DNA of 64,000 bases from Novosphingobium barchaimii LL02. GTDB lineage: Bacteria; Pseudomonadota; Alphaproteobacteria; Sphingomonadales; Sphingomonadaceae. The stretch covers positions 62,001 to 126,000 of the forward strand of contig NZ_KQ130460.1 of NCBI RefSeq assembly GCF_001046635.1. The letters run 5' to 3'. The notes beneath the pieces are model-generated. The model searched no databases, was not told the origin of the DNA, and saw only the letters and a list, made by a program, of their open reading frames with translations. How positions within the stretch are numbered: the stretch's first letter is position 1; the number at the start of each line of letters is the position of its first letter. This document shows, one piece after another, positions 1 to 64,000 of this stretch. The position numbers and the translations under genes were made by a program.

Positions 1-199
1 TGCGAATAGCCTCAATGGCGGCCGTTCAAATGGCTGGCTAATGCCGAATTTTCACGGATCGAGTGGTTGTGGCGTGCCCTATGGTGGCTGAAGTGTTGCA
101 CGTGCGCACCACGATGGTGTTCAACTCGCCAATGGTTGAATCTATTTCGGCCCCCCCCCAACATAGCGTGCTTCATCGTTCCCGTTTGGCGGGCGGTAA

Positions 200-1237
200 G
201 TGAAGTTGCTGCATTACGAGCCCGCTGTCCCGAACTTCGGAGATGACCTCAATGGCACCCTCTGGTCTGCTCTGGCGCCTTCGCTGTTCGAGGGAGAGGG
301 CGTAGTCGATGATCGGGGCGAAGCCTTTGTAGGCATTGGAACCATCGTCGGGATTGATCCCGGTCGGCGACGGTGTCTGCATGTATTCTCCAGCGGTGCG
401 GGCTACACAGCCGCCGATGGATGGGCTGGACTGGATGTGCATTATCACTGCGTGCGCGGACCGGTGACGGCGCAGGTGCTGGGATTGTCGGCGGACAGGG
501 CCTTGACTGACGGAGCGATCCTGGCCCCGTTGGTCGACAGGTTTCGGTTTTCGGCGGCGGTTGAGGGTGCCGGAGCCCGTAACATTACGGCTGGTGGGCG
601 CACCGTCGTCGTACCTCATTATGAGACGATCGCCTTTCCCGGCTGGGACCATGCCGTGCGGATGGCCGGCTTCGATCTCGTTGACCCCAGGGGAGCGCCT
701 GAGGTCGTGATTGCCGCATTGGCAAGTGCACGCTTGGTACTTACCGAATCGCTGCACGGCGCGATTTTGGCCGATGCTTACGGCGTGCCGTGGCGGGGGT
801 TTGCAGTTTCGCGCAATTTCTCGACAGCCAAGTGGGCAGACTGGACCGGGTCGTTGGAACTGAATGTAGAGATCGCGTTGGTGCCTCCGCCCGATCCGAT
901 GCCTTTGCTGCGTTTCGGTAAACGGGGAGAAGCGTTCGGTACCATGCTCCAACTGGAGCCTGAGGCATCTTTTCGCGAATTTCGCAGTCGTATTGCTCCG
1001 CCTGCCCGGATACCTTTCCTGAAAGCGCAAGCCAAACGGGTGCTGGAGGACCTGCCCGCAGCGCGACGGCTGCTTGGGTTCAGTCCCCAGCGCACTGCAA
1101 AAGCACTGGCCGAACTGGCGACGTATGAGCCTTACCTGAGTTTGGCGGGCAGGCGCGATAGCTTGCGTGATGCCATGTTGCAGAGACTGGAGGCGTTGGT
1201 CCGGCTGCACCAGGGGGCGTTGGCGAGGGTGACCTGA
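200..1237 (+). CDS. Polysaccharide pyruvyl transferase family protein (ExoV-like)
   Basis: This 345-residue protein probably adds a pyruvate ketal to a sugar of an exopolysaccharide repeat unit, using phosphoenolpyruvate, on the cytoplasmic side. The N-terminus carries the family signature NFGDDLN (residues 12-18), and a second family block, ESLHGA with His186, follows in the C-terminal half. No signal peptide or membrane helix is visible, as expected. The start is a GTG with only a weak ribosome site, so a slightly different start is possible. It is the first gene of the window and lies upstream of acyltransferase and glycanase genes of the same strand, which fits decoration of a secreted polysaccharide. 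ExoV is the closest functional analogue I can name, but the acceptor sugar cannot be read from the sequence. The 199 bases before it hold no gene I can support. Confidence 0.82.
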   Translation: MKLLHYEPAVPNFGDDLNGTLWSALAPSLFEGEGVVDDRGEAFVGIGTIVGIDPGRRRCLHVFSSGAGYTAADGWAGLDVHYHCVRGPVTAQVLGLSADRALTDGAILAPLVDRFRFSAAVEGAGARNITAGGRTVVVPHYETIAFPGWDHAVRMAGFDLVDPRGAPEVVIAALASARLVLTESLHGAILADAYGVPWRGFAVSRNFSTAKWADWTGSLELNVEIALVPPPDPMPLLRFGKRGEAFGTMLQLEPEASFREFRSRIAPPARIPFLKAQAKRVLEDLPAARRLLGFSPQRTAKALAELATYEPYLSLAGRRDSLRDAMLQRLEALVRLHQGALARVT

Positions 1238-1311
1238 TCTACGGCGGTCCCGGTATCGCCCCAAGACCGCAGTTAACCGATTAAACGCAGTTAGGGGTGT
1301 ATGGGGCCTTT

Positions 1312-1804
1312 ATGCAAAGGCCTCGACATCCCTTCCGACCTACCGCTTCGGTTGCATCACCTCCCGCACGCGTTGGCGCAAAGCCTATTCTGTGGCGAGG
1401 GTGGCTTGCCGGCGCAGCCATCAGCGTCTGCCTGTGGGGTGGGATTGCAATGGTCGTCGCAATCTTGTGACGACACCCGTGCTGGTTCGGACCACGCGCG
1501 ACTGGGCGGATCGGCCGATAGTGTCCTGACCGCCTAATAATCCTGCCTCTCGCTGATCTTGGCGGTGCTGTCTGCGTTGCGCTGTCTTATCCGAATGGAA
1601 GGGTGGTTGCATTTCGTGCCATCAGCCGGCCCGACCGAGATGCGATTATCTGTATTTCGGATGTTCTTTTCGTTGTGAGCGCTGCGCGCCTCCCTAGCTT
1701 GGGGCCGAACACAGCTTTTGGTCGAAGATGCCGACACCTCGCGCCTTGCCGCATATGTGCAAGCGGGGTCGGATAGCCAAGGTGAGCGCGGGGCTACGTC
1801 TTGA
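1312..1804 (+). pseudogene. Possible decayed reading frame between two polysaccharide genes
   Basis: No intact gene of normal size fills 1238-1800. An ATG at 1312 opens a 52-codon frame ending at 1470 whose C-terminal half is one hydrophobic helix (RGWLAGAAISVCLWGGIAMV). Protein-like stretches continue in other phases: VTTPVLVRTTRDWADRPIVS from 1466, a hydrophobic block in the first frame at about 1555-1700, and LVEDADTSRLAAYVQAGSD at about 1718-1774 ending in TGA at 1802-1804. That last stop overlaps the TTG start of the next gene as TTGA, the arrangement of coupled genes. I read this as one frameshifted or decayed ORF, but 1312-1470 could also be a real small membrane protein. The family is not recognised. 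Confidence 0.3.
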
Positions 1805-2907
1805 GCAGAAATCTGTCCGTCTTTCTCGACCTGCTGCGCCTTTTTGCAGCCTTGTTAGTCTTCGTTGCGCACACCGGTGCGGTTTACAGTCTCGATATGC
1901 CTGTTATCGTCGCCCACAGTGCGAAGGAAGGGGTGGCAATCTTCTTCGTGCTTTCTGGCTTTGTCATCGCATTTGTTGCGGAATGCAAAGAGCATGGCTG
2001 GCGGTCCTTCGCTCGTGCGCGTGCGATCCGGATGTATTCGGTAGTCCCTGTCGCCATCGTGGTGCTGGTGGCGTGCCATGCGGTTGGCGTGACTGTGAAC
2101 GCCGCTCTTTACGACGTTGGCGATGTCAGCGATCAGACGCTCCGCAAGACCCTGGGCGGCGCTCTCGTCGGTGAAGCGCCCGGGTGGCAGTCCATCTTCC
2201 GTTACCTGACTTTTACCAACGAATTCTGGTTCGATCGTATCGTTGTATCTACGGGTACGCCGTTCTGGTCGCTTGGGTTCGAGATAGCCTATTATGTTAC
2301 TTTCGCTATCCTGTTCTACGTGCGTGGGGCCCGGCGCTGGCTATTGGCCGCCGTGTGGCTGGTAGCCTGTGGCCCTCGCATCGCAGTGGCATTCGTCTTG
2401 TGGCTGGTAGGAGTCGCTGCGTGGAGAGTTGTGCGGCGGTGTCCGCGGATTAGCGTGTTCGCGGGTTGGACTTTGCTATCAGCGTTAGCGCTTGCCATGC
2501 TTGTATGGCGTAGATGGGGCGGCGCATTGGCAATTCCGTTATTCGAATGGCCCGCCCCTGCACTGCTGTGTGCGAGCATGGCCTATTACCTGGTGCTGGG
2601 GCTGCTGCTGGGGGCGATCATTGTCGTTTTCGCTGCGTGCACATCGGAACGGGCGATCTGGCCGGTCGGAGTGGAACGCTTCGTTCGTTACTGCGCAGGT
2701 GCCAGCTTCACTCTCTACATCGCCCATCTCCCGATTCTGGTGCTGATTGCAGCGATCCGGACTGATGGCCTCGGGACGAACTCGGGCGGGTTACTTGCGG
2801 GCAGCATTACTATCGGTGCGACGTTCATCCTGGCGGAACTGGGGGAGCGACGTAAATATATTTATGGGCGCGTATTCGCGAAAATGCTCAATTATTGGAA
2901 AGGCTAA
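1801..2907 (+). CDS. Membrane O-acyltransferase (acyltransferase 3 / OafA family)
   Basis: A 368-residue multi-pass membrane protein of the acyltransferase-3 family, which moves acetyl, succinyl or similar groups onto polysaccharide sugars. The family hallmark is in the first helix: an arginine followed about ten residues later by a histidine (Arg13 and His24 in LLRLFAALLVFVAH). About ten hydrophobic segments follow, ending in a short basic tail. The start is TTG, overlapping a stop codon of the preceding remnant frame as TTGA, so translation may be coupled or the true start may differ by a few codons. Its position between a pyruvyl transferase and a GH16 glycanase points to non-sugar decoration of the exopolysaccharide, similar to ExoZ or ExoH in succinoglycan loci. 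The acyl group and sugar acceptor are unknown. Confidence 0.85.
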   Translation: MSRNLSVFLDLLRLFAALLVFVAHTGAVYSLDMPVIVAHSAKEGVAIFFVLSGFVIAFVAECKEHGWRSFARARAIRMYSVVPVAIVVLVACHAVGVTVNAALYDVGDVSDQTLRKTLGGALVGEAPGWQSIFRYLTFTNEFWFDRIVVSTGTPFWSLGFEIAYYVTFAILFYVRGARRWLLAAVWLVACGPRIAVAFVLWLVGVAAWRVVRRCPRISVFAGWTLLSALALAMLVWRRWGGALAIPLFEWPAPALLCASMAYYLVLGLLLGAIIVVFAACTSERAIWPVGVERFVRYCAGASFTLYIAHLPILVLIAAIRTDGLGTNSGGLLAGSITIGATFILAELGERRKYIYGRVFAKMLNYWKG

Positions 2908-2972
2908 AGAAGAAATTCATCGATGCAATCGATTAAAGTGCGTTTACCAGAGTCCTTATGTCAGTGTTGTGA

Positions 2973-5696
2973 ATGACAAAGCTATCAATAGCCACGACAC
3001 AGCGGAGCAATAGCGCTTCGATGGCGGGGTTATTGGTTATGACTTTTTCGTATAAAAACACTTTCGGAAAAATACTTAACAGTTCTTCTTCATCTGTTAA
3101 AACATTTCTCGGGACATCTGCTTCTGATGCCATTTGGGGGACGGATAAGGCTGACATCATGCGCGGCTACGGCGGCGGTGACAGCTACTATGGTGGGCAG
3201 GGTGACGACACTTACATAATCTCTTCCGAAAAGGACAAGCTGTTCGAGGCGACAGGAGAGGGCATCGATACCGTGCGCTCTTCGGTCTATCATACCTTGG
3301 GCGCCAATTTCGAAAACTTGATCCTCGAAGGCAATGGCTCCTGGTATGGCGGCGGCAACGACCTCGACAACGTCATCATTGGCAACGAGTATGCGCAGCA
3401 GATCAACGGCGGGGCCGGCAACGACGTACTGGTTGGCGGCGGTGGGGCGGATACCTTTATCATCGTAAAAGGCAACGGCAGCGATGTCATCGTCGACTTC
3501 ACGACCGGCGTCGATAAGATCCAGCTCAGCGGTTACGGTGTCACCAACTTTTCGCAGCTGCAGTCCGCTGCGAAGCAAGTGGGGGCGGATACTGTACTGC
3601 ACTTCACCAACGGCGAAGACCTGATCTTGCGCGGCGTGACGGCTACCAGCCTGGTTGCCAAAGACTTTACTTACGAGATCAACCGCGGTGCGTTGACGCT
3701 CAACTTCGGCGATGATTTCAACGCCCTTAGCCTTTACTCCAAGGGCGGCACCTGGCGTACCGAATATGGCCATGGCGGGCCGGGTACCATCGCTAGCCAC
3801 ACGCTGAAAACCGAGTCCGAGGTTTATATGGATCCCGATTGGGGAGGCACCGGCGCGAAACCGTTGGGTGTGAACCCCTTCTCCATCAACGACGGTGTGC
3901 TGACGATCACAGCTGCCCCGGCGACGGCGGATGTGCTCCCCTTCATCGACGGGCACACGTATACTTCTGGCCTGCTGACGACCAAGTTCACGTTTGCGCA
4001 GCAGTATGGCTATTTCGAGATTCGCGCTGCGCTGCCGGCAGGGCAAGGCTTCTGGCCCGCGTTCTGGCTGCTGCCGGCAGACAGCAGCTGGCCGCCCGAA
4101 CTCGACGTGTTCGAGATGCTCGGCAAGGATCCGAACGTCGTTTACTTGACCACGCATGGCATAGAAAACGGCAAGAACACCATGGATCAGGACCGCGCCG
4201 TGCTCGATACCACGAAGTTCCACACATACGGCGTCGACTGGAACGGTGAACGGGTGATCTACTATATCGACGGTGTGGAAGTGGCGCAGCAGGCTACGCC
4301 GCCGGCCATGAATAAGGAAATGTACATGCTGGTCAACCTTGCGGTAGGCGGGAATGGCAGCTGGGGTGGCGCCGCCGACGCGACGACAGGCACGGGCGAA
4401 ATGAAGGTGGACTATGTGCGTGCCTATCGCACGGCCGACACCGTTTCGGCGACGATCAAAGGTACGCATACCGTCTATTCAGCGAATGGGTCCACCTCGG
4501 CGCCTGTCGTCACAACGCCGGGAACCTCGAACCCTACTATGCCCGTTGATTCGAATGAAAGTGCATCGGGCGGCGTCGCAACCGGCAAGACTTATGTGGG
4601 CACCAGCGGGGACGATACATTCCGTGTCAGCTCGGCGCTCGACAAGATCGTCGAGCAGGTCAATGGCGGTTCAGATTCGGTCGTCTCCAGTGCGAGCTTC
4701 ACGTTGCCGGACAATGTCGAGAACCTGAGCCTTTCCACCGACGCCGCGCTCAACGGCACCGGCAATGAGCTTGCCAACAGAATGATCGGTACCCAGACGG
4801 CGAACGTCCTCAAGGGGCTGGCCGGCAATGACTATCTCGATGGGAACGGGGGTGCGGACACACTTTACGGCGGAATGGGCGACGACACTTACCGGGTCGA
4901 CAGCACTGCGGTGAAGGTCATCGAAGTGGCGAATGAAGGCACCGATACTGCTATCAGCACGGTTACCTACACCCTCACCGCGAATGTCGAAAATCTGCGC
5001 TTGAGCGGCACGGCCAATATCAACGGCACGGGCAATGCCGAAGACAATCGGATTATCGGCAATGCCGGGGTCAACGTCCTGACCGGGCTTGCGGGCAACG
5101 ACTACCTAGACGGTGCCGGCGGTCTCGACACTCTGGTTGGCGGTAAAGGAGATGATATCTACATCGTCGATCAAGCCGGTGTGCGTGCGATCGAGCAAGC
5201 CAACGAGGGCAACGACACGGTCCGCTCATCTGTCAGCTATACGCTGCCCGCCAATGTCGAGATACTACGCCTGTCTGGCAGCGCCGGGCTCAACGGCGCC
5301 GGCAATACGCTCGCCAACAAGATCTATGGTAACGACGGCGACAACAAGCTGTTCGGCTGGGCTGGCAACGACTTGATCGACGGCGGAGCTGGCAACGATG
5401 TACTGAGCGGTGGCGCGGGCGACGATGCGCTTACCGGTGGAGCAGGCGCGGATACATTCGTTTTCGCTGCGGGCTATGGCAAGGATACGGCGACCGACTT
5501 CCAGCACGGCGTCGACAAGCTGGTGCTGGTTGGCGTGAAGACGAGCGCGGTTTCGATCAGCCACACGGCGACATCGACCGTGGTATCGATCGGTACCGAG
5601 AAGATCACCCTCACGGGTGATGCGCAGTTCGCCATGTCCGACATCAGCTTCCTCAGCACGGCGGACTACGGCAACACAATCGGACTGATGGCCTGA
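2973..5696 (+). CDS. RTX-type secreted glycoside hydrolase family 16 glycanase (ExsH-like)
   Basis: A 907-residue modular protein likely exported by a type I system and acting outside the cell on a beta-glucan-like polysaccharide. An RTX-type block (about residues 45-235) precedes a GH16 domain (about 240-487) with the catalytic motif ELDVFE: Glu376, Asp378 and Glu381. A Ser/Thr/Pro-rich linker (about 488-545) leads to more RTX-type modules. These start with GDD(T/I) at residues 546, 636 and 726, an exact 90-residue period (270 bp), and a related copy starts at residue 77. There is no N-terminal signal peptide, as expected for RTX cargo. Type I transporter genes are not in the window. Later ATGs at 3021 and 3039 are possible starts. 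ExsH of Sinorhizobium is the analogue; it trims exopolysaccharide length. Codons near the start are AT-richer than the rest. Confidence 0.88.
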   Translation: MTKLSIATTQRSNSASMAGLLVMTFSYKNTFGKILNSSSSSVKTFLGTSASDAIWGTDKADIMRGYGGGDSYYGGQGDDTYIISSEKDKLFEATGEGIDTVRSSVYHTLGANFENLILEGNGSWYGGGNDLDNVIIGNEYAQQINGGAGNDVLVGGGGADTFIIVKGNGSDVIVDFTTGVDKIQLSGYGVTNFSQLQSAAKQVGADTVLHFTNGEDLILRGVTATSLVAKDFTYEINRGALTLNFGDDFNALSLYSKGGTWRTEYGHGGPGTIASHTLKTESEVYMDPDWGGTGAKPLGVNPFSINDGVLTITAAPATADVLPFIDGHTYTSGLLTTKFTFAQQYGYFEIRAALPAGQGFWPAFWLLPADSSWPPELDVFEMLGKDPNVVYLTTHGIENGKNTMDQDRAVLDTTKFHTYGVDWNGERVIYYIDGVEVAQQATPPAMNKEMYMLVNLAVGGNGSWGGAADATTGTGEMKVDYVRAYRTADTVSATIKGTHTVYSANGSTSAPVVTTPGTSNPTMPVDSNESASGGVATGKTYVGTSGDDTFRVSSALDKIVEQVNGGSDSVVSSASFTLPDNVENLSLSTDAALNGTGNELANRMIGTQTANVLKGLAGNDYLDGNGGADTLYGGMGDDTYRVDSTAVKVIEVANEGTDTAISTVTYTLTANVENLRLSGTANINGTGNAEDNRIIGNAGVNVLTGLAGNDYLDGAGGLDTLVGGKGDDIYIVDQAGVRAIEQANEGNDTVRSSVSYTLPANVEILRLSGSAGLNGAGNTLANKIYGNDGDNKLFGWAGNDLIDGGAGNDVLSGGAGDDALTGGAGADTFVFAAGYGKDTATDFQHGVDKLVLVGVKTSAVSISHTATSTVVSIGTEKITLTGDAQFAMSDISFLSTADYGNTIGLMA

Positions 5697-5761
5697 AACA
5701 TACTCCAGAATGAAACAATCTTCCTGGCGGTGTGGTCGACCGTGCTGCCGGGGCCTTGTAT

Positions 5762-5794
5762 CGAAGCTGCAACGCCATGTGTGTTGCAGCTTCG
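5762..5794. repeat. Perfect 12-bp inverted repeat in the gap between GH16 and polymerase genes
   Basis: CGAAGCTGCAAC (5762-5773) and GTTGCAGCTTCG (5783-5794) are perfectly complementary around a 9-base loop. It lies 65 bases after the GH16 stop. It may act as a weak terminator or an RNA stabiliser, though no clear T-run follows. The rest of 5697-5914 shows nothing I can support. Confidence 0.5.
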
Positions 5795-5914
5795 GGGGCT
5801 TTCAGGGCAGATGCTTTCTAACAGTGAGGCAATTCACGACATTCGGCCGATGGGTCCGAGCGGATTACTGATCTTGGCCGTCGGTTTCGCGATCACCAAC
5901 CCCTCTGCGCCGCG

Positions 5915-7204
5915 ATGGGCTTTATCGCAATGACAACCGCGCTCGCTGTGCCGCAGGCTCCTCGCAGCAGCCTTGTCGCCCTTCTTACCAACCGGAGCTT
6001 GCAGGATGGGGCCTTCGCCGCATTGATGGTGATCGCCCGTATTCCGTCCAGTGTCGGTATGCCAGGAGCCTTCGTTTTCCTGCTCCTGACCGGTATTTAT
6101 GTTGCGATCCGGCTTGAACAGACCTGTGATGCCTTGCGGCGGTGTTGGTTTTTACTGGTGTTTCCGGCGTTTGCACTGTTGTCGGCGGTATGGGCGATCT
6201 ACCCGGAAGTGACCTTACGTTATGCCTTGCAGATGACCCTTACGGCCTTGGCCGGGCTGCTGCTATCGCAAGCCGCTCAGCCAAGAGCGGTGCTGACAGG
6301 ACTGTTCGTTGCCTATGCCGGGTATACCGTCGCTTCCCTAACGGCCGGCAACATCCACCCGGATGGCATGGGAGGCGCCCTTGCTCTCTACGGCCTGGGG
6401 GGGGAAGCCAAGAACTATTTCGCGGACACTGCCGGTACGGCTGTCTTGTTGTCGCTGATAATGCTTGTGACCGGCATTGAGCGGGACTCACCGGTGCTTG
6501 CCGTGTTTAGCGGCGGTATGTCTGCGATCTGCGTTTTGACGACGGTGCGTGCGCATTCTGCCGGGGCAGTGGCATCCCTGGCGCTTGCCGCCGCGCTGTT
6601 GACGGCGTTGCTGGTGCTGCGAACGCGTTCACCGGCCCTCAAGCTGGCCTTTGCCGCCACGGTCGTGGGCACCTTTGCGCTTTGCCTTCTATTCTTCCAG
6701 CCTCTTATGGCGATGGTACAGGAACTGTCTGCCAAGGATTCTGGGCTGACCGGCCGCGGCTACCTCTGGTATCGGGCGGAGTTCATCATCGCCCAAAGGC
6801 CTTGGCTGGGAATGGGCTATTTCGGCTTCTGGCATCCAGCGAATCCTGACGCGATCGGTTTGTGGCGGTATTTCGACGTGCATCAGGAAGGCACCGGCTT
6901 TTCGTTTCATAACAGCTATATACAGACTATGGTGGAGACCGGTTACATCGGCCTCGCCATCATGCTTGGGGGCTGGATCGCTGGCATTATCGCGTTGCTG
7001 CGCCGTTTTGTCCTGACGCCTTCGCTCGCCACCTGTTTCTGGCTGAGCTACATGGCGATGGAACTGAGCAAGTCGCCGGTGGAACCGATCCGCCCGGCTG
7101 CCCTGGTCGCGCCAACCATCATGCTGTTCGCGGCCTTGGGGTTCGGCTGGTTTCCTGTGGGCAAAGCAGGGACCGCGCGAACCCCGCAACCCGGGTCAGG
7201 CTGA
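5915..7204 (+). CDS. O-antigen ligase/polymerase family membrane protein (ExoQ/Wzy-like)
   Basis: A 429-residue integral membrane protein with roughly ten to twelve hydrophobic segments and the large periplasmic loop typical of the O-antigen ligase (Wzy_C) family, including a GRGYLWYRAEFIIAQRP-type block and WLGMGYFGFWHP near residues 280-310. In a Wzx/Wzy-dependent exopolysaccharide locus this is the best candidate for the polymerase that joins lipid-linked repeat units in the periplasm. ExoQ is the succinoglycan counterpart. Two starts are close together, ATG 5915 and ATG 5930, and neither has a strong ribosome site. Its end overlaps the convergent transporter gene by nine bases. Ligase versus polymerase cannot be settled from sequence alone; the locus context favours polymerase. 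Confidence 0.8.
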   Translation: MGFIAMTTALAVPQAPRSSLVALLTNRSLQDGAFAALMVIARIPSSVGMPGAFVFLLLTGIYVAIRLEQTCDALRRCWFLLVFPAFALLSAVWAIYPEVTLRYALQMTLTALAGLLLSQAAQPRAVLTGLFVAYAGYTVASLTAGNIHPDGMGGALALYGLGGEAKNYFADTAGTAVLLSLIMLVTGIERDSPVLAVFSGGMSAICVLTTVRAHSAGAVASLALAAALLTALLVLRTRSPALKLAFAATVVGTFALCLLFFQPLMAMVQELSAKDSGLTGRGYLWYRAEFIIAQRPWLGMGYFGFWHPANPDAIGLWRYFDVHQEGTGFSFHNSYIQTMVETGYIGLAIMLGGWIAGIIALLRRFVLTPSLATCFWLSYMAMELSKSPVEPIRPAALVAPTIMLFAALGFGWFPVGKAGTARTPQPGSG

Positions 7205-8539
7205 ACCTTTGACCAGCCGCCGTTCGTCCTCGCGGTCGATGGCGAGCAGCGACACGCCCTTGCTCTCGGTCATGATGATGGCGGAGATCAGGCTGATCGC
7301 CCCGGCGCCGAGGATGTAGAACGCAATCGGCAGCCAGTCGTCGTATTGCCGCAGCAGAGCGGTGCCGATCAGCGGTGCCCACGACCCGGCGAAGATCGCG
7401 GTGACTTGATAGCCGAGCGAGACACCTGAATAGCGCATACGGGTTGGGAACATCTCGGCCATGATTGCTGGTTGCGCAGCATACATCAGGGCATGTACGA
7501 TCATGCCAAGGAAGATCGCGCCAAGGATAGTCAGCAGACTACCGGTGCCGAACATCGGGAAGGCAACGAAGGGCCAAACCATGGTCAGCGCCGCGCCGAG
7601 AATATAAATCGGCTTGCGTCCGATCCGGTCGGCTGCTGCGCCGAACACCGGGATGACCATCACATGCACGATATGCGCGCAGAACAAAAGCGTCAGGATA
7701 CTGGTGGTGTTGACGCCGATATGCGCCAGGTACGTGATCGAGAACGTGACAACCATGTAGTAGAGGATGTTCTCGCCCACGCGCAGACCCATCGCGGTGA
7801 AGACGCCGCGCGGGTAGCGGCGGAACACTTCAACAAGACCATAACCGCCATCTGCGCGCTCTTCCGCTTCGGCCTTGGCGGCTTCGAAGATCGGCGAATC
7901 AGTCACCTGCGTACGGATGTAATAGCCGATGCCCACGATCACTGCGGAGAGCCAGAAGCCGATCCGCCAGCCCCAGGCAAGAAACTGCGCGTCGGATAAA
8001 GTAGCGGAAAGCACCAATAGCACGATCGTCGCCAGCAGGTTGCCCAAAGGTACGCCAGCTTGCGGGAAACTGCCCCAGAACGCGCGGCTGCGGTTCGGGC
8101 TGTGCTCTGCAACGAGCAGGACGGCACCGCCCCACTCACCGCCCAGCGCAAACCCTTGCACGAATCGCAGCGTCACCAGGAGCACCGGCGCCCAGTAGCC
8201 GATACCGCCGAAGGTCGGCAGGCAGCCCATGAGGAAGGTGGACAGGCCGATCAGCATGAGGCTGAACTGGAGCAGCGATTTGCGCCCAACCTTGTCACCG
8301 ACGTGTCCGAACACGATGCCGCCAAGCGGGCGGGCGATGAAACCCACCGCGTAAGTTGCGAAAGCCGCGATCACGCCATCGAGGTCATTTCCGGTCGCCG
8401 GAAAAAACAGTTTGCCGAAGATCAGGGTGGCGGCGGTCCCGTAGAGGAAGAATTCGTACCACTCTACGATGGTGCCGGCCATTGATGCGCCTACCACCTT
8501 GCGTAGGTAGGGCAGGTCGGCCGTGTGCTCGTGATTCAT
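7196..8539 (-). CDS. MFS transporter, metabolite:H+ symporter (MHS) family
   Basis: A 447-residue, twelve-helix transporter of the inner membrane. The first helix block GTIVEWYEFFLYGTAA and the later GHVGDKVGRKS loop are signatures of the MHS group (ProP, ShiA and KgtP relatives), which import organic acids or betaines with protons. I use the ATG at 8537-8539 because the helix block follows it closely; a longer in-frame extension to 8806 has low-complexity, non-conserved sequence. The gene lies on the opposite strand inside the exopolysaccharide cluster and overlaps the polymerase-like gene tail to tail. Nothing links it functionally to polysaccharide export, which needs other transporters, so its substrate is unknown. 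About 150 bases of unassigned sequence separate its start from the downstream GH16 stop. Confidence 0.85.
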   Translation of the reverse strand: MNHEHTADLPYLRKVVGASMAGTIVEWYEFFLYGTAATLIFGKLFFPATGNDLDGVIAAFATYAVGFIARPLGGIVFGHVGDKVGRKSLLQFSLMLIGLSTFLMGCLPTFGGIGYWAPVLLVTLRFVQGFALGGEWGGAVLLVAEHSPNRSRAFWGSFPQAGVPLGNLLATIVLLVLSATLSDAQFLAWGWRIGFWLSAVIVGIGYYIRTQVTDSPIFEAAKAEAEERADGGYGLVEVFRRYPRGVFTAMGLRVGENILYYMVVTFSITYLAHIGVNTTSILTLLFCAHIVHVMVIPVFGAAADRIGRKPIYILGAALTMVWPFVAFPMFGTGSLLTILGAIFLGMIVHALMYAAQPAIMAEMFPTRMRYSGVSLGYQVTAIFAGSWAPLIGTALLRQYDDWLPIAFYILGAGAISLISAIIMTESKGVSLLAIDREDERRLVKGSA

Positions 8540-8693
8540 TGCTTTCCCATCCGGTTCCCTTGCCGCGCTGCTTCGGCCCCTGTGACGGTTCCGATTTAGC
8601 TGCTGGCGCGTAGGATATGTTGCAGCGCATTCGGGCGGACTCAAGTCGCTAGAATGATAGGATCGCATTCGAACCGGTCCGATGCCGCTTTGC

Positions 8694-9656
8694 CTACATG
8701 TCAGGATGCGGCCAGGCTGTGATCCGGCGCACTTCGTAGCGCCCGGGAAAGCGCGTCGATTTGTCCGGGTATCCGCCCCAAGCGCCACCAATAGCAAGAT
8801 TGGCAATCATATAAGCCTTCTGCGTAGTGAGCACGCGCGGCGTCGGCACCTTGGCCACAGGCTTGCGATCCACGAACCAGATCAGTTCCGATGGCCCCCA
8901 CAGCAACCCGTACCGGTGGAAAGCTGCGGAAGCATCGAAATTCAACCGCACACGTGTGGTCTTCTTACCTTTGCCGGCGATCACGGTACAGTAGATAGTG
9001 CGCGGATCGCCCAGGCCCTCCATGATGTCGATCTCGCCGGTATCGGGCCAAGTGCCTTTCAATGGCATGAGCCAGAACGCTGGCCACATCCCTTTGCCGG
9101 CGGGTAGTCTGGCCTCGATCTCGAAGTACCCATACTTCTGTGCGAAGCTGAACTTGGTGGTGATCGCGCCGCCGTAATACGGTTTGTTCCAAGTCATTGC
9201 GCGCAGGTGCTGCGGCGTTCGCTGCGCGAGGATCGTAAGCTGGCCGCGTTCGAAGAGGAAAGGATCGAGCCCAAGCGGCACCCTGCCCAAAGGCGAAGGC
9301 GTCATTCCCATGAAGCTGGCATCGGAGGCGAAGCTACCCGACGACATCTGGCGGTTGGAAACCGAATGCGGCCCGCCGTACCCATAGACTGTGCGCCAGC
9401 GATGGGGCCTTTTGGGACGTTGTTGATCGGTGCCGCTATCAAACATGTTGAATTGCTCGTCGAAGGAAGGCGTACCTAGCCGGGCTTGCGTGAGATTATT
9501 GACGAAGGTGCTGGGCGGTAGGCGGCCAGCCTGATCTGCTCTCGCCGCTGGCTTGCCCGCAACCCGCGGCGGGCTGAACCACAGTAGCGTAAATAGCGAA
9601 CAGGCAGCCAGTGCCATCTGGCTTCGCATTTTTACGGCTTCGGATTTGCGGGGCAT
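8694..9656 (-). CDS. Secreted glycoside hydrolase family 16 glycanase (ExoK-like)
   Basis: A 320-residue GH16 enzyme with an N-terminal signal peptide (hydrophobic core MALAACSLFTLLWF near residues 14-27, cleavage expected after AG near residue 34). The catalytic motif GEIDIMEG gives the usual EIDIME triad, preceded by the family block GMWPAFWLMP. It should cleave beta-1,3 or beta-1,4 links in a glucan-type polysaccharide in the periplasm or outside. I chose ATG 9656 because AGGAAGG lies just upstream; a second ATG nine codons in is possible. It shares its fold with the RTX GH16 protein at 2973-5696 but is much shorter and Sec-exported, the same pairing as ExoK and ExsH in succinoglycan loci. 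It is transcribed away from the glycosyltransferase at 9961. Confidence 0.87.
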   Translation of the reverse strand: MPRKSEAVKMRSQMALAACSLFTLLWFSPPRVAGKPAARADQAGRLPPSTFVNNLTQARLGTPSFDEQFNMFDSGTDQQRPKRPHRWRTVYGYGGPHSVSNRQMSSGSFASDASFMGMTPSPLGRVPLGLDPFLFERGQLTILAQRTPQHLRAMTWNKPYYGGAITTKFSFAQKYGYFEIEARLPAGKGMWPAFWLMPLKGTWPDTGEIDIMEGLGDPRTIYCTVIAGKGKKTTRVRLNFDASAAFHRYGLLWGPSELIWFVDRKPVAKVPTPRVLTTQKAYMIANLAIGGAWGGYPDKSTRFPGRYEVRRITAWPHPDM

Positions 9657-9760
9657 GGCCTTCCTGTAGGGTGCTGGCCCTCCATGATCTGAACGGCGAT
9701 CTATGACCTGGATGCGGGCAAGGTGGCGAACTTTAGTGCGGTGCGCCCGTCTTGATTGGG

Positions 9761-9780
9761 TGCAGTATGATCTTACTGCA
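9761..9780. promoter_or_regulatory. Inverted repeat in the divergent gap 9657-9960
   Basis: TGCAGTA (9761-9767) and TACTGCA (9774-9780) form a perfect 7-bp inverted repeat with a 6-base spacer, and another TGCA follows at once. It lies in the 304-base gap between the divergently transcribed GH16 and glycosyltransferase genes, so it is a candidate operator. No clear promoter was recognised in the rest of the gap. Confidence 0.3.
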
Positions 9781-9960
9781 ATGCAGCATTGTCGGCCGGG
9801 CTTTTGGCTCCGGAATGGATGTCGTTGCCGTTCGTTGCAGGTATGGCTTCGTCTACTGTCGGGCAGGTCGTTCTTCAGCAGCGAACGCCTGTTTCCATTC
9901 CATTGCCCCGTTCGTGGAGGCCGCAATGACTGTCCCGGCGATGATCAAGTTTGGCTCGTG

Positions 9961-11001
9961 ATGACGGCTGCCCCTCTGGTGTCGATACTAATGGTTGCGC
10001 GCAATGCTGCGCTGTTCATTGATGCGGCGATTGTTTCCGCCCGCGAACAGTCGCTGACCGATATAGAGATCGTTGTCGTCGATGACGGGTCCAGCGATTG
10101 CACTGCCCAACACGTTCGTGCCCATGTGGCCACAGACAGCCGTGTGCGCCTGCTGGAAGGCCCGCGAAGAGGGCTAAGCGCGGTGCGAAACACTAGCCTG
10201 AAGGCAGCCCGGGGGCACTTCGCGGCGATCCTCGACAGTGACGATATCCTGCATCCACGCCACCTCGAATGGCTGATGGCCGGCAGGGTTCGGGGCGGCG
10301 CTGAAATATTGGCCACCAACATGGTTGAGTTTCAGGAGGAAGGCAGCCGGCTGACGACCCGGATTTTCGCGGAAGGTCCGCTGTGGAACGATGCGCGGCC
10401 GATCGAGGCGGAAGAATACGTCGAGCGCGGGATGATCGGCGGCAAGGGTGCGTTGCCTGGCTATCTCAAACCCTTGTTCGACCTGTCGTTTCTGCGGGCT
10501 AACGGAGTGGGCTATGATGAACGGCTGCGCATCGGCGAAGATTTCGACCTAGTATTGCGTGCGATGTTGGCGGGAGCTCGGTATCTCTATTTGCCGGAGC
10601 CGACCTATTACTATCGCAGGCATGTGGCCTCTACATCGCACCGCCTGTCGCGCGCCGATCTGGAAGGGCTGCTGCGCGCGGCACAGGCCTATCCATGCGA
10701 GACAGATGGCACTCTCGCCGCGAAGGTGCAGGCTCGCCGCGAAAACCTCGAAGGGGCATTGCTCCATCTCGACACCATTGCCGCAATCAAGGACGGGAAG
10801 TTGATCCGAGCCTTGCGGCTGACGGCTGGGCACCCCGACGCCCGGCGCCTGACGCTGTCCAGCCTTTACGAGGCTACGGCCAAGCGCATCGGCCTTTTTC
10901 GGCCCGTGCGGCAGGCTGTCCCGCCGGCTCATGGCGAACCGCTGGCGGAGCGCCTGCGCTCAATTACGCAGGGTCTCCAGTCCGCCGTTCTCAATCCTTG
11001 A
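9961..11001 (+). CDS. Glycosyltransferase family 2
   Basis: A 346-residue cytoplasmic GT-A enzyme that adds a sugar to the lipid-linked repeat unit. The N-terminal nucleotide-binding strand VSILMVARNA, the block EIVVVDDGSSD (about residues 36-46) and the metal-binding region AILDSDDI are all present. No membrane helices are visible. The ATG at 9961 begins the conserved domain directly; an in-frame extension to 9703 is not protein-like. The next glycosyltransferase starts 10 bases after the stop, so the two are likely co-transcribed. Relatives in succinoglycan loci include ExoO, ExoM and ExoW, but the donor and linkage cannot be assigned here. Confidence 0.85.
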   Translation: MTAAPLVSILMVARNAALFIDAAIVSAREQSLTDIEIVVVDDGSSDCTAQHVRAHVATDSRVRLLEGPRRGLSAVRNTSLKAARGHFAAILDSDDILHPRHLEWLMAGRVRGGAEILATNMVEFQEEGSRLTTRIFAEGPLWNDARPIEAEEYVERGMIGGKGALPGYLKPLFDLSFLRANGVGYDERLRIGEDFDLVLRAMLAGARYLYLPEPTYYYRRHVASTSHRLSRADLEGLLRAAQAYPCETDGTLAAKVQARRENLEGALLHLDTIAAIKDGKLIRALRLTAGHPDARRLTLSSLYEATAKRIGLFRPVRQAVPPAHGEPLAERLRSITQGLQSAVLNP

Positions 11002-11011
11002 TGGAGCTGCC

Positions 11012-12004
11012 ATGCGCCCGCTGATCTTCCTGTTTCCGCATGACCGCATGAATGTCGGCGGCAATTCTGCGCAAGTCCGTTTCGTGGAGGCATGTTGCCG
11101 GTTCACCGCTGCCAGCGTGGCTTTTTACGGCGGCCGGATAGCCGATCGCCCCCATCTGGATGATTATTTGGCGCATCATACGAAGGGAGAATCGTCACCG
11201 ATCTTCGTCATCCACTGGGGCCCGGATATCGCGATGCTGCTTAAAAGGCTGAAGGGCCGCGACGTGGTTTACATCGCGCATAGCACCGGGTGGGGGATGG
11301 CGCTTTCATCCGAAGTCCCCATCCTCTGCGTTAGCCGTCATACGATGGCCTATTGGGGGCGCTATGCGCCTAACTCCTATATCGCCCATGTACCTAATGT
11401 GGTTGAGATCAATGATTCCGACACAGCTCAACCACGCGATATCGATGTCTTGGTGCAGGTGCGGAAATCCTCGCGCTATCTGCTGGACCGGTTAGTCCCG
11501 GCGCTGCAGGAGCAGTGCCGCGTTACCGTGCTGGATGGTTGGGTAGACGATTTGTCCGCGTGGTTTCGCCGTTCGAGTGTCTACCTTTACGATTCGCTCG
11601 AACACTGGGCTGACGTCGGCGCCACCGAGGGGTTCGGATTACCGCCCCTGGAGGCGATGGGGCAGGGATGCGTGGTCTTTTCAAGCGTGAACGATGCGCT
11701 GGCCGATTACCTCGATCCAGGTTTCAATTGCCGTAAGATTCGCGTTCATTCGCTGCAATGGGATGTCGCGGAAGTCCTGCGCGCAGTGGAGGAGCGGGCA
11801 CCTGCCCCGCCGCATGCGCCGTGGTTCGCGGGTTACTCCCCGGATATGGTGGCATCCCGGCTGGAAACGGTATTTGGTGACCTTGAACGCTTTTTTGATC
11901 TCACGGCGGATATTGATCCCAACATAGACGACTTGTGGGCGCCACGCCGGCCCACGCCATTGCAGAGAGCTAAGCGCGCTGTTCGGGTGCTGACGGGAAG
12001 TTGA
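11012..12004 (+). CDS. Glycosyltransferase, GT-B type (group 1-like)
   Basis: A 330-residue soluble protein whose C-terminal half contains ATEGFGLPPLEAMGQGCVV (around residue 210-230), the donor-binding block of GT4-type glycosyltransferases. The N-terminal half begins with a Gly-rich region (NVGGNSAQVRF) typical of GT-B acceptor domains but is otherwise divergent. ATG 11012 is preceded by GGAG six bases upstream and lies 10 bases after the previous gene, which supports this start over a longer in-frame extension to 10931. It should add one sugar of the exopolysaccharide repeat unit. Sugar and linkage are unknown, and the closest exo counterpart is unclear. Confidence 0.75.
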   Translation: MRPLIFLFPHDRMNVGGNSAQVRFVEACCRFTAASVAFYGGRIADRPHLDDYLAHHTKGESSPIFVIHWGPDIAMLLKRLKGRDVVYIAHSTGWGMALSSEVPILCVSRHTMAYWGRYAPNSYIAHVPNVVEINDSDTAQPRDIDVLVQVRKSSRYLLDRLVPALQEQCRVTVLDGWVDDLSAWFRRSSVYLYDSLEHWADVGATEGFGLPPLEAMGQGCVVFSSVNDALADYLDPGFNCRKIRVHSLQWDVAEVLRAVEERAPAPPHAPWFAGYSPDMVASRLETVFGDLERFFDLTADIDPNIDDLWAPRRPTPLQRAKRAVRVLTGS

Positions 12005-12046
12005 CTCGCAGCTTGGGAGAACGGCCTAAGCGCAAGGCGCTGTTGG

Positions 12047-13510
12047 TTATCCTGCGGGTGCGGATCGTACTTTCCGCGTCGCCATCATGTCGCGCAATTG
12101 CCGAATGATTGTGCGGTCTTGCCAGAAGTAGCTCGCGAAATATACGAAGGCACCCAGCGGCAGCCATATCATGACGATAGCTATAGGCGGAAGCCCGCCA
12201 TGGCAGGCTTTGACACCAAGAATGACCACCAGCGCCATTAGTACGGAACTGGTCATAGCCGGTCGCAAGCTCGCCAGCACATCAACAAATCGGATGTGGG
12301 CATATTTACGTAACAGGTGGCAGCCGTAAGGCAGGATCAGGTATCCCCGTGCCACGCCCGTTACCAGCATCGCCTGCCAGCCCCAGCGATGGACGGCGAC
12401 CGCAGCAGCTAAGCCCAGCACGATCTGCGTGGAGGTCCACGATAGTACCGTGCGTGACTGTCCCATTGCGATCATGGCCGCGATAATCAGGTTGTTCATC
12501 TGCGATGCGACGACGGCACAGGCGAAGATGCGAATGGCATCCGCGACCGGTTCCCACCCGTCTCCGAACACGATTGCGACGATCTCTCCCGCCATTGCAA
12601 GGGTGCCCAGGAATGCGGGAAACATGATGAAAGCGGAAAGGCGGCTGAGCCGCAGATACGTGTCCTTCAATGTGTCCAGATCATGTGCGCTGCGCGTAAG
12701 GATCGGCATCGCGATCTGCTGAAAGGGCATATAGGTGATCTGGTTGAGTACTTCCACGATGCGGGATCCCGCACGAATGAAAGCCACCGCGACGGGCCCC
12801 ACCAATGCCCCGGAGATTACTTCCGCGCTGCGGATATTGATCTGGTTAAGGGTGCCAGAAATGCCGATGTAGGCCCCGAACCGGAGCATTTCCGCGCAGG
12901 ATCGCCGCTGAAAACGCAGGCGTGGCAGCCAAGGCAGACTGGCCCAGGCAGTTAGTGCGATTGCCAGCGCTGCCGCGATGCGTTGTCCAACTAGCGCCCA
13001 TACGCCGTAGCCGGCAAAAGCCAGCGGAAGCCCCACAGCGGCTCCCGCCAGCGACGCGGCGATGTTGCGCATGGCGATTGACCGGAATTTGAGATCGCGC
13101 GTAAGCCGGGCGGTGTGGATGGCGCCAAGCGGGGTGATGGCGAAGATCGCGGCCAGGGCCGTGACTATCGGTGTCAGGTCGGGTAGGCCCAACAGGTACG
13201 CGACCAACGGCGCAGCCGCGATGGCGGCGCCGCAGAATAGTAGCCCGCAGATCAGGTTGGTCCAGAACGCGGTGTCGGCGTCTTCCTCGGTCAAGGTGGG
13301 GCGCTGCACGACCGCCTCGTTGATGCCAGCGTTGCTTACTACCAGCAGCAGGTCGATCACAAGCGCCGCCAAGGCGACGAGCCCGAAAGCTGAAGCACCA
13401 AGCAACCGTGCCAGAATGGCGAAAGTGAGAAGCGACAGCGCCTGCGTACCAAGGCTGGAGGCGGTGGACCATATAAGGGGCGATGCGATGGCCGGGGGCG
13501 TTGTGGTCAC
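12047..13510 (-). CDS. Polysaccharide flippase, Wzx/MOP superfamily (ExoT-like)
   Basis: A 487-residue membrane protein with about twelve to fourteen hydrophobic segments. The opening SLGTQALSLLTFAILARLLG and the following AFGLVALA match the oligosaccharide flippase (RfbX/WzxC) family. It should move the undecaprenyl-linked repeat unit across the inner membrane to the polymerase. Its GTG start overlaps the TGA stop of the upstream glycosyltransferase (GTGA), so the two are translationally coupled. The two genes and the acyltransferase and Wzc genes further upstream form one leftward operon. It converges on the glycosyltransferase ending at 12004; no terminator hairpin is obvious in the 42 bases between. 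Confidence 0.88.
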   Translation of the reverse strand: MTTTPPAIASPLIWSTASSLGTQALSLLTFAILARLLGASAFGLVALAALVIDLLLVVSNAGINEAVVQRPTLTEEDADTAFWTNLICGLLFCGAAIAAAPLVAYLLGLPDLTPIVTALAAIFAITPLGAIHTARLTRDLKFRSIAMRNIAASLAGAAVGLPLAFAGYGVWALVGQRIAAALAIALTAWASLPWLPRLRFQRRSCAEMLRFGAYIGISGTLNQINIRSAEVISGALVGPVAVAFIRAGSRIVEVLNQITYMPFQQIAMPILTRSAHDLDTLKDTYLRLSRLSAFIMFPAFLGTLAMAGEIVAIVFGDGWEPVADAIRIFACAVVASQMNNLIIAAMIAMGQSRTVLSWTSTQIVLGLAAAVAVHRWGWQAMLVTGVARGYLILPYGCHLLRKYAHIRFVDVLASLRPAMTSSVLMALVVILGVKACHGGLPPIAIVMIWLPLGAFVYFASYFWQDRTIIRQLRDMMATRKVRSAPAG

Positions 13511-14802
13511 CCGCGCTGCACCGCTTTGAGCAGATGCGCGGCGTGAGGACGGTTTTCCTCAAGCCAGGCGGTGAATTCCGCGTGACATGCCTGGGGCGAG
13601 AAATGCGCCCGCGCGGCGCCGAGTGCGGCCGTCGCCAGCGCTAGCCGGCGACCGTCATCGGCCAGAGCGATGATCGCCGCGGCGAAGTCTCCTGCCGAAT
13701 CGGCATGGACCACCGCGCCGCTACATTCGCGCTCCACCCCTTGCAGAGTGACGCTGGTGGCGACGATGGCCTTGCCCTGCGCCAGTGCCTCTACCAGCTT
13801 GATTTTTAGCCCGGACCCGAACGTCAGCGGCGACACGACTACGCCCGCGCGGGTATAGAAAGATCCGAGATCTTCGACCATTCCATGGAAGATTACACCG
13901 TCCGGTCCGCCGCGTGGAAAACCCACGGCGACCGTGCCGGCGACGTCAAGCATGCAATCGGGCGAGTTCTGGCGAACCAGCGGCCAGACTTCCCTGAACA
14001 TCCATTCGAGTCCGACGACGTTCGGTGCTGTGTTGCTGCCTACAAACAACAGTCGGTGCCCGTCGCCGGGTAGGGGGCGGGAAGTCGGGTGCGCGGCCAT
14101 AGGGGCGAGGATGGGCCGGGATGCCGGTACATACTGTTTCAGGAAGTGTGCTTCGCTGGACTGTATGGCGATCACCGCGTCGGCCTGCGATAGCAGCGCG
14201 ATCTCTTTCTCGCGGTCAAGATTGGCAACGGAATCACGCCCACTTGCTTGCCCGGCCCGGCTATGGAACAAATCGTGCATGACGATTGCGGATGGGCGGT
14301 CTGGCAGCAGCGCAAGGACTTCGGCCTGGAACGCATAGTCCGCGACGACGATGTCGGTCGCCCCGGCCGCGCATCGGCGTACGAAGGTGCGGTCGGCGTC
14401 CGTCCAGGGCATGGCGATCGCGTAGGGCCGGGGCCGGTCGGAGAGCCAGCCGCCTCGCAGTCCCGATCGCTGCGCCAATCGCGATACGACAGCGCGCAGT
14501 GCGTCCAGCCCGACGCGCGGATCGCGGGCCACAACCCAGTTTCCGATACGCCACACCCCGCGTATGGCGTGGCTTTCGAACACTTGCATTTCAGGGCGTA
14601 GGCGCATGAACGGCCAGCGCCCCATGAGATCGGGCGAGGGTTGCAGCAGATGGGGCGTAAATCCCGCACGGCGCACTGCGCCCGCTAAGTCTAGCAGGTA
14701 AGCGCTGCTGCCGTTATTCTTCCCGGTGATGCGCTGGCGGCTGACGAACAGGACATGGCCCTTAGTGCGCCCGAAAGCAGTGTCGCTGGATGCATGGAGC
14801 AT
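13507..14802 (-). CDS. Glycosyltransferase family 4 (group 1)
   Basis: About 431 residues from the ATG at 14802. The N-terminal domain starts with GHVLFVSRQRITGKNNGSS, a typical GT-B acceptor region. The C-terminal domain has the donor-site blocks LLFVGSNTAPNVVGLEW and SGLKIKLVEALAQGKAIVA, in which the glutamate-containing segment normally contacts the nucleotide sugar. It adds a sugar in exopolysaccharide assembly in the cytoplasm. The frame stays open upstream to 15030, but that extension is Arg/Pro-rich and not conserved in style, so I prefer the internal ATG. Its stop overlaps the wzx-like start. The specific sugar is unknown. Confidence 0.82.
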   Translation of the reverse strand: MLHASSDTAFGRTKGHVLFVSRQRITGKNNGSSAYLLDLAGAVRRAGFTPHLLQPSPDLMGRWPFMRLRPEMQVFESHAIRGVWRIGNWVVARDPRVGLDALRAVVSRLAQRSGLRGGWLSDRPRPYAIAMPWTDADRTFVRRCAAGATDIVVADYAFQAEVLALLPDRPSAIVMHDLFHSRAGQASGRDSVANLDREKEIALLSQADAVIAIQSSEAHFLKQYVPASRPILAPMAAHPTSRPLPGDGHRLLFVGSNTAPNVVGLEWMFREVWPLVRQNSPDCMLDVAGTVAVGFPRGGPDGVIFHGMVEDLGSFYTRAGVVVSPLTFGSGLKIKLVEALAQGKAIVATSVTLQGVERECSGAVVHADSAGDFAAAIIALADDGRRLALATAALGAARAHFSPQACHAEFTAWLEENRPHAAHLLKAVQRG

Positions 14803-14923
14803 GACTGATCCGTGATTTGGAGCAAGAATTTGCTCGGGCGGGATGGTCGCCGTCCATCGCTGCAGCAATGGAGACAGGGGCGGGCCGGGTAAGATGTGTG
14901 AGGGAACGTGCCCTCGGCGCGCT

Positions 14924-16123
14924 TCATGTGCCACGAGAGTGGTGCTGCGGAAGGGTGGGAGGTGGCTTCGCGAGCAAGGGGGAGATCTGCGCGCTAAGCC
15001 AGCGCCGCAGCGCAGGGTCCACCACTGCACCGATCAGCCATGCGGCGGCCACTGCGCTGCAGGCAGTCACGATCAGTAGCATTGCGAAACTGGGAGGGGT
15101 CAGGCCTAGTGACCTGAAGCCGAGCGTTAAGCCGGTTTCGACGACGTGCTTGATTGGGACATGGACCGCGTAAAGCGGATAGGAGATCATGCCCAGCCAC
15201 TTCGCCGCACTTTCCTGACGACTCGTGGGTTGAGTCACGCTGGTAAGCATGACCAGTGCCGGAGAGAGCAACAGGACAAAGAGAAGATCGTAGCCACCGC
15301 GAGACGCGCCGTTGAGTTGGGGTGCGAGCAGCAGCAGACATGCCAGCATCAGCCAGGGCATCGGCAACCGGGGAACGCGGGGCATCCAACGTCGTCGGCT
15401 ACGATGTAGCAGGAGGCCCAATGCAAAGGAGAAAGTGATGCGGGCCAGTGCGACGGGCCAATCGTCCAGAACAACGCCTTTATCGAGATTGCCGACTAGA
15501 ACTATGGATGCCGTCAGCCCCGCGAGTCCGGCAAAGCAGATAGCCGTCAGTGCCCGATCTGTCCGTTTGGCGGTTTCCGCTTCGCCCAACTCGCTAGCAT
15601 GCTTGCGGATACCAAATGCATATACGGCATTGGCTGCAAGTTCGTAGAACAGCGACCAGGCAGGTGGATTGAACAGGAATATGCCCCACGACACCAAGAC
15701 ATTTGGTAGCATCAGCAGGTTCGCCGGGAGCGAAGTGGCGATCGCGAAAAGTCCCGGTGCACTCTCGAGCCCGACCAAGCGCTGTGAGAGCGCAAAGGCG
15801 AACCCTGCCAGAGTGCCAATTGCAATCACCGGCTGCAGCCGCAGGAAGCGCGCGATCATGAAGGCGGACCATGACAGCGATGCCCGCAACTTCTTTTCAT
15901 ATGCATGGGAAATGACGAAGCCGCTGAGGACGAAGAACAAATCCACTGCAAGATAGCCGCTGTCGAAAGCGTGCCAGGTGCTGGCTGAGCCATCTGGCAT
16001 TTTGAGATGGCGCAAGTGATAAAACAATACCGCAAAGGCGGCGGCTCCGCGAAGCGCGTCGAGTGCGAGGTAGCGGTGCAGGGTGCCGCCAAACTCTGGG
16101 GAAGGCAGACCGTCAGTCTGCAT
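14924..16123 (-). CDS. Membrane O-acyltransferase (acyltransferase 3 family)
   Basis: A 399-residue multi-pass membrane protein, the second acyltransferase-3 of the cluster. The hallmark pair is Arg25 and His36 in LDALRGAAAFAVLFYHLRHL, followed by YLAVDLFFVLSGFVISHAYE, the strongest family block. About ten helices follow. ATG 16123 is preceded by AAGGG and lies 11 bases inside the end of the tyrosine kinase gene, so translation is probably coupled; an in-frame ATG at 16159 is an alternative. It should acetylate or succinylate the polysaccharide. It shares the family with 1801-2907 but not close sequence, so the two probably modify different positions. The 121 bases to the next start show no feature. 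Confidence 0.87.
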   Translation of the reverse strand: MQTDGLPSPEFGGTLHRYLALDALRGAAAFAVLFYHLRHLKMPDGSASTWHAFDSGYLAVDLFFVLSGFVISHAYEKKLRASLSWSAFMIARFLRLQPVIAIGTLAGFAFALSQRLVGLESAPGLFAIATSLPANLLMLPNVLVSWGIFLFNPPAWSLFYELAANAVYAFGIRKHASELGEAETAKRTDRALTAICFAGLAGLTASIVLVGNLDKGVVLDDWPVALARITFSFALGLLLHRSRRRWMPRVPRLPMPWLMLACLLLLAPQLNGASRGGYDLLFVLLLSPALVMLTSVTQPTSRQESAAKWLGMISYPLYAVHVPIKHVVETGLTLGFRSLGLTPPSFAMLLIVTACSAVAAAWLIGAVVDPALRRWLSAQISPLLAKPPPTLPQHHSRGT

Positions 16124-18347
16124 AGTAGCCCTTGAATTTCTTGTAATAGCCGAAGGCATCGGTCAGCCCGGCGCTGGCGTGTTCCTTGATATTCACGAGG
16201 CTGAGGGCAACGCCGCCGACTTTGCTGCCGTTGTGCGAAAGCAAATCGAGCGCCGTTCGCACGGCTTTGAGCGGTGTTGCTCGCCATCGCGCGACAACCA
16301 GCGTTGTATCGGAAAGACGCGAGACGATCCGGGTTTCCGCCACCCCCAATACAGGCGCGGAATCGATGATGACGATGTCGAAGTGGGCTCGCAGTACTGC
16401 CAGCAGCGCTCCCACTGCTTCTTCGGTGATCACGTCGTTCGGGCCTGACTGGCCTAGCGTGGTGAGAATTTGCAAGTCGGTACGCTCGTCGACGATCAGG
16501 GCTTCTTCGAGCGGAAGCGAGCCGTCAAGCACCCGAAACAGCCCCTCACGCTCTCGCTCGGGGGCAAGCGCATTGGATGTCGAGTGATGACGCACGTCGG
16601 CGTCGACGAGCACGACCTTATGCTTGCCCATTGCCAAAGTACGTGCCAGGCACATCGATATGGTTGACTTACCTTCGCGGGGTAAGGGAGAGGTTATGGT
16701 GACGACCGCCGCACCTCGCTCGCTGCCGGAATGGCCGATCCCGAGGTAAGTGGCCAGGTTGCGCAGGCTTTCGGTGAACAGCGACATGCTGCGTATCGTT
16801 ACGTAATCCTGCGGGGTCATATCCTTCGCTTTCGAGCGTGTCGCGGAAGCGAGAGTCGGGATTGCACCGGCATAGACTGCACCGAGCCCGCCTTCGATAT
16901 CGGCGCGGGTTGCCACGGTGTCCTCGACGTATTCGGCCATGCCGGTAGCCAACCCTGCGACGAGAAGTGCAGCGACAAATCCGGCCAAGGCACCTACGAG
17001 GTAGTTCGGCGAGGACGGGCCGCCGGGGGGGCGGGCCAGCGTGGCAATGCTAGCATCCGCGTTGGGCAGTTCTCCGGCCTGTGCTGTTTCCTTAGCGCGG
17101 GTGAGGTAGGCGCTGTAAATCGCACGACTGGCTTCCGCCCGGCGCTCCAGTTCCAGCCGACCCACTTGTGCCGACCCGTTCTGCACCAGCGAACCTTTCG
17201 CCTGCGCACGGCTGTCTAGAAGCGAGGCAAGGCGGGATTCGGCGATCTGCACATCGGCCCGCAGGCCCGATACGATGCGTCCCAGTTCAGCGCCCAGTTG
17301 TGCGCGCACATCCGCCAATTCATCGCGGGCTTGCACGACGTCCGGGTGCAGAGCCCCGTAGCGGGCGTCGAGTTGTGCGAGCCGGGCGCTTGCCTGTGCT
17401 TCTTGTTGGCGCAGTTGCCGGATAGTGTCTGATGCCAAAGCGGAACCGATGTCGGCGCCGCCGCCGCCGCGCGCTATCTGTGCTTGTGCTGCGCCCAGTT
17501 TTCCGCGCTGCTCGGCAAGCTGGGCCTGCGCGTCGGCGATTTGGCGGTTGAGCTCGGAAACTTCCTGCTCGGCCATGGTTGCGCCTTCCGCGCTCATCAG
17601 GTTATTGCGGATCATGTATTGCTGCAATGTTGCATCGTCAGCCACTGCATGTTTGCGAAGGGCTGCTGCCTGGCTTTCGACATAATGGGCCGACTGCGCG
17701 TTGCGCGCCTGCTTTTTGGCGGAATCGAGACCGATGTAGCGGCGGGCAAGTGCATTAGCGATACGTGCCGCCAGATCCGGGTCCTCTGAAGAAGCCGTGA
17801 TTTCGACAAGATACGTCACGCCTACGCGCCGCACGTAGCTGTGGGTGAGGAGCCTGCCGGCGGCTTGGCGCTCGGCCGGGTTGATGGTGGCGATTTGCTC
17901 CCTATCGCCTGTGCTGCCGTGGCCGTCCGTACCGGTAGCAAGGGGGGGAGTCAGCTTCGCAGATGGGCTTTTGCTATCGCCCCCGAATTCGGGGACCCGA
18001 TCCAGCCTTAGGCTGCGTACCACGTCGAGCGTCAACGTGGGCGATCGGATGATCTGCACGGCAGTGTCGATCAGGTTGTCGTCCGCGGGGGCGACGAAAC
18101 CCCGATCATTCACTTTAACCGGCTGCGCTTCGCGCGGTTCGAGGAGGAGCGCGCTTGTCGCCGTATAGGTGCGTGGGAGCATGGCTATCGCCAGCGCCGC
18201 GGCCGCCAGCGTGGCAAGGAATGCAATCGCAAAAATCCAACGGCGCCGAAAGAACAGAGCACCGATTTCTGATGGGTCTGGCAGTAAACGCTTCGAGGCG
18301 ACGACAGATATTTCGTCCGCTGTAGCGTCATGAGTCCTGTTACTCAA
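16113..18347 (-). CDS. Polysaccharide co-polymerase with BY-kinase domain (Wzc/ExoP-like)
   Basis: A 744-residue inner-membrane protein that controls exopolysaccharide chain length and export. The order is: cytoplasmic N-terminus, first membrane helix (about residues 35-55), a Wzz-type periplasmic region with a long coiled-coil (about 210-400), a second helix near residue 440, then a bacterial tyrosine kinase domain. The kinase has Walker A PREGKST with Lys560, the A-prime motif VVLVDADVR and Walker B DIVIIDSAPVL. The C-terminal tail ends in a tyrosine cluster (YYKKFKGYY), the usual autophosphorylation site. The start is TTG with a strong GGAGGAA site. It heads the leftward operon with an acyltransferase, glycosyltransferase and flippase. 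No Wza-type outer-membrane exporter gene is in the window. Confidence 0.92.
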   Translation of the reverse strand: MSNRTHDATADEISVVASKRLLPDPSEIGALFFRRRWIFAIAFLATLAAAALAIAMLPRTYTATSALLLEPREAQPVKVNDRGFVAPADDNLIDTAVQIIRSPTLTLDVVRSLRLDRVPEFGGDSKSPSAKLTPPLATGTDGHGSTGDREQIATINPAERQAAGRLLTHSYVRRVGVTYLVEITASSEDPDLAARIANALARRYIGLDSAKKQARNAQSAHYVESQAAALRKHAVADDATLQQYMIRNNLMSAEGATMAEQEVSELNRQIADAQAQLAEQRGKLGAAQAQIARGGGGADIGSALASDTIRQLRQQEAQASARLAQLDARYGALHPDVVQARDELADVRAQLGAELGRIVSGLRADVQIAESRLASLLDSRAQAKGSLVQNGSAQVGRLELERRAEASRAIYSAYLTRAKETAQAGELPNADASIATLARPPGGPSSPNYLVGALAGFVAALLVAGLATGMAEYVEDTVATRADIEGGLGAVYAGAIPTLASATRSKAKDMTPQDYVTIRSMSLFTESLRNLATYLGIGHSGSERGAAVVTITSPLPREGKSTISMCLARTLAMGKHKVVLVDADVRHHSTSNALAPEREREGLFRVLDGSLPLEEALIVDERTDLQILTTLGQSGPNDVITEEAVGALLAVLRAHFDIVIIDSAPVLGVAETRIVSRLSDTTLVVARWRATPLKAVRTALDLLSHNGSKVGGVALSLVNIKEHASAGLTDAFGYYKKFKGYYAD

Positions 18348-18511
18348 GACGTTCCTCCAAATAGGATCTTATACGTATTGAAGAGGTATTCGGTAGATGA
18401 CTAAGCACTTCGCCAATTAAGCGTTGCAGGCGTCCTAGGTACAATGCCGATGCACCTCGACGTTGGGAACAGAAGTTCACTCCGTTTGTGAGCGAGTTTG
18501 GGGGTTTTCAG

Positions 18512-19711
18512 ATGGAAACGGATCAAAGTGGCGCGGCGTCGCTCGCTTATCTGGTGCATGATCTTGACGATGCTGCAGTTCGCCGCCGCGTGGACTTGCT
18601 TGCGGGAGAGGGATTTGTGGTGGGTCTGGGCGGTTTTCGTAGGTATGCCGAAGATATGAGAGGGCCGAGCGCGGCGCTTCGGAACAGCAGTTCCAGGCAG
18701 ACGGCTTTGGGGCACGGCGTTCTGGATTTTGGGCGCACCATGGATGCCCGGCTCGGCCAACGTCTGGTGGCGGTGGCTAAACGTATGCTGTCGCCTGGCG
18801 CGATGCGTGATCTGTGCGGTAGTGCGCCGGTAATCGTTGCCCGCAACCTAGAGATGCTGGCGCTGGCCTGGCGGGTACGTCTGCCGCAGCAGAGATTGGT
18901 TTACGAATGTCTTGACATCCACCGGCTGATGCTGGGGACGGGCGGCAAGTCATGGGTGATGCGCTGGATCGAACGGCGGTTGCTGGCGCGGACAGACCTT
19001 GTCATCGTCAGTTCGCCTGCATTCGCGCGCGATTACTTCGCGACGCGGCAGGGCCGACGCGAAAAAGTGTTGCTGGTTGAGAACAAGGTGCCGGTCGAAC
19101 GGCGCGCGGTTTTCGCGACGGAACGGCATGTTGGCTATGGCGCGGTGTGGACGATCGGTTGGTTCGGAATGCTGCGATGCCGCAAGACACTGGAGCAGTT
19201 GGGGAGACTTGCTGCATCGTCGAACGGCCGGATCAAGGTTTTGATCGCCGGTATCGCCAGTCCAGCTGAATTCCCGGACTTTCCTGCGCAGGTCGCTGCG
19301 TTTCCCGGGCTGCGCTATTCAGGACCCTTCTGCCAGGACGACATTGGGAGCCTCTACGGCGTGGTCGATTTCGTCTGGGCTATCGATTACTTTGAGGAAG
19401 GGCTTAATTCGGATTGGCTGTTGCCAAACCGGCTTTACGAAGGGCTTGCAAACGGGGTTCCTCCGATCGCGCTCAATGGGGTGGAGACTGGGCGCTGGTT
19501 GCAGCGACACGGCGTGGGCCTGCTGGTCGACGATCCCGTGGCCGAGCTTCCGGACCGGCTGGCCGAATTGATGCCATCCGGGCATGACCGGATGCGCGAG
19601 GCGATAGCGGCCTTGCCTGAACATACGGTATACCAAACTTCGACTGAGCGGCGCGAGATCGTGGCCGCCATCACCGGGCATGCCCGGAACGAGGCACGGT
19701 CCGGTGTCTGA
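18512..19711 (+). CDS. Glycosyltransferase, GT-B type (ExoL-like)
   Basis: About 399 residues. The N-terminus SLAYLVHDLDDAAVRRRVDLL and GFRR resemble the acceptor domain of ExoL-type glycosyltransferases, and the C-terminal half has NRLYEGLANGVPPIALNGVETG, a GT-B donor-site arrangement. No membrane helix is evident. I chose ATG 18512, preceded by a run of G residues; a GTG at 18488 would add eight residues. It is transcribed divergently from the tyrosine kinase gene across about 160 bases that must hold both promoters, though none is clear. It overlaps the next glycosyltransferase, so the two are coupled. ExoL and ExoA are neighbours in succinoglycan loci as well. The sugar added is not readable. 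Confidence 0.72.
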   Translation: METDQSGAASLAYLVHDLDDAAVRRRVDLLAGEGFVVGLGGFRRYAEDMRGPSAALRNSSSRQTALGHGVLDFGRTMDARLGQRLVAVAKRMLSPGAMRDLCGSAPVIVARNLEMLALAWRVRLPQQRLVYECLDIHRLMLGTGGKSWVMRWIERRLLARTDLVIVSSPAFARDYFATRQGRREKVLLVENKVPVERRAVFATERHVGYGAVWTIGWFGMLRCRKTLEQLGRLAASSNGRIKVLIAGIASPAEFPDFPAQVAAFPGLRYSGPFCQDDIGSLYGVVDFVWAIDYFEEGLNSDWLLPNRLYEGLANGVPPIALNGVETGRWLQRHGVGLLVDDPVAELPDRLAELMPSGHDRMREAIAALPEHTVYQTSTERREIVAAITGHARNEARSGV

Positions 19712-20846
19712 GGCTTTCTCCATATCCGGGGTATCGCGCGGACCTGAAATGGGGACTGCCCTTGGAAAGAGCCGCAACAGTGACGTGTTGATCGTGGTGC
19801 CCTGCCTCAATGAGGCAGCGCACCTACCGGCTTTGCTTGCGGGCTTGCTGGGCAATGCGCACGGCGCTTTGGTGGTCGTGGCCGATGGCGGCAGTGTGGA
19901 TGCCAGCCGCGAGATCGTATCCACTCTAGGCCGCAAATATGCCAATCTGGTGCTTCTGGAAAACCCTCAGCGGACACAAAGCGCAGCGGTGAATTTGGCC
20001 GTGCGACGCTTTGGAGCAGGACGCAGTTGGTTACTGCGTATAGATGCTCACGCCCATTATCCTGACGGGTTTCTGGATAACTTGCGACTAGCTGCCGGAA
20101 GCATGAGGGCCAGTTCCGTCGTCGTACCGATGGTCACGAGCGGGACCGCCTGCTTCCAGAAGGCGGCGGCGGCGGCGCAGAATTCCGTGCTGGGTACCGG
20201 CGGTGCGCCGCATCGTCACATTGGGCGCGGGCAGTGGGTCGATCACGGGCATCACGCCTTGTTCGACCTGACGTTGTTCATGGCTGTGGGTGGTTATGAC
20301 GAGGGTTTCGCTGCCAACGAAGACTCAGAACTTGACCGTAGGCTGATTGCAGCGGGTGGGCGTATCTGGCTTGAACCGCAGGCGGCGATCACTTACTTTC
20401 CGCGAAGCACGATGGGGGCATTGTTCCGGCAATATCGCAAGTATGGCATTGGCCGTGCGCGTAATCTAAAGCGGCACCCCGTGCCGGTGAAGCTGCGCCA
20501 GATGTTACCACTGGCAGTGGTGCCCTCGATTCTGATGGCGTTGATCGGGCTTGCACTGGCGCCGCTTCGGGTCGAGGCGCTGGTCTTCGCGTTCCCCATG
20601 CTCTGCTGGATGGTCGGCGCGCTGGTGGCAGGCGCGATATTGGGCTGGCGCGCGCGTTCGTTTTGCGGCGCGGGGTCCGGTGTCGCAGCGGTGACAATGC
20701 ATGCCGGATGGTCGCTCGGCTTCATCGAGGAGACGCTAAGCAGGCAGCAATTGCCGGCTCCACCACAGCCGCTTCGGTTCGAAAGCGTGGCTCCGCCTGA
20801 AATGCCCGGTGCGCGCTGGGTCTCCGCAGAAGCTTCGATCGCCTAG
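19704..20846 (+). CDS. Glycosyltransferase family 2 with C-terminal membrane helices (ExoA-like)
   Basis: About 380 residues. The GT-A domain opens with DVLIVVPCLNEAAHLPALL, then VVADGGSVDAS and LLRIDAHAHYPDGF, the last being the metal-binding region. The block HHALFDLTLFMAVGGYDEGF and the glutamate pair AANEDSELDRR are conserved in ExoA-type enzymes. Two or three hydrophobic helices near residues 270-340 anchor the C-terminus in the inner membrane. ExoA adds a glucose by a beta-1,3 link in succinoglycan; the same role is plausible but unproven here. The start is taken at GTG 19704, with GAGG upstream and an 8-base overlap with the previous gene; an ATG at 19749 is possible. It ends the exopolysaccharide region. 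Confidence 0.83.
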   Translation: MSEAFSISGVSRGPEMGTALGKSRNSDVLIVVPCLNEAAHLPALLAGLLGNAHGALVVVADGGSVDASREIVSTLGRKYANLVLLENPQRTQSAAVNLAVRRFGAGRSWLLRIDAHAHYPDGFLDNLRLAAGSMRASSVVVPMVTSGTACFQKAAAAAQNSVLGTGGAPHRHIGRGQWVDHGHHALFDLTLFMAVGGYDEGFAANEDSELDRRLIAAGGRIWLEPQAAITYFPRSTMGALFRQYRKYGIGRARNLKRHPVPVKLRQMLPLAVVPSILMALIGLALAPLRVEALVFAFPMLCWMVGALVAGAILGWRARSFCGAGSGVAAVTMHAGWSLGFIEETLSRQQLPAPPQPLRFESVAPPEMPGARWVSAEASIA

Positions 20847-20943
20847 CGCCGGCGCATTTCAGTCAGGTATGACGGAGCGCACAAGAAATCGCGGGCAGAA
20901 AAATCGATGCTGGCCTTCCATTCGTTGCAATGCCGGCAACCGA

Positions 20944-21756
20944 TCACCTGCCCCAGCCATCAACTCGCGCCGCGCGTTCCTGTGCGGCGTTCAGGGGGGC
21001 GCCCACCGCCATGTTCTGGGCTGCTGTCATCAGCTCGCTCACGGGTGATCCGGCTTGCCGGTATTCGCTGCTCTCGCTCTTGCCGCTGGCGACCGTGCGT
21101 TCGAGCGTCCACTCACCGTTGAACTTACAGGCGATGCCGGACGTCGCACCGGCTTCGTAGACGCGGCAATAGTTGCCGTTTTCGCGTCGGAAGCTGGACA
21201 GGATGCGCAACGCATCCGGCTCGTCGGATGCAAGCTGTGTGTCCAGACCGCGCGCAAGCGAACCCGAAGCCACCAGCGCTCCGTTCCGTTCGGTTACCGC
21301 GCTGCTGCCCAAGAACTGCGGGGCAAGCATCAGGCCCAACACCAGGGAGGCGGCGATCGCGGCCCCGATGCCCCAGCGGCGGGGCACAGTCTGTTGCGCG
21401 GGCTTTGCAGCCTTGGATTCTGCTTTGCGGCGGGCGCGGGCTGCGGCGAAGTCCAGGACACGCGCTGGCTGCGTTTTAGCTTGCGGAGGTGTTTGCGCGG
21501 GGGGAGGAGTATCGATCATGTCCTGTTCCATGTCCTCCGCTGCGGCTGCAGCGATCATGAGCGACAGGCTTTCAGGCACCGGTTCGCTCGCCACAGGATC
21601 GAGATGACCGCGCAGCCGGGCGCGTAGCTGGCGTTCGCGCTCGATCCTTGATGCCAGCACCGGGTCGGCCGCGACAGCGACCTCTACGCGGGCAGCGTCG
21701 GCGCCGGACAACTCACCGTCAGCAAAGGCTATGAGTTCTTCGTTGGTGACGGTCAC
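20944..21756 (-). CDS. Anti-sigma factor, membrane-anchored
   Basis: A 270-residue protein coupled to an ECF sigma gene. The N-terminal helix region (TNEELIAFADGELSGADAAR) is the usual sigma-binding anti-sigma domain. A single membrane helix near residues 130-150 (IGAAIAASLVLGLMLAPQF) follows an Ala/Pro/Lys-rich linker, and about 110 residues lie beyond it, probably in the periplasm. The two cysteines in that domain may form a disulfide. The common zinc-binding His-x3-Cys-x2-Cys motif is absent. The GTG start overlaps the sigma stop as GTGA. It should hold the sigma factor inactive until an envelope signal arrives. The signal is not known. Confidence 0.82.
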   Translation of the reverse strand: MTVTNEELIAFADGELSGADAARVEVAVAADPVLASRIERERQLRARLRGHLDPVASEPVPESLSLMIAAAAAEDMEQDMIDTPPPAQTPPQAKTQPARVLDFAAARARRKAESKAAKPAQQTVPRRWGIGAAIAASLVLGLMLAPQFLGSSAVTERNGALVASGSLARGLDTQLASDEPDALRILSSFRRENGNYCRVYEAGATSGIACKFNGEWTLERTVASGKSESSEYRQAGSPVSELMTAAQNMAVGAPLNAAQERAARVDGWGR

Positions 21757-22250
21757 GCAGTCTCTCCCAGTTCGCGCATCAGCGCCTCGCGGCCGCGGCC
21801 CAGACGCGAGGTCAGGGTGCCTTGCGGCACGCCGATGATCTCGGCTGCTTCCTTGTACGAAAAACCCTCGACCAGCACGAGCACTACCGCTTCGCGCTGT
21901 TCCTCGGGCAGTCGGGCGAGGGCGCGGCCGATATTGCCTAGTTCCACCAGATTTTCCGTATCGCGGTCACCGGCCATGCCCACAGTCTCACCTTCATCTT
22001 CATGGGCAAAAGTCTGCGAACGCCGCGTCCTGGCCCGTACCTCGTCGATCCACTGGTTACGCATGATCCTGTAAACCCAAGCATCGAGCCGCGTGCCTTC
22101 CTGCCATTGCTGGCGGGACTTGAGCGCGCGCTCCACGGTTTGCTGGCACAAGTCGTCGGCGTCGGCCGCATCATGGGTGAGGCCGCGCGCGAACCGCCGC
22201 AGGCGCGGCAGCAGGGCTGTCAGCTCTTCACAGAAGCGGTTGTTGCTCAT
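21753..22250 (-). CDS. RNA polymerase ECF-type sigma factor
   Basis: A 165-residue sigma-70 family protein with only regions 2 and 4. Region 2 includes LPRLRRFARGLTHDAADADD and the core-binding/-10 helix block LDAWVYRIMRNQWIDEVR. Region 4 is a helix-turn-helix with LPEEQREAVVLVLVEGFSYK and GVPQGTLTSRLGRGREAL. The ATG at 22250 fits the family length; a longer in-frame extension to 22622 is Arg/Pro-rich and unlikely. Immediately upstream is a perfect palindrome that may be its own promoter and that of the divergent protease (see 22268-22299). With the coupled anti-sigma gene this is a classical envelope-response pair. Its regulon beyond the neighbours cannot be read. Confidence 0.92.
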   Translation of the reverse strand: MSNNRFCEELTALLPRLRRFARGLTHDAADADDLCQQTVERALKSRQQWQEGTRLDAWVYRIMRNQWIDEVRARTRRSQTFAHEDEGETVGMAGDRDTENLVELGNIGRALARLPEEQREAVVLVLVEGFSYKEAAEIIGVPQGTLTSRLGRGREALMRELGETA

Positions 22251-22267
22251 CGATTTCTCTTGCCTGG

Positions 22268-22299
22268 GGATGAAACGGATGAACAGCTGCGTTTCATCC
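22268..22299. promoter_or_regulatory. Palindromic, probably bidirectional ECF promoter
   Basis: GGATGAAACG (22268-22277) and CGTTTCATCC (22290-22299) form a perfect 10-bp inverted repeat. Read in either direction this gives GGATG, 17 bases, then CGTT, the geometry of alphaproteobacterial ECF promoters (compare GGAAC, 16-17 bases, CGTT for EcfG). It would serve the sigma gene leftward (start 18 bases away) and the peptidase rightward (start 35 bases away). The same pattern recurs at 23597-23622. Confidence 0.55.
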
Positions 22300-22333
22300 T
22301 TGAGTGCTACGAAATTTCCCGGCGGACAAGCTG

Positions 22334-23575
22334 ATGCAACGACATGCTCTTCTATTTCTCGTCCTGACGGCGGCGCTGGTGGCGGCGCCGTCACAGGCGC
22401 AATTGGGCGGCGCGATCGAGCCTCTGGGTAATGCGGTGGGCCGCGTGGGCGATGCAGTGCGCGATATCGCCGAGCCGGCTCTGGAGCCGCTGGGCGAGGC
22501 GGTCGGCGGCGTACGCGATCTCGCACGCAAAAGGGTGCAGCGGCTGTCGCGTCTGGTTTCCGACCATGGCGACCGGGTGGAATGGGACGAACAACGCCGG
22601 CCCGCCGTGCGCGGCGAGGCACTGCTGCTCGATCCCGATCCTTCAGCGCTGGAAGTAGTGCGTGGGCAGGGTTACGCTGTTATCGAGCAAGGAACGCTTG
22701 ACGGACTGGATGTGTCCTATGCGCGGCTGGGTGTGCCGTCGGGGGTCGCGTTGGGCAAGGCGGTGGAGGCTTTGCGCAAGGCGCTGCCGGGTCGTGAAGT
22801 TACGGCGGATCAGCTTCATTTTCCCTCTGGCAAGAGCGCTAAGAACGAGGCGGGCAAGGCATCGTCCGAGGCGCTGCCGCGGGGCGGTACGGTGGGAGTG
22901 ATCGACGGCGGCATCGCTGTGTCGGATGCCGGGGGGCGGCGCTTGGTCTCCCAGCATGCCTTTGCATCGGGGACGAAGGCCAGTGACCACGCCAGCGCCA
23001 TCGCCTCGCTGCTGACCGGGGCGGGGACGGCGCGGATTTATGGCGCGGATGTGTATGGCAGCGATCCGGCGGGAGGTAATGCTCTGGCTATCGCCAAGGC
23101 CTTGGGCTGGATGCAGGGGCAGGGTGTTCCGGTGGTCTCGATCAGTCTGGTAGGGCCTTCGAATCCGCTACTGGCGCGGGCGGTTGCAGCGGCGCAAGGC
23201 AAGGGGATGGTCATCGTCGCCGCAGTGGGTAACGACGGTGCCGCCGCACCGCCAGCCTATCCAGCCTCTTACCCGGGCGTAGTTGCGGTGACCGGTGTGG
23301 ATGGAGCAGGCCGTGTACTCATCGAGGCGGGCCGCGCTACGCACCTCGATTACGCCGCGCCGGGGGCCGACATGTCCGCACTGGTGCCGGGCCGGGGCCG
23401 GGTGTCCTTGCGCGGGACCTCCTATGCTGCCCCTCTTGCTGCCTCCCGCATTGCCGCGCGGCTGGCGGCGGGTAACGGCGCACAGGGGCTCAATTCCGTC
23501 GATGCGGAGGCACTGAAGGGGAGGCGGCGGACCGGGCGCGGGGTGCTCTGCAATATCTGTCGCTCGGGACTTTAG
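22334..23575 (+). CDS. Secreted subtilisin-like serine peptidase (S8 family)
   Basis: A 413-residue protein with a signal peptide (cleavage expected after Ala at residues 20-22, QAQ). The exported N-terminal part holds a short duplication, EPLGNAVGRVGDAVRD (29-44) and EPLGEAVGGVRD (51-62), then a helical region. The catalytic domain has Asp191 (VIDGG), His219 (DHASAIAS), Asn300 (VGNDG) and Ser363 (GTSYAAP). The histidine motif is HAS rather than the common HGT. It ends with a short Cys-x2-Cys segment. It starts 83 bases from the divergent sigma gene and shares its palindromic promoter, so it is probably a target of that sigma factor. The substrate is unknown; it may process surface proteins, including the neighbour at 23691. 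Confidence 0.82.
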   Translation: MQRHALLFLVLTAALVAAPSQAQLGGAIEPLGNAVGRVGDAVRDIAEPALEPLGEAVGGVRDLARKRVQRLSRLVSDHGDRVEWDEQRRPAVRGEALLLDPDPSALEVVRGQGYAVIEQGTLDGLDVSYARLGVPSGVALGKAVEALRKALPGREVTADQLHFPSGKSAKNEAGKASSEALPRGGTVGVIDGGIAVSDAGGRRLVSQHAFASGTKASDHASAIASLLTGAGTARIYGADVYGSDPAGGNALAIAKALGWMQGQGVPVVSISLVGPSNPLLARAVAAAQGKGMVIVAAVGNDGAAAPPAYPASYPGVVAVTGVDGAGRVLIEAGRATHLDYAAPGADMSALVPGRGRVSLRGTSYAAPLAASRIAARLAAGNGAQGLNSVDAEALKGRRRTGRGVLCNICRSGL

Positions 23576-23596
23576 AGAAAAAATCGCATCCACCAC

Positions 23597-23622
23597 GGAT
23601 GAAAGTGAAAGGCCCACCCGTT
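23597..23622 (+). promoter_or_regulatory. Candidate ECF promoter before the low-complexity secreted gene
   Basis: GGATGAAAG starts at 23597 and CGTT at 23619, with 17 bases between GGATG and CGTT. This matches the spacing and both boxes of the palindrome at 22268-22299. It lies 69 bases upstream of the ATG at 23691, a reasonable leader length. Confidence 0.45.
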
Positions 23623-23690
23623 CCTTCCTCCAGAGCCCCCGAGGCAGGACATCTGCGCCGGGATTGACACACAAAGGAAGGAGCATACCC

Positions 23691-24503
23691 ATGAACAAGC
23701 TCAACCTCGGAACGGCGCTTACCGCTCTTGGTGCAACCTTCGCTCTCTTCGCCATGCCTGGTGTAGCCAATGCGCAGTTGCTGGGCGGCGGCCTGGGCGG
23801 CTCGCTCGGCGGCGGCGTTGGCAGTTCGCTGGGTGGCGCTATGGGCAGCGTCGGCAGTTCGATCGATGGCGCCGCCAGCGGTACCGGGGACATCAGTGCC
23901 TCGCGCGCAGGCCGCACCGCTTCCTCACGTGCCAATAGCATCGGGAGAGCCAGCAAGTCGGTGAAGGCCCCGCAGGTGTCCGCCCCCGACCCTTCGACTA
24001 CGCCTGGCGCGCTCGAAGGCACCCGCTCGGAAGCTGGCGGCCTCGTGGGCTCTACGCGTTCGGTGGCGAGCAATGCCGCCAAGGGCCCGAATTCGGCGAG
24101 TGGCAGCGCTTCCGGCTCGGGCACGGCAATGAGTTCGCTGACAGGTCCGAAGGCCAACGGCTCGGCTTCGGGTTCCGGCGCGGGTAGCCTGACAAGCGGT
24201 GCGCCGACTTTGCCGGTCGACGCGGCGGACACTGCCTCGCAGCTTGACGGCACTGCGACCGGCGCGGCCAATGCTGCTCGTTCGGCCGCTACCGAAAAGG
24301 CGCAGGGCGTTGGTAGTAAGGTGCGCGATACGGCGAACAGCGCATCGGACAGTTCGGCCACCGGTTCCGGCAATGCTTCGGCCACGGCAACGGCCGGCAC
24401 GCGAAGCGCCACTGCCGCGGGATCGGGCAGCGGTGCGGCTTCGAAGAACGGCGCAAGCGGGTCGTTCAATCTGGGCGTGAGCGGCGGCAGCACCGAGCAG
24501 TAA
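23691..24503 (+). CDS. Secreted Gly/Ser/Ala-rich low-complexity protein, unknown function
   Basis: A 270-residue protein I do not recognise. It has a clear signal peptide (MNKLNLGTALTALGATFALF, cleavage expected after ANA). The mature part opens with Gly-rich repeats (LLGGGLGGSLGGGVGSSLGG) and continues as a Ser/Gly/Ala/Thr-rich, almost Cys- and aromatic-free chain, so it is probably disordered or surface-associated. ATG 23691 has a very strong AAGGAAGGAG ribosome site, which makes the start certain and suggests high expression. It follows the S8 peptidase on the same strand after 115 bases with its own candidate sigma promoter. A strong terminator follows. It could be a substrate or partner of the peptidase; this is inference only. 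Confidence 0.78.
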   Translation: MNKLNLGTALTALGATFALFAMPGVANAQLLGGGLGGSLGGGVGSSLGGAMGSVGSSIDGAASGTGDISASRAGRTASSRANSIGRASKSVKAPQVSAPDPSTTPGALEGTRSEAGGLVGSTRSVASNAAKGPNSASGSASGSGTAMSSLTGPKANGSASGSGAGSLTSGAPTLPVDAADTASQLDGTATGAANAARSAATEKAQGVGSKVRDTANSASDSSATGSGNASATATAGTRSATAAGSGSGAASKNGASGSFNLGVSGGSTEQ

Positions 24504-24561
24504 TCACCTTGAACTGATCCGCCGCGGTACCATGCCCCCCACCGACTGCGCGGCGGGGCAG

Positions 24562-24601
24562 CGCGCCCGGGAGACCCACTCTCTCTCTCGGGCGCGTTTT
24601 T
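24562..24601 (+). terminator. Rho-independent terminator
   Basis: CGCGCCCGGGAG (24562-24573) pairs with CTCTCGGGCGCG (24585-24596) with one G-U pair, followed by TTTTT (24597-24601). It closes the low-complexity secreted protein gene. Confidence 0.85.
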
Positions 24602-24634
24602 GCGCGGTCAGGGTCAGGGAAAAGCTTCCCGGCT

Positions 24635-25144
24635 TTAGGCCAGATAGCGTTCAATTTCCCGCCATGCCGCCAGCTTCGCTTCGCGCGGCATGCTTGCATA
24701 CGCAGCGCTGGAGGAAGGCAGGTCGATCAAGTTCCAGGCGCCATCGGCTCCAGCCAGCTGACGTCTGCCGGCTTTCGCAGCCGTACCGCCGTTGAAGCCG
24801 ATGGCGCGCAGCCGTGGTAAACTTTGTGCGAATGCCTCAAGGTTGCGCAGCGTGGCGCTGCGTATGGCTGTGTCGAGGCTTCCCGTCCGCTGCGCCTTAG
24901 CTATGACGTCCCAGAGCCCGACGCCGCGCGTTTTGAGTTCCTCCAGTCGCTGGGCGTAGGGCAGGCGGGGCAAGTCCGCTTCACCAAGCACTTCGCCGAT
25001 GAGCCACCAGAATGCATTGGTCGGGTGAGCATAATATTCCCCCGCCGCCAGCGAGCGCTCGCCCGGCAGGCTACCAAGCAGGAGCAAGCGCGTATTGCCG
25101 TCGACACTAGGCGGAAACGCGGATTTCAAGATCGGCTTTGGCAT
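24635..25144 (-). CDS. DNA-deoxyinosine glycosylase (uracil-DNA glycosylase superfamily)
   Basis: A 169-residue cytoplasmic repair enzyme that removes hypoxanthine from DNA containing deaminated adenine. The key block is LLLGSLPGERSLAAGEYYAH followed by PTNAFWW (about residues 20-46), typical of the hypoxanthine-DNA glycosylase branch of the UDG superfamily. A second conserved strand is AIGFNGGTAA near residue 113, and LPSSSAA near residue 140 corresponds to the C-terminal UDG motif. Length fits the family. The ATG at 25144 opens the conserved domain; an extension to 25195 is possible but not supported by a ribosome site. It stands alone on the minus strand between a terminator and a tRNA gene. 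Confidence 0.8.
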   Translation of the reverse strand: MPKPILKSAFPPSVDGNTRLLLLGSLPGERSLAAGEYYAHPTNAFWWLIGEVLGEADLPRLPYAQRLEELKTRGVGLWDVIAKAQRTGSLDTAIRSATLRNLEAFAQSLPRLRAIGFNGGTAAKAGRRQLAGADGAWNLIDLPSSSAAYASMPREAKLAAWREIERYLA

Positions 25145-25322
25145 GATGCTCGCGGCTTTGCTGATCGCCCTACATGATGCGCCGGGGCCAAACACTCGGA
25201 GCTTGCTTGTGCTTCCTCGGTACGTGCCCGATATCGCACCCGAATGGTCGTCAGCCCACCGTCATTTAATTGTAAGGCTGGCGATGTCTCAGGATCACCT
25301 GAAACATCTTGCACCGGCAGCA

Positions 25323-25414
25323 TGGCGGAGACGGAGAGATTCGAACTCTCGGTGCCCCCTTAAGGGCACGACGGTTTAGCAAACCGCTGGTTTCAGCCAC
25401 TCACCCACGTCTCC
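25323..25414 (-). tRNA. tRNA-Ser (anticodon GCU), with encoded CCA
   Basis: The minus strand folds as a tRNA. The acceptor arms GGAGACG and CGTCTCC pair, with discriminator G at 25326 as usual for serine, and an encoded CCA at 25325-25323. The anticodon loop TTGCTAA gives anticodon GCU, reading AGC/AGU. There is a long variable arm (GTGCCC-TTAA-GGGGGCAC region), and the T-arm is GAGAGTTCGAATCTCTC. The long arm and the discriminator confirm a serine tRNA. Confidence 0.96.
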
Positions 25415-25688
25415 GAGTGCGGCTCAGGCGGGCCCTATAGCGAGACGTATGAGGGGCGGCAAGAGGCGATCAGTGAACAAATGTCGATTTCCCAAAAAGC
25501 CCCGGAAACCGGCGTTTGTCGATTCAGCCTGTCGCAAAACGGACTCAAGTCGTCGCCCGTTCATTGCGAGGTCAGGCGCGGTGGATTCTTGTGGGATGGC
25601 ACCATTTTGGCCGCGCACGGGGCGCGGGGTGGGGAATCGCCGGCGACAGGCCGGCAACGCAGGGCAGTACGCCACGGAAGGGTCTCTC

Positions 25689-26501
25689 ATGACGAACCGC
25701 AAGAATATCATCGAAGCGGGCGCAAAGGCCGAACGTCGCCGACCGGTCGTTGCTCCGCTCATCGCCGCAGTTTCGGCGCTGCTTGCGGTGGTCACGCCGT
25801 TGGCGCCTGCCATGGCGCAAGTCACGACTGTCGATCCTGATGCTGCGATCGATGCCGACATCAACCGGGGCACCACTTACTCGGCGGCCCCGCAGGCGGC
25901 GCCTGGTAACGGCACACCGATTGAGGCTCCTGCTAACGACTGGAACGGCCAGCCGGTGCCGGCCACGCCCGTGCCTTCGCCCACCACCCCGCCTGCCGTG
26001 GTGGCGGGGGACAGCACTTCAACTTACCGCGAAGACGATCTGATTGGCGCCGCAGAGGGTGTGTTTGGCAAGGGGGCGAAGGGTCTTGCCGATGTCATCC
26101 GCGATCTGCTGGCCAAGCAGGGCGAACCCAACGCCTATATTGTAGGGCGCGAGGCGGGCGGCGCCATTGCCGTGGGTCTGCGCTACGGTTCGGGCACGAT
26201 GCACCACAAGGTCGAAGGTGAGCGTCCTGTCTACTGGACCGGCCCATCGATCGGCTTCGATGCCGGCGCCAATGCCGGCAGCGCATTCGTGCTGGTCTAT
26301 AACCTTTACGACACGCAAGACCTCTACCACCGCTTTGGCGCGGGTGAGGGGCAGGCCTATCTGATCGGCGGATTTACCGTCAGCTACCTGCGGCGCGGGA
26401 ACACCGTGCTGATCCCGGTACGCGCCGGTGCAGGCCTGCGACTGGGCGCGAACATAGGTTATATGAAGTTCTCCGAAAAGCAGCGCTGGCTGCCGTTCTG
26501 A
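25689..26501 (+). CDS. eipA: DUF1134 envelope-integrity protein (EipA family)
   Basis: A 270-residue exported protein. The N-terminal signal peptide contains APLIAAVSALLAVVTPLAPA, with cleavage expected at AMAQ near residue 43. A Pro/Ala/Thr-rich linker (about 60-115) leads to the DUF1134 domain, with GAAEGVFGKGAKGLADVIRD and Gly-rich blocks GREAGGAIAVGLRYG and SIGFDAGANAGSAFVLVYNL. EipA of Brucella, the characterised member, is a small beta-barrel periplasmic protein that supports envelope integrity under stress. The ATG at 25689 is preceded by GGAAGG. It is a single-gene unit with its own terminator-like hairpin. The 274 bases upstream hold its promoter region and nothing else I can name. 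Confidence 0.85.
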   Translation: MTNRKNIIEAGAKAERRRPVVAPLIAAVSALLAVVTPLAPAMAQVTTVDPDAAIDADINRGTTYSAAPQAAPGNGTPIEAPANDWNGQPVPATPVPSPTTPPAVVAGDSTSTYREDDLIGAAEGVFGKGAKGLADVIRDLLAKQGEPNAYIVGREAGGAIAVGLRYGSGTMHHKVEGERPVYWTGPSIGFDAGANAGSAFVLVYNLYDTQDLYHRFGAGEGQAYLIGGFTVSYLRRGNTVLIPVRAGAGLRLGANIGYMKFSEKQRWLPF

Positions 26502-26507
26502 CGAGGT

Positions 26508-26540
26508 TTTACGCTCGGCCAGTCATGGCCGGGCGTAATC
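26508..26540. terminator. Terminator-like hairpin after eipA
   Basis: TTACGCTCGGCCA (26508-26520) pairs with TGGCCGGGCGTAA (26525-26537) over a GTCA loop, with one wobble pair. The T-run is weak (TCTTG). It lies 6 bases after the eipA stop. Confidence 0.55.
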
Positions 26541-26613
26541 TTGTTGCGCTCCACAAGACTTTACGCACTCGGGTGTTGCGCTGCCCGGCCAGCGGGGTTA
26601 ATGGCCGCCCGCC

Positions 26614-27792
26614 ATGCTCAATGACCTCAAGCAACAGCCCGCCGACGCGCTCCTCGCGCTGATCAAGCTCCACAACTCGGACCCGCGTGCCGACAAGATC
26701 GACCTCGGTGTCGGCGTGTACCGCACGGGGCAGGGCGATACGCCCGTGTTCGGCGCGATCAAGGCCGCCGAAGCGAAGCTCGTCGCCGAGCAGGACTCCA
26801 AGGCCTACCTTGGCCCTGAGGGTGACATGGGCTTTGTAGAGGCGCTTATGCCCTACATCTTCGGCAAGCAGGACCCCGCAATGGGCGGCCGCATCGAAGG
26901 TATGCAGACGCCCGGCGGCACCGGCTCGCTGCGCCTCGCGCTCGCGATGGTGAAGCGTGCGGGTTACAACCGCGTGATCGTCGGCAAGCCCAGCTGGCCC
27001 AACCACAACCAGATCTGCGCCGACCTCGGCCTTGAAGTATTCGAATTCAACCACGCCGCCGCTGACGGCTCGACTGATATGGATGCCCTGCGCGGCGCGC
27101 TTGGCCAGGCGCAGGCCGGCGACGCCATCCTGCTGCACGGGTGCTGTCACAACCCGACCGGCATCGACTATACCAATGCCGAATGGGACGAGATCGCCGG
27201 TCTGATCCTGGACAGCAAGGTGCTGCCGATCCTCGACCTGGCCTATCAGGGCTTGGGCCAGGGCATGGAGGAGGACGCCTACGGTGTTCGCCGTGTGCTC
27301 GCCGCCGTGCCGGAAGCACTGGTGTGCTATTCGTGCGACAAGAATTTCGGTCTCTACCGTGACCGCGTCGGCGCGCTCTATGCGATGGTTGCCGATCCAG
27401 CGGACCTGACTCGCGTGATGTCCAACGGCCACGCACTGGCTCGTGCCAACTGGTCGCAGCCGCCAGATCACGGCGCTGCCGCAGTGCGCCTCGTCCTGGC
27501 GGACGAAGCCCTGACCGCGCAGTGGCTCGATGAGGTTGCCGAGATGTGCGAGCGCATGCGTCAGGTCCGCGCGACCCTGGCTGCGGCCGGCAAGACGGGC
27601 GGTGTCGACCTGACGCCGATCGGCAGCCAGAACGGTATGTTCTCGATCATCCCGTTCACGCCCGAGCAGGTGCAGGAAATGCGTTCTAAGCACGGCGTCT
27701 ATTTCGCCGCTTCGGGCCGCATCGCCGTGGCTGGCCTCACCGCCGCCAACATCGACAAGTTCATTGCCGCCGTCGCGGACGTGACAGCCTGA
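26614..27792 (+). CDS. Aromatic/aspartate amino acid aminotransferase (class I)
   Basis: A 392-residue PLP enzyme of the AspC/TyrB type, converting an amino acid and 2-oxoglutarate to the 2-oxo acid and glutamate. Family blocks in order: KIDLGVGVYRTGQGDTPVF, AYLGPEGDMGF, TPGGTGSLR, HGCCHNPTG (near residue 173) and SCDKNFGLYRDRVGAL, in which Lys243 should bind PLP. Length matches the family. The order and TyrB-like start (NDLKQQPADALLALI) favour an aromatic-preferring enzyme, but aspartate activity cannot be excluded. The ATG at 26614 has no strong ribosome site. The GNAT gene starts one base after its stop, so the two are co-transcribed. Confidence 0.87.
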   Translation: MLNDLKQQPADALLALIKLHNSDPRADKIDLGVGVYRTGQGDTPVFGAIKAAEAKLVAEQDSKAYLGPEGDMGFVEALMPYIFGKQDPAMGGRIEGMQTPGGTGSLRLALAMVKRAGYNRVIVGKPSWPNHNQICADLGLEVFEFNHAAADGSTDMDALRGALGQAQAGDAILLHGCCHNPTGIDYTNAEWDEIAGLILDSKVLPILDLAYQGLGQGMEEDAYGVRRVLAAVPEALVCYSCDKNFGLYRDRVGALYAMVADPADLTRVMSNGHALARANWSQPPDHGAAAVRLVLADEALTAQWLDEVAEMCERMRQVRATLAAAGKTGGVDLTPIGSQNGMFSIIPFTPEQVQEMRSKHGVYFAASGRIAVAGLTAANIDKFIAAVADVTA

Positions 27793-27793
27793 C

Positions 27794-28339
27794 ATGAACC
27801 GTCAGCCGGTTCTCGAAGGGAGCCGGCTGACGCTCCGGCCCCTCCTCCCAGAGGATTGGGAGGCCTTGTTCGCGCTCGCTTCCGATCCCGCGATCTGGGT
27901 CGTACACCCCGCGCATGACCGCTGGCAGGAGCCGGTGTTCCGCGTGTTCTTCGACGAAGCCATAGCCTCCGGCGGGGCTTTTGCGATCATCGACAACGCC
28001 AGCGGCGAGATCGCCGGCTCGACCCGTTACGGCGCGGCCGAGGCAGAAGCGCCCGGTGAGATTGAGATCGGTTGGTCTTTCCTGGCCCGCAAGTATTGGG
28101 GCAGGGGCCATAACGCCGAATTCAAGCGCCTGATGCTCGCCCATGCGCTGGAGCATTTCGACCGGGTGATCTTCCAGGTCGGCGCCGATAACGTAGTCTC
28201 ACGAAGGGCCATGGCCAATATCGGCGGCATTCTAACCGACCGCACCCGCAGCTACGAACGCGGCGGGGCCATGGTCGAGCACGTGATCTTCGAGATCACC
28301 CGCGAGAGTTTCGCGAAGGGCCCGCTGGCGTTATCCTGA
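27794..28339 (+). CDS. GNAT-family N-acetyltransferase (RimJ/RimL type)
   Basis: A 181-residue acetyltransferase using acetyl-CoA. It opens with LEGSRLTLRPLLPEDWEALF, the usual RimL-type N-terminus, and the acetyl-CoA region lies around GWSFLARKYWGRGHNAEFKR (about residues 93-115), with a basic Arg/Gly loop. ANIGGILTDRTR near residue 140 is the conserved end of the fold. The substrate is unknown; members acetylate ribosomal protein N-termini, amino acids or drugs. It begins one base after the aminotransferase stop, so it belongs to that operon, but no shared pathway is evident. Confidence 0.83.
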   Translation: MNRQPVLEGSRLTLRPLLPEDWEALFALASDPAIWVVHPAHDRWQEPVFRVFFDEAIASGGAFAIIDNASGEIAGSTRYGAAEAEAPGEIEIGWSFLARKYWGRGHNAEFKRLMLAHALEHFDRVIFQVGADNVVSRRAMANIGGILTDRTRSYERGGAMVEHVIFEITRESFAKGPLALS

Positions 28340-28397
28340 ACCCGGGCCCGGTTCTTCTCTGTCGCTGCGCGGCAGGGAGGAAAGGCCTGTATTCCCT

Positions 28398-30158
28398 TCA
28401 GAACAGTTCCTCGTCCAGCGCCATGACCGGCTCCGGGCCGGCTGCGATGCGGGCCGCGTGCAGGGCGGTGCGAGGGAGCATGTAGGTGGCATAGTAGCGG
28501 GCCATCGCGGCATAGGCCTGCGGCGTGCGGGTTGCGCCCAGCGCCGGGGAGGCAGCCAGAATTCGCAGCCACATCCAGCCCAGCGAAACCAGCGCGAAAA
28601 GGTTGAGGTATTCTGTCGCGGCCGCGCCCAGCCGGTCTGTGTCGCCTGCCGCTGCGGCGATGGTCTCGCTCGCGGTTTCGAGCAGGGCCAGCGCGTCGCG
28701 CATCTGCGCGGCAAGAGGATCGGTGAGCGCCGGGTCGGCCTTGGCAAGGTCTGCGGCGATCATGTCCAGATAAGAGCGCAAGGGCGCGCCGCCCTCCATC
28801 GTCACCTTGCGCGAGACGAGGTCCATGGCCTGAACGCCGTTGGTCCCTTCGTAGATCTGGGTGATGCGCGCGTCGCGCACGAACTGCTCCATCCCGGCCT
28901 CGTGGATGTAGCCGTGACCGCCGAAGACCTGCTGGGCCAGCACCGTTGTCTCGAAGCCGAAGTCGGTGAAGGCGGCCTTGATGACCGGAGTGAGCAGCGC
29001 GACGTCGGCATGGGCGGCCGCGCTGACCACCGGATCGGGGTGGCGCTCGGCCACGTCCATGCGGATCGCGGTCCAGGCCGCCAGCGCGCGGGCCGGTTCG
29101 ACAAAGGCGCGGCCTGCGAGCAGCATCTTGCGCACGTCGGCATGAGCTATGATCGGCACCGGACCGCTGCCGTCGGCGCCGCGTCCCTGCAGGCGCTCGC
29201 GGGCGTAAGTGACGGCAGCCTGGGTTGCGGCATCAGCAAGGCCAAGGCCCTGGATGCCGACGAACAGGCGCTCGGCGTTCATCATCGTGAACATCGCGTT
29301 GAGCCCGCGTCCAGCCTCGCCGACCAGCCAGCCGGTGGCGCCGTCGTAGTTCATCACGCACGTCGGCTGGGCGTGGATGCCCATCTTATGCTCCAGTGCG
29401 CCCACCGACATCGCGTTACGTTCGGTCCAGTCTCTGGCGTCTCCCGGCAGGAGCTTGGGAACGAGGAACAGGCTGATCCCCTTCACGCCTGCAGGCGCAT
29501 CGGGCAGGCGGGCAAGAACGAGGTGGACGACGTTGTTGCCGAAGTCCTGATCGCCCGAGGAGATGAATATCTTGGTTCCGATGATGGAGTAGCTGCCGTC
29601 GTCGCGCGGGTCGGCGCGGGTGCGCAGCAGGCCCAGGTCAGTGCCTGCCGAAGCCTCGGTCAGGGCCATGGCGCCGCACCATTCGCCGGTGACCAGCTTT
29701 TCGAGATAGGTCGCCTTGAGTTCGTCGGAACCGTGCGCGGCCAATGCCTCGGCTGCGCCGCGCGTCAGGCCGGGGAACAGCCCGAACGACAGGTTCGCTG
29801 CCGAGACCATCTCGTCGAGCATGATTTGAACCGTGCGGGGCAAGCCCTGGCCGCCGAATGCGGGATCGCCGGCAAGACCGGACCAACCTGCTGCGACGAA
29901 TTCGGCGTAAGCCTCGGCAAAACCGGGGGGCGTGATGACCTTGCCGTCGACCAGCTTCGATCCGGCCGCATCGCCGGGCAGGTTGAGCGGGGCAAGACGA
30001 TCGGCGCACATGCGCCCGGCCACCGTCAGTACTTCGGCGGCGAGGTCGGCGCTGGCGTCTTCGAATCCGGGGAGCTGCGCCATCTGGGCATCGAAGTCGA
30101 GGACGTCCTCAAGCAGGAACCGCATTGTCGCGACGGGGGGCTGGTACGTTGCGGGCAT
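28398..30158 (-). CDS. Acyl-CoA dehydrogenase with extended C-terminal domain
   Basis: A 586-residue FAD enzyme that oxidises acyl-CoA to 2-enoyl-CoA in beta-oxidation, in the cytoplasm. N-terminal helices (MRFLLEDVLDFDAQMAQLPG) precede the FAD domain with EWCGAMALTEASAGTDLG and YSIIGTKIFISSGD. The helical domain has VFGGHGYIHEAGMEQFVRD and IYEGTNGVQAMDLVSRK. About 130 residues of the extra C-terminal acyl-CoA dehydrogenase domain follow. It is a paralogue of 39409-41199, with the same architecture. The ATG at 30158 has GGAAGAG upstream. It is divergent from the TetR gene, and a palindrome between them (30212-30221) suggests direct control by that regulator. Chain-length preference is unknown. 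Confidence 0.9.
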   Translation of the reverse strand: MPATYQPPVATMRFLLEDVLDFDAQMAQLPGFEDASADLAAEVLTVAGRMCADRLAPLNLPGDAAGSKLVDGKVITPPGFAEAYAEFVAAGWSGLAGDPAFGGQGLPRTVQIMLDEMVSAANLSFGLFPGLTRGAAEALAAHGSDELKATYLEKLVTGEWCGAMALTEASAGTDLGLLRTRADPRDDGSYSIIGTKIFISSGDQDFGNNVVHLVLARLPDAPAGVKGISLFLVPKLLPGDARDWTERNAMSVGALEHKMGIHAQPTCVMNYDGATGWLVGEAGRGLNAMFTMMNAERLFVGIQGLGLADAATQAAVTYARERLQGRGADGSGPVPIIAHADVRKMLLAGRAFVEPARALAAWTAIRMDVAERHPDPVVSAAAHADVALLTPVIKAAFTDFGFETTVLAQQVFGGHGYIHEAGMEQFVRDARITQIYEGTNGVQAMDLVSRKVTMEGGAPLRSYLDMIAADLAKADPALTDPLAAQMRDALALLETASETIAAAAGDTDRLGAAATEYLNLFALVSLGWMWLRILAASPALGATRTPQAYAAMARYYATYMLPRTALHAARIAAGPEPVMALDEELF

Positions 30159-30211
30159 GGTTCTCTTCCGGTCTTCGGCTGCTTGCGCTGGATGGCAGTT
30201 TCATTGTACCA

Positions 30212-30221
30212 AACGATCGTT
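30212..30221. promoter_or_regulatory. Candidate TetR operator between acyl-CoA dehydrogenase and tetR
   Basis: AACGATCGTT is a perfect 10-bp palindrome, set in ACCAAACGATCGTTACAA. It lies in the 86-base gap between the divergent dehydrogenase start (30158) and the preferred regulator start (30245). Related palindromes, AAACG-type half sites with CGTTT, are typical of TetR regulators of fatty-acid genes. Confidence 0.45.
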
Positions 30222-30244
30222 ACAATCAAGAGCGAGAGCAAAGT

Positions 30245-30808
30245 TTGGCTGCCAAAGTCCTGACCCTGCGCGAAGAGGAAGTGCTGAACGCCGCCGCTGC
30301 GCTGTTTGGCGCACGGGGATTCGCCGCGACAAGCATTCGTGACATCGGCGAGCGTGTGGGGCTGCTGGGCGGTTCGCTCTATCACTACATCAAGAGCAAG
30401 GACGCACTGTTCATCCGCATCCATGACCGTGCCTTGCAAGCGGCAGAGGATCGGATCTGCGCGGCGATCGCGGGGGTGCAGGATCCTTCGCAGGCTCTGG
30501 CGACAGCGTGCCGGGTGCTCCTGGAAATCCAGCTCGACCCGGCCTCATTGACGATGCCTTTGATGAATGATTTTCGCGCTGTACCCGAAAGTGTGCGGGT
30601 GCAGCTCGTGGAACGGCGCGATGCCTTCGAGCAAGTGTTTGCCGATCTGGTGGAGGCTGCGCCCATGCCGGCAGGCGTCGACCGCGTGGTCTATCGCATC
30701 CTGCTGCTGACCACGCTCAATACCGCGAGCACATGGTACAGGCCGGGGCGCCTCAGCCTGGAAGAGGTCGCAAAGCAGATCCTGCGGGTCTATTCGATTG
30801 AGGGGTAG
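30245..30808 (+). CDS. TetR-family transcriptional regulator of fatty-acid degradation (inferred)
   Basis: About 187 residues from a TTG start. The N-terminal helix-turn-helix covers VLNAAAALFGARGFAATSIR and DIGERVGLLGGSLYHYIKSK, the typical TetR block. The C-terminal ligand domain ends with a YRPGRLSLEEVAKQILRVY-like segment, as in FadR/PsrA-type members. The frame is open back to ATG 30125, but that would place the candidate operator inside the gene and overlap the divergent dehydrogenase, so I prefer the TTG; the start is uncertain. It probably represses the neighbouring acyl-CoA dehydrogenase gene and is released by acyl-CoA. It converges on tesB, with 15 bases between the stops. Confidence 0.83.
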   Translation: MAAKVLTLREEEVLNAAAALFGARGFAATSIRDIGERVGLLGGSLYHYIKSKDALFIRIHDRALQAAEDRICAAIAGVQDPSQALATACRVLLEIQLDPASLTMPLMNDFRAVPESVRVQLVERRDAFEQVFADLVEAAPMPAGVDRVVYRILLLTTLNTASTWYRPGRLSLEEVAKQILRVYSIEG

Positions 30809-30823
30809 CGGGGCGTTATCGCG

Positions 30824-31678
30824 TTATTTGCTCTTGCGCTCAACCACCCGGCACAGGCCTTCTTGCGCTACGCTGGCGACCAGCTTGCCTGCGCGGTCGT
30901 AGATCGAACCGCGCGCAAAGCCTCTCGCGTGACCGGCCCAGGGGCTATCCATTGCGTAGAGTAGCCAGTCGTCCACCTGCGGGGTCGAATGGAACCACAT
31001 CGCATGGTCGAGGCTAGCCACCTGCAAGCTGGACGCGAAGAAATGGGGTTTGTGAGGCAGCACCGCCGTGCCGACGAGCGCGAAGTCACTGGCATACGCC
31101 AGGACAGTGCGGTTCAAGGCATCACCCGCCTGTATGGGCGCTGCGAGGCGGAACCACAGGAACTGGCGCGGTGTACCGGAACTTTCGCTTGCAGGTGGGC
31201 CGGGCCGGATCTCGAAGGCGGCAAGGCGGTCGAGCATGACCTGCGGAAATTTCTGGCCGGTGGCAGAAAGGGCGGAGGCGAAATCGGGGCACTGCTCTGG
31301 CCCGGGCACCTTTGGCATCTCGGCGGCATGGGCGAAGCCTTCCTCCCGGCGGTGGAAGGAGGCGGCCAGGTTGAGGATCGGCTTGCCGCCCTGCATGGCG
31401 ACGACGCGTCGGTTGGCGAAGCTGCCGCCGTCCAGATCGCGCAAGGTCCGGTAGACGATGGGGCGTGTGGTATCGCCTGGGCGCAGGAAATAGGCGTGCA
31501 GCGAGTGGGCCTGCCGTTCCTCGCCCACGCTGCCCACGGCAGCTGCGAGCGCCTGCGCGACCACCTGCCCGCCGAACACGCGGCCCGGCCCTTCCGCGGC
31601 GGGGGCGCCCCGGTAGAGGTCGGTGTCGATCTCCTCGACCTCGAGCAGATTGCGCAGTTCGGCGACGGCTTCACTCAT
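30824..31678 (-). CDS. tesB: Acyl-CoA thioesterase II
   Basis: A 284-residue double-hotdog enzyme that hydrolyses acyl-CoA to free acid and CoA. The N-terminal hotdog has RVFGGQVVAQALAAAVGSV and SLHAYFLRPGD, and the second hotdog shows LDHAMWFHS and DDWLLYAMDSPWAGHARGF, the last being the strongest TesB block. The catalytic Asp/Gln/Thr set of TesB lies in this second half by family comparison. Length matches TesB. The upstream MerR gene ends one base before its ATG, so it belongs to the fadL-fadD-merR-tesB operon. A role in releasing acyl chains during fatty-acid breakdown fits. Confidence 0.9.
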   Translation of the reverse strand: MSEAVAELRNLLEVEEIDTDLYRGAPAAEGPGRVFGGQVVAQALAAAVGSVGEERQAHSLHAYFLRPGDTTRPIVYRTLRDLDGGSFANRRVVAMQGGKPILNLAASFHRREEGFAHAAEMPKVPGPEQCPDFASALSATGQKFPQVMLDRLAAFEIRPGPPASESSGTPRQFLWFRLAAPIQAGDALNRTVLAYASDFALVGTAVLPHKPHFFASSLQVASLDHAMWFHSTPQVDDWLLYAMDSPWAGHARGFARGSIYDRAGKLVASVAQEGLCRVVERKSK

Positions 31679-31679
31679 G

Positions 31680-32108
31680 CTAGGCTTCCTCCACCGGCTT
31701 GACTGGCGTGCCCGCCAACCAGGCCTGCGCCTGCCGGTCGATCGAGATCAATTCTTCCAGCGTCTGCTCGATCGCTAGCGTCTGTTTGCGCAAGTCGGCA
31801 ATGCGGTCGCCCACCCGGGTGCGCAGGGCGCGGACCTGTTCGTGGTGCTCCGGGTCGACATCGTAGAGGTCGAGGAATTCCTTGATCTCGCGGATCGAGA
31901 AGCCCAACCGCTTGCCGCGCAGTATCAGCTGCATTCGCCCGATCTCACGCCGCGAATAGATGCGCGTGGTGCCCACCCGTTGCGGCGAAATCAGGCCCTT
32001 GTCCTCATAGAACCGCAAGGTCCGCATGGTGACGCCAAGCTGCGTGGCCGCATCCTGGATGCCGATCATCTCGGCAGGATCGGCGGCCGGGGCAGGAGAC
32101 AGGCTCAA
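31680..32108 (-). CDS. MerR-family regulator, LiuR-like
   Basis: A 142-residue regulator. The winged helix-turn-helix has QDAATQLGVTMRTLRFYEDK followed by GLISPQR, and then LILRGKRLGFSIREIKEFLD and LYD, which match LiuR-type MerR proteins that control branched-chain and fatty-acid catabolism. A coiled-coil dimer helix (RTRVGDRIADLRKQTLAIEQ) ends the protein. No metal-binding cysteines are present, as expected for this branch. The start is a TTG overlapping the fadD stop as TTGA; an ATG at 32069 would give 129 residues and a complete DNA-binding domain. Being inside the operon it probably autoregulates and controls fadL, fadD and tesB. Confidence 0.85.
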   Translation of the reverse strand: MSLSPAPAADPAEMIGIQDAATQLGVTMRTLRFYEDKGLISPQRVGTTRIYSRREIGRMQLILRGKRLGFSIREIKEFLDLYDVDPEHHEQVRALRTRVGDRIADLRKQTLAIEQTLEELISIDRQAQAWLAGTPVKPVEEA

Positions 32109-33799
32109 GCAGACTGCCCGCCGCTGCGCCGGGCGGTTTCCTCGGCAGCGAGGTCCTTCTTCGACAGCTTGCCGATCATCGTTTTCGGCAGCGATTCGCG
32201 AAACTCGACTGATGATGGAATCTCGATCTTGTTCAGCCGCTCGCGCAGGAAGGCGAGCAATGTTTCTTCGTCCAAGATATCCCCCGGATGCAATGCCACG
32301 AACGCCTTGGGGGACTGTCCCCTGTAGGCATCCGGCACGCCGATCACCGCCGCCTCCCAGACCATCGGATGCTCATAGAGCGCCTCTTCGATGATCCGGG
32401 GATAGACGTTGTAGCCCCCGCACAGGATCACGTCCTTGATCCTGTCGACAAGGAACAGATAGCCGTCCTTATCGAGATAGCCAATGTCTCCCGTGCGCAG
32501 GGCGCCGTAGATGAAGGTCTTTTCGCTTTCCTCGGGGCGGTTCCAGTAGCCTTTCATGACTTGTGGGCCGCGGGCGCAGACCTCGCCCTTCTCGCCGGGG
32601 AGGCAAGTGCGGGTGGGATCGTTCGGGTCGCGGATTTCCAGCTGGGTGCCGGGGAAGGCGGGGCCGCAGGAGTTGTCCTTGACCAATCCTTCCAGCGGGT
32701 TGCAGGCGATGATCGGGCTTGCCTCGGACAGGCCGTAGCCTTCCACCACGTTGACGCCGGTCTTCGCTTCGAACTCGCGGCGCACTTCGAGAGGCAGGGG
32801 GGCGCCGCCCGAAATGCATACGCGCACGTTGTCGAACTCGCCGTGGAGTTGCTGGCCATTGAGCGCGGTGTAGAGCGTGGGCACCCCAAAGAACTGCGTA
32901 GGCCTGGTGCGCTTGGCGGTGGCGAGGAAGGATTTCATCTCGAAACGCGGAAGCAGGACCATCTCGGCGGCAGTGTCGACCGAATAGTTCAGCACCGTGG
33001 TCAGCGCGAAGACGTGGAACAGCGGCAGGACGCCGAGCGTGCGCTCCTGCTTGTCGGGCATATGGCCGACATGCGCGATCATCTGGGCGGAGTTGGCGGC
33101 AAGGTTGGCATGGCTGAGCATCGCCCCCTTCGGCACGCCGGTGGTGCCGCCGGTATATTGCAGCACGGCAAGATCGTTCGGGGAGCGCTCCACCGGATCG
33201 GGCGCAGCATCGCGGGCGATGAGGTTTTCGAACCGGGCGTAGCGCAGGTCGTGCGGCTCGTGGGCTATGTCGGCGCGCTTGAACAGCAGGAAGGCGCGGC
33301 GCTTGAAGGCGGGCAGCACGTTGGCGAAGGGGCAGACGACGACGCGCTTGAGGCAGGTCTTGCCGACCAGAGGCTCCAGCTTGGGCAGGCATAGCGCAAG
33401 GTCGGTGGCGATCATCACCTCGCAGCCGGAATCCTCGACCTGATGGGCCATCTCGCGCTCGGTGTAGAGCGGGTTGAAGTTCACCACTACCGCGCCGATC
33501 CGCAGGACCGCGAAGTAGCAGATCACATAGTAAGGCGTATTGGGCAGGCACAGCCCGACCCGCGTGCCCTTGACCACGCCAAGGTCCTGCAGTCCGCGAG
33601 CGGCGCGCCGGGAAAGCGCGCCGATCTCGGCATAAGTCCACTTTCGGCCCATGAAGTCGATCGCCGGCCAGGTGCCGTGGGCGTCTACGGCATGGTCGAG
33701 CAGGTCGGTCAGCAGACGCGGCGCGATCGGCGGCATCTCGTCCGCATGTTGGGTGGGGACGGCGGGAGCGACCCCGCCGATCGTCGCCGCGTCATTCAT
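32105..33799 (-). CDS. fadD: Long-chain fatty-acid--CoA ligase
   Basis: A 564-residue AMP-forming ligase that activates fatty acids to acyl-CoA using ATP, linking uptake to beta-oxidation. Family motifs in order: the P-loop-type block YTGGTTGVPKGAMLSHANL (near residue 215), VEGYGLSEASPI, the adenylate motif LRTGDIGYLDKDGYLFLVDR, and the C-terminal IGKLSKKDLAA with its lysine. Length is typical of FadD. Its ATG shares one base with the stop of the fadL-like gene, and its stop overlaps the MerR start. It therefore sits in the middle of a four-gene fatty-acid operon. Confidence 0.92.
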   Translation of the reverse strand: MNDAATIGGVAPAVPTQHADEMPPIAPRLLTDLLDHAVDAHGTWPAIDFMGRKWTYAEIGALSRRAARGLQDLGVVKGTRVGLCLPNTPYYVICYFAVLRIGAVVVNFNPLYTEREMAHQVEDSGCEVMIATDLALCLPKLEPLVGKTCLKRVVVCPFANVLPAFKRRAFLLFKRADIAHEPHDLRYARFENLIARDAAPDPVERSPNDLAVLQYTGGTTGVPKGAMLSHANLAANSAQMIAHVGHMPDKQERTLGVLPLFHVFALTTVLNYSVDTAAEMVLLPRFEMKSFLATAKRTRPTQFFGVPTLYTALNGQQLHGEFDNVRVCISGGAPLPLEVRREFEAKTGVNVVEGYGLSEASPIIACNPLEGLVKDNSCGPAFPGTQLEIRDPNDPTRTCLPGEKGEVCARGPQVMKGYWNRPEESEKTFIYGALRTGDIGYLDKDGYLFLVDRIKDVILCGGYNVYPRIIEEALYEHPMVWEAAVIGVPDAYRGQSPKAFVALHPGDILDEETLLAFLRERLNKIEIPSSVEFRESLPKTMIGKLSKKDLAAEETARRSGGQSA

Positions 33800-35097
33800 C
33801 AGAAGGCCATCCTTGCACCGAGGGAGAATACGAGCGCCGAAGCATTCTCGAGCGTGCCGTTGGTGATCACCGGGGTCTGCACCGGGGTGCCGGCATAGGC
33901 GGCCGTTATGCGGTCGATGCTGGCATCCTTGAAGGTGATGTAGGAAGCCGCCGCGTCGATGGTGAACGCCTTGCTCATGGCGTAGCTGGTGCCTGCGGAG
34001 AAGTTCCAGCGGTTGCTGTCAGGCACGCGCGCATCGCGGTTGCCGTTCTGGGTGGGAGTCTGGCCGCGCTGGAAGCCGGTGCGCACGGTCCACTGCGGCG
34101 TCACATCGTAATCCAGGCCCATCGCCCAGGTCCAGGTGTTGCGATAGTTCTCTGGGATCGCGGTGTTGAGCGGGGCGCCCACGTCGATCGTATCAAATTC
34201 GCTCCAGCCCATGCGCACGATCTGGCCGTTGAAGGTCAGCTTGGGGCTGAGCTGCGCACGCACGCCGGCAATCGCCTGCCAGGGCGTGCTGAACTGGGCC
34301 TTGGCATCAATGACGGCATTCTGTCCGGCAAGCGGTCCCTGCAGGCCCTCAATGGTCACGGTGCCGTCCAGCTTGTGCTTGATCGCGGATTTGTAGGCGA
34401 AGCCCAGGGTTACCGGGCCTTCGTGAATCTGCACACCGGCGGACCAGCCCACATCCCAGCCCTTGCCCTTCAGATTCTGGTGCCCGTCCGGCAGCAGCGG
34501 TGAGAGGTTGGGCAGGTAGTTGCCAAGAGAGGCATCGACATGTTCGATATTGGCAGCGGCGCCCACGCGCAGCCAGTCGGTCACCGCTACGGCGACGCTG
34601 GGCTGGATGTCGAACGTGCGCAGCTTGGTCTTGTCGGCGGAATAACGCGCCCAGCTGTCCGCATCGTAGTTGGTGGTGAACGAATACGGTGCGGTTACCG
34701 CGAGGCCAACCGCCACCTTGCCGAAGCCGTAAGCCACAGCGCCCGAAGGCAGGATGCCGTTGTCGATCGGGTTCTTCGCACGCGGATCGCCGCCTACCGA
34801 GGCCGCGGGCTGGCCCGGGCGCACGATCACGGTGCCGTTGTCGACCACGTCGCCGCGCGGGCGGATAAAGCTGGCACGCACGGAGGCTTCGCCGCCCTGT
34901 AGGTCGGCGATCGAGGCGGGGTTCCACCACAGCGAGTCAACGCCGGTATCGGCGGCCTCGCCCGAGAACGCACGGCCCTGTCCGCGCACGGACTGCTCCT
35001 GAAGGTAGAACGCCTGCGCATGGGCAGCCCCGGCATAGGCAAAGGCGATCAGACTGGTCGCGCTGGCCAGCAGGATGCGGCCGGACTTGGTATTCAT
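33799..35097 (-). CDS. fadL: OmpP1/FadL-family outer-membrane fatty acid transporter
   Basis: A 432-residue outer-membrane beta-barrel with a signal peptide (ILLASATSLIAFAYAGAAHA, cleaved before QAF). The mature N-terminus QAFYLQEQSVRGQGRAFSGE and the NPA motif in SLWWNPASIAD are FadL hallmarks of the plug domain. The remainder is alternating beta-strand sequence, ending in a Phe (GARMAF) as outer-membrane barrels do. It imports long-chain fatty acids or similar hydrophobic compounds. The ATG at 35097 has GGGAGAG upstream and is the first gene of the operon with fadD, merR and tesB. The promoter must lie in the 69 bases before it or read through from DUF2147. Confidence 0.9.
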   Translation of the reverse strand: MNTKSGRILLASATSLIAFAYAGAAHAQAFYLQEQSVRGQGRAFSGEAADTGVDSLWWNPASIADLQGGEASVRASFIRPRGDVVDNGTVIVRPGQPAASVGGDPRAKNPIDNGILPSGAVAYGFGKVAVGLAVTAPYSFTTNYDADSWARYSADKTKLRTFDIQPSVAVAVTDWLRVGAAANIEHVDASLGNYLPNLSPLLPDGHQNLKGKGWDVGWSAGVQIHEGPVTLGFAYKSAIKHKLDGTVTIEGLQGPLAGQNAVIDAKAQFSTPWQAIAGVRAQLSPKLTFNGQIVRMGWSEFDTIDVGAPLNTAIPENYRNTWTWAMGLDYDVTPQWTVRTGFQRGQTPTQNGNRDARVPDSNRWNFSAGTSYAMSKAFTIDAAASYITFKDASIDRITAAYAGTPVQTPVITNGTLENASALVFSLGARMAF

Positions 35098-35165
35098 GAG
35101 GTACTCTCCCAGTGGTGCCGGCCTTGCTCTGGCAATGACCGCGCTATCGGTAACGAAGCGGACCT

Positions 35166-35615
35166 TTACTTGATCCGGTTCCATGTCTGCGTCTTGCAAA
35201 GCGGCCAGACGATGCAGCCCTTCAGTTTGAGACTGTCGGGGCCGGCGGGGGTAATCGTCGCTTTGTAGGTGCCGCCGTCCTCGGGGTTGTAGATCGAGCC
35301 GCCGGTCCACGCGCCGCCGTCCAGCTTGAAGCCGCCGACGATCTGCAAGCCCTTGAGCTTGCGGTCCCGCTTGGCGGTGTCCTTGTTGTTGACGTCCTTC
35401 AGCTCGGAGTTGGTCTTGATGTGATCCGACGAAATCAGCTTACCGCAGATCGAGCCGCCGCAGCGGGCGATCTCGACGACGCCGTTCTTCGAAGGGGTGC
35501 GCCAGGTTCCCAGCACCGAACTCGCATCTGCGGCCAGGGCGGGAACCGAAACGCAGGTTATGGCAATAGGGGCGGCGGCAACCAATGCCAGTGCCAAGGG
35601 TTTCATCACGTGCAT
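35166..35615 (-). CDS. DUF2147 domain-containing exported protein
   Basis: A 149-residue protein with a signal peptide (LALALVAAAPIAITCVSVPA, cleavage after ALA). The mature part is a DUF2147 domain: VLGTWRTPSKNGVVEIARCG, ICGKLIS and YNPEDGGTYKATI, ending with KGCIVWPLCKTQTWNRI. The conserved Cys and Trp residues are present. Its function is not established; DUF2147 proteins are small periplasmic beta-proteins. The gene lies 68 bases upstream of the fadL-like gene on the same strand and may be co-transcribed with it. The first ATG is at 35615, with GAGAGG before it; a second ATG three codons later is possible. Confidence 0.85.
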   Translation of the reverse strand: MHVMKPLALALVAAAPIAITCVSVPALAADASSVLGTWRTPSKNGVVEIARCGGSICGKLISSDHIKTNSELKDVNNKDTAKRDRKLKGLQIVGGFKLDGGAWTGGSIYNPEDGGTYKATITPAGPDSLKLKGCIVWPLCKTQTWNRIK

Positions 35616-35839
35616 TTGAGCGACCTCTCCATCTCTCTACCCGTGTTCGCTTATGTGCCTGGATCCGCCCCTTTTCATGAAGGTGGCTGTTCGATCCCGA
35701 CCGGAACAAGAATCGGTCTAACCCAAAATTTGCTTGACGTATAGGGAAAGAATTGCACCTTTAGGGAAGACGTTCACGAGGAACGAGGATCGTAACGGAT
35801 TCGGTATCAACCGAGCCGGTCCGCCCATGGAGAGAATGC

Positions 35840-36976
35840 ATGCAAAGCGTCGTGATCGCGGGATACGCCCGCTCGCCGTTTCACCTTGCCGGCAAGGGCG
35901 CACTTGCCCGCGTCCGTCCTGATGACCTCGCCGCACAGGTGATTCGCGGGCTGATCGGCAAGACCGGCGTTGAGCCTGCCGATATCGAGGACATCATCGT
36001 CGGCTGCGCTTTTCCGGAAGGCGAGCAGGGCCTCAACGTGGCGCGCCTGATCGGCCTGCTGGCGGACCTGCCGATCTCGGTGGGCGGAATGACGGTGAAC
36101 CGGTTCTGCGGCTCGTCGATGAGCGCGATCCATATCGCTATGGGCCAGATCGCCATTGGCGCGGGCGAAGTGTTCGTCTGCGCCGGTGTCGAATCGATGA
36201 GCCGGGTGCCGATGATGGGCTTCAACCCGCTGCCCAATCCCGCGCTGGCAAAGAAAAGCGCTGCGTACATGGGCATGGGCGAGACGGCTGAGAATGTCGC
36301 CGCCAAGTACCAGATTTCGCGCGGCGATCAGGAAGCGCTCGCGGTGGAGAGCCAGAACAAGGCCACCGCCGCCCGTACCGAGGGCCGTCTGAGCGACGAG
36401 ATCGTGCCGATCGAAACCAAGGCCGGAACGGTAAGCGAGGACGGCACCATCCGCCCCGAAACCACCGCAGAAGGCCTTGCCGGGCTGAAGCCTGCGTTCG
36501 ATGCGCAGGGCTCGGTCACGGCGGGCACGTCCTCGCCGCTTACCGACGGCGCCAGCGCCGTCCTAGTCACGACCGAGGATTATGCCCGGGCCCATGGGCT
36601 GCCGATCCTTGCCCGTATCAAGTCGGTCGCGATCTCCGGCTGCGCGCCCGAGACGATGGGGCTTGGCCCGATCCTTTCCAGCCAGAAGGCGCTGGAGCGG
36701 GCCGGGATTTCCGCCGCCGATCTCGATGTGGTGGAACTGAACGAGGCTTTCGCCAGCCAGGCATTAGCCTGCATCAAGGACCTTGGGCTGGACCGCGCCA
36801 AGGTGAACATCGACGGGGGCGCCATCGCCATCGGTCACCCGCTGGGCGCGACCGGCGCGCGGATCGTCGGCAAGGCGGCCTCGCTGCTCAAGCGTGAGGG
36901 CGGCAAGTACGCGCTCGCCAGCCAGTGCATCGGCGGCGGGCAGGGCATCGCCACCGTTCTGGAGGCCGTGGAATGA
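35840..36976 (+). CDS. fadA: Acetyl-CoA C-acyltransferase (thiolase)
   Basis: A 378-residue degradative thiolase that cleaves 3-oxoacyl-CoA to acetyl-CoA and a shortened acyl-CoA, the last step of beta-oxidation. The nucleophile region is NRFCGSSMSAIH (Cys near residue 90), with VVELNEAFASQALA and GGAIAIGHPLGATGARIV following, and the C-terminal active-site Cys in SQCIGGGQG. Length is typical. The ATG at 35840 is preceded by GGAGAG. Its stop overlaps the start of the hydroxyacyl-CoA dehydrogenase fusion (ATGA), a classical fadA-fadB pair in reversed order. The 224-base upstream gap contains two TAGGGAA repeats 20 bases apart (35742 and 35762), possibly regulatory. Confidence 0.92.
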   Translation: MQSVVIAGYARSPFHLAGKGALARVRPDDLAAQVIRGLIGKTGVEPADIEDIIVGCAFPEGEQGLNVARLIGLLADLPISVGGMTVNRFCGSSMSAIHIAMGQIAIGAGEVFVCAGVESMSRVPMMGFNPLPNPALAKKSAAYMGMGETAENVAAKYQISRGDQEALAVESQNKATAARTEGRLSDEIVPIETKAGTVSEDGTIRPETTAEGLAGLKPAFDAQGSVTAGTSSPLTDGASAVLVTTEDYARAHGLPILARIKSVAISGCAPETMGLGPILSSQKALERAGISAADLDVVELNEAFASQALACIKDLGLDRAKVNIDGGAIAIGHPLGATGARIVGKAASLLKREGGKYALASQCIGGGQGIATVLEAVE

Positions 36977-39297
36977 GCGACACGATCAGGAAAGTCTGCG
37001 TCATCGGGGCCGGCACCATGGGCGCCGGGATCGCCGCGCAGGTAGCCAATGCGGGCGTGCCGGTGCTGCTGCTGGATATCGTCCCCAAGGATGCCGGGAA
37101 CCGTAATGCCATTGCCGAGGGTGCGGTGGCCAAGATGCTCAAGACCGAACCCGCCCCGTTCATGAGCAAGTCGGCAGCGAAGCTGGTCGAAACCGGCAAT
37201 ATCGAGGACCACCTTGAAAAGATTGCCGAATGCGATTGGGTGATCGAAGCCGTCATCGAACGGCTCGACATCAAGCAGGGTCTTTACGCGCGGATCGAGG
37301 CCGTGAAGCGGGACGGGACGGCGGTGTCGTCCAACACCTCGACGATCCCGCTTGCCCAGTTGGTAGAGGGCCGTTCGGCGGCGTTTCAGCGCGATTTCCT
37401 CATCACCCATTTCTTCAATCCGCCGCGTTACATGCGCCTGCTGGAGATCGTCACCGGGCCTGCGACCGACACCGCCATCGCCGCGAAAGTCGAGCGTTTC
37501 TCGGATGCGGCGCTGGGCAAGACAGTGGTTCGCGCCAATGATACGCCGGGCTTCATCGCCAACCGTATCGGCACTTACTGGATTCAGCTGGGCCTCAACG
37601 CAGCGTTCGACATGGGGCTTACCGTAGAGTTGGCTGATGCCATCGCCGGCAAGCCGATGGGCGTGCCCAAGACCGGGATCTTCGGCCTCGTCGACCTCGT
37701 CGGCATTGATCTGATGCCGCATCTGCAGGCCAGCCTGACCTCGACTTTGCCCAAGGACGACCCGTACCACGCCATCGCCCGAACCATGCCGCTGATCGAA
37801 AAGATGATCGGCGAGGGCTACACCGGCCGCAAGGGTAAGGGCGGTTTCTACCGTCTCAACAAGGAGATGGGCCGCCGCAAGGAGACCATCGACCTGGCGA
37901 GCGGCGAGTACCGTGAAACGATCCGCGCCTTCGGTCCCTCAGGCGCGGCGGGCAAGGGCGACCTTCGCGCGCTGGTCGAAACCAAGGGCAAGATCGGCGA
38001 CTATGCCTGGGCTGTGCTGGGCGGGACGCTGGCCTATGCGGCTGCCCTCGTGCCTTCGGCCGCGGGCGACGTGGTGGCCATCGATGATGCGATGAAGCTG
38101 GGCTACAACTGGAAGGCCGGCCCCTTTGAGATGATCGACAAGCTGGGCGCCGCCTGGCTGGCTCAGCGACTTGAATCCGAAGGAAAACCCGTTCCCGAAA
38201 TCCTGAAGATCGCAGGGGACCGGACATTCTACAGGGTGGAAGACGGCAAGCGGCAGTACCTCGACCTTGACGGCACCTACCGCGACATCAAGCGCCCCGA
38301 AGGCGTCCTGAAGCTGTCCGACATCAAGCTGGCGTCCAAGCCGCTGCTCAGGAACGGTTCCGCCGCACTTTGGGACGTGGGTGACGGTGTTGTCGCTCTC
38401 GAATTCACCGGCAAGATGAACGCGCTCGACGGCGATGTCATGAAGCTGATTGTCGAGGCGATCCCGCTGGTGAAAGCAAAGTACAAGGCGCTTGTCGTAT
38501 ATAACGATGCCGACAGTTTCTCGGCCGGAGCCAATCTAGGCCTCGCCCTTTTCGCGGTGAACATCGCCGCATGGGGCGAGATCGAGAAGCTGATCGCGGG
38601 CGGCCAGATGGCCTACAAGGGCCTCAAATACGCGCCGTTTCCGGTGGTCGGCGCGCCGGCGGGCCTCGCCGTGGGCGGCGGGTGTGAAATCCTGCTCCAC
38701 TGCGATGCGGTGCAGGCCCATGCGGAGCTGTACATGGGCCTCGTCGAATGCGGCGTCGGCCTGATCCCCGGCTGGGGCGGCAATGGCGAGATGCTGGACC
38801 GCTGGCAGAAGAACAAGGGTATGCCCAAGGGCCCTATGCCGGCCGTCGCCAAGGTGTTCGAGACGGTCTCCACCGCCTCGGTCTCGCGCTCGGCGGCGCA
38901 GGCGAAGGAACTGCTGTTCCTGCGTGCCGACGACGGGGTTACGATGAACCGTGACCGCCTGCTCTACGACGCCAAGCAGAAGGCGCTTTCGCTGGTCGAA
39001 GGGTATGCCGCGCCCGAGGCTCCGACTTTCCGCCTGCCGGGGGAAAGCGGCCGGACCGCGCTGGGCATGGCGGCCGAAGGCTTCCACAAGCAGGGCAAGG
39101 CGACCGACTATGACATGGTTGTCTCGGCTGCGCTGGCCGGGGTGCTTTCGGGCGGCGAGGCGGACCTTGTCGACACCGTCAGCGAAGCCGAACTGCTCAA
39201 GCTGGAGCGCGAGACCTTCATGCGGCTGGTGCGTGAACCGCGCTCGATCGTCCGGGTCGAGCATATGCTCGAAACCGGCAAGCCGCTGCGTAATTGA
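36973..39297 (+). CDS. 3-Hydroxyacyl-CoA dehydrogenase / enoyl-CoA hydratase fusion (FadN-like order)
   Basis: A 774-residue bifunctional beta-oxidation enzyme. The N-terminus is the NAD-binding 3-hydroxyacyl-CoA dehydrogenase domain (VIGAGTMGAGIAAQVANAG at about residues 10-28, then HFFNPPRYMRLLEIV with the catalytic His). Two helical dehydrogenase domains follow, and the C-terminal third is a crotonase fold with SAGANLGL and GLAVGGGCEILLHCDAVQAH then LVECGVGLIPGWGG. In E. coli FadB the hydratase is N-terminal; here it is C-terminal, as in Bacillus FadN. The start is ATG 36973, overlapping the thiolase stop; an ORF extension to 36925 lies in the thiolase. The enzyme hydrates enoyl-CoA and oxidises the hydroxyacyl-CoA, feeding the thiolase. 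Confidence 0.92.
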   Translation: MSDTIRKVCVIGAGTMGAGIAAQVANAGVPVLLLDIVPKDAGNRNAIAEGAVAKMLKTEPAPFMSKSAAKLVETGNIEDHLEKIAECDWVIEAVIERLDIKQGLYARIEAVKRDGTAVSSNTSTIPLAQLVEGRSAAFQRDFLITHFFNPPRYMRLLEIVTGPATDTAIAAKVERFSDAALGKTVVRANDTPGFIANRIGTYWIQLGLNAAFDMGLTVELADAIAGKPMGVPKTGIFGLVDLVGIDLMPHLQASLTSTLPKDDPYHAIARTMPLIEKMIGEGYTGRKGKGGFYRLNKEMGRRKETIDLASGEYRETIRAFGPSGAAGKGDLRALVETKGKIGDYAWAVLGGTLAYAAALVPSAAGDVVAIDDAMKLGYNWKAGPFEMIDKLGAAWLAQRLESEGKPVPEILKIAGDRTFYRVEDGKRQYLDLDGTYRDIKRPEGVLKLSDIKLASKPLLRNGSAALWDVGDGVVALEFTGKMNALDGDVMKLIVEAIPLVKAKYKALVVYNDADSFSAGANLGLALFAVNIAAWGEIEKLIAGGQMAYKGLKYAPFPVVGAPAGLAVGGGCEILLHCDAVQAHAELYMGLVECGVGLIPGWGGNGEMLDRWQKNKGMPKGPMPAVAKVFETVSTASVSRSAAQAKELLFLRADDGVTMNRDRLLYDAKQKALSLVEGYAAPEAPTFRLPGESGRTALGMAAEGFHKQGKATDYDMVVSAALAGVLSGGEADLVDTVSEAELLKLERETFMRLVREPRSIVRVEHMLETGKPLRN

Positions 39298-39328
39298 TGT
39301 TTGGCGGCGCGTGATCCGGCCACCTTAT

Positions 39329-39358
39329 CCGTCATTCCCGCTGCCTCGGGGGTGACGG
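39329..39358. repeat. Extragenic palindrome, CGTCATTCCCG family
   Basis: CCGTCATTCCCG (39329-39340) and CGGGGGTGACGG (39347-39358) pair over a 6-base loop with two wobble pairs. The core CGTCATTCCCG also occurs in the palindrome at 52456-52506. It lies between the FadN-like gene and the acyl-CoA dehydrogenase. Confidence 0.5.
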
Positions 39359-39408
39359 AGATCAAGCTGGTTTGAGATTGCCGCACCGACCCCGAGGAGA
39401 GTGACAAA

Positions 39409-41199
39409 ATGCAGGTCTACGAAGCGCCCTTGCGCGACATGCGGTTCGTGATCCACGAACTCCACCAGAACGACGGCTTCGGTAACATCGAGGCCTTGTC
39501 CGAGTTCACCCCCGACCTTGTCGACGCGGTGCTGGAAGAAGCGGCCAAGGTGGCGACCGAGGTCCTGCTGCCCCTCAACCGCTCCGGCGACATCGAGGGT
39601 TGTACCCTTGAAAACGGCGTCGTGCGCACCCCCAAGGGCTTCAAGGAAGCCTACGAGATGTTCCGCGAAGGCGGCTGGTGCGCGCTCGCATCGGACCCCG
39701 AATGGGGCGGACAGGGCCTGCCCGAAACGGTCAACAAGATGACCGAGGAGATGATCTGTTCGGCCAACCTTTCGTTCAGCCTCTATCCGGGGCTGACTCA
39801 CGGCGCGACCACCGCGATCGAGGGCTATGCCAGCGACGAACTGAAAGCGTTCTATCTGCCCAAGATGGTCTCGGGCGACTGGTCCGGCACGATGTGCCTG
39901 ACCGAGCCGCATTGCGGCACCGATCTTGGCATGCTGCGCACCAAGGCCGTCCCGCAGGATGACGACAGCTACAAGCTCAGCGGGTCCAAGATATTCATCT
40001 CGGCGGGTGAGCATGACCTGACCGAAAACATCGTCCACCTCGTCCTCGCGCGGCTTCCCGATGCACCTGAGGGCGTGAAGGGCATCAGCCTGTTCATCGT
40101 GCCCAAGTACCTGCCGAAAGACGATGGCACCCCCGGTCCGTCCAACGGCGTGTCGGTGGCGGCGATCGAGCACAAGATGGGCCTCAAGGCCTCGGCCACC
40201 TGCCAGCTCAACTTCGACGATTCCACCGGGTGGCTGGTCGGCAAGCCCCATAAGGGCATGGAGGCCATGTTCACGATGATGAACACCGAGCGCGTCTCGG
40301 TGGGTGTGCAGGGGCTGGGCGTGGGCGAGGCGGCCTATCAGTCGGCCGTGTGGTATGCGAAGGACCGTCTTCAGGGCCGGTCGCTTTCAGGCGTGAAGAA
40401 TCCCAAGGGACCGGCCGATCCGATCATCGTCCACCCGGACGTGCGCCGGATGCTGATGACGATGCGGGCTTATAACGAAGGCTGCCGCGCGCTGGGTGGC
40501 TGGGTCAGCCGCGCGCTCGATGCCGAGCGGTACTCCACTGACCCCGAAGTGAAACAGCGCGCCGCCGACTTCATCGCGTTGATGACGCCGGTGGTGAAGG
40601 CGCTGTTCACCGACCTGGGCTATGAGAACGCCAATCTGGCGGTTCAGGTCTACGGCGGCCATGGCTACATCGCCGAGACCGGCGTGGAGCAGTACGTGCG
40701 CGATGGCCGCATCGCCATGATCTATGAAGGCACCAACGGCATCCAGGCGCTCGACCTTGTCGGCCGCAAGCTGCCCGCGCACATGGGCCGCAACTTGCGC
40801 AGCTTCTTCCACCCGGTCTCGCAGTTCATAGAGGCGAACAAGGGCGACGAGCAGTTCAAGCCGATGATCGAGGCGCTGGAAAAGGCCTTCGGGGCGCTCC
40901 AGCTCTCCACCGCGACGATTGCACAGAAGGGTATGAAAGACCCCGAGGAAGCCGGCGCGGCGGCGACCGATTACCTGCGCCTGACGGGGCTGGTGGCGAT
41001 GGCGTTCTGCTTTGCGCAAAGCGCGCTGATCGCGCGCGACCGACTGGCGGGCGGAACCGACGAGGCCGGGTTCTACAAGGCCAAGCTGACGACCGCACAG
41101 TTCTACTTCGATCGCATCCTGCCGCAGGCGACGACTGCGTTCCTGGCGATCAAATCGGGCAAGGCGTCGATGATGGCGCTGGACGCGGAAGCGTTTTGA
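39409..41199 (+). CDS. Acyl-CoA dehydrogenase with extended C-terminal domain
   Basis: A 596-residue FAD enzyme of the same subfamily as 28398-30158. The N-terminal VYEAPLRDMRFVIHELHQND precedes the FAD domain with DWSGTMCLTEPHCGTDLG and YKLSGSKIFISAGEHDL. The helical region has YGGHGYIAETGVEQYVRDG and IYEGTNGIQALDLVGRK, then the extra C-terminal domain with GAAATDYLRLTGLVA. It performs the first oxidation of beta-oxidation. The ATG at 39409 has GAGGAGAG upstream. It follows the thiolase and FadN-like genes after 111 bases containing a palindrome, so the three form a complete beta-oxidation set with a possible partial terminator. It probably differs from the first paralogue in chain length. 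Confidence 0.92.
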   Translation: MQVYEAPLRDMRFVIHELHQNDGFGNIEALSEFTPDLVDAVLEEAAKVATEVLLPLNRSGDIEGCTLENGVVRTPKGFKEAYEMFREGGWCALASDPEWGGQGLPETVNKMTEEMICSANLSFSLYPGLTHGATTAIEGYASDELKAFYLPKMVSGDWSGTMCLTEPHCGTDLGMLRTKAVPQDDDSYKLSGSKIFISAGEHDLTENIVHLVLARLPDAPEGVKGISLFIVPKYLPKDDGTPGPSNGVSVAAIEHKMGLKASATCQLNFDDSTGWLVGKPHKGMEAMFTMMNTERVSVGVQGLGVGEAAYQSAVWYAKDRLQGRSLSGVKNPKGPADPIIVHPDVRRMLMTMRAYNEGCRALGGWVSRALDAERYSTDPEVKQRAADFIALMTPVVKALFTDLGYENANLAVQVYGGHGYIAETGVEQYVRDGRIAMIYEGTNGIQALDLVGRKLPAHMGRNLRSFFHPVSQFIEANKGDEQFKPMIEALEKAFGALQLSTATIAQKGMKDPEEAGAAATDYLRLTGLVAMAFCFAQSALIARDRLAGGTDEAGFYKAKLTTAQFYFDRILPQATTAFLAIKSGKASMMALDAEAF

Positions 41200-41247
41200 T
41201 CGGGCGGGGTGGATAACCACCCCGCTGCGACCGGGCAGCCAACTGCC

Positions 41248-41284
41248 AAGGCCCACCCCTCCCCCAACGGGAGGGGTGGGCCTT
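41248..41284. terminator. Perfect 16-bp hairpin, bidirectional terminator
   Basis: AAGGCCCACCCCTCCC (41248-41263) pairs perfectly with the right arm at 41269-41284 over a 5-base loop CCAAC. It sits between the convergent acyl-CoA dehydrogenase and amino acid dehydrogenase genes. The A and T ends serve both directions. Confidence 0.8.
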
Positions 41285-41289
41285 CAGCA

Positions 41290-42342
41290 TTAGGCCAGTT
41301 CCTTCTCCGAGCACTTCATCAGCCCTTCGGCCATGCGGTCAGCAACCACAGGGGGAGGCAAGGCATCGCTGGCCGCCGCTTCGAGGATTTCGCGGGTGCG
41401 CGGGCCGATCTCCAGCACGCGGGCGCGCACCTGGTCGGCGCTTTCGCTCAGATATTCGGCGGCGACGTTTATGATGCCGCCCGCGTTGACCACGTAATCC
41501 GGCGCGTAGGAGATACCGCGCGCCATCAGCGCCTGCGCCACCTGCGGTGAGGCAAGCTGATTGTTGGCCGCGCCGCACACCACCCCTGTGCGCAGGGCAG
41601 CCACGGTCGCGTCGTCCAGGGCGCCGCCCAGCGCACAAGGCGCGAAGACCTGCGCCTCGACGTCGGCAACTGCGTCGATCGGGACGATGTGCGCGCCGGT
41701 TTCCTCGGCAAGGCGGGCGCAGCGCAAGGGATCGATATCGGCGATGACAAGCCGGGCGCCTTCCGCCGCGAGCAGGCGGGCGAGGCCGGCGCCGACATTA
41801 CCCACGCCCAGCACTGACACGGTCACGCCCGAGAGCGAACTGCCGAAGCGGAAGGCCACGGCCTCTTTCATTGCTTCGAACACGCCCAGCGCCGTCCAAG
41901 GCGAAGGGTCGCCGCCTGCAAGGCCCGGCAGTGCGGTGCGCCCGGCGACGTGGGTGGTCTGTCGTGCGACGCATTCCATGTCGGAGACGCCGGTGCCGAC
42001 GTCCTCGGCAGTGACATAGCGGCCGTTCAGCTTTTCGACCGCGCGGCCGAAGGCTTCGAACAGGGCGCGGCGGTCGAACTCGCCTGCGGGGCGGCGCAGT
42101 ACCGCCTTGCCGCCGCCGAAGGGAAGGCGGGCCATGGCGTTCTTGTAGCTCATACCCTCGGCAAGGCGGAAGGCATCCGCCATGGCTTCTTCCGAATCGG
42201 GGTAGGACCAGAGGCGGCAGCCGCCCGCAGCGGGGCCGCGCGCCGTCGAGTGGATCGCGATCACACCGTCGAGGCCAGCCTTCTCGTCGAACAGGCGAAC
42301 ATATTCCATCGGTGGCATCATGCGGTGGGTCTGGGCAACCAT
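41290..42342 (-). CDS. Leucine/valine-type amino acid dehydrogenase (Glu/Leu/Phe/Val family)
   Basis: A 350-residue NAD-dependent enzyme that oxidatively deaminates an amino acid, most likely a branched-chain one. Conserved blocks: IAIHSTARGPAAGGCRLW, GMSYKNAMARLPFGGGKAVL with the catalytic lysines, the glycine-rich NAD-binding strand SVLGVGNVGAGLARLL, and CGAANNQLASPQVAQAL. The length and GPAAGG substrate block fit leucine/valine dehydrogenases rather than the larger glutamate enzyme; phenylalanine cannot be excluded. It is transcribed divergently from an Lrp/AsnC regulator across 133 bases, so amino-acid-responsive control is likely. The start is ATG 42342 with AGGAAC upstream. Confidence 0.85.
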   Translation of the reverse strand: MVAQTHRMMPPMEYVRLFDEKAGLDGVIAIHSTARGPAAGGCRLWSYPDSEEAMADAFRLAEGMSYKNAMARLPFGGGKAVLRRPAGEFDRRALFEAFGRAVEKLNGRYVTAEDVGTGVSDMECVARQTTHVAGRTALPGLAGGDPSPWTALGVFEAMKEAVAFRFGSSLSGVTVSVLGVGNVGAGLARLLAAEGARLVIADIDPLRCARLAEETGAHIVPIDAVADVEAQVFAPCALGGALDDATVAALRTGVVCGAANNQLASPQVAQALMARGISYAPDYVVNAGGIINVAAEYLSESADQVRARVLEIGPRTREILEAAASDALPPPVVADRMAEGLMKCSEKELA

Positions 42343-42475
42343 GCGTAGGTTCCTGAATGAGCTTGGATAAGACCCCTGTTATGCCAAGTTTACGTTGCGA
42401 ATTCTGACCTCATTTCGGGTCCCTGGGACAAAATCTAACAAGACCTGTTCGGCATTGGCATGCTATGGGGTTAAA

Positions 42476-42937
42476 ATGACCGTTCTTGATGCCTACGAGA
42501 GAAAAATTCTCCGAGAGTTACAGCGCGACGCGAGTCAGACCACGGCGCAGATCGCGGAGCGCGTGGGCCTGTCCTCCTCGCCCTGCTGGCGACGGATCGA
42601 CCGGCTGGAGCGCGAGGGTTTCATCCAGCGCCGCGTCGCCATTGTCGATCGGCACAAGGTTGGCCTGAATGCCCACGTCTTTGTGCAAGTGAAGCTCAAC
42701 GCTCATGGCCGCGCCAACCTCGACGAGTTCGCCGCCAAAATTCGCGAATTTCCGGAGGTGCTGGACTGTTATGTGCTGCTCGGTTCGGTGGATTTCATGA
42801 TCCGCGTGGTGGCCGAAGATATCAGCGCGTACGAGCGCTTCTTCTTCGAGAAGCTGTCGCAGCTTCCCGGGGTGCAGGAAATCACCTCGACGGTGGCATT
42901 GTCCGAGATCAAGGCGACCACAGCATTGCCGATTTGA
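42476..42937 (+). CDS. Lrp/AsnC-family transcriptional regulator
   Basis: A 153-residue regulator. The N-terminal helix-turn-helix has LDAYERKILRELQRDASQTT and AERVGLSSSPCWRRIDRLER, typical of Lrp. The C-terminal RAM domain has PEVLDCYVLLGSVDFMIRVV and the ligand-pocket residues around it. It probably senses an amino acid such as leucine and controls the divergent leucine/valine-type dehydrogenase and perhaps the transporter that follows. The ATG at 42476 begins the conserved part; an upstream extension to 42395 is not needed. The 77 bases after its stop separate it from the MFS gene, with no obvious terminator. Confidence 0.92.
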   Translation: MTVLDAYERKILRELQRDASQTTAQIAERVGLSSSPCWRRIDRLEREGFIQRRVAIVDRHKVGLNAHVFVQVKLNAHGRANLDEFAAKIREFPEVLDCYVLLGSVDFMIRVVAEDISAYERFFFEKLSQLPGVQEITSTVALSEIKATTALPI

Positions 42938-43014
42938 GAAGGCCCCCCTGACGCAACAGTTGTGATTGGCCGATGGCTCCCCCATAACGCCCGGTAACAG
43001 CTAGCCGGGGGAAC

Positions 43015-44328
43015 ATGATGGCTGAAAGTCCGACGATCGATGTCGTCCCCGTCGAGGCCATGCTCACTGATGCGATGCGCCTGCGCGCCATCTTTGCAGG
43101 GTCGGCGGGCAATCTGATCGAATGGTATGACTTCTACGTCTATGCCTTCACCGCACTTTATTTTTCGTCCGAGTTCTTCCCCGAAAGCGACAGGCTGGTG
43201 CAGCTCATGGCCACCAGCGGCATCTTCGCGATAGGCTTTTTGATGCGGCCGTTCGGCGGATGGTTCTTTGGCCGCTACGCCGACCGCAAGGGGCGGCAGG
43301 CGGCCATGGTGGTCTCGGTTCTGATGATGGGCGCGGGCGCACTGCTGATCGCCATGCTGCCCACTTATGCCCAGATCGGCGCCGCCGCGCCCGCGCTGTT
43401 GTTGGTTGGCCGAATGTTGCAGGGCTTTTCCACCGGCGGGCAATATGGCACCGCCGCCACCTATCTGAGCGAGATCGCCGGACCCAGGCGGCGCGGTTTC
43501 TGGTCGTCGTTCCAGTACGTAACGCTGATCGGCGGACAGCTTTGTGCAACGCTGGTGATCCTGCTGCTCCAGCAATTGCTGGGCGACGACGGCATGAAGG
43601 CGTGGGGCTGGCGAATCGCCTTCGTGATCGGCGCCGGGGCTGCGGGGTGCATTATCCTGCTGCGTGACCACATGCATGAAACTGCCAGCAGCGCCGACCG
43701 CGAGGGCGAGCAGGCCGGCAGCATCGTGGAATTGTTCCGCCATTCCACCCGCGCGTTCCTGATCGTGGCGGCGCTGACGGCGGGCGGCAGCCTTATGTTC
43801 TACACCTTCACCACGTATATGCAGAAGTTCCTGGTGCTGACCGTGGGCATGTCGAAAGAGACTGCCACGCTGCTGATGACGGCGGTATTGATCGTGTTCA
43901 TGGTGCAACAGCCGCTGATGGGGCTTCTTTCCGACCGGATCGGACGGCGCACCAACATCATCATCTTCGCCGGCCTTGGCGCGGTTTGCATCGTGCCGCT
44001 ATTCAGCGCGCTGGCTACCACTGAAAGTCCGGTCATCGCCTTCCTGTTGATTACGGCAGGGCTGACGATCTGCAGTTTCTACACCTCGGTCAGTGGGCTG
44101 TTCAAGGCGGAGCTCTTCCCCGTCCATGTTCGCGCGCTGGGCGTAGGGCTGGCTTACGGCGTTGCCAATGCGCTGTTTGGCGGCACGGCGGAGAATGTTG
44201 CCTTTGGTTTCAAGCAGGCAGGGATCGAGCACGGGTTCTATTGGTACGTCTCGGCGTTCTGCGTGGTGTCGCTGGTGGCCGCGCTGATGTTGCCCGATAC
44301 GCGTCGGGACAATCCGCTCGATCGATGA
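43015..44328 (+). CDS. MFS transporter, MHS family (KgtP-like, alpha-ketoglutarate/organic acid symport)
   Basis: A 437-residue transporter with twelve helices. The opening SAGNLIEWYDFYVYAFTALY and the loop GRYADRKGRQAAMVV are the MHS signatures, and FLMRPFGGWFFG with FSTGGQYGTAATYLSE resembles KgtP, the 2-oxoglutarate permease. It should import a dicarboxylate or related acid with protons across the inner membrane. The context of an amino acid dehydrogenase and Lrp regulator fits uptake or export of 2-oxo acids, but the substrate is inference. Two starts (43015 and 43018) are equally possible, both after GGGGGAA. The 198 bases after it hold the promoter region of the following molybdenum enzyme operon, where I see no clear element. 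Confidence 0.86.
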   Translation: MMAESPTIDVVPVEAMLTDAMRLRAIFAGSAGNLIEWYDFYVYAFTALYFSSEFFPESDRLVQLMATSGIFAIGFLMRPFGGWFFGRYADRKGRQAAMVVSVLMMGAGALLIAMLPTYAQIGAAAPALLLVGRMLQGFSTGGQYGTAATYLSEIAGPRRRGFWSSFQYVTLIGGQLCATLVILLLQQLLGDDGMKAWGWRIAFVIGAGAAGCIILLRDHMHETASSADREGEQAGSIVELFRHSTRAFLIVAALTAGGSLMFYTFTTYMQKFLVLTVGMSKETATLLMTAVLIVFMVQQPLMGLLSDRIGRRTNIIIFAGLGAVCIVPLFSALATTESPVIAFLLITAGLTICSFYTSVSGLFKAELFPVHVRALGVGLAYGVANALFGGTAENVAFGFKQAGIEHGFYWYVSAFCVVSLVAALMLPDTRRDNPLDR

Positions 44329-44526
44329 ACTATATTCGTTGATGCATAGAACTGTGCGTGGTGATGAGCATTGTTCAACGCGGCGTGCAATTCTCCTGCC
44401 ATGGCAAGCCGCAACCAAAGGGCGCACAATGGGTTGAAGGGCACATAGGAGGCCGCGCTCTGGGCAAGCAGGGCGCAGTCGGTAGCGGCGCGCCGCGACC
44501 GCGTGTCTCGATAAAGGAACATCACC

Positions 44527-45165
44527 ATGACGCAAGGATGCGGAGCCATTTCCAGGCGCGACGTTCTCAAGACAAGCGCGGCCGGTGCCGCCATCGCAGG
44601 ATCCCTTGGGACCGGCAGCGTCGCCATGGCGCAGGCGGAGCCTAACGCGCCGCCTACCGCCGCCGTGCGTATGAAGGTCAACGGCAAGCAGACTTCGCTG
44701 ACGCTGGACACGCGCACCACGTTGCTGGATGCCCTGCGCGAGCATCTGAAGCTGACCGGCACCAAGAAGGGTTGCGATCATGGCCAGTGCGGGGCCTGCA
44801 CCGTCATCGTCAACGGCCGACGCATCAATTCGTGCCTGACGCTGGCAGTGATGCACGAAGGCGACGAGGTGACCACGATCGAGGGCCTCGGCACCGTCGG
44901 CGACCTGCACCCGATGCAAGCCGCTTTCGTCGAGCATGACGGTTTCCAGTGCGGCTACTGCACGCCGGGCCAGATCTGCTCGGCCGTCGCGGTGCTGGAG
45001 GAAATCCGTGCGGGCATCCCTAGCCACGTCACCGAAGATATCGGCGCGGCGCCCGGCATGACCACGCTTGAAATGCGCGAACGGATGAGCGGCAATATCT
45101 GTCGCTGCGGTGCCTATTCGAACATCGCCGAAGCCATGGCCCAGGTCGCAGGGGTGAAAGCATGA
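44527..45165 (+). CDS. paoA: Periplasmic aldehyde oxidoreductase, [2Fe-2S] subunit (PaoA-like)
   Basis: A 212-residue iron-sulfur subunit of a molybdenum enzyme, exported folded by the Tat system. The signal has the twin-arginine motif SRRDVLK (residues 10-16) followed by a helix ending at AMAQ. The mature part has the plant-type cluster [17 protein letters not shown] and a second cluster domain with QCGYCTPGQ and [15 protein letters not shown]. The length and Tat signal match E. coli PaoA (YagT). The subunit passes electrons between the FAD subunit and molybdenum site. The ATG at 44527 is preceded by AAAGGAA, and its stop overlaps the start of the FAD subunit (ATGA). The set probably detoxifies aromatic or aliphatic aldehydes. 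Confidence 0.92.
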
Positions 45166-46112
45166 GGCCCTTTACTTACGAGCGCGCCACCAGCGCGCAG
45201 GACGCCGCCGCCAAGGCCGCAGCCATGCCCGGCGCCCGTTTCATCGCCGGCGGCACCAATCTGCTCGACCTGATGAAACTGGAGATTGAAACTCCGGGCC
45301 ATCTGATCGACGTCAACGGTCTGGGCATGGACCAGATCGTGGAGACGCCGGAGGGCGGCCTGCGCATAGGCGCGCTGGTGCGAAACACCGATCTTGCCGC
45401 CGACAAGCGTGTCCGCAAGGATTACGGTGTGCTCACCCGGGCATTGGTCGCGGGTGCCTCCGGTCAGCTGCGCAACAAGGCGACGACGGCGGGCAACCTG
45501 CTGCAACGCACGCGCTGCCCTTATTTCTATGACGTCAACATGCCTTGTAACAAGCGCAAGCCCGGTTCGGGCTGCGGGGCGATCGGCGGCTTTTCCCGCC
45601 AGCTTGGCGTCATCGGCACCAGCGAGGCCTGCATCGCCACGCATCCCAGCGACATGGCGGTGGCGATGCGCGTGCTGGATGCCAGCGTCGAGACGATGCG
45701 GCCCGACGGCACCACCCGCGCCATCCCCATCGCCGAGTTTCACAAGCTGCCCGGCCAGACCCCGCAGACAGAGACCGCGCTGGAGCAGGGCGAACTGATC
45801 ATCTCGGTCGCCTTGCCAAAACCGACCGGCGGCACCCACATCTACCGCAAGGTGCGCGACCGTGCGTCCTATGCCTTCGCGCTGGTATCGGTGGCGGCGG
45901 TGATCGGCCGGGACGGGAAGGGCGCCGTCGCGCTGGGCGGTGTCGCGCCGAAACCGTGGCGGGTCCAAGAAGCCGACGCGCTGCTGCCAAAGGGCGCGCA
46001 GGCCGTCTCCGACCGCCTCTTTGCCGAGGCGACCCCGCGGGAAGACAACGCCTTCAAGATCATGCTGGCGAAGCGTACCATCGCTTCCGTCATCGCTGAG
46101 GCCAAGGGCTAA
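45162..46112 (+). CDS. paoB: Periplasmic aldehyde oxidoreductase, FAD and [4Fe-4S] subunit (PaoB-like)
   Basis: A 316-residue FAD-binding subunit. The FAD domain opens with [19 protein letters not shown] and [19 protein letters not shown], the standard molybdopterin dehydrogenase FAD block. An insertion with Cys119, Cys129, Cys138 and Cys157 (around [15 protein letters not shown] and GSGCGA) matches the extra [4Fe-4S] cluster of the PaoB type, absent from ordinary xanthine dehydrogenase FAD subunits. It has no signal of its own; the complex is probably exported together by the Tat signal on PaoA. The start overlaps paoA and the stop is 12 bases before paoC. Confidence 0.9.
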
Positions 46113-46124
46113 GGAACCGGACGC

Positions 46125-48320
46125 ATGAAGTTCGATACACCCGCAGGGACCAACCCGATCGACCGCATGACCGTGGTCGGCAAGCCCACGCCGCGCATCG
46201 ACGGCCCGCTCAAAGTCAGCGGCGCCGCGCCTTACGCTTATGAGCACCACGACGTTCCAGGGAAACCCGCCTACGGTTATGTGCTGGGAGCGGCGGTGGC
46301 CAAGGGCACGATCCGCTCCATCGACACTGCCCGCGCGCAGCGTGCGCCGGGCGTGTTGGCGGTGGTCACCTATCGTAACGCCGGCAAGCTGGGCAAAGGG
46401 CAGATGAACACCGCGAAGCTGCTCGCGGGGCCGGACGTCCAGCATTATCACCAGGCGGTGGCCGTAGTCGTCGCCGAGACATTCGAGCAGGCGCGCTCCG
46501 CCGCCGCCATGATCGACGTCGATTATGCGCGCACCGATGGGGCCTTCGACCTCCTCGCTGCCAAGGACGGCGCCAAGGAGCAGGGCGGCAATGATGCGCC
46601 GACTGCGGTGGGCGATTTCCAGGGCGCTTTCGCATCCTCCCCGGTGCAGCTCGACCAGAACTATACTACCCCGGACCAGAGCCACGCGATGATGGAGCCG
46701 ATGGCCACCATCGCCGCATGGGAGGGGGAGAAGCTGACTGTCTGGACATCGAACCAGATGGTGAACTGGAGCCTGAAGGATCTGGCCGCCACGCTGCAGA
46801 TGCCGGTGGAAAACGTGCGCCTGATCTCGCCCTATATCGGCGGCGGTTTCGGGGGGAAGCTGTTCCTGCGCTCGGACGCTTTGATGGCCTCGCTTGGCGC
46901 ACGGGCGGCGAAGCGCCCCGTCAAGGTGGCGTTGCAGCGCCCGCTCATGGCCAACAATGCAACCCATCGACCCTCCACGATCCAGCGCATTCGCCTTGGC
47001 TGCGGCAGGGATGGCAAGATCGCCGCGATCGGCCATGAAAGCTGGTCGGGCGATCTGGAAGGCGGCGGCCTTGAAGTGGCGGTCCAGCAGACCAAGTTGC
47101 TCTACGCCGGCGCCAACCGCATGACGGCAATGCGCCTTGCCGTACTTGACCTGCCCGAAGGCAACGCCATGCGCGCGCCGGGCGAGGCACCTGGCCTGAT
47201 GGCGCTGGAAATCGCCATGGACGAAATGGCCGAGAAGCTGGGCATGGACCCGGTCGCCTTCCGCGTGCTCAACGATACGCAGGTCGATCCCGAAAAGCCT
47301 GATCGTGCGTTCTCCCAGCGCAACCTCGTGCGCTGCCTTCAGGACGGTGCGACGCGTTTCGGCTGGAGCCGCCGCAAGGGGCCAGGCCAGGTGCGCGACG
47401 GGCGCTGGCTGGTAGGCATGGGCGTGGCGGCGGCATTCCGCAACAACCTCAACATGAAGTCGGGCGCGCGGGTGCGGCTGGACGGGCAGGGCACCGTCAC
47501 CGTCGAGACCGACATGACCGATATCGGCACCGGTACTTACACCATCATGGCGCAGACCGCGGCAGAGATGCTGGGCGTGCCGCTGGCCAAGGTGGTGGTG
47601 AAGCTGGGCGACAGTTCGTTCCCGGTTTCGGCAGGATCGGGCGGACAGTGGGGCGCGAACAGTTCCACCGCCGGGCTTTATGCCGCCTGTGTCAAACTGC
47701 GCGAAGCTATCGTTGAGAAACTGGGCTTCGGTCCCGGCGAGGCTGTGTTCGAAGGCGGGCAGGTCCATGTCGGCAACCGCTCGGCGGACATCGCCCGGGC
47801 CGCAAAGTCGGGTGAAATCGTCGCCGAGGATTCGATCGAGTTCGGCGATCTTGACAAGAAGTTCCAGCAGTCCACCTTCGGCGCGCACTTCGTCGAAGCG
47901 GCGGTCGATCGCTACACCGGCGAGGCACGGGTGCGCCGGATGCTGGCGGTCTGCGCGGCGGGCCGCATCCTCAATCCCACGGCGGCGCGCAGCCAGGTGA
48001 TCGGCGCGATGACCATGGGTGTAGGCGGCGCGCTGATGGAGGAACTGGCGGTAGACAAGCGTTTCGGCTTCTTCGTCAACCATGACCTGGCGGGCTACGA
48101 AGTGCCTGTCCACGCCGATATCCCGCACCAGGAAGTGATCTTCATCGACGAGGCGGACGACAAGGTCTCGCCGATGAAGGCTAAGGGCGTGGGCGAACTG
48201 GGCCTTTGCGGTGTCGGTGCGGCGGTCGCGAACGCGGTCTACAATGCCACCGGCGTGCGGGTGCGCGATTATCCGATCACGCTCGACAAATACCTCGACC
48301 GGCTCGGCGAAGTGGCCTGA
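46125..48320 (+). CDS. paoC: Periplasmic aldehyde oxidoreductase, molybdenum-cofactor subunit (PaoC-like)
   Basis: A 731-residue catalytic subunit that oxidises aldehydes to acids at a molybdenum centre. Domain 1 (about residues 1-140) is the aldehyde oxidase alpha-beta hammerhead, followed by the cofactor-binding domain with PYIGGGFGGKLFLRSDALMA and GNAMRAPGEAPGLMALEIAM. The active-site glutamate is Glu691 in KGVGELGLCGVGAAVANA, as in PaoC. The length matches PaoC. It follows paoB with AAGGAAC upstream. No gene for PaoD, the cofactor-inserting chaperone of E. coli, is adjacent, so that function must be encoded elsewhere. A strong terminator follows, then a LysR gene. Confidence 0.92.
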   Translation: MKFDTPAGTNPIDRMTVVGKPTPRIDGPLKVSGAAPYAYEHHDVPGKPAYGYVLGAAVAKGTIRSIDTARAQRAPGVLAVVTYRNAGKLGKGQMNTAKLLAGPDVQHYHQAVAVVVAETFEQARSAAAMIDVDYARTDGAFDLLAAKDGAKEQGGNDAPTAVGDFQGAFASSPVQLDQNYTTPDQSHAMMEPMATIAAWEGEKLTVWTSNQMVNWSLKDLAATLQMPVENVRLISPYIGGGFGGKLFLRSDALMASLGARAAKRPVKVALQRPLMANNATHRPSTIQRIRLGCGRDGKIAAIGHESWSGDLEGGGLEVAVQQTKLLYAGANRMTAMRLAVLDLPEGNAMRAPGEAPGLMALEIAMDEMAEKLGMDPVAFRVLNDTQVDPEKPDRAFSQRNLVRCLQDGATRFGWSRRKGPGQVRDGRWLVGMGVAAAFRNNLNMKSGARVRLDGQGTVTVETDMTDIGTGTYTIMAQTAAEMLGVPLAKVVVKLGDSSFPVSAGSGGQWGANSSTAGLYAACVKLREAIVEKLGFGPGEAVFEGGQVHVGNRSADIARAAKSGEIVAEDSIEFGDLDKKFQQSTFGAHFVEAAVDRYTGEARVRRMLAVCAAGRILNPTAARSQVIGAMTMGVGGALMEELAVDKRFGFFVNHDLAGYEVPVHADIPHQEVIFIDEADDKVSPMKAKGVGELGLCGVGAAVANAVYNATGVRVRDYPITLDKYLDRLGEVA

Positions 48321-48344
48321 TCGTATCTGACGCGCTAAAGAGCC

Positions 48345-48370
48345 AAGGGCCGCCATCCGGCGGCCCTTTT
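48345..48370 (+). terminator. Rho-independent terminator after paoC
   Basis: AAGGGCCGCC (48345-48354) pairs perfectly with GGCGGCCCTT (48359-48368) over an ATCC loop, followed by T residues. It lies 25 bases after the paoC stop. Confidence 0.85.
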
Positions 48371-48393
48371 CATAGTACCGGGACAATCCGCAG

Positions 48394-49302
48394 ATGCCGT
48401 TCAGGCGCGCCGACCTTGCCGACCTCAGTTACTTCCTCGCCATTGCCCGGCACCGCAATTTTCGCAAGGCAGCCACCGAACTGGGGGTAAGCGCTTCGGC
48501 GCTCAGCCATTCGCTGCGCGGGTTGGAAGAGCGGCTGAAGGTGCGGCTGGTGAACCGCACCAACCGCTCGGTCACGCTGACGGCGGCGGGTGAGGATCTG
48601 GAGCAGTCGATCCGCGATCCCTTCGCCGCGATCCACGACGCCGAGGACCGGCTCAACTTCCACCGCAATGCGCCGACCGGCCGCGTGCGTATCAACGTGC
48701 CGGACGATGCGGCGACTCAGCTTCTGGCGCCGATCCTGCCCGAATTCGTCGCGCGCTATCCCGACGTCGAACTCGACATCTGCGTCGACAACGCGATGAT
48801 CGACGTGACGCAGGAGGGCTTCGATGCCGGTATCCGTTTCGGCGGCACCGTGCCTGAGGACATGATTGCCCAGCGCCTCTCGGCCGATTTCAACTGGGTC
48901 ATCGCCGGCTCGCCCGCCTACTTCGAAAGCAGGGACGAGCCGCAGCACCCCGAGGACCTGATGCACCATCAATGCATTCGCATCCGCCTGGGCAATGCCC
49001 GCATGTACAAGTGGGAGTTCGAACGCGGCGACGAGGCCTTCGAACTCGATGTGCCTGGCGGCGTGACCGTCAACAACGGCGGCGCCAGCCGCGCGATGGC
49101 CCTGCGCGGGCTGGGCCTGATCTACATTGCGGAGGAGGGCATAGCCGACCTCGTAGCGTTGGGGCGCCTGCGCGTGGTGCTGGCGGATTGGGCCTCGCCG
49201 GGGCCGGGGTATTTCATCTACTATTCGAGTCGCAGACAGGTGCCTCGCGGCTTGCGGCTGCTGGTCGATCTCATCCGCGAATTGAGGCCACTGGGACTGT
49301 AG
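48394..49302 (+). CDS. LysR-family transcriptional regulator
   Basis: A 302-residue LysR protein. The N-terminal winged helix has LADLSYFLAIARHRNFRKAA and TELGVSASALSHSLRGLEER, then LVNRTNRSVTLTAAGE. The effector domain follows, with the LysR-type cleft regions around VPDDAATQLLAPILPEFVAR and the Gly-rich GVTVNNGGASRAMALRGLGL near residues 225-250. It is in the paoABC orientation, after the terminator, and may control that operon or another target, which the sequence does not show. The ATG at 48394 fits the family start. The next gene, fumC, starts 121 bases after its stop. Confidence 0.9.
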   Translation: MPFRRADLADLSYFLAIARHRNFRKAATELGVSASALSHSLRGLEERLKVRLVNRTNRSVTLTAAGEDLEQSIRDPFAAIHDAEDRLNFHRNAPTGRVRINVPDDAATQLLAPILPEFVARYPDVELDICVDNAMIDVTQEGFDAGIRFGGTVPEDMIAQRLSADFNWVIAGSPAYFESRDEPQHPEDLMHHQCIRIRLGNARMYKWEFERGDEAFELDVPGGVTVNNGGASRAMALRGLGLIYIAEEGIADLVALGRLRVVLADWASPGPGYFIYYSSRRQVPRGLRLLVDLIRELRPLGL

Positions 49303-49422
49303 CGCGCGGAAAGAACCGCTTGCCGGATCATTCCGACATTCATGCGATTAAGTCGCATTAGCCATGGAAATGTCCGAGCCTACAGCTATCTAGAAGGTCA
49401 GACCCTTCAGGAGGCCAGAGCC

Positions 49423-50805
49423 ATGGATACCCGCCGCGAGTCCGACAGCATCGGTGAAATTGACGTCCCCGCATCGGCGTACTGGGGCGCGCAGACGCAG
49501 CGCAGCATCGAGAATTTCCCTTTCGGCCCCTCCGAGCGGATGCCCATTGCGATCGTCCACGCCATGGCGCTGGTGAAGCAGGCGGCGGCTCGGGTGAATC
49601 GCAAGCATGGGCTGGACGCAAAGCTGGCCGATGCGATCGAGGCGGCTGCGGCCGAAGTGGTGACAGGCAAGCTTGACGACCAGTTTCCGCTGGTGATCTG
49701 GCAGACGGGCAGCGGCACGCAGACCAACATGAACCTCAACGAGGTGATCGCCGGCCGCGCCAACGAGATGCTGGCGGGGACGCGCGGCGGCAAGTCGCCT
49801 GTCCATCCCAACGATCACGTAAATATGGGACAGTCCTCCAACGACAGCTTCCCCACCGCGCTGCACGTCGCCGCGGCGCGGGCTGTCACGGACACCTTGT
49901 ACCCCGCGCTCGATACGCTGTTCGGGGTGCTCGATGCCAAGGCGAAGGCCTGGGCGGACATCGTCAAGATCGGCCGCACCCACCTGCAGGATGCAACCCC
50001 GGTAACGCTGGGTCAGGAATTTTCCGGTTACGCGCATCAGGTTTACCGCAGCCGCAAGCGTATCGAGCCTGCCGTCTCTCACGGCATGACCGCGCTGGCG
50101 CAGGGCGGCACGGCGGTAGGCACGGGCCTCAATTCCTCGCCAGGTTTCGACGAGGATTTTGCTGCTGAAATGTCGCTGCTCACCGGCCTTGCGTTTCGCC
50201 CGGCGGAGAACAAGTTCGAGGCGCTGGCCTCCAACGATCCGCTGGTGCACCTTTCCTCCACCCTGGCGACGCTGGCGGTTGCGCTGACCAAGATCGCCAA
50301 CGACATCCGCTGGCTGGGGTCCGGCCCGCGCTCAGGCCTTGGCGAACTTGATCTGCCGGCGAACGAGCCCGGTAGTTCGATCATGCCGGGCAAGGTCAAC
50401 CCGACCCAGTGCGAGATGCTGACGATGGTGTCCGCGCAGGTCATCGGCAACCATCAGGCGGCCACTATCGGCGGCCTGCAGGGCGCGTTTGAGCTGAACG
50501 TGTTCAAGCCGTTGATCGGGGCGGCGGTGATGCGTTCCATCGACCTGCTCTCGGTTGGCATGGTCAGCTTCGCGCAGCGCTGCGTCGAGGGTATCGAACC
50601 CAACCGCCCGCGTATCGCCGAACTGCTCGACCGTTCGCTGATGCTGGTGACGGCGCTCGCGCCCGAGATCGGCTATGACAACGCCGCCAAGATCGCCAAG
50701 CACGCCCATGCCAAGGGGCAGACCCTCAAGGAGGCGGCGCTGGAGTTGGGCCTTGTGGACGAGGCGACCTTCGACCGGGTGGTGCGCCCCGAAACGATGA
50801 TCTGA
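49423..50805 (+). CDS. fumC: Class II fumarate hydratase
   Basis: A 460-residue iron-free fumarase that interconverts fumarate and malate in the citric acid cycle, in the cytoplasm. The N-terminus [20 protein letters not shown] and [10 protein letters not shown] are typical. Signatures include [20 protein letters not shown], the catalytic-site region [20 protein letters not shown], and [20 protein letters not shown]. Length matches FumC. ATG 49423 has a textbook AGGAGG site, so it is preferred over the ORF extension to 49342. It stands alone between the LysR gene and the purine operon; no obvious terminator follows its stop. Confidence 0.95.
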
Positions 50806-50848
50806 CGCCTTGTCCATTCTTTTGTGCGCAAGAGGTGCTCTAATTTTT

Positions 50849-50872
50849 GCAACGATCCGTTCCGATCATTGC
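50849..50872. promoter_or_regulatory. Inverted repeat upstream of the purine catabolism operon
   Basis: GCAACGATC (50849-50857) and GATCATTGC (50864-50872) pair in 8 of 9 positions around CGTTCC. It lies about 80 bases before the hpxX ATG in the 146-base gap after fumC, a good place for an operator controlling the purine operon. No recognised regulator gene is adjacent. Confidence 0.35.
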
Positions 50873-50951
50873 GTTTGATCGATAGGGGGTGAGCAGGCAG
50901 GAAAGAAGCGTTACACCGCTTTTTCCTGCCGCGCCTACCGATCGTGAGACC

Positions 50952-51128
50952 ATGGCCGAAACCCCCGCTGCGCCCACACGTGCCGCAGTCGCCCTGAGCG
51001 CTGCGGATATTGCCGCTGCCGCCGCCGCGCGCGGCCTGCCGATCCTGCCTGAGTGCGAGGCAGGCGTAGCTGCAAATCTTGCGTTGTTGGCGCGCCATGC
51101 CCGCACGATGAGGGGCCAGGCGGCATGA
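50952..51128 (+). CDS. hpxX: HpxX/AtzG-like small subunit (DUF4089)
   Basis: A 58-residue helical protein too short for many gene callers. Its core GLPILPECEAGVAANLALLA and RHA match DUF4089, the small partner of AtzE-type amidases. In Klebsiella it is HpxX, encoded with the amidase HpxY. It probably stabilises or activates that amidase. I chose ATG 50952; a GTG at 50889 would add 21 non-conserved residues. Its stop TGA overlaps the amidase ATG (ATGA), so the two are translated together. This is the first gene of the purine operon. Confidence 0.78.
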   Translation: MAETPAAPTRAAVALSAADIAAAAAARGLPILPECEAGVAANLALLARHARTMRGQAA

Positions 51129-52504
51129 TGCCCATCCGAGAAATCGCCGCTGCCGTGCGCGAAGGGCGGTTAAGTGCCCGCGTTATCGTCGAGCAGGCCC
51201 TTGCCGCGCTGGTGGAGGCGGACCGCACGCTGATCGCCGTGACCCGCATTCTTCACGACCGCGCCCGCGCCGAGGCGGATGCGGTAGACGCGATGGTCGC
51301 CGCCGGGGGAGATCTTGGACCGCTCGCGGGGGTGCCTTACGGCGTGAAGGATCTGTTCGACCTGGCCGGACTGCCCACCACTGCCGGGTCCACGCTCTAC
51401 GCAGACGCCGCGCCTGCCGCCGCCGATGCCGAGGCCGTCGTGCGCCTCAAGGCCGCTGGCGCGATCGTGGTGGCGACGCTGAACATGGACGAATTTGCCT
51501 ACGGCTTCGCGACTATCAATGCCGCTTACGGCACCACCCGCAATCCCCACGATCCCGCCCGCCTTGCCGGTGGTTCCTCAGGCGGATCGGCGGCGGTGGT
51601 CGCCGCGGGGCTACTGCCTTTCTCGCTCGGGTCCGATACCAACGGTTCGGTGCGCGTGCCCGCCAGCCTGACCGGCATCTACGGCCTCAAGCCCACCAAC
51701 GGCGACCTGCCGCTGGGCGGCGTATTCCCGTTTGCCAAGAGTTTCGACGATGTCGGCCCCTTCGCCCGTTCGGTGGAGGACATGGCGCTGGTCTGGAACG
51801 TGCTGACCGGCCGAAGTGCCGGAACGCCGGACCGCGCGATGCGGGTCGCCCGCCTCGGCGGCCGCTTCCGGGACAACGCCGACCCCGATCAGCTTGCCGT
51901 CATCGATGCCATCGCGCCCGATGCTCCGCTGATCGAACTCCCTGAAATCGCCCGTGCGCGCTCGGCCGCGTTCCTCATCACCGCTTACGAGGGCGGAGCG
52001 CTCCACCGCGAGGCGCTGGCCGAAGACGCCATGGCCTTCGACCCGCAGGTGCGCGACCGGCTTCTTGCGGGCGCATTGCTGCCCGATGCTCTCTATGCAG
52101 AGGCCCAGGCCTTCCGCACCGCCTACCGAGCCCGGATCGAAGCACTGGTTGCGGATTATGACGTGCTGCTGGCTCCCGCGACGCCCACCACCGCGCCGCT
52201 GGTGGAAGACCCGCGCATCCTGATCGACGGCGCGCTCAGCCCGGCGCGCGCGGATCTTGGCATTCATACCCAGCCGATCAGCTTCACCGGATTGCCGTCG
52301 CTGGCGGTTCCGCTCTACCGTCCGGGCAAGTTGCCCATCGGCCTCCAGCTGATCGGCGGGCCGGGGCGCGAGGTGGACCTTTTTGCCTTCGCCGCCGGAC
52401 TGGAGGAGCGGGGCGTTACAGGTTTCAGCGCCCCGCCGATGGACATACAAGGCGTCGTCATTCCCGCGCAGGCATCAGCAGGGTCCGCGTGTTCGCGGGG
52501 ATGA
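51125..52504 (+). CDS. hpxY: AtzE/HpxY-type amidase (probable oxalurate hydrolysis)
   Basis: A 459-residue amidase-signature enzyme. The catalytic Lys lies in GVPYGVKDLFDLAG (near residue 78), the cis-Ser and nucleophile Ser in LAGGSSGGSAAVVAAG, and the family block LGSDTNGSVRVPASLTGIYG follows. In Klebsiella the HpxX/HpxY pair is thought to process oxalurate on the way to oxamate; that assignment is inferred from the cluster, not from residues. The start is the first of two ATGs, at 51125, overlapping hpxX. The last 20 or so residues are encoded by a palindromic repeat (52456-52506), so the natural C-terminus may have been altered or extended by it. Confidence 0.85.
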   Translation: MMPIREIAAAVREGRLSARVIVEQALAALVEADRTLIAVTRILHDRARAEADAVDAMVAAGGDLGPLAGVPYGVKDLFDLAGLPTTAGSTLYADAAPAAADAEAVVRLKAAGAIVVATLNMDEFAYGFATINAAYGTTRNPHDPARLAGGSSGGSAAVVAAGLLPFSLGSDTNGSVRVPASLTGIYGLKPTNGDLPLGGVFPFAKSFDDVGPFARSVEDMALVWNVLTGRSAGTPDRAMRVARLGGRFRDNADPDQLAVIDAIAPDAPLIELPEIARARSAAFLITAYEGGALHREALAEDAMAFDPQVRDRLLAGALLPDALYAEAQAFRTAYRARIEALVADYDVLLAPATPTTAPLVEDPRILIDGALSPARADLGIHTQPISFTGLPSLAVPLYRPGKLPIGLQLIGGPGREVDLFAFAAGLEERGVTGFSAPPMDIQGVVIPAQASAGSACSRG

Positions 52505-52506
52505 CG
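52456..52506. repeat. Palindrome of the CGTCATTCCCG family overlapping the hpxY end
   Basis: CGTCATTCCCGCG (52456-52468) pairs with CGCGGGGATGACG (52494-52506) with one wobble pair. The hpxY stop TGA (52502-52504) lies inside the right arm. A shorter relative is at 39329-39358. This is a common type of extragenic palindrome in proteobacteria. Confidence 0.6.
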
Positions 52507-52624
52507 AAGGAAAGACGGCAATCGCGCTTCGGCCCGGACAAGGCGAACGTGAACAAATATCGAAGCTGCGGGGGCGGCAGGTTTCAGGCATTTTCACCGC
52601 TCAGCGCGGTGTTGGGGGCATAGC

Positions 52625-53992
52625 GTGACGCAGACACAGACCATGATGGATACCCCCAAGGCCGCGCCTTCGGGCAAGCTGGACCGCTATTTTTCGCTCA
52701 CTGCGCGCGGCACCAATGCGCGTACCGAGGTACTGGCGGGGATGACCACCTTCCTGACCATGGCCTACATCGTGCTGGTCAACCCGGCGATCCTGGGCAG
52801 CGCCGGGATGCCGGTCGCTTCAGTGGCGGCGGCGACCTGTTTCGCGGCGGCCTTCGCCTCGATCCTGATGGGCTTCGTCGCCAATGTGCCGCTGGCGCTG
52901 GCGCCGGGCATGGGCCTGAATGCCTACTTCAGCTTCACCGTCGTCCAGCAGATGGGCGTGCCCTGGCCGGTGGCGCTGGGCTGCGTGTTTCTTTCGGGCA
53001 TCGCCTTCCTGGTGCTGACCCTGACCGGCGTGCGCCAACTCATCGTCTCGGCCATTCCGCAGTACCTCTTCGCAGCGGTGGCGGGTGGTATCGGCCTGTT
53101 CATCGGCTTTATCGGCCTCAAAGGCGCGGGCATCGTGGTCGCCAATCCGGCGACGTTCGTGGCGCTGGGGGACCTGAAAAGTCCCGGCGCGGCTCTGGCG
53201 CTGTTCGGCCTCGTCGTGATCGGCGCGCTGAGCGTGTGGAACGTGCGCGGGGCGATGCTGGTCGGCATCGTCGCCACGACGCTGGTCGGCTGGCTGGCGG
53301 GCATGGTCACCGTCAGCCCGGAACCCTATTCGCTAGCCGCGCTGACGGGAACGGCCTTCCAGCTGGATCTGGGCGGCGTGTTCGGCCTTTCCGGTAAGCA
53401 GGGGCTGGGCCTTCTTGAAATCCTCTTCGTGTTCCTTTTCGTCGACCTGTTCGACAATATCGGAACCCTCGTCGCAGTGACCAAGCGGGCCGGGTTGATG
53501 GACGCCCAGGGCCGCATCCCGCGCCTCAACCGCATCCTCATCACCGATGCCGCCGCCACCATCGTCGGTTCGATGGCGGGCACTAGCACCGTGACCTCCT
53601 ATGTGGAGAGCGCGGCGGGCGTGCAGGCGGGCGGGCGCACCGGCCTTACCGCTATCGTCACCGGGCTGCTGTTTCTGGCGACGATGTTCGTCGCGCCTTA
53701 TGCGCAGGTGATCCCGCTGGCGGCGACCGCGCCCGCGCTCATCATCGTCGGCGGACTGATGCTGCTGCCGCTGACCGAAGTGGAATGGGAGGACCCGCTT
53801 TCGGCGATCCCGGCGTTCCTGACCGTGGCGATGATCCCGCTGACGTTCTCGATCGCCAATGGCCTGGCCTTCGGCATCACCGCCCATGCCATCCTCAAGA
53901 TCGTGCGCGGCACGATCCGCAAGAGCGACGGTTTCCTGCTGGTTCTGGCTTTGCTGTTCGTCGCCCGCTTCGTCTGGATGGGAGCCGCCTGA
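52625..53992 (+). CDS. NCS2-family purine permease (AzgA/PbuG-type)
   Basis: A 455-residue inner-membrane transporter with about twelve to fourteen helices. The opening LDRYFSLTARGTNARTEVLA and GMTTFLTMAYIVLVNPAIL are the AzgA-branch hallmark, with the substrate-site regions ALAPGMGLNAYFSF and GTSTVTSYVESAAGVQAGGR. AzgA-type proteins carry adenine, guanine or hypoxanthine with protons. The start is GTG 52625. It overlaps the next gene by one base (TGATG), a nucleosidase that would release the bases it imports. The 120-base gap before it contains part of a palindrome and could hold an internal promoter, but none is clear. Confidence 0.87.
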   Translation: MTQTQTMMDTPKAAPSGKLDRYFSLTARGTNARTEVLAGMTTFLTMAYIVLVNPAILGSAGMPVASVAAATCFAAAFASILMGFVANVPLALAPGMGLNAYFSFTVVQQMGVPWPVALGCVFLSGIAFLVLTLTGVRQLIVSAIPQYLFAAVAGGIGLFIGFIGLKGAGIVVANPATFVALGDLKSPGAALALFGLVVIGALSVWNVRGAMLVGIVATTLVGWLAGMVTVSPEPYSLAALTGTAFQLDLGGVFGLSGKQGLGLLEILFVFLFVDLFDNIGTLVAVTKRAGLMDAQGRIPRLNRILITDAAATIVGSMAGTSTVTSYVESAAGVQAGGRTGLTAIVTGLLFLATMFVAPYAQVIPLAATAPALIIVGGLMLLPLTEVEWEDPLSAIPAFLTVAMIPLTFSIANGLAFGITAHAILKIVRGTIRKSDGFLLVLALLFVARFVWMGAA

Positions 53993-54942
53993 TGCTGAAA
54001 TACGCCCTGACCGCTTCTTGCACCCTGGCCGCAGCCTGCACCCTGGCTGCCGCTCCGGCGCTGGCCGACGAAAGGCTGGACATCACGCCGCGCACCTTGG
54101 TGATGACCGCTTATCAGCCCGAATGGAACGCGCTGGTGCATGCCGTGACGGCGCCTAAGGAATACCGGATCAACGGCATGACTTACCTGACCGGGACGCT
54201 GGAGGGTAAGCCGATCCTGCTGATGCAGAGCGGCGTGTCGATGGTGAACGCGGCGATGAACACGCAGCTTGTGATCGACAGGTTCACCGTCAAGCGCATC
54301 GTCTTTTCCGGCATCGCCGGCGGGGTCGACCCCGGCCTTTCCATCGGCGACGTGATCGTGCTGGAGGACTGGGGCCAGTACCTGGAAGTCAACTTTGCGC
54401 GAAAGGCGGGCAAGAAGGGTTGGAAATCGCCCGAGGCGGTGGCTCCCGAGGCGCCGGGCAACTGGAACTTCATCTTCCCGCGCGGAGTGACCGTCGCCAA
54501 TGCCGCCGCGCCGCCGCAGCGCATCTTCAAGTTCCCGATGGACGCAGGCCTGCTGGACCTTGCCCGCAAGGTCGCGCCCACTGTGGACATGGAACGCTGC
54601 GTGCCGCCATCGCCCACGCAGCTTCCCGACACCGAACTGTGCCTGAAGAAGGCGCCCAAGGTCGTCGTCGGCGGCACCGGCGTCAGCGCGGGCGTCTATG
54701 CGGACAACGCCGAATTCCGCGAATACCTCTTCAAGGCCTGGCACGCCCGCGTGCTCGACATGGAGAGCGGCGCGGTGGCGCAGGTCGCCTATGCCAACCA
54801 GGTGCCGACGATTGTGTTCCGCTCGCTTTCCGACCTTGCCGGCGGTGACAGGCACAAGAACATGGAAGACACCTACGAGCATCTTGCCGCTGTGAATTCC
54901 GCCCATGTGGTGCGCGCATTCGTCGCCGCGCTTCCCGATTAA
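53992..54942 (+). CDS. Exported purine nucleosidase (phosphorylase superfamily)
   Basis: A 316-residue protein with a signal peptide (ALTASCTLAAACTLAAAPAL, cleaved before ADE), so it acts in the periplasm. It is a phosphorylase-superfamily protein of the nucleosidase/purine nucleoside permease (NUP) type: the core has IVFSGIAGGVDPGLSIGDVI and ARVLDMESGAVAQVAYANQV, the ribose/base-binding block, with GGTGVSAGVYADN between. It should split purine nucleosides in the periplasm, so that the base can enter through the adjacent AzgA-type permease. Phosphorolysis versus hydrolysis cannot be told, though the periplasm favours hydrolysis. It starts at ATG 53992, overlapping the permease stop, and is 10 bases before hpxW. 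Confidence 0.83.
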   Translation: MLKYALTASCTLAAACTLAAAPALADERLDITPRTLVMTAYQPEWNALVHAVTAPKEYRINGMTYLTGTLEGKPILLMQSGVSMVNAAMNTQLVIDRFTVKRIVFSGIAGGVDPGLSIGDVIVLEDWGQYLEVNFARKAGKKGWKSPEAVAPEAPGNWNFIFPRGVTVANAAAPPQRIFKFPMDAGLLDLARKVAPTVDMERCVPPSPTQLPDTELCLKKAPKVVVGGTGVSAGVYADNAEFREYLFKAWHARVLDMESGAVAQVAYANQVPTIVFRSLSDLAGGDRHKNMEDTYEHLAAVNSAHVVRAFVAALPD

Positions 54943-54952
54943 GGCCGCCGGA

Positions 54953-56530
54953 ATGAAAACCGTAACCGCCGAACACGGTATCGTCACCGCGCCGCACTAC
55001 CTTGCGGCGCAGGCCGGGCGCGATGTGCTGGCCGATGGCGGCAATGCCGTCGAAGCCTGCGTAGCGGTGGCGGCGACGCTGGCTGTCGTCTATCCGCATA
55101 TGACCGGGATCGGCGGCGACGGATTCTGGCTGATCCGCGAGCCGGACAGGCGCGTCCATTCGGTCCATGGCTGCGGCGGGTCGGCCGCCAAGGCGGACCT
55201 TTCGCTCTACGCGGGGCTTGCCGCAGTGCCGACGCGGGGGCCCTTGGCGGCGAATACGGTTGCGGGCACCATCTCGGGCTGGGCAGCTGCGCTTGCGGGG
55301 GACGGCTGCACTTTGCCGCTGGACCGTCTGCTGCGCGATGCGATCCATCATGCCGAACTGGGCGTGTCGGTGACGGCGGGCGGTGCGGGCATAGCGGCGG
55401 CCAAGGGCGGCGAACTGCGCGGCCAGCCTGGCGCCTATGCGCAGGTGTTCGAGCCTGAGGGCAAGCCGCTTACCGAAGGCGACGTGCTGCTCCAGCCGCT
55501 GCTGGCGCAAACCTTTCGCAAGCTGGCGGCGAACGGCCTTGACGATTATTACCGCGGCGAACTGGCGCAGCTGATCGCGCATGACCTTGCCGCGCTGGGC
55601 AGTCCGGTGTCGCTGGCGGACCTCAATGCCCATGCCGCCAGCCGCCCTGATCCGCTGCATACCGCCATCACCGGCGCGGCGCTCTACAATGCAACCCCGC
55701 CGACGCAGGGCTTTGCCGCGCTGATGATCCTGGCGCTGTTCGACCGTCTCAAAGCCGATGCGCCGGACAGTTTCGATCATGTCCACGGCCTGATCGAGGC
55801 GACCAAGCAGGCGTTCCTGCTGCGCGACGTCCATGTCGGTGATCCGGCCTATACCGACTTCGATTTTCAGGCCTTGCTGTCCGACTTGGCCGCGCTGGAC
55901 GAGCTGGCTTCTCGCATCGATCCGGCAAAAGCGCTTCCCTGGCCGCAGCCTCCGCAGTGGGGTGATACCTGCTGGTTCGGCGCGGCGGACAGCGAGGGCA
56001 GGGTGGTGTCCTGCATCCAGTCCACCTACTTCGAGTTCGGCTCCGGGCTGGTCCTGCCGCAGACCGGTATCACCTGGCAGAACCGGGGCAGTTCGTTCCG
56101 CCTTTCGGAAGGTGGTTGGAATGCGCTGAAGCCGGGCCGCAAGCCTTTCCACACGCTCAATCCGGCGCTGGCCGTGTTCGAGGATGGCCGCATCATGGCC
56201 TATGGCACCATGGGCGGAGAGGGGCAGCCGCAGACGCAGGCCGCCCTGTTCAGCCGCTACGCCCGCTTCGGGGTGGACCTGCAGGAGGCCATCAGCGCCC
56301 CGCGCTGGCTGCTGGGCCGCACCTGGGGGGAACAATCGACCACGCTCAAGCTGGAGGACGGCTTCGACGAGGGGCTTTATGCGGCCCTTGCCGAGGCTGG
56401 CCACGACGTCGAGCGCGTGGGTCCGCTGACGGCGACGATGGGCCATGCGGGCGCCTTGGTGCGCCTTGCGGGCGGCGGATTCGAAGGCGCTACCGATCCG
56501 CGCAGCGACGGGGGCGTGCTGGGATGGTGA
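54953..56530 (+). CDS. hpxW: Gamma-glutamyltransferase-family amidohydrolase (HpxW-type, oxamate)
   Basis: A 525-residue Ntn-hydrolase of the gamma-glutamyltransferase family. It should mature by self-cleavage before Thr339 (GDT|CWFGAADSEG), which becomes the nucleophile. The N-terminal half has GGNAVEACVAVAATLAVVYP and MTGIGGDGFWLI, and the C-terminal half PFHTLNPALAVFEDGR and GTMGGEGQPQTQ. HpxW of Klebsiella is an oxamate amidohydrolase in uric acid degradation, giving oxalate and ammonia. The absence of a signal peptide supports a cytoplasmic catabolic role rather than periplasmic glutathione turnover. The start is ATG 54953, 10 bases after the nucleosidase. A large inverted repeat follows before hpxK. 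Confidence 0.82.
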   Translation: MKTVTAEHGIVTAPHYLAAQAGRDVLADGGNAVEACVAVAATLAVVYPHMTGIGGDGFWLIREPDRRVHSVHGCGGSAAKADLSLYAGLAAVPTRGPLAANTVAGTISGWAAALAGDGCTLPLDRLLRDAIHHAELGVSVTAGGAGIAAAKGGELRGQPGAYAQVFEPEGKPLTEGDVLLQPLLAQTFRKLAANGLDDYYRGELAQLIAHDLAALGSPVSLADLNAHAASRPDPLHTAITGAALYNATPPTQGFAALMILALFDRLKADAPDSFDHVHGLIEATKQAFLLRDVHVGDPAYTDFDFQALLSDLAALDELASRIDPAKALPWPQPPQWGDTCWFGAADSEGRVVSCIQSTYFEFGSGLVLPQTGITWQNRGSSFRLSEGGWNALKPGRKPFHTLNPALAVFEDGRIMAYGTMGGEGQPQTQAALFSRYARFGVDLQEAISAPRWLLGRTWGEQSTTLKLEDGFDEGLYAALAEAGHDVERVGPLTATMGHAGALVRLAGGGFEGATDPRSDGGVLGW

Positions 56531-56563
56531 CATTCAGGCTGATGGCGGTGCTGTGCGGTCGTG

Positions 56564-56667
56564 CCTTCAACAGGCTCAGCCTGATCCGGGTTGGGAGGAC
56601 ACCTTTCTCGACTTTGTTCAAGCGGAACACCGCCCCACCAACCCCGCTCAGGCTGAGCTTGTCGATG
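56564..56667. repeat. Long imperfect inverted repeat of the CAGGCTCAG family
   Basis: A left arm at 56564-56594 and right arm at 56638-56666 share GCTCAGCCTGA and GGGTTGG in inverted orientation with few mismatches. The core TTC(A/G)ACAGGCTCAGCCTGA resembles a dispersed intergenic repeat common in proteobacteria. It fills most of the 160-base gap between hpxW and hpxK, and could form a stable hairpin in the operon message. Confidence 0.6.
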
Positions 56668-56690
56668 CCCCCGCACGCAGGCGCCCGGCC

Positions 56691-57938
56691 ATGATCGCAG
56701 CAAACCTCCCCCCCGGCGGCGCACGCGCCGTTTCACGCTGCGATGCGCTTGGCGCCGCGCCTTATTCCGACATGGAAGGCGGGCTGTTTCGTGGCTATCT
56801 GACGCCCGCCTACGCCGCCTCTCAGGTGGCATTGGCCGCGTGGATGGAAGCAGCCGGTATGACCGTGCGCCGGGATGCCGCCGCCAACCTCATCGGCCGC
56901 TATGACGGCCGCCTTGCCGATGCGCCGGCGCTCGTGATCGGCAGTCATCTCGATTCGGTCCGCGATGCCGGTTTCTATGACGGTCCGCTTGGCGTGATGC
57001 TGGGGATCGAGGCGGTCGCTGCGCTGCATGAGCAGGGCAGAAGAATGCCGTTCCCGATCGAGGTCTATGCTTTCGGGGATGAGGAAGGTTCGCGCTTTCC
57101 CGCCGCAATGCTGACCACGCGCGCGGTTGCCGGAACGCTGGACGCTGCCGCGCTGGACGTAGCCGACGCCGAGGGCATAACCCTCGCGCAGGCGCTGCCC
57201 GGTTCGGCGGAGTATCTCGACGCCCGCCGCGAACCTGCCGCCACGCTGGCCTACCTCGAAGCACATATCGAGCAAGGGCCGGTGCTGGAGGCGGACGGCC
57301 TCGCAGTCGGCACCGTCACCGGCATCGCCGCGCAGCTGCGTTACGCCGTCACCGTCAAGGGTATGGCGGGCCACGCCGGCACGACCGCGATGCGCCTGCG
57401 CCGCGATCCTCTGGCCGGGGCCGCCGCCATGATCCTCGCCGTCGAGCAGCTTGCGCGGGGGGACAATTCAGATGTCGTGGCCACGGTCGGCACGATCGAG
57501 GCGCTGCCCGGCGCGGCCAATGTCATTCCGGGGGAAGTCCGCTTCACCATCGACGTGCGCTCAGGCTCGGAAACCCGGCGCAACGGCATGGCTGAGGCGA
57601 TCCTTGCCCGCCTGCGCGAGATTGCCGAAGCGCGCGCGCTGGACCTTGGCACGGTGCTGGTCCACGATCTTGCCGCCAGCCCCTGTGCACCCGCGCTGAT
57701 GGACCTGATGGACGAGGCGCTCGTCGCTGCCGGGCAGCCGGTGCGCCGGCTCGTCTCGGGCGCCGGGCATGATGCAATGGTCATGGCTTCGCTGTGCCCT
57801 ACCGCCATGCTGTTCATCCGTTGCACCGGCGGCGTGAGCCACAACCCTGCCGAACATGTCGAGCCTGCCGATGTCGAAATCGCGCTTCAGGTCATGCTCG
57901 GTTTCATAGATCGCCTTGGAGATTCATTTGCCGCCTGA
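56691..57938 (+). CDS. hpxK: Allantoate amidohydrolase (M20 family)
   Basis: A 415-residue metal-dependent hydrolase that cleaves allantoate to ureidoglycine, carbon dioxide and ammonia. Metal ligands are visible in the usual order: His in GSHLDSV, Asp in GFYDGPLGVM, two Glu in AFGDEEGSRF, His in EAHIEQGP, and the final His in TGGVSHNPAEH. KGMAGHAGTTAMRLRRDPL marks the dimerisation domain. HpxK of Klebsiella is the matching protein. I chose ATG 56691, where the protein-like sequence begins; the frame is open to 56445, but that part crosses the repeat. Its stop overlaps the hpxJ start. It works with hpxJ to divert the product to oxalurate. Confidence 0.87.
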   Translation: MIAANLPPGGARAVSRCDALGAAPYSDMEGGLFRGYLTPAYAASQVALAAWMEAAGMTVRRDAAANLIGRYDGRLADAPALVIGSHLDSVRDAGFYDGPLGVMLGIEAVAALHEQGRRMPFPIEVYAFGDEEGSRFPAAMLTTRAVAGTLDAAALDVADAEGITLAQALPGSAEYLDARREPAATLAYLEAHIEQGPVLEADGLAVGTVTGIAAQLRYAVTVKGMAGHAGTTAMRLRRDPLAGAAAMILAVEQLARGDNSDVVATVGTIEALPGAANVIPGEVRFTIDVRSGSETRRNGMAEAILARLREIAEARALDLGTVLVHDLAASPCAPALMDLMDEALVAAGQPVRRLVSGAGHDAMVMASLCPTAMLFIRCTGGVSHNPAEHVEPADVEIALQVMLGFIDRLGDSFAA

Positions 57939-59184
57939 ACTGGACCCCCTCGCACTCGGCCAGATGCTGTTTGGCGAGATCGACCCGCCGCAGCGCCTGC
58001 TGATGGGCCCTGGCCCGATCAACGCCCACCCGCGCGTGCTGCGCGCGATGAGCGCGGACCTGCTGGGTCAGTTCGATCCCGAGATGACCGGGTTCATGAA
58101 CCAGGTCATGGCGCTTTACCGCCCGATCTTCGGCACTCAGAACAAGTGGACGATGCTGGTCGACGGCACTGCCCGCGCCGGGATCGAGGCGGCGCTGGTC
58201 AGCCTCGTTTCGCCCGGCGACGTTGTGCTGGTGGTGAACTTCGGCCGCTTCGGCCTGCTCCTGACCGAAATTCTCCAGCGCATCGGCGCGGTGATCGAGA
58301 CGGTCGAGGCGCCGTGGGGCGAGGTGGTCCCGCTGGAACGGATCGAGGCGGCCATCGCCCGCGCCCACCCCAAGGTCGTCGCCACCATTCACGGCGATAC
58401 CTCGACCACCATGGCACAGCCGCTGGAAGGCTTCGGCGCATTGTGCCGGGCGGCGGGCGCGCTTTCCTACGTCGATGCGACCGCGACCATCGGCGGCATG
58501 GAACTGGCCGCAGACCGCTGGGACGTGGACGTGGTGACGGGCGGCTTGCAAAAGTGCCTCGGCGGGCCTTCCGGCTCGGCGCCGATCACCATTTCGGACC
58601 GGGCGGCCGAGCATATCGGCAAGCGCCGTCACGTCGAGCAAGGCATCCGGGGCGCCGATACCATCGACGGGCAGGGGCCGCGCATCCGCTCCAACTATTT
58701 CGACCTCGCCATGATCATGGATTACTGGTCGGACAAGCGCCTCAACCACCACACCGAGGCGACCTCGATGCTCTACGCCGCGCGCGAATGCGCCCGCATC
58801 GTGCTGGGCGAGGGGCTTGAGGCCCGGTATGCCCGCCATGCCTCGGCGGGCCGCGCGATGACGGCGGGCCTGCGGGCGATGGGCCTCACCGTGTTTGGCG
58901 ACGACCGTTACCGCATGACCAATGTGACCGGCGTCTACACCCCCGACGGCGTCGATGGCGAGGCGGTGCGGATGGCCATGCGCGAACTGTTCGAGATCGA
59001 GATCGGCACCGCTTTCGGCCCGCTTCAGGGCAAGGTCTGGCGGCTTGGCGCGATGGGTTACAACGCGATGAAGCACAAAGTGCTGCTGACGCTGGCGGCG
59101 CTGGAATCGTGCCTGCGCATGGAAGGCTTCGCGCTTCCCCTGGGCGAGGCGGTTCCGGCGGCGATGCAGGCCTGGGACGCATGA
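57916..59184 (+). CDS. hpxJ: Ureidoglycine aminotransferase (PucG/HpxJ-like)
   Basis: A 422-residue class V PLP enzyme of the alanine-glyoxylate aminotransferase type. The opening RLLMGPGPINAHPRVLRAMS is the family signature, and the PLP lysine is Lys213 in TGGLQKCLGGPSGS. FDPEMTGFMNQVM and DGTARAGIEAAL follow the usual order. HpxJ/PucG transfers the amino group of ureidoglycine to a 2-oxo acid, yielding oxalurate. The start is TTG 57916, overlapping the hpxK stop, or another TTG at 57928. The exact start is uncertain. The stop overlaps the puuE ATG (ATGA). Placing it next to hpxK avoids spontaneous decay of ureidoglycine. Confidence 0.87.
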   Translation: MEIHLPPELDPLALGQMLFGEIDPPQRLLMGPGPINAHPRVLRAMSADLLGQFDPEMTGFMNQVMALYRPIFGTQNKWTMLVDGTARAGIEAALVSLVSPGDVVLVVNFGRFGLLLTEILQRIGAVIETVEAPWGEVVPLERIEAAIARAHPKVVATIHGDTSTTMAQPLEGFGALCRAAGALSYVDATATIGGMELAADRWDVDVVTGGLQKCLGGPSGSAPITISDRAAEHIGKRRHVEQGIRGADTIDGQGPRIRSNYFDLAMIMDYWSDKRLNHHTEATSMLYAARECARIVLGEGLEARYARHASAGRAMTAGLRAMGLTVFGDDRYRMTNVTGVYTPDGVDGEAVRMAMRELFEIEIGTAFGPLQGKVWRLGAMGYNAMKHKVLLTLAALESCLRMEGFALPLGEAVPAAMQAWDA

Positions 59185-60074
59185 GCGTGACCCGCGACCT
59201 TATTGGCTATGGCCAGAACCCGCCTGACGCGCAGTGGCCGGGCGGTGCACGCGTGGCCGTGCAGTTCGTCATCAACTATGAGGAAGGCGCGGAAAACTCC
59301 GTCCTCAATGGCGACAAGGGTTCGGAGGCTTTCCTGTCCGAGATGGTCGGCGCGGGCAGCCACCCGGACCGGGCGATGGCAATGGAGAGCCTCTACGAAT
59401 ACGGCAGCCGCGCCGGCTTCTGGCGCCTCCACCGCCTGTTCACCGAGCGCGGCCTTCCCGTGACCGTCTTCGGCGTGGCAAAGGCCATGGAGATGAACCC
59501 TGAAGCCGTCGCAGAGATGCTGGCCGCCGATTGGGAAATCGCCAGCCACGGCCTGCGCTGGATCGACTATCAGTACGTGGCCGAGCATGTGGAACGCGCT
59601 CATATCGCCGAAGCCATCACCCTGCACAAAAAGCTCACCGGCCAGCGCCCGCTCGGCTGGTATCAGGGCCGGACCTCGCCCAACACCGCGCGGCTGGTGG
59701 CCGAGGAGGGCGGTTTCGCCTATGACGCCGACAGCTACGCCGACGACTTGCCTTATTGGGACACGCGATTTGGGAAACCGCAGTTGATCGTGCCCTACAC
59801 GCTCGACGTGAACGACATGAAGATGGTCGCGCTCAACGGCTTCACCGAGGGCGAGCAGTTCTTTCGCCACATGCGCGATACGTTCGATCAATTGCGCGAG
59901 GAGGGCGGGCGGATGATGTCCATCGGCCTGCACGCCCGGATTGCCGGAAAGCCCGGACGTGCCCGCTGGCTGGCGCGTTTCCTCGACCATGTGATCGCCA
60001 GCGGCGATGCGTGGACGGCGCGCCGCATCGACATTGCCCGTCACTGGCAGGAAGTGCACCCTTATGCAGATTAA
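59181..60074 (+). CDS. puuE: Allantoinase PuuE (polysaccharide deacetylase fold)
   Basis: A 297-residue metal-independent allantoinase that opens the ring of allantoin to allantoate. The N-terminus DLIGYGQNPPDAQWPGGARV and FVINYEEGAENSVLNGD are the PuuE signature. The deacetylase-like core has YEYGSRAGFWRLHRLFTERG and IASHGLRWIDYQYV. The length is the family standard. It differs from the metal-dependent allantoinase AllB. ATG 59181 overlaps the hpxJ stop, and the stop overlaps the next gene by 11 bases. Confidence 0.92.
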   Translation: MSVTRDLIGYGQNPPDAQWPGGARVAVQFVINYEEGAENSVLNGDKGSEAFLSEMVGAGSHPDRAMAMESLYEYGSRAGFWRLHRLFTERGLPVTVFGVAKAMEMNPEAVAEMLAADWEIASHGLRWIDYQYVAEHVERAHIAEAITLHKKLTGQRPLGWYQGRTSPNTARLVAEEGGFAYDADSYADDLPYWDTRFGKPQLIVPYTLDVNDMKMVALNGFTEGEQFFRHMRDTFDQLREEGGRMMSIGLHARIAGKPGRARWLARFLDHVIASGDAWTARRIDIARHWQEVHPYAD

Positions 60075-60444
60075 TGATCCGGTACTGCTCGCCGAAGTGA
60101 CCCACGCTTTCCATTCCTACGAACTGGCGCTGATGGCGGATGACGTGGCCGCGATGGACGCACTGTTCCACAATGCACCCACCACCAACCGCTACGGCGT
60201 GGGCGAAGTGCTCTATGGCATCGAGGAAATCCGCGAATTTCGCAAAGGGCGCGGCGGCTCTCCCCAGCGTAGGATCGGGCGCCTGGCGATCACCGTTTAC
60301 GGCGACAGCTTCGCCACCGCCGATGCCGAATTCTTCCGCGAAGGTTCTGACCGGCGTGGCCGTCAGACGCAATCCTGGGTGAAGTTCGCGAGCGGCTGGA
60401 AGGTCGTCTCCGCCCATGTCAGCCTTGAGGGGACAACCTCATGA
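60064..60444 (+). CDS. hpxZ: HpxZ-like DUF3225 protein (AtzH-type, NTF2-like fold)
   Basis: A 126-residue protein of the DUF3225/AtzH family with an NTF2-like fold. The block FHSYELALMADDVAAMDALF and HNAPTTNRYGVGE, then IEEIREFRKGRG, match the family, and AEFFREG and QTQSWVKF form the second half of the cone. In Klebsiella hpxZ is encoded with hpxX, hpxY and hpxW, but its activity is not established; an accessory role with the amidase is plausible. Here it is displaced from hpxX and hpxY by seven genes. ATG 60064 overlaps the puuE stop, and the stop overlaps the uraD start (ATGA). Confidence 0.82.
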   Translation: MQINDPVLLAEVTHAFHSYELALMADDVAAMDALFHNAPTTNRYGVGEVLYGIEEIREFRKGRGGSPQRRIGRLAITVYGDSFATADAEFFREGSDRRGRQTQSWVKFASGWKVVSAHVSLEGTTS

Positions 60445-60881
60445 CCGCCCTGTTCGAGCACAGCCCCTGGGTTGAGGAACGCGCCGATGCGCGGCCCTCA
60501 AGCGGGGACCGTCATGCAGACCTGATGACCGTGATGTATGCGGCCAGCGCAGAGGAGCAGCTCGCACTGATCCGCGCTCACCCCGAACTCGCTGGCAAGG
60601 CTGCGATCGACAAGACCCTGACCGATGCAAGCAGTGCCGAACAGGCCAGCGCCGGGCTGGACCGGCTGACGCCGCAGGAATTCGACCAGTTCCATGTCCT
60701 GAACGGAGCTTACCGCGACAAGTTCGGCTTTCCCTTCATCATCTGCGTGCGCCTGACCGACAAGGCGGGTATTCTCAGCGCCATGGAACGCCGCCTCGGG
60801 AACGCGCGCGAGGCGGAAATCGAGACTGCGCTCGGACAGATCGGCGAGATAGTGCGCTTGCGGCTGGAAGATGCGAAATGA
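60441..60881 (+). CDS. uraD: OHCU decarboxylase, short N-terminus
   Basis: A 146-residue enzyme that decarboxylates 2-oxo-4-hydroxy-4-carboxy-5-ureidoimidazoline to S-allantoin. LFEHSPWVEERADARP and ALIRAHPELAGKAA carry the conserved His residues, and DQFHVLNGAYRDKFGFPFII is the signature of the family. Typical members are about 160-175 residues with an N-terminal helix before FEHSPW; this one starts only four residues before that block. An in-frame TGA at 60426-60428 shows that no longer in-frame start is available. Loss of the first helix may be natural. The start overlaps hpxZ and the stop overlaps the flavoprotein start, both as ATGA. Confidence 0.85.
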   Translation: MTALFEHSPWVEERADARPSSGDRHADLMTVMYAASAEEQLALIRAHPELAGKAAIDKTLTDASSAEQASAGLDRLTPQEFDQFHVLNGAYRDKFGFPFIICVRLTDKAGILSAMERRLGNAREAEIETALGQIGEIVRLRLEDAK

Positions 60882-62302
60882 ACGAAAGTATTGGCCTCCC
60901 CACTCTCGAGGCGCAGCTTGCCCGCGATCTTGATCTCATCGGTTTCTATCGCCCTGAATGGGTGCGCCCGCGCGCACTGGACGGCGAGGATGTCCTTGAT
61001 GTCGCAGTGATCGGCGGCGGCCAGTGCGGTCTTTCCGCCGCGCTGGGCCTTCGCCGCGAAGGCGTGACCAGCGTCATGGTCTTCGACGAGAACGTGCCCG
61101 GCTACGAAGGTCCGTGGGACACCTATGCGCGGATGGTCACACTGCGCACGCCCAAGCACCTCAATCCCATCGACTTCGGCGTGCCTTCGCTGACCTACCG
61201 GGCCTGGTGGGAAGCGCAGCACGGCGCTGCGGGCTGGGAGGCGGTAGACAAGATCGCGCGCGGCGACTGGATGGCATATCTGCGCTGGTATCGCCGCGTG
61301 CTGCACCTTCCGGTCGAGAACGGCGCGAAGCTGACTCGCATCGAACCGCTACCGGACAAGAACCTGCATCGCCTGCATTTCGATGGCGGCGCGGCGCGGC
61401 TGGCCCGCAAGGTCGTGCTGGCGACAGGCATCCAGGGCGGCGGCGAATGGCACACCCCGGCGATGGTGCGCGATAATCTGCCCAAGTCGCTGTGGGCGCA
61501 TACCAGCGAACCGATCGACTTCGCACGGCTGCATGGCAAGCGCATCGGCATCCTTGGCGGCGGGGCCTCGGCATTCGACAACGCCAATTACGCGCTGACC
61601 CAGGGCGTGGGGGCGGCGGAAGTATTCATGCGCCGCAAGGAACTGCCGCGCATAAACCCGATCCGCTTCATGGAACGCGTCGGCTTCACCGCCCGCTACC
61701 CGGCGCTGGACGATGCCACAAAGTATGCGGCGATGGACTGCTTCCTTGGCCACAACCAGCCGCCCACGAACGACACGTTCGCCCGCGCCGCCGCATGGCC
61801 GGGCTTCGCGCTGCATCTGGGCGCCCCGTGGCTGGATGTGGCCGAGCATGAGGGCGGCGTGCGCGTGACCAGTCCGCATGGCTTCCACGATTACGACTTC
61901 GTCGTCGTCTCCACCGGTCTGCTGAGCGATCCCGGCCTGCGCCCCGAACTGTCCCATGTCGCCGATCTCATCGTCCGGTGGGGCGACCGGGTGACGCCTG
62001 ACGGCAAGCGCAACGCCCTGATCGACGCGCATCCCTATCTTGGCGCGGCGTTCGAATTCCTGCCTCGCGATGGCGTGGACGGCGCGGCCCTGTACGGTCT
62101 GTTCGCCTTCAACTATTCCGCGCTGGTTAGCCTTGGCCTTTCCGCCTCGGCGCTATCGGGCCTGCACAATGCGCTGCCGCGCCTCGTCAAGGGCGTGGCC
62201 GACCAGCTTTTCCTCGATGACCGCGATGAACTGGTGGCCGATTTCCTCGATTACGACGAGCATGAGTTTCTGGAACAATGGCCGAAGGAGACAGCGGTAT
62301 GA
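60878..62302 (+). CDS. FAD/NAD(P)-binding oxidoreductase, FMO-like; candidate urate hydroxylase
   Basis: A 474-residue flavoprotein with two dinucleotide-binding motifs. The first, GGGQCG (residues 46-51), should bind FAD and the second, GGGASA (227-232), NAD(P)H; LATGIQGGGEWHT (181-193) lies between, as in flavin-containing monooxygenases. The FMO fingerprint FxGxxxHxxxW is not evident, so it is a divergent relative. It sits between uraD and uraH, with ATGA overlaps on both sides. All other urate-to-allantoin genes are in the operon, yet no Uox, HpxO or PuuD gene is seen. It could perform urate oxidation; another oxidation in the pathway is also possible. This function is inference. Confidence 0.72.
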   Translation: MNESIGLPTLEAQLARDLDLIGFYRPEWVRPRALDGEDVLDVAVIGGGQCGLSAALGLRREGVTSVMVFDENVPGYEGPWDTYARMVTLRTPKHLNPIDFGVPSLTYRAWWEAQHGAAGWEAVDKIARGDWMAYLRWYRRVLHLPVENGAKLTRIEPLPDKNLHRLHFDGGAARLARKVVLATGIQGGGEWHTPAMVRDNLPKSLWAHTSEPIDFARLHGKRIGILGGGASAFDNANYALTQGVGAAEVFMRRKELPRINPIRFMERVGFTARYPALDDATKYAAMDCFLGHNQPPTNDTFARAAAWPGFALHLGAPWLDVAEHEGGVRVTSPHGFHDYDFVVVSTGLLSDPGLRPELSHVADLIVRWGDRVTPDGKRNALIDAHPYLGAAFEFLPRDGVDGAALYGLFAFNYSALVSLGLSASALSGLHNALPRLVKGVADQLFLDDRDELVADFLDYDEHEFLEQWPKETAV

Positions 62303-62631
62303 GCACCTTGTCCACCCACGTCCTCGATACCGCCCATGGCAGCCCTGCCGCAGGCATTGCGCTGGTCCTCGAAACTGAAAGCGGCACCGTGCTGTTCGAA
62401 GGGACGACCAATGATGACGGCCGCTGTCCGGGCGTGCCGGAGCTTCCTACCGGCACCTATCGCCTGAAGTTCTCGGTCGCTGCCTATTTCCGGCGGCGCG
62501 GCGTGCATCTGCCCGAGCCGCCGTTCCTTGACCGCGTGGCGATAGACTTCGGCATTGCCGACCCCGCCGGGCATTATCATGTACCGTTGCTGGTCTCGCC
62601 CTTCGGCTATTCGACCTACCGGGGCAGCTGA
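62299..62631 (+). CDS. uraH: 5-Hydroxyisourate hydrolase (transthyretin-like)
   Basis: A 110-residue enzyme that hydrolyses 5-hydroxyisourate to OHCU. It shows STHVLDTAHGSPAAGI with the catalytic His near the start, the Arg-containing YRLKFSVAAYF region, HYHVPLLVSPFGYSTYRGS at the end, and the C-terminal YRGS signature of the family. It has no signal peptide, so it is cytoplasmic. The length is typical. ATG 62299 is preceded by GAAGGAG and overlaps the flavoprotein stop. Its stop shares a base with the xdhA start. Confidence 0.93.
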   Translation: MSTLSTHVLDTAHGSPAAGIALVLETESGTVLFEGTTNDDGRCPGVPELPTGTYRLKFSVAAYFRRRGVHLPEPPFLDRVAIDFGIADPAGHYHVPLLVSPFGYSTYRGS

Positions 62632-64000
62632 TGGGGGCAGTACGTTTCCTTCTCGATGGCGAAGTGGTGGACCTGCCCGAGGTTGACCCTACTGCGACGC
62701 TGCTTGATCATCTGCGGTACAAGATGCGCCGCACCGGCACCAAGGAAGGCTGCGCGGAAGGTGACTGCGGTGCCTGCACCGTGCTGGTAGGCTCTCTTGG
62801 CCCGGCCGGCGATACGGTGGACTGGCGCGCGGTCAATTCGTGCATCCAGTTCCTGCCCATGGTGAACGGCAAGGCGCTGATGACGGTTGAAAGCCTCAAG
62901 GCCGAAGACGGCGCGATCTGCCCGTTGCAGCAAACGATGGCGGCGAACGGAAGCTCGCAGTGCGGGTTCTGCACTCCGGGTTTCGTGATGTCGCTGCATG
63001 GCCGCAGCATCGGCGCGAAGGGCTGCGAGCTGCCGGTGGCGGACGTGATCGCGGGCAACCTCTGCCGCTGCACCGGCTACGGCCCGATCCTCGAAGCGGG
63101 CGAGAATGCGCTGCCGCAGGATCGCAGCGATGCCGATCTGGCCAAGAGCCTCATGGCGCTGACGGGCGAGGGGACCTCGGGAGAATGGCAGGGACGCCGC
63201 TGGTTCGTCCCGCGCTCATCCGATGAACTGGCCGCGCTGCTGGCCGAGCATCCGGATGCCCGTCTGATCGCTGGCGCAACCGATGTCGGCTTGTGGGTGA
63301 CCAAGGGGCTGCGCGAACTGGGCACTGTGATCTTCCTCGGCGACATGGCCGACCTTGCGCAGATCGAGGAAACTGACGAGGCGCTGATCCTCGGCGCGGG
63401 CGTGCGCTACGGCGATGCCCACGCAGCCATGGCACGCCTCCACCCGGACCTTGGCGAACTGGTACGCCGTATCGGCGGCCTTCAGGTCCGCAATGCCGGA
63501 ACCGTGGGCGGCAACATCGCCAATGGTTCGCCGATCGGTGACGGTCCGCCCGCTTTGATCGCGCTGGGAGCACGGCTGACGCTGCGCAGCGTGGACGGTC
63601 GTCGCACGATGCCGCTGGAGGACTACTTCCTAGCTTACGGCAAGCAAGACCGCCGTGCGGGAGAGTTCGTGGAATCCGTGCATATCCCGCGCCCCGGCGC
63701 CGATGCGGTGATCCATATCGCCAAGCTCTCGCGCCGCTTCGACAGTGATATCTCGGCGGTTTGCGGCGCCTTCATGCTAAGCGTGACCGATGGCGCGATC
63801 ACCTCGGCCCGCGTCGCCTTCGGCGGGATGGCGGCAACCCCCAAGCGCGCGGCCGCGTGCGAGGCGGCTCTCACCGGCAAACCCTTCGACGATGCCACTG
63901 TCACTGCCGCCATCGCTGCGCTCAAGACTGACTTCGAACCTTTGAGCGACGTGCGCGGTTCATCGACTTACCGTGTGGAAACTGCCGCGAACCTGCTGCG
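62631..64000 (+). CDS. xdhA: Xanthine dehydrogenase small subunit, partial at the window end
   Basis: The first 456 residues of a subunit that carries two [2Fe-2S] clusters and FAD and oxidises hypoxanthine and xanthine to urate with the large subunit. The N-terminal cluster has KEGCAEGDCGACTVLVG, the second cluster QCGFCTPGF and NLCRCTGYGP, and the FAD domain begins near residue 190 with LIAGATDVGLWVTKGLRELG and RNAGTVGGNIANGSPIGDGP. The usual length is about 480-490, so only the C-terminal end is missing. The FAD domain is fused to the iron-sulfur part, which differs from PaoA/PaoB. It overlaps the uraH stop by one base. The large subunit, xdhB, is expected just beyond the edge. Confidence 0.93.
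   Translation, partial: MGAVRFLLDGEVVDLPEVDPTATLLDHLRYKMRRTGTKEGCAEGDCGACTVLVGSLGPAGDTVDWRAVNSCIQFLPMVNGKALMTVESLKAEDGAICPLQQTMAANGSSQCGFCTPGFVMSLHGRSIGAKGCELPVADVIAGNLCRCTGYGPILEAGENALPQDRSDADLAKSLMALTGEGTSGEWQGRRWFVPRSSDELAALLAEHPDARLIAGATDVGLWVTKGLRELGTVIFLGDMADLAQIEETDEALILGAGVRYGDAHAAMARLHPDLGELVRRIGGLQVRNAGTVGGNIANGSPIGDGPPALIALGARLTLRSVDGRRTMPLEDYFLAYGKQDRRAGEFVESVHIPRPGADAVIHIAKLSRRFDSDISAVCGAFMLSVTDGAITSARVAFGGMAATPKRAAACEAALTGKPFDDATVTAAIAALKTDFEPLSDVRGSSTYRVETAANLL

What the first reader, a model, noticed from the sequence alone, without database searches (positions are those of the whole stretch)
60878..62302. FMO-like flavoprotein in place of a urate oxidase
The operon encodes xanthine dehydrogenase, hydroxyisourate hydrolase, OHCU decarboxylase, allantoinase and all later steps, but no gene for Uox, HpxO or PuuD is in the window. 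The one unassigned gene, translationally coupled between uraD and uraH, is an FAD/NAD(P)-binding protein with two Rossmann motifs (residues 46-51 and 227-232). It lacks an obvious FMO fingerprint. It may be a non-homologous urate hydroxylase. The missing enzyme could also lie beyond the right edge.
Basis: partly seen in the sequence, partly recalled or inferred. Interest (0 to 1): 0.72.

Follow-up and report, generated by a model that had tools for sequence, protein, structure and literature searches.

The report
HpyO-type FAD urate hydroxylase
The unnamed flavoprotein gene in this bacterial purine-breakdown operon almost certainly encodes the enzyme that oxidises uric acid, and it appears to belong to a urate hydroxylase type (HpyO) already described in Xanthomonas, so it fills the gap in the pathway but is not a new kind of enzyme.

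The parts
60878..62302 (+). HpyO-type FAD/NAD(P)H urate hydroxylase (474 aa): FAD motif residues 46-51, NAD(P) motif residues 227-232
60441..60881 (+). uraD, OHCU decarboxylase (TIGR03164, 174 bits, over cut-off); stop overlaps the start of the flavoprotein gene
62299..62631 (+). uraH, 5-hydroxyisourate hydrolase (TIGR02962, 116 bits, over cut-off); start at 62299 overlaps the flavoprotein stop (the ORF can also be read from 62278)
62631..64000 (+). xdhA, xanthine dehydrogenase small subunit, runs off the right edge (TIGR02963)
60046..60444 (+). hpxZ, oxalurate catabolism protein (NF033625)
59184..60074 (+). puuE-type allantoinase (TIGR03212)
57916..59184 (+). aminotransferase, probably of the ureidoglycine-glyoxylate type by context (no NCBIfam model over cut-off)
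56694..57938 (+). allantoate amidohydrolase (NF006775)
54905..56530 (+). gamma-glutamyltransferase-like protein, below cut-off (HpxW-like by context; recalled)
52625..53992 (+). Xan_ur_permease family transporter (PF00860)
51053..52504 (+). AtzE-family amidohydrolase

Best explanation
The gene encodes the urate hydroxylase of the operon and is an ortholog of Xanthomonas HpyO. Proposed mechanism (inferred from flavin monooxygenase chemistry and the pathway, not shown here): NAD(P)H reduces the bound FAD, O2 adds to give C4a-hydroperoxyflavin, and the urate anion takes the distal oxygen at C5, giving 5-hydroxyisourate, water and NAD(P)+. UraH (next gene) hydrolyses 5-hydroxyisourate to OHCU and UraD (previous gene) decarboxylates OHCU to S-allantoin. 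Shown by computation: the gene, its coupling, its orthology group, the co-occurrence and a class B-like predicted fold. Inferred: substrate, product, cofactor use, and identity with the published HpyO protein.
For: Same order uraD-gene-uraH in sphingomonads and in four Xanthomonas loci, L073, L078, L083, L084. By script 47 of 80 loci have uraD and uraH within 1.5 kb, 38 of 40 outside Bacillota; of the two misses L084 does have both (a long ORF call hid uraH) and L037 has only uraH. Sphingomonad family: gene at 61% identity or more in 7 of 149, UraD in the same 7, at most about 55 bases away; Uox in 0 of 149; Fisher p 3.6e-12, or 1.9e-9 without two genomes I had already selected. Xanthomonas genus: gene in 31 of 35 (one copy split between frames), UraD in the same 31 and next to it (p 1.9e-5). 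In 48 genomes that hold loci: UraD 48, Uox 5, PF06181 1 (partial), HpxO over cut-off 0. A Priestia filamentosa plasmid has symporter-uraD-uraH-gene as annotated, 56% identity. Tree: the window, Xanthomonas and Bacillota proteins and others form a 45-row clade, SH-aLRT 100, on a long branch (quick method, no bootstrap). Doniselli 2015 describes HpyO as a Xanthomonas urate oxidising flavoenzyme using NAD(P)H and FAD, of a family distinct from HpxO (passages).
Against: No assay. The HpyO paper was not held and its sequence was not compared. In 31 of 40 Bacillota loci no uraD/uraH is found in the locus (four of the 31, L041, L046, L057 and L069, have under 5 kb on one or both sides). Five of 48 genomes with the gene also have Uox, all Bacillota, one of them with uraD/uraH next to the gene. 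In 104 genomes of one Bacillota family the link with UraD is weak: 5 of 5 carriers against 48 of 104 overall, p 0.019, and 0.088 without the two seed genomes. P0001 has no NCBIfam match over cut-off. Roughly 40% identical paralogs sit in ABC-transporter/LysR operons, so family membership alone does not prove function. The HpxO search had no positive control over the cut-off (0 of 14 control genomes) and scored at most 31 candidates a genome.
Confidence: 0.92

Rival explanations
1. The flavoprotein acts on another step or side product of purine breakdown, and urate is oxidised by an unrelated enzyme encoded elsewhere.
For: In 31 of 40 Bacillota loci the gene is away from uraD/uraH, and in 5 of 48 genomes it occurs together with Uox. 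42 of 48 genomes have HpxO-superfamily matches below the cut-off, so a diverged HpxO cannot be fully excluded.
Against: In the 149 and 35 genomes of two lineages UraD never occurs without the gene. None of the 149 has Uox, and the PF06181 matches there span at most about 93 of 295 positions in one stretch, in frames mostly of about 200 aa, unlike full PuuD.
Confidence: 0.05
2. A Uox, HpxO or PuuD gene lies beyond the right edge or elsewhere in this genome and does the job.
For: The window's own genome is not held and the operon runs off the right edge.
Against: The genome with the 94% identical ortholog and the same operon has no Uox or PF06181 match and no HpxO match over cut-off (G004). Its operon continues with XDH subunits and XdhC.
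Confidence: 0.02
3. It is an entirely new urate hydroxylase family, distinct from HpyO.
For: The HpyO paper and sequence could not be read; P0001 matches no NCBIfam model over cut-off.
Against: The Xanthomonas member, 58-60% identical and full length in 30 of 35 genomes, lies next to uraD; the four Xanthomonas genomes tested have no Uox or PF06181 match and no HpxO match over cut-off. HpyO was described as the FAD enzyme of Xanthomonas that is not an HpxO homolog.
Confidence: 0.03

Closest known systems
HpyO, FAD-dependent urate hydroxylase of Xanthomonas (Michiel et al. 2012, paper not held; described in Doniselli et al. 2015, PMC4562309, passages read)
   Same: Xanthomonas-genus homologs are 58-60% identical over the full length in 30 of 35 genomes and next to uraD, in the order uraD-gene-uraH in four loci; flavoprotein with FAD and NAD(P) motifs; co-occurs with UraD.
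   Different: Host lineage (sphingomonad); activity of this protein not measured; direct comparison with the published sequence not made.
HpxO, Klebsiella FAD urate hydroxylase (NF033623; class A is recalled)
   Same: Proposed reaction and place in the pathway.
   Different: Different family: the window protein has two Rossmann motifs and a class B-like predicted fold, and no NCBIfam HpxO match at E 0.001.
PvdA/KtzI/SidA N-hydroxylating monooxygenases and SMFMO-type flavin monooxygenases (class B)
   Different: 14-23% identity in those rows; operon context is purine breakdown; no canonical FMO fingerprint.
Uox and PuuD urate oxidases
   Same: Same pathway step.
   Different: Unrelated families (cofactor-free T-fold; membrane protein with cytochrome c). 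In the 20 Pseudomonadota genomes among the 48 that hold loci, Uox is in 0 and PF06181 in 1, a partial match.

Membership tests
HpyO urate hydroxylase | Orthologous to the Xanthomonas gene of the uraD/uraH cluster | tested here: met
   59% identity, same order in 4 Xanthomonas loci, one clade with SH-aLRT 100; that this Xanthomonas gene is the published HpyO is inferred
HpyO urate hydroxylase | Sequence identity to the published X. campestris HpyO protein | not tested
   Paper not held; its sequence was not obtained
HpyO urate hydroxylase | FAD- and NAD(P)H-binding flavoprotein of a family distinct from HpxO | tested here: met
   Two Rossmann motifs; Pfam NAD_binding_9, Pyr_redox_3; PF01494 only below cut-off, residues 41-68; class B-like fold. 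Binding itself was not measured
HpyO urate hydroxylase | Converts urate to 5-hydroxyisourate with NAD(P)H and O2 | not testable with these tools
   Needs an enzyme assay; supported by context and co-occurrence only
HpxO urate hydroxylase (NF033623) | Scores over the curated cut-off (500 bits) | tested here: not met
   NF033623 is not among the 11 families that P0001 matches at E 0.001
Class B flavin monooxygenase (canonical FMO/BVMO) | FMO fingerprint FxGxxxHxxx(Y/F) before the NADP motif (recalled) | tested here: not met
   Local sequence AHTSExIDF; only H208 in common, invariant in 56 of 56
Class B flavin monooxygenase (fold) | Two dinucleotide-binding domain fold | tested here: met
Uox (PF01014) / PuuD (PF06181) | Profile match | tested here: not met
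   Pfam scan of P0001 lists seven families at E 0.001, neither of these among them

The most novel reading that the evidence does not exclude
HpyO is a class B-fold (ornithine N-hydroxylase-like) flavoprotein that evolved ring-carbon hydroxylation of a purine, the reaction for which HpxO uses another fold. The function may extend past the HpyO clade: the Niveispirillum homolog (45% identity, outside the clade) also sits between uraD and uraH and shares E61, D99, W191, P261, R263, E266, N293, Q294, F301, S427 and G428 with the HpyO clade, residues absent from the seven outgroup paralogs, so these are candidates for the urate site. Under this reading the stand-alone Bacillota copies are unrecognised urate hydroxylases too.
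Probability: 0.5. Interest if true: 0.4.

Novelty: new member of a known kind. Interest (0 to 1): 0.22.

Why it matters
It closes the apparent pathway gap in sphingomonad purine operons and gives a simple annotation rule (a two-Rossmann flavoprotein between uraD and uraH is HpyO). P0001 matches no NCBIfam model over cut-off and no close solved structure was found by sequence (best profile match 45 bits), so such enzymes can go unnamed: the Priestia copy next to uraD and uraH is annotated only as NAD(P)/FAD-dependent oxidoreductase. A wider HpyO spread, including Bacillota, would change counts of urate-degrading bacteria and gives more urate oxidising enzymes that form water instead of H2O2 (as stated for HpxO/HpyO).

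Tried and rejected
A wholly new urate hydroxylase: rejected because the Xanthomonas ortholog in the same gene order fits the published HpyO. PuuD in sphingomonads: PF06181 scored over its cut-off in 45 of 149 genomes, including two of the seven gene carriers (G069, G079), but the listed matches span at most about 93 of 295 positions in one stretch, usually about 70, some with a second short piece; I did not count them as PuuD, which is a judgement. The one PF06181 match among the 48 genomes (G003, a carrier) is also partial, 92 positions in a 209-aa frame. HpxO: sub-cut-off matches in 42 of 48 genomes, best 277 bits in G047 against a cut-off of 500; no control genome rang over the cut-off and at most 31 candidates a genome were scored, so this test is weaker than those for Uox and PF06181, whose controls rang. 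Neighbours of the 31 stand-alone Bacillota copies: no cluster besides the gene itself in more than 6 loci. L091 (Rhizobium sp. ACO-34A): no uraD or uraH in its 11.4 kb. One further homolog at 35% identity in the 149 genomes (G135) is in a genome without UraD and was not counted as a carrier. That the four searches of the 149 genomes used one and the same draw is read from equal settings and shared handles. Fold searches show fold, not substrate.

Literature: searches 'HpyO' or 'urate hydroxylase' (20 of 54 papers listed), 'HpyO, Xanthomonas, urate', 'urate, flavoprotein, Xanthomonas campestris, urate oxidase', 'urate hydroxylase, purine catabolism, Novosphingobium', 'hpyO, uricase, bacteria', 'N-hydroxylating monooxygenase, class B flavoprotein monooxygenases, urate': no listed paper is, by its title or abstract start, on HpyO in sphingomonads or Bacillota; most subscription papers are not held. 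PMC4562309: 12 of 13 passages seen. PMC5270733: one passage and the reference; PMC10117892 and PMC5138847: the Michiel reference only. Michiel 2012: title and reference only; its complementation in Acinetobacter baylyi is recalled.

Full report
Observation. The gene at 60878-62302 (+) is a genuine 474-aa coding sequence with homologs of 55-94% identity over nearly the full length in all 80 loci kept by one scan of a genome collection. Its start overlaps the uraD stop, its stop overlaps the likely uraH start at 62299, and the uraH stop overlaps the xdhA start. NCBIfam confirms uraD, uraH, HpxZ, PuuE allantoinase, allantoate amidohydrolase, an AtzE-family amidase and XdhA over their cut-offs; the aminotransferase and the gamma-glutamyltransferase-like protein stay below cut-off. 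Ten operon proteins and 30 further window ORFs show no uricase, PuuD or HpxO; 6 of 42 ORFs of a mechanical set were not scanned.

Context. The order uraD-gene-uraH recurs in sphingomonads, in several MAGs and in Xanthomonas (allC-aminotransferase-puuE-hpxZ-uraD-gene-uraH in L073, L078, L083 and L084). In a Priestia filamentosa plasmid the annotated order is nucleobase symporter-uraD-uraH-gene. By script 47 of 80 loci have both partner genes within 1.5 kb: 38 of 40 non-Bacillota and 9 of 40 Bacillota loci; L084 has both as well and L037 has only uraH.

Co-occurrence. In 149 genomes of the family of the nearest relative (Novosphingobium sp. 18050, G004) a homolog of at least 61% identity is in 7 (one further at 35%), UraD is in exactly those 7 and next to the gene, and Uox in none. 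Fisher p is 3.6e-12, or 1.9e-9 without two genomes I had already picked. In 35 genomes of the genus of Xanthomonas dyei (G016) the homolog is in 31 and UraD in exactly the same 31, next to it; the four without the gene have no UraD. In 48 genomes that hold the loci (50 of 80 loci sent, 2 not held), UraD is in 48, Uox in 5 (all Bacillota), PF06181 in 1 as a partial match, HpxO over cut-off in 0. The Uox and PF06181 searches rang in control genomes; the HpxO search rang over its cut-off in none of 14, so that absence is weaker. In 104 genomes of the family of Paenibacillus rigui (G033) the signal is weak: 5 carriers, all with UraD, against 48 of 104 overall, p 0.019, or 0.088 without the seeds.

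Comparison with the known. Doniselli et al. [quoted passage not shown] The Xanthomonas member of the present family, next to uraD, in genomes without Uox or PF06181 matches and without HpxO over cut-off (four tested), fits that description. I could not read Michiel et al. 2012 or compare its sequence. On this basis the window gene is an HpyO ortholog.

Limits of the family. Homologs of roughly 40% identity sit in ABC-transporter/LysR operons in rhizobia, Pseudoroseomonas, Ketogulonicigenium and Kozakia and in other settings, and fall outside the 45-row clade. One of them is on plasmid At of Agrobacterium fabrum C58; since deletion of puuD alone abolishes urate degradation in C58 (abstract), that paralog does not supply urate oxidation there under the conditions used. 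The Niveispirillum homolog (45%), outside the clade, nevertheless lies between uraD and uraH. Residues E61, D99, W191, P261, R263, E266, N293, Q294, F301, S427 and G428 are kept by at least 95% of the clade and by Niveispirillum and absent from the seven outgroup paralogs; they are candidates for the urate site, an inference.

Bacillota. In 31 of 40 Bacillota loci no uraD or uraH lies in the locus, four of them cut short by contig ends, and no neighbour is widely shared. Of these, 19 genomes were searched: 19 have UraD elsewhere or beyond the locus, 4 have Uox. Whether these copies hydroxylate urate is open.

Mechanism. Proposed: NAD(P)H reduces FAD, O2 forms the C4a-hydroperoxyflavin, urate takes the oxygen at C5 to give 5-hydroxyisourate, which UraH and UraD convert to allantoin. 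The catalytic steps are inferred from established flavin monooxygenase chemistry and the pathway; only sequence, predicted fold, context and distribution are shown here.

Verdict. What may be new is its spread into sphingomonads and Bacillota, the predicted class B fold, and the lack of an NCBIfam model that names it.

Noticed in passing
Bacillota loci among L036-L086 (31 of 40 Bacillota loci): Close HpyO-like genes stand alone, without uraD/uraH in the locus; 19 of these genomes were searched, all 19 have UraD and 4 also have Uox.
   Followed up: partly
G321 (Xanthomonas genus), contig C1 about 87057-88461: The homolog is spread over more than one reading frame next to uraD, so the copy is broken or the assembly has errors.
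   Followed up: no
G024 (genome of L058, Anaerobacillus alkalilacustris), contig C27 about 127967-128430: The uraD match is split in two pieces, one with an internal stop, suggesting a decaying or misassembled gene.
   Followed up: no
149 genomes of the sphingomonad family, PF06181: 45 of 149 score over the Pfam cut-off for the PuuD domain, but with partial matches in frames mostly near 200 aa; the cut-off may over-call PuuD here.
   Followed up: no
L091, Rhizobium sp. ACO-34A plasmid, 4968-6419: A related flavoprotein outside the HpyO clade lies with an AraC-type regulator, a flavin reductase, a PuuE-like deacetylase and a gene annotated 8-oxoguanine deaminase: possibly a different purine pathway.
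   Followed up: partly
L006, Mesorhizobium loti NZP2037 plasmid, 8001-9467: Another homolog outside the clade is followed by genes for an XDH-family molybdo-flavoenzyme.
   Followed up: no
window 44527-48320: PaoABC-like molybdo-flavoenzyme genes followed by a LysR regulator at 48394-49302, upstream of the purine operon.
   Followed up: no
window about 1800-20850: Exopolysaccharide-type cluster: acyltransferase, GH16 protein with RTX repeats, O-antigen ligase, glycosyltransferases, Wzz-like chain length protein.
   Followed up: no
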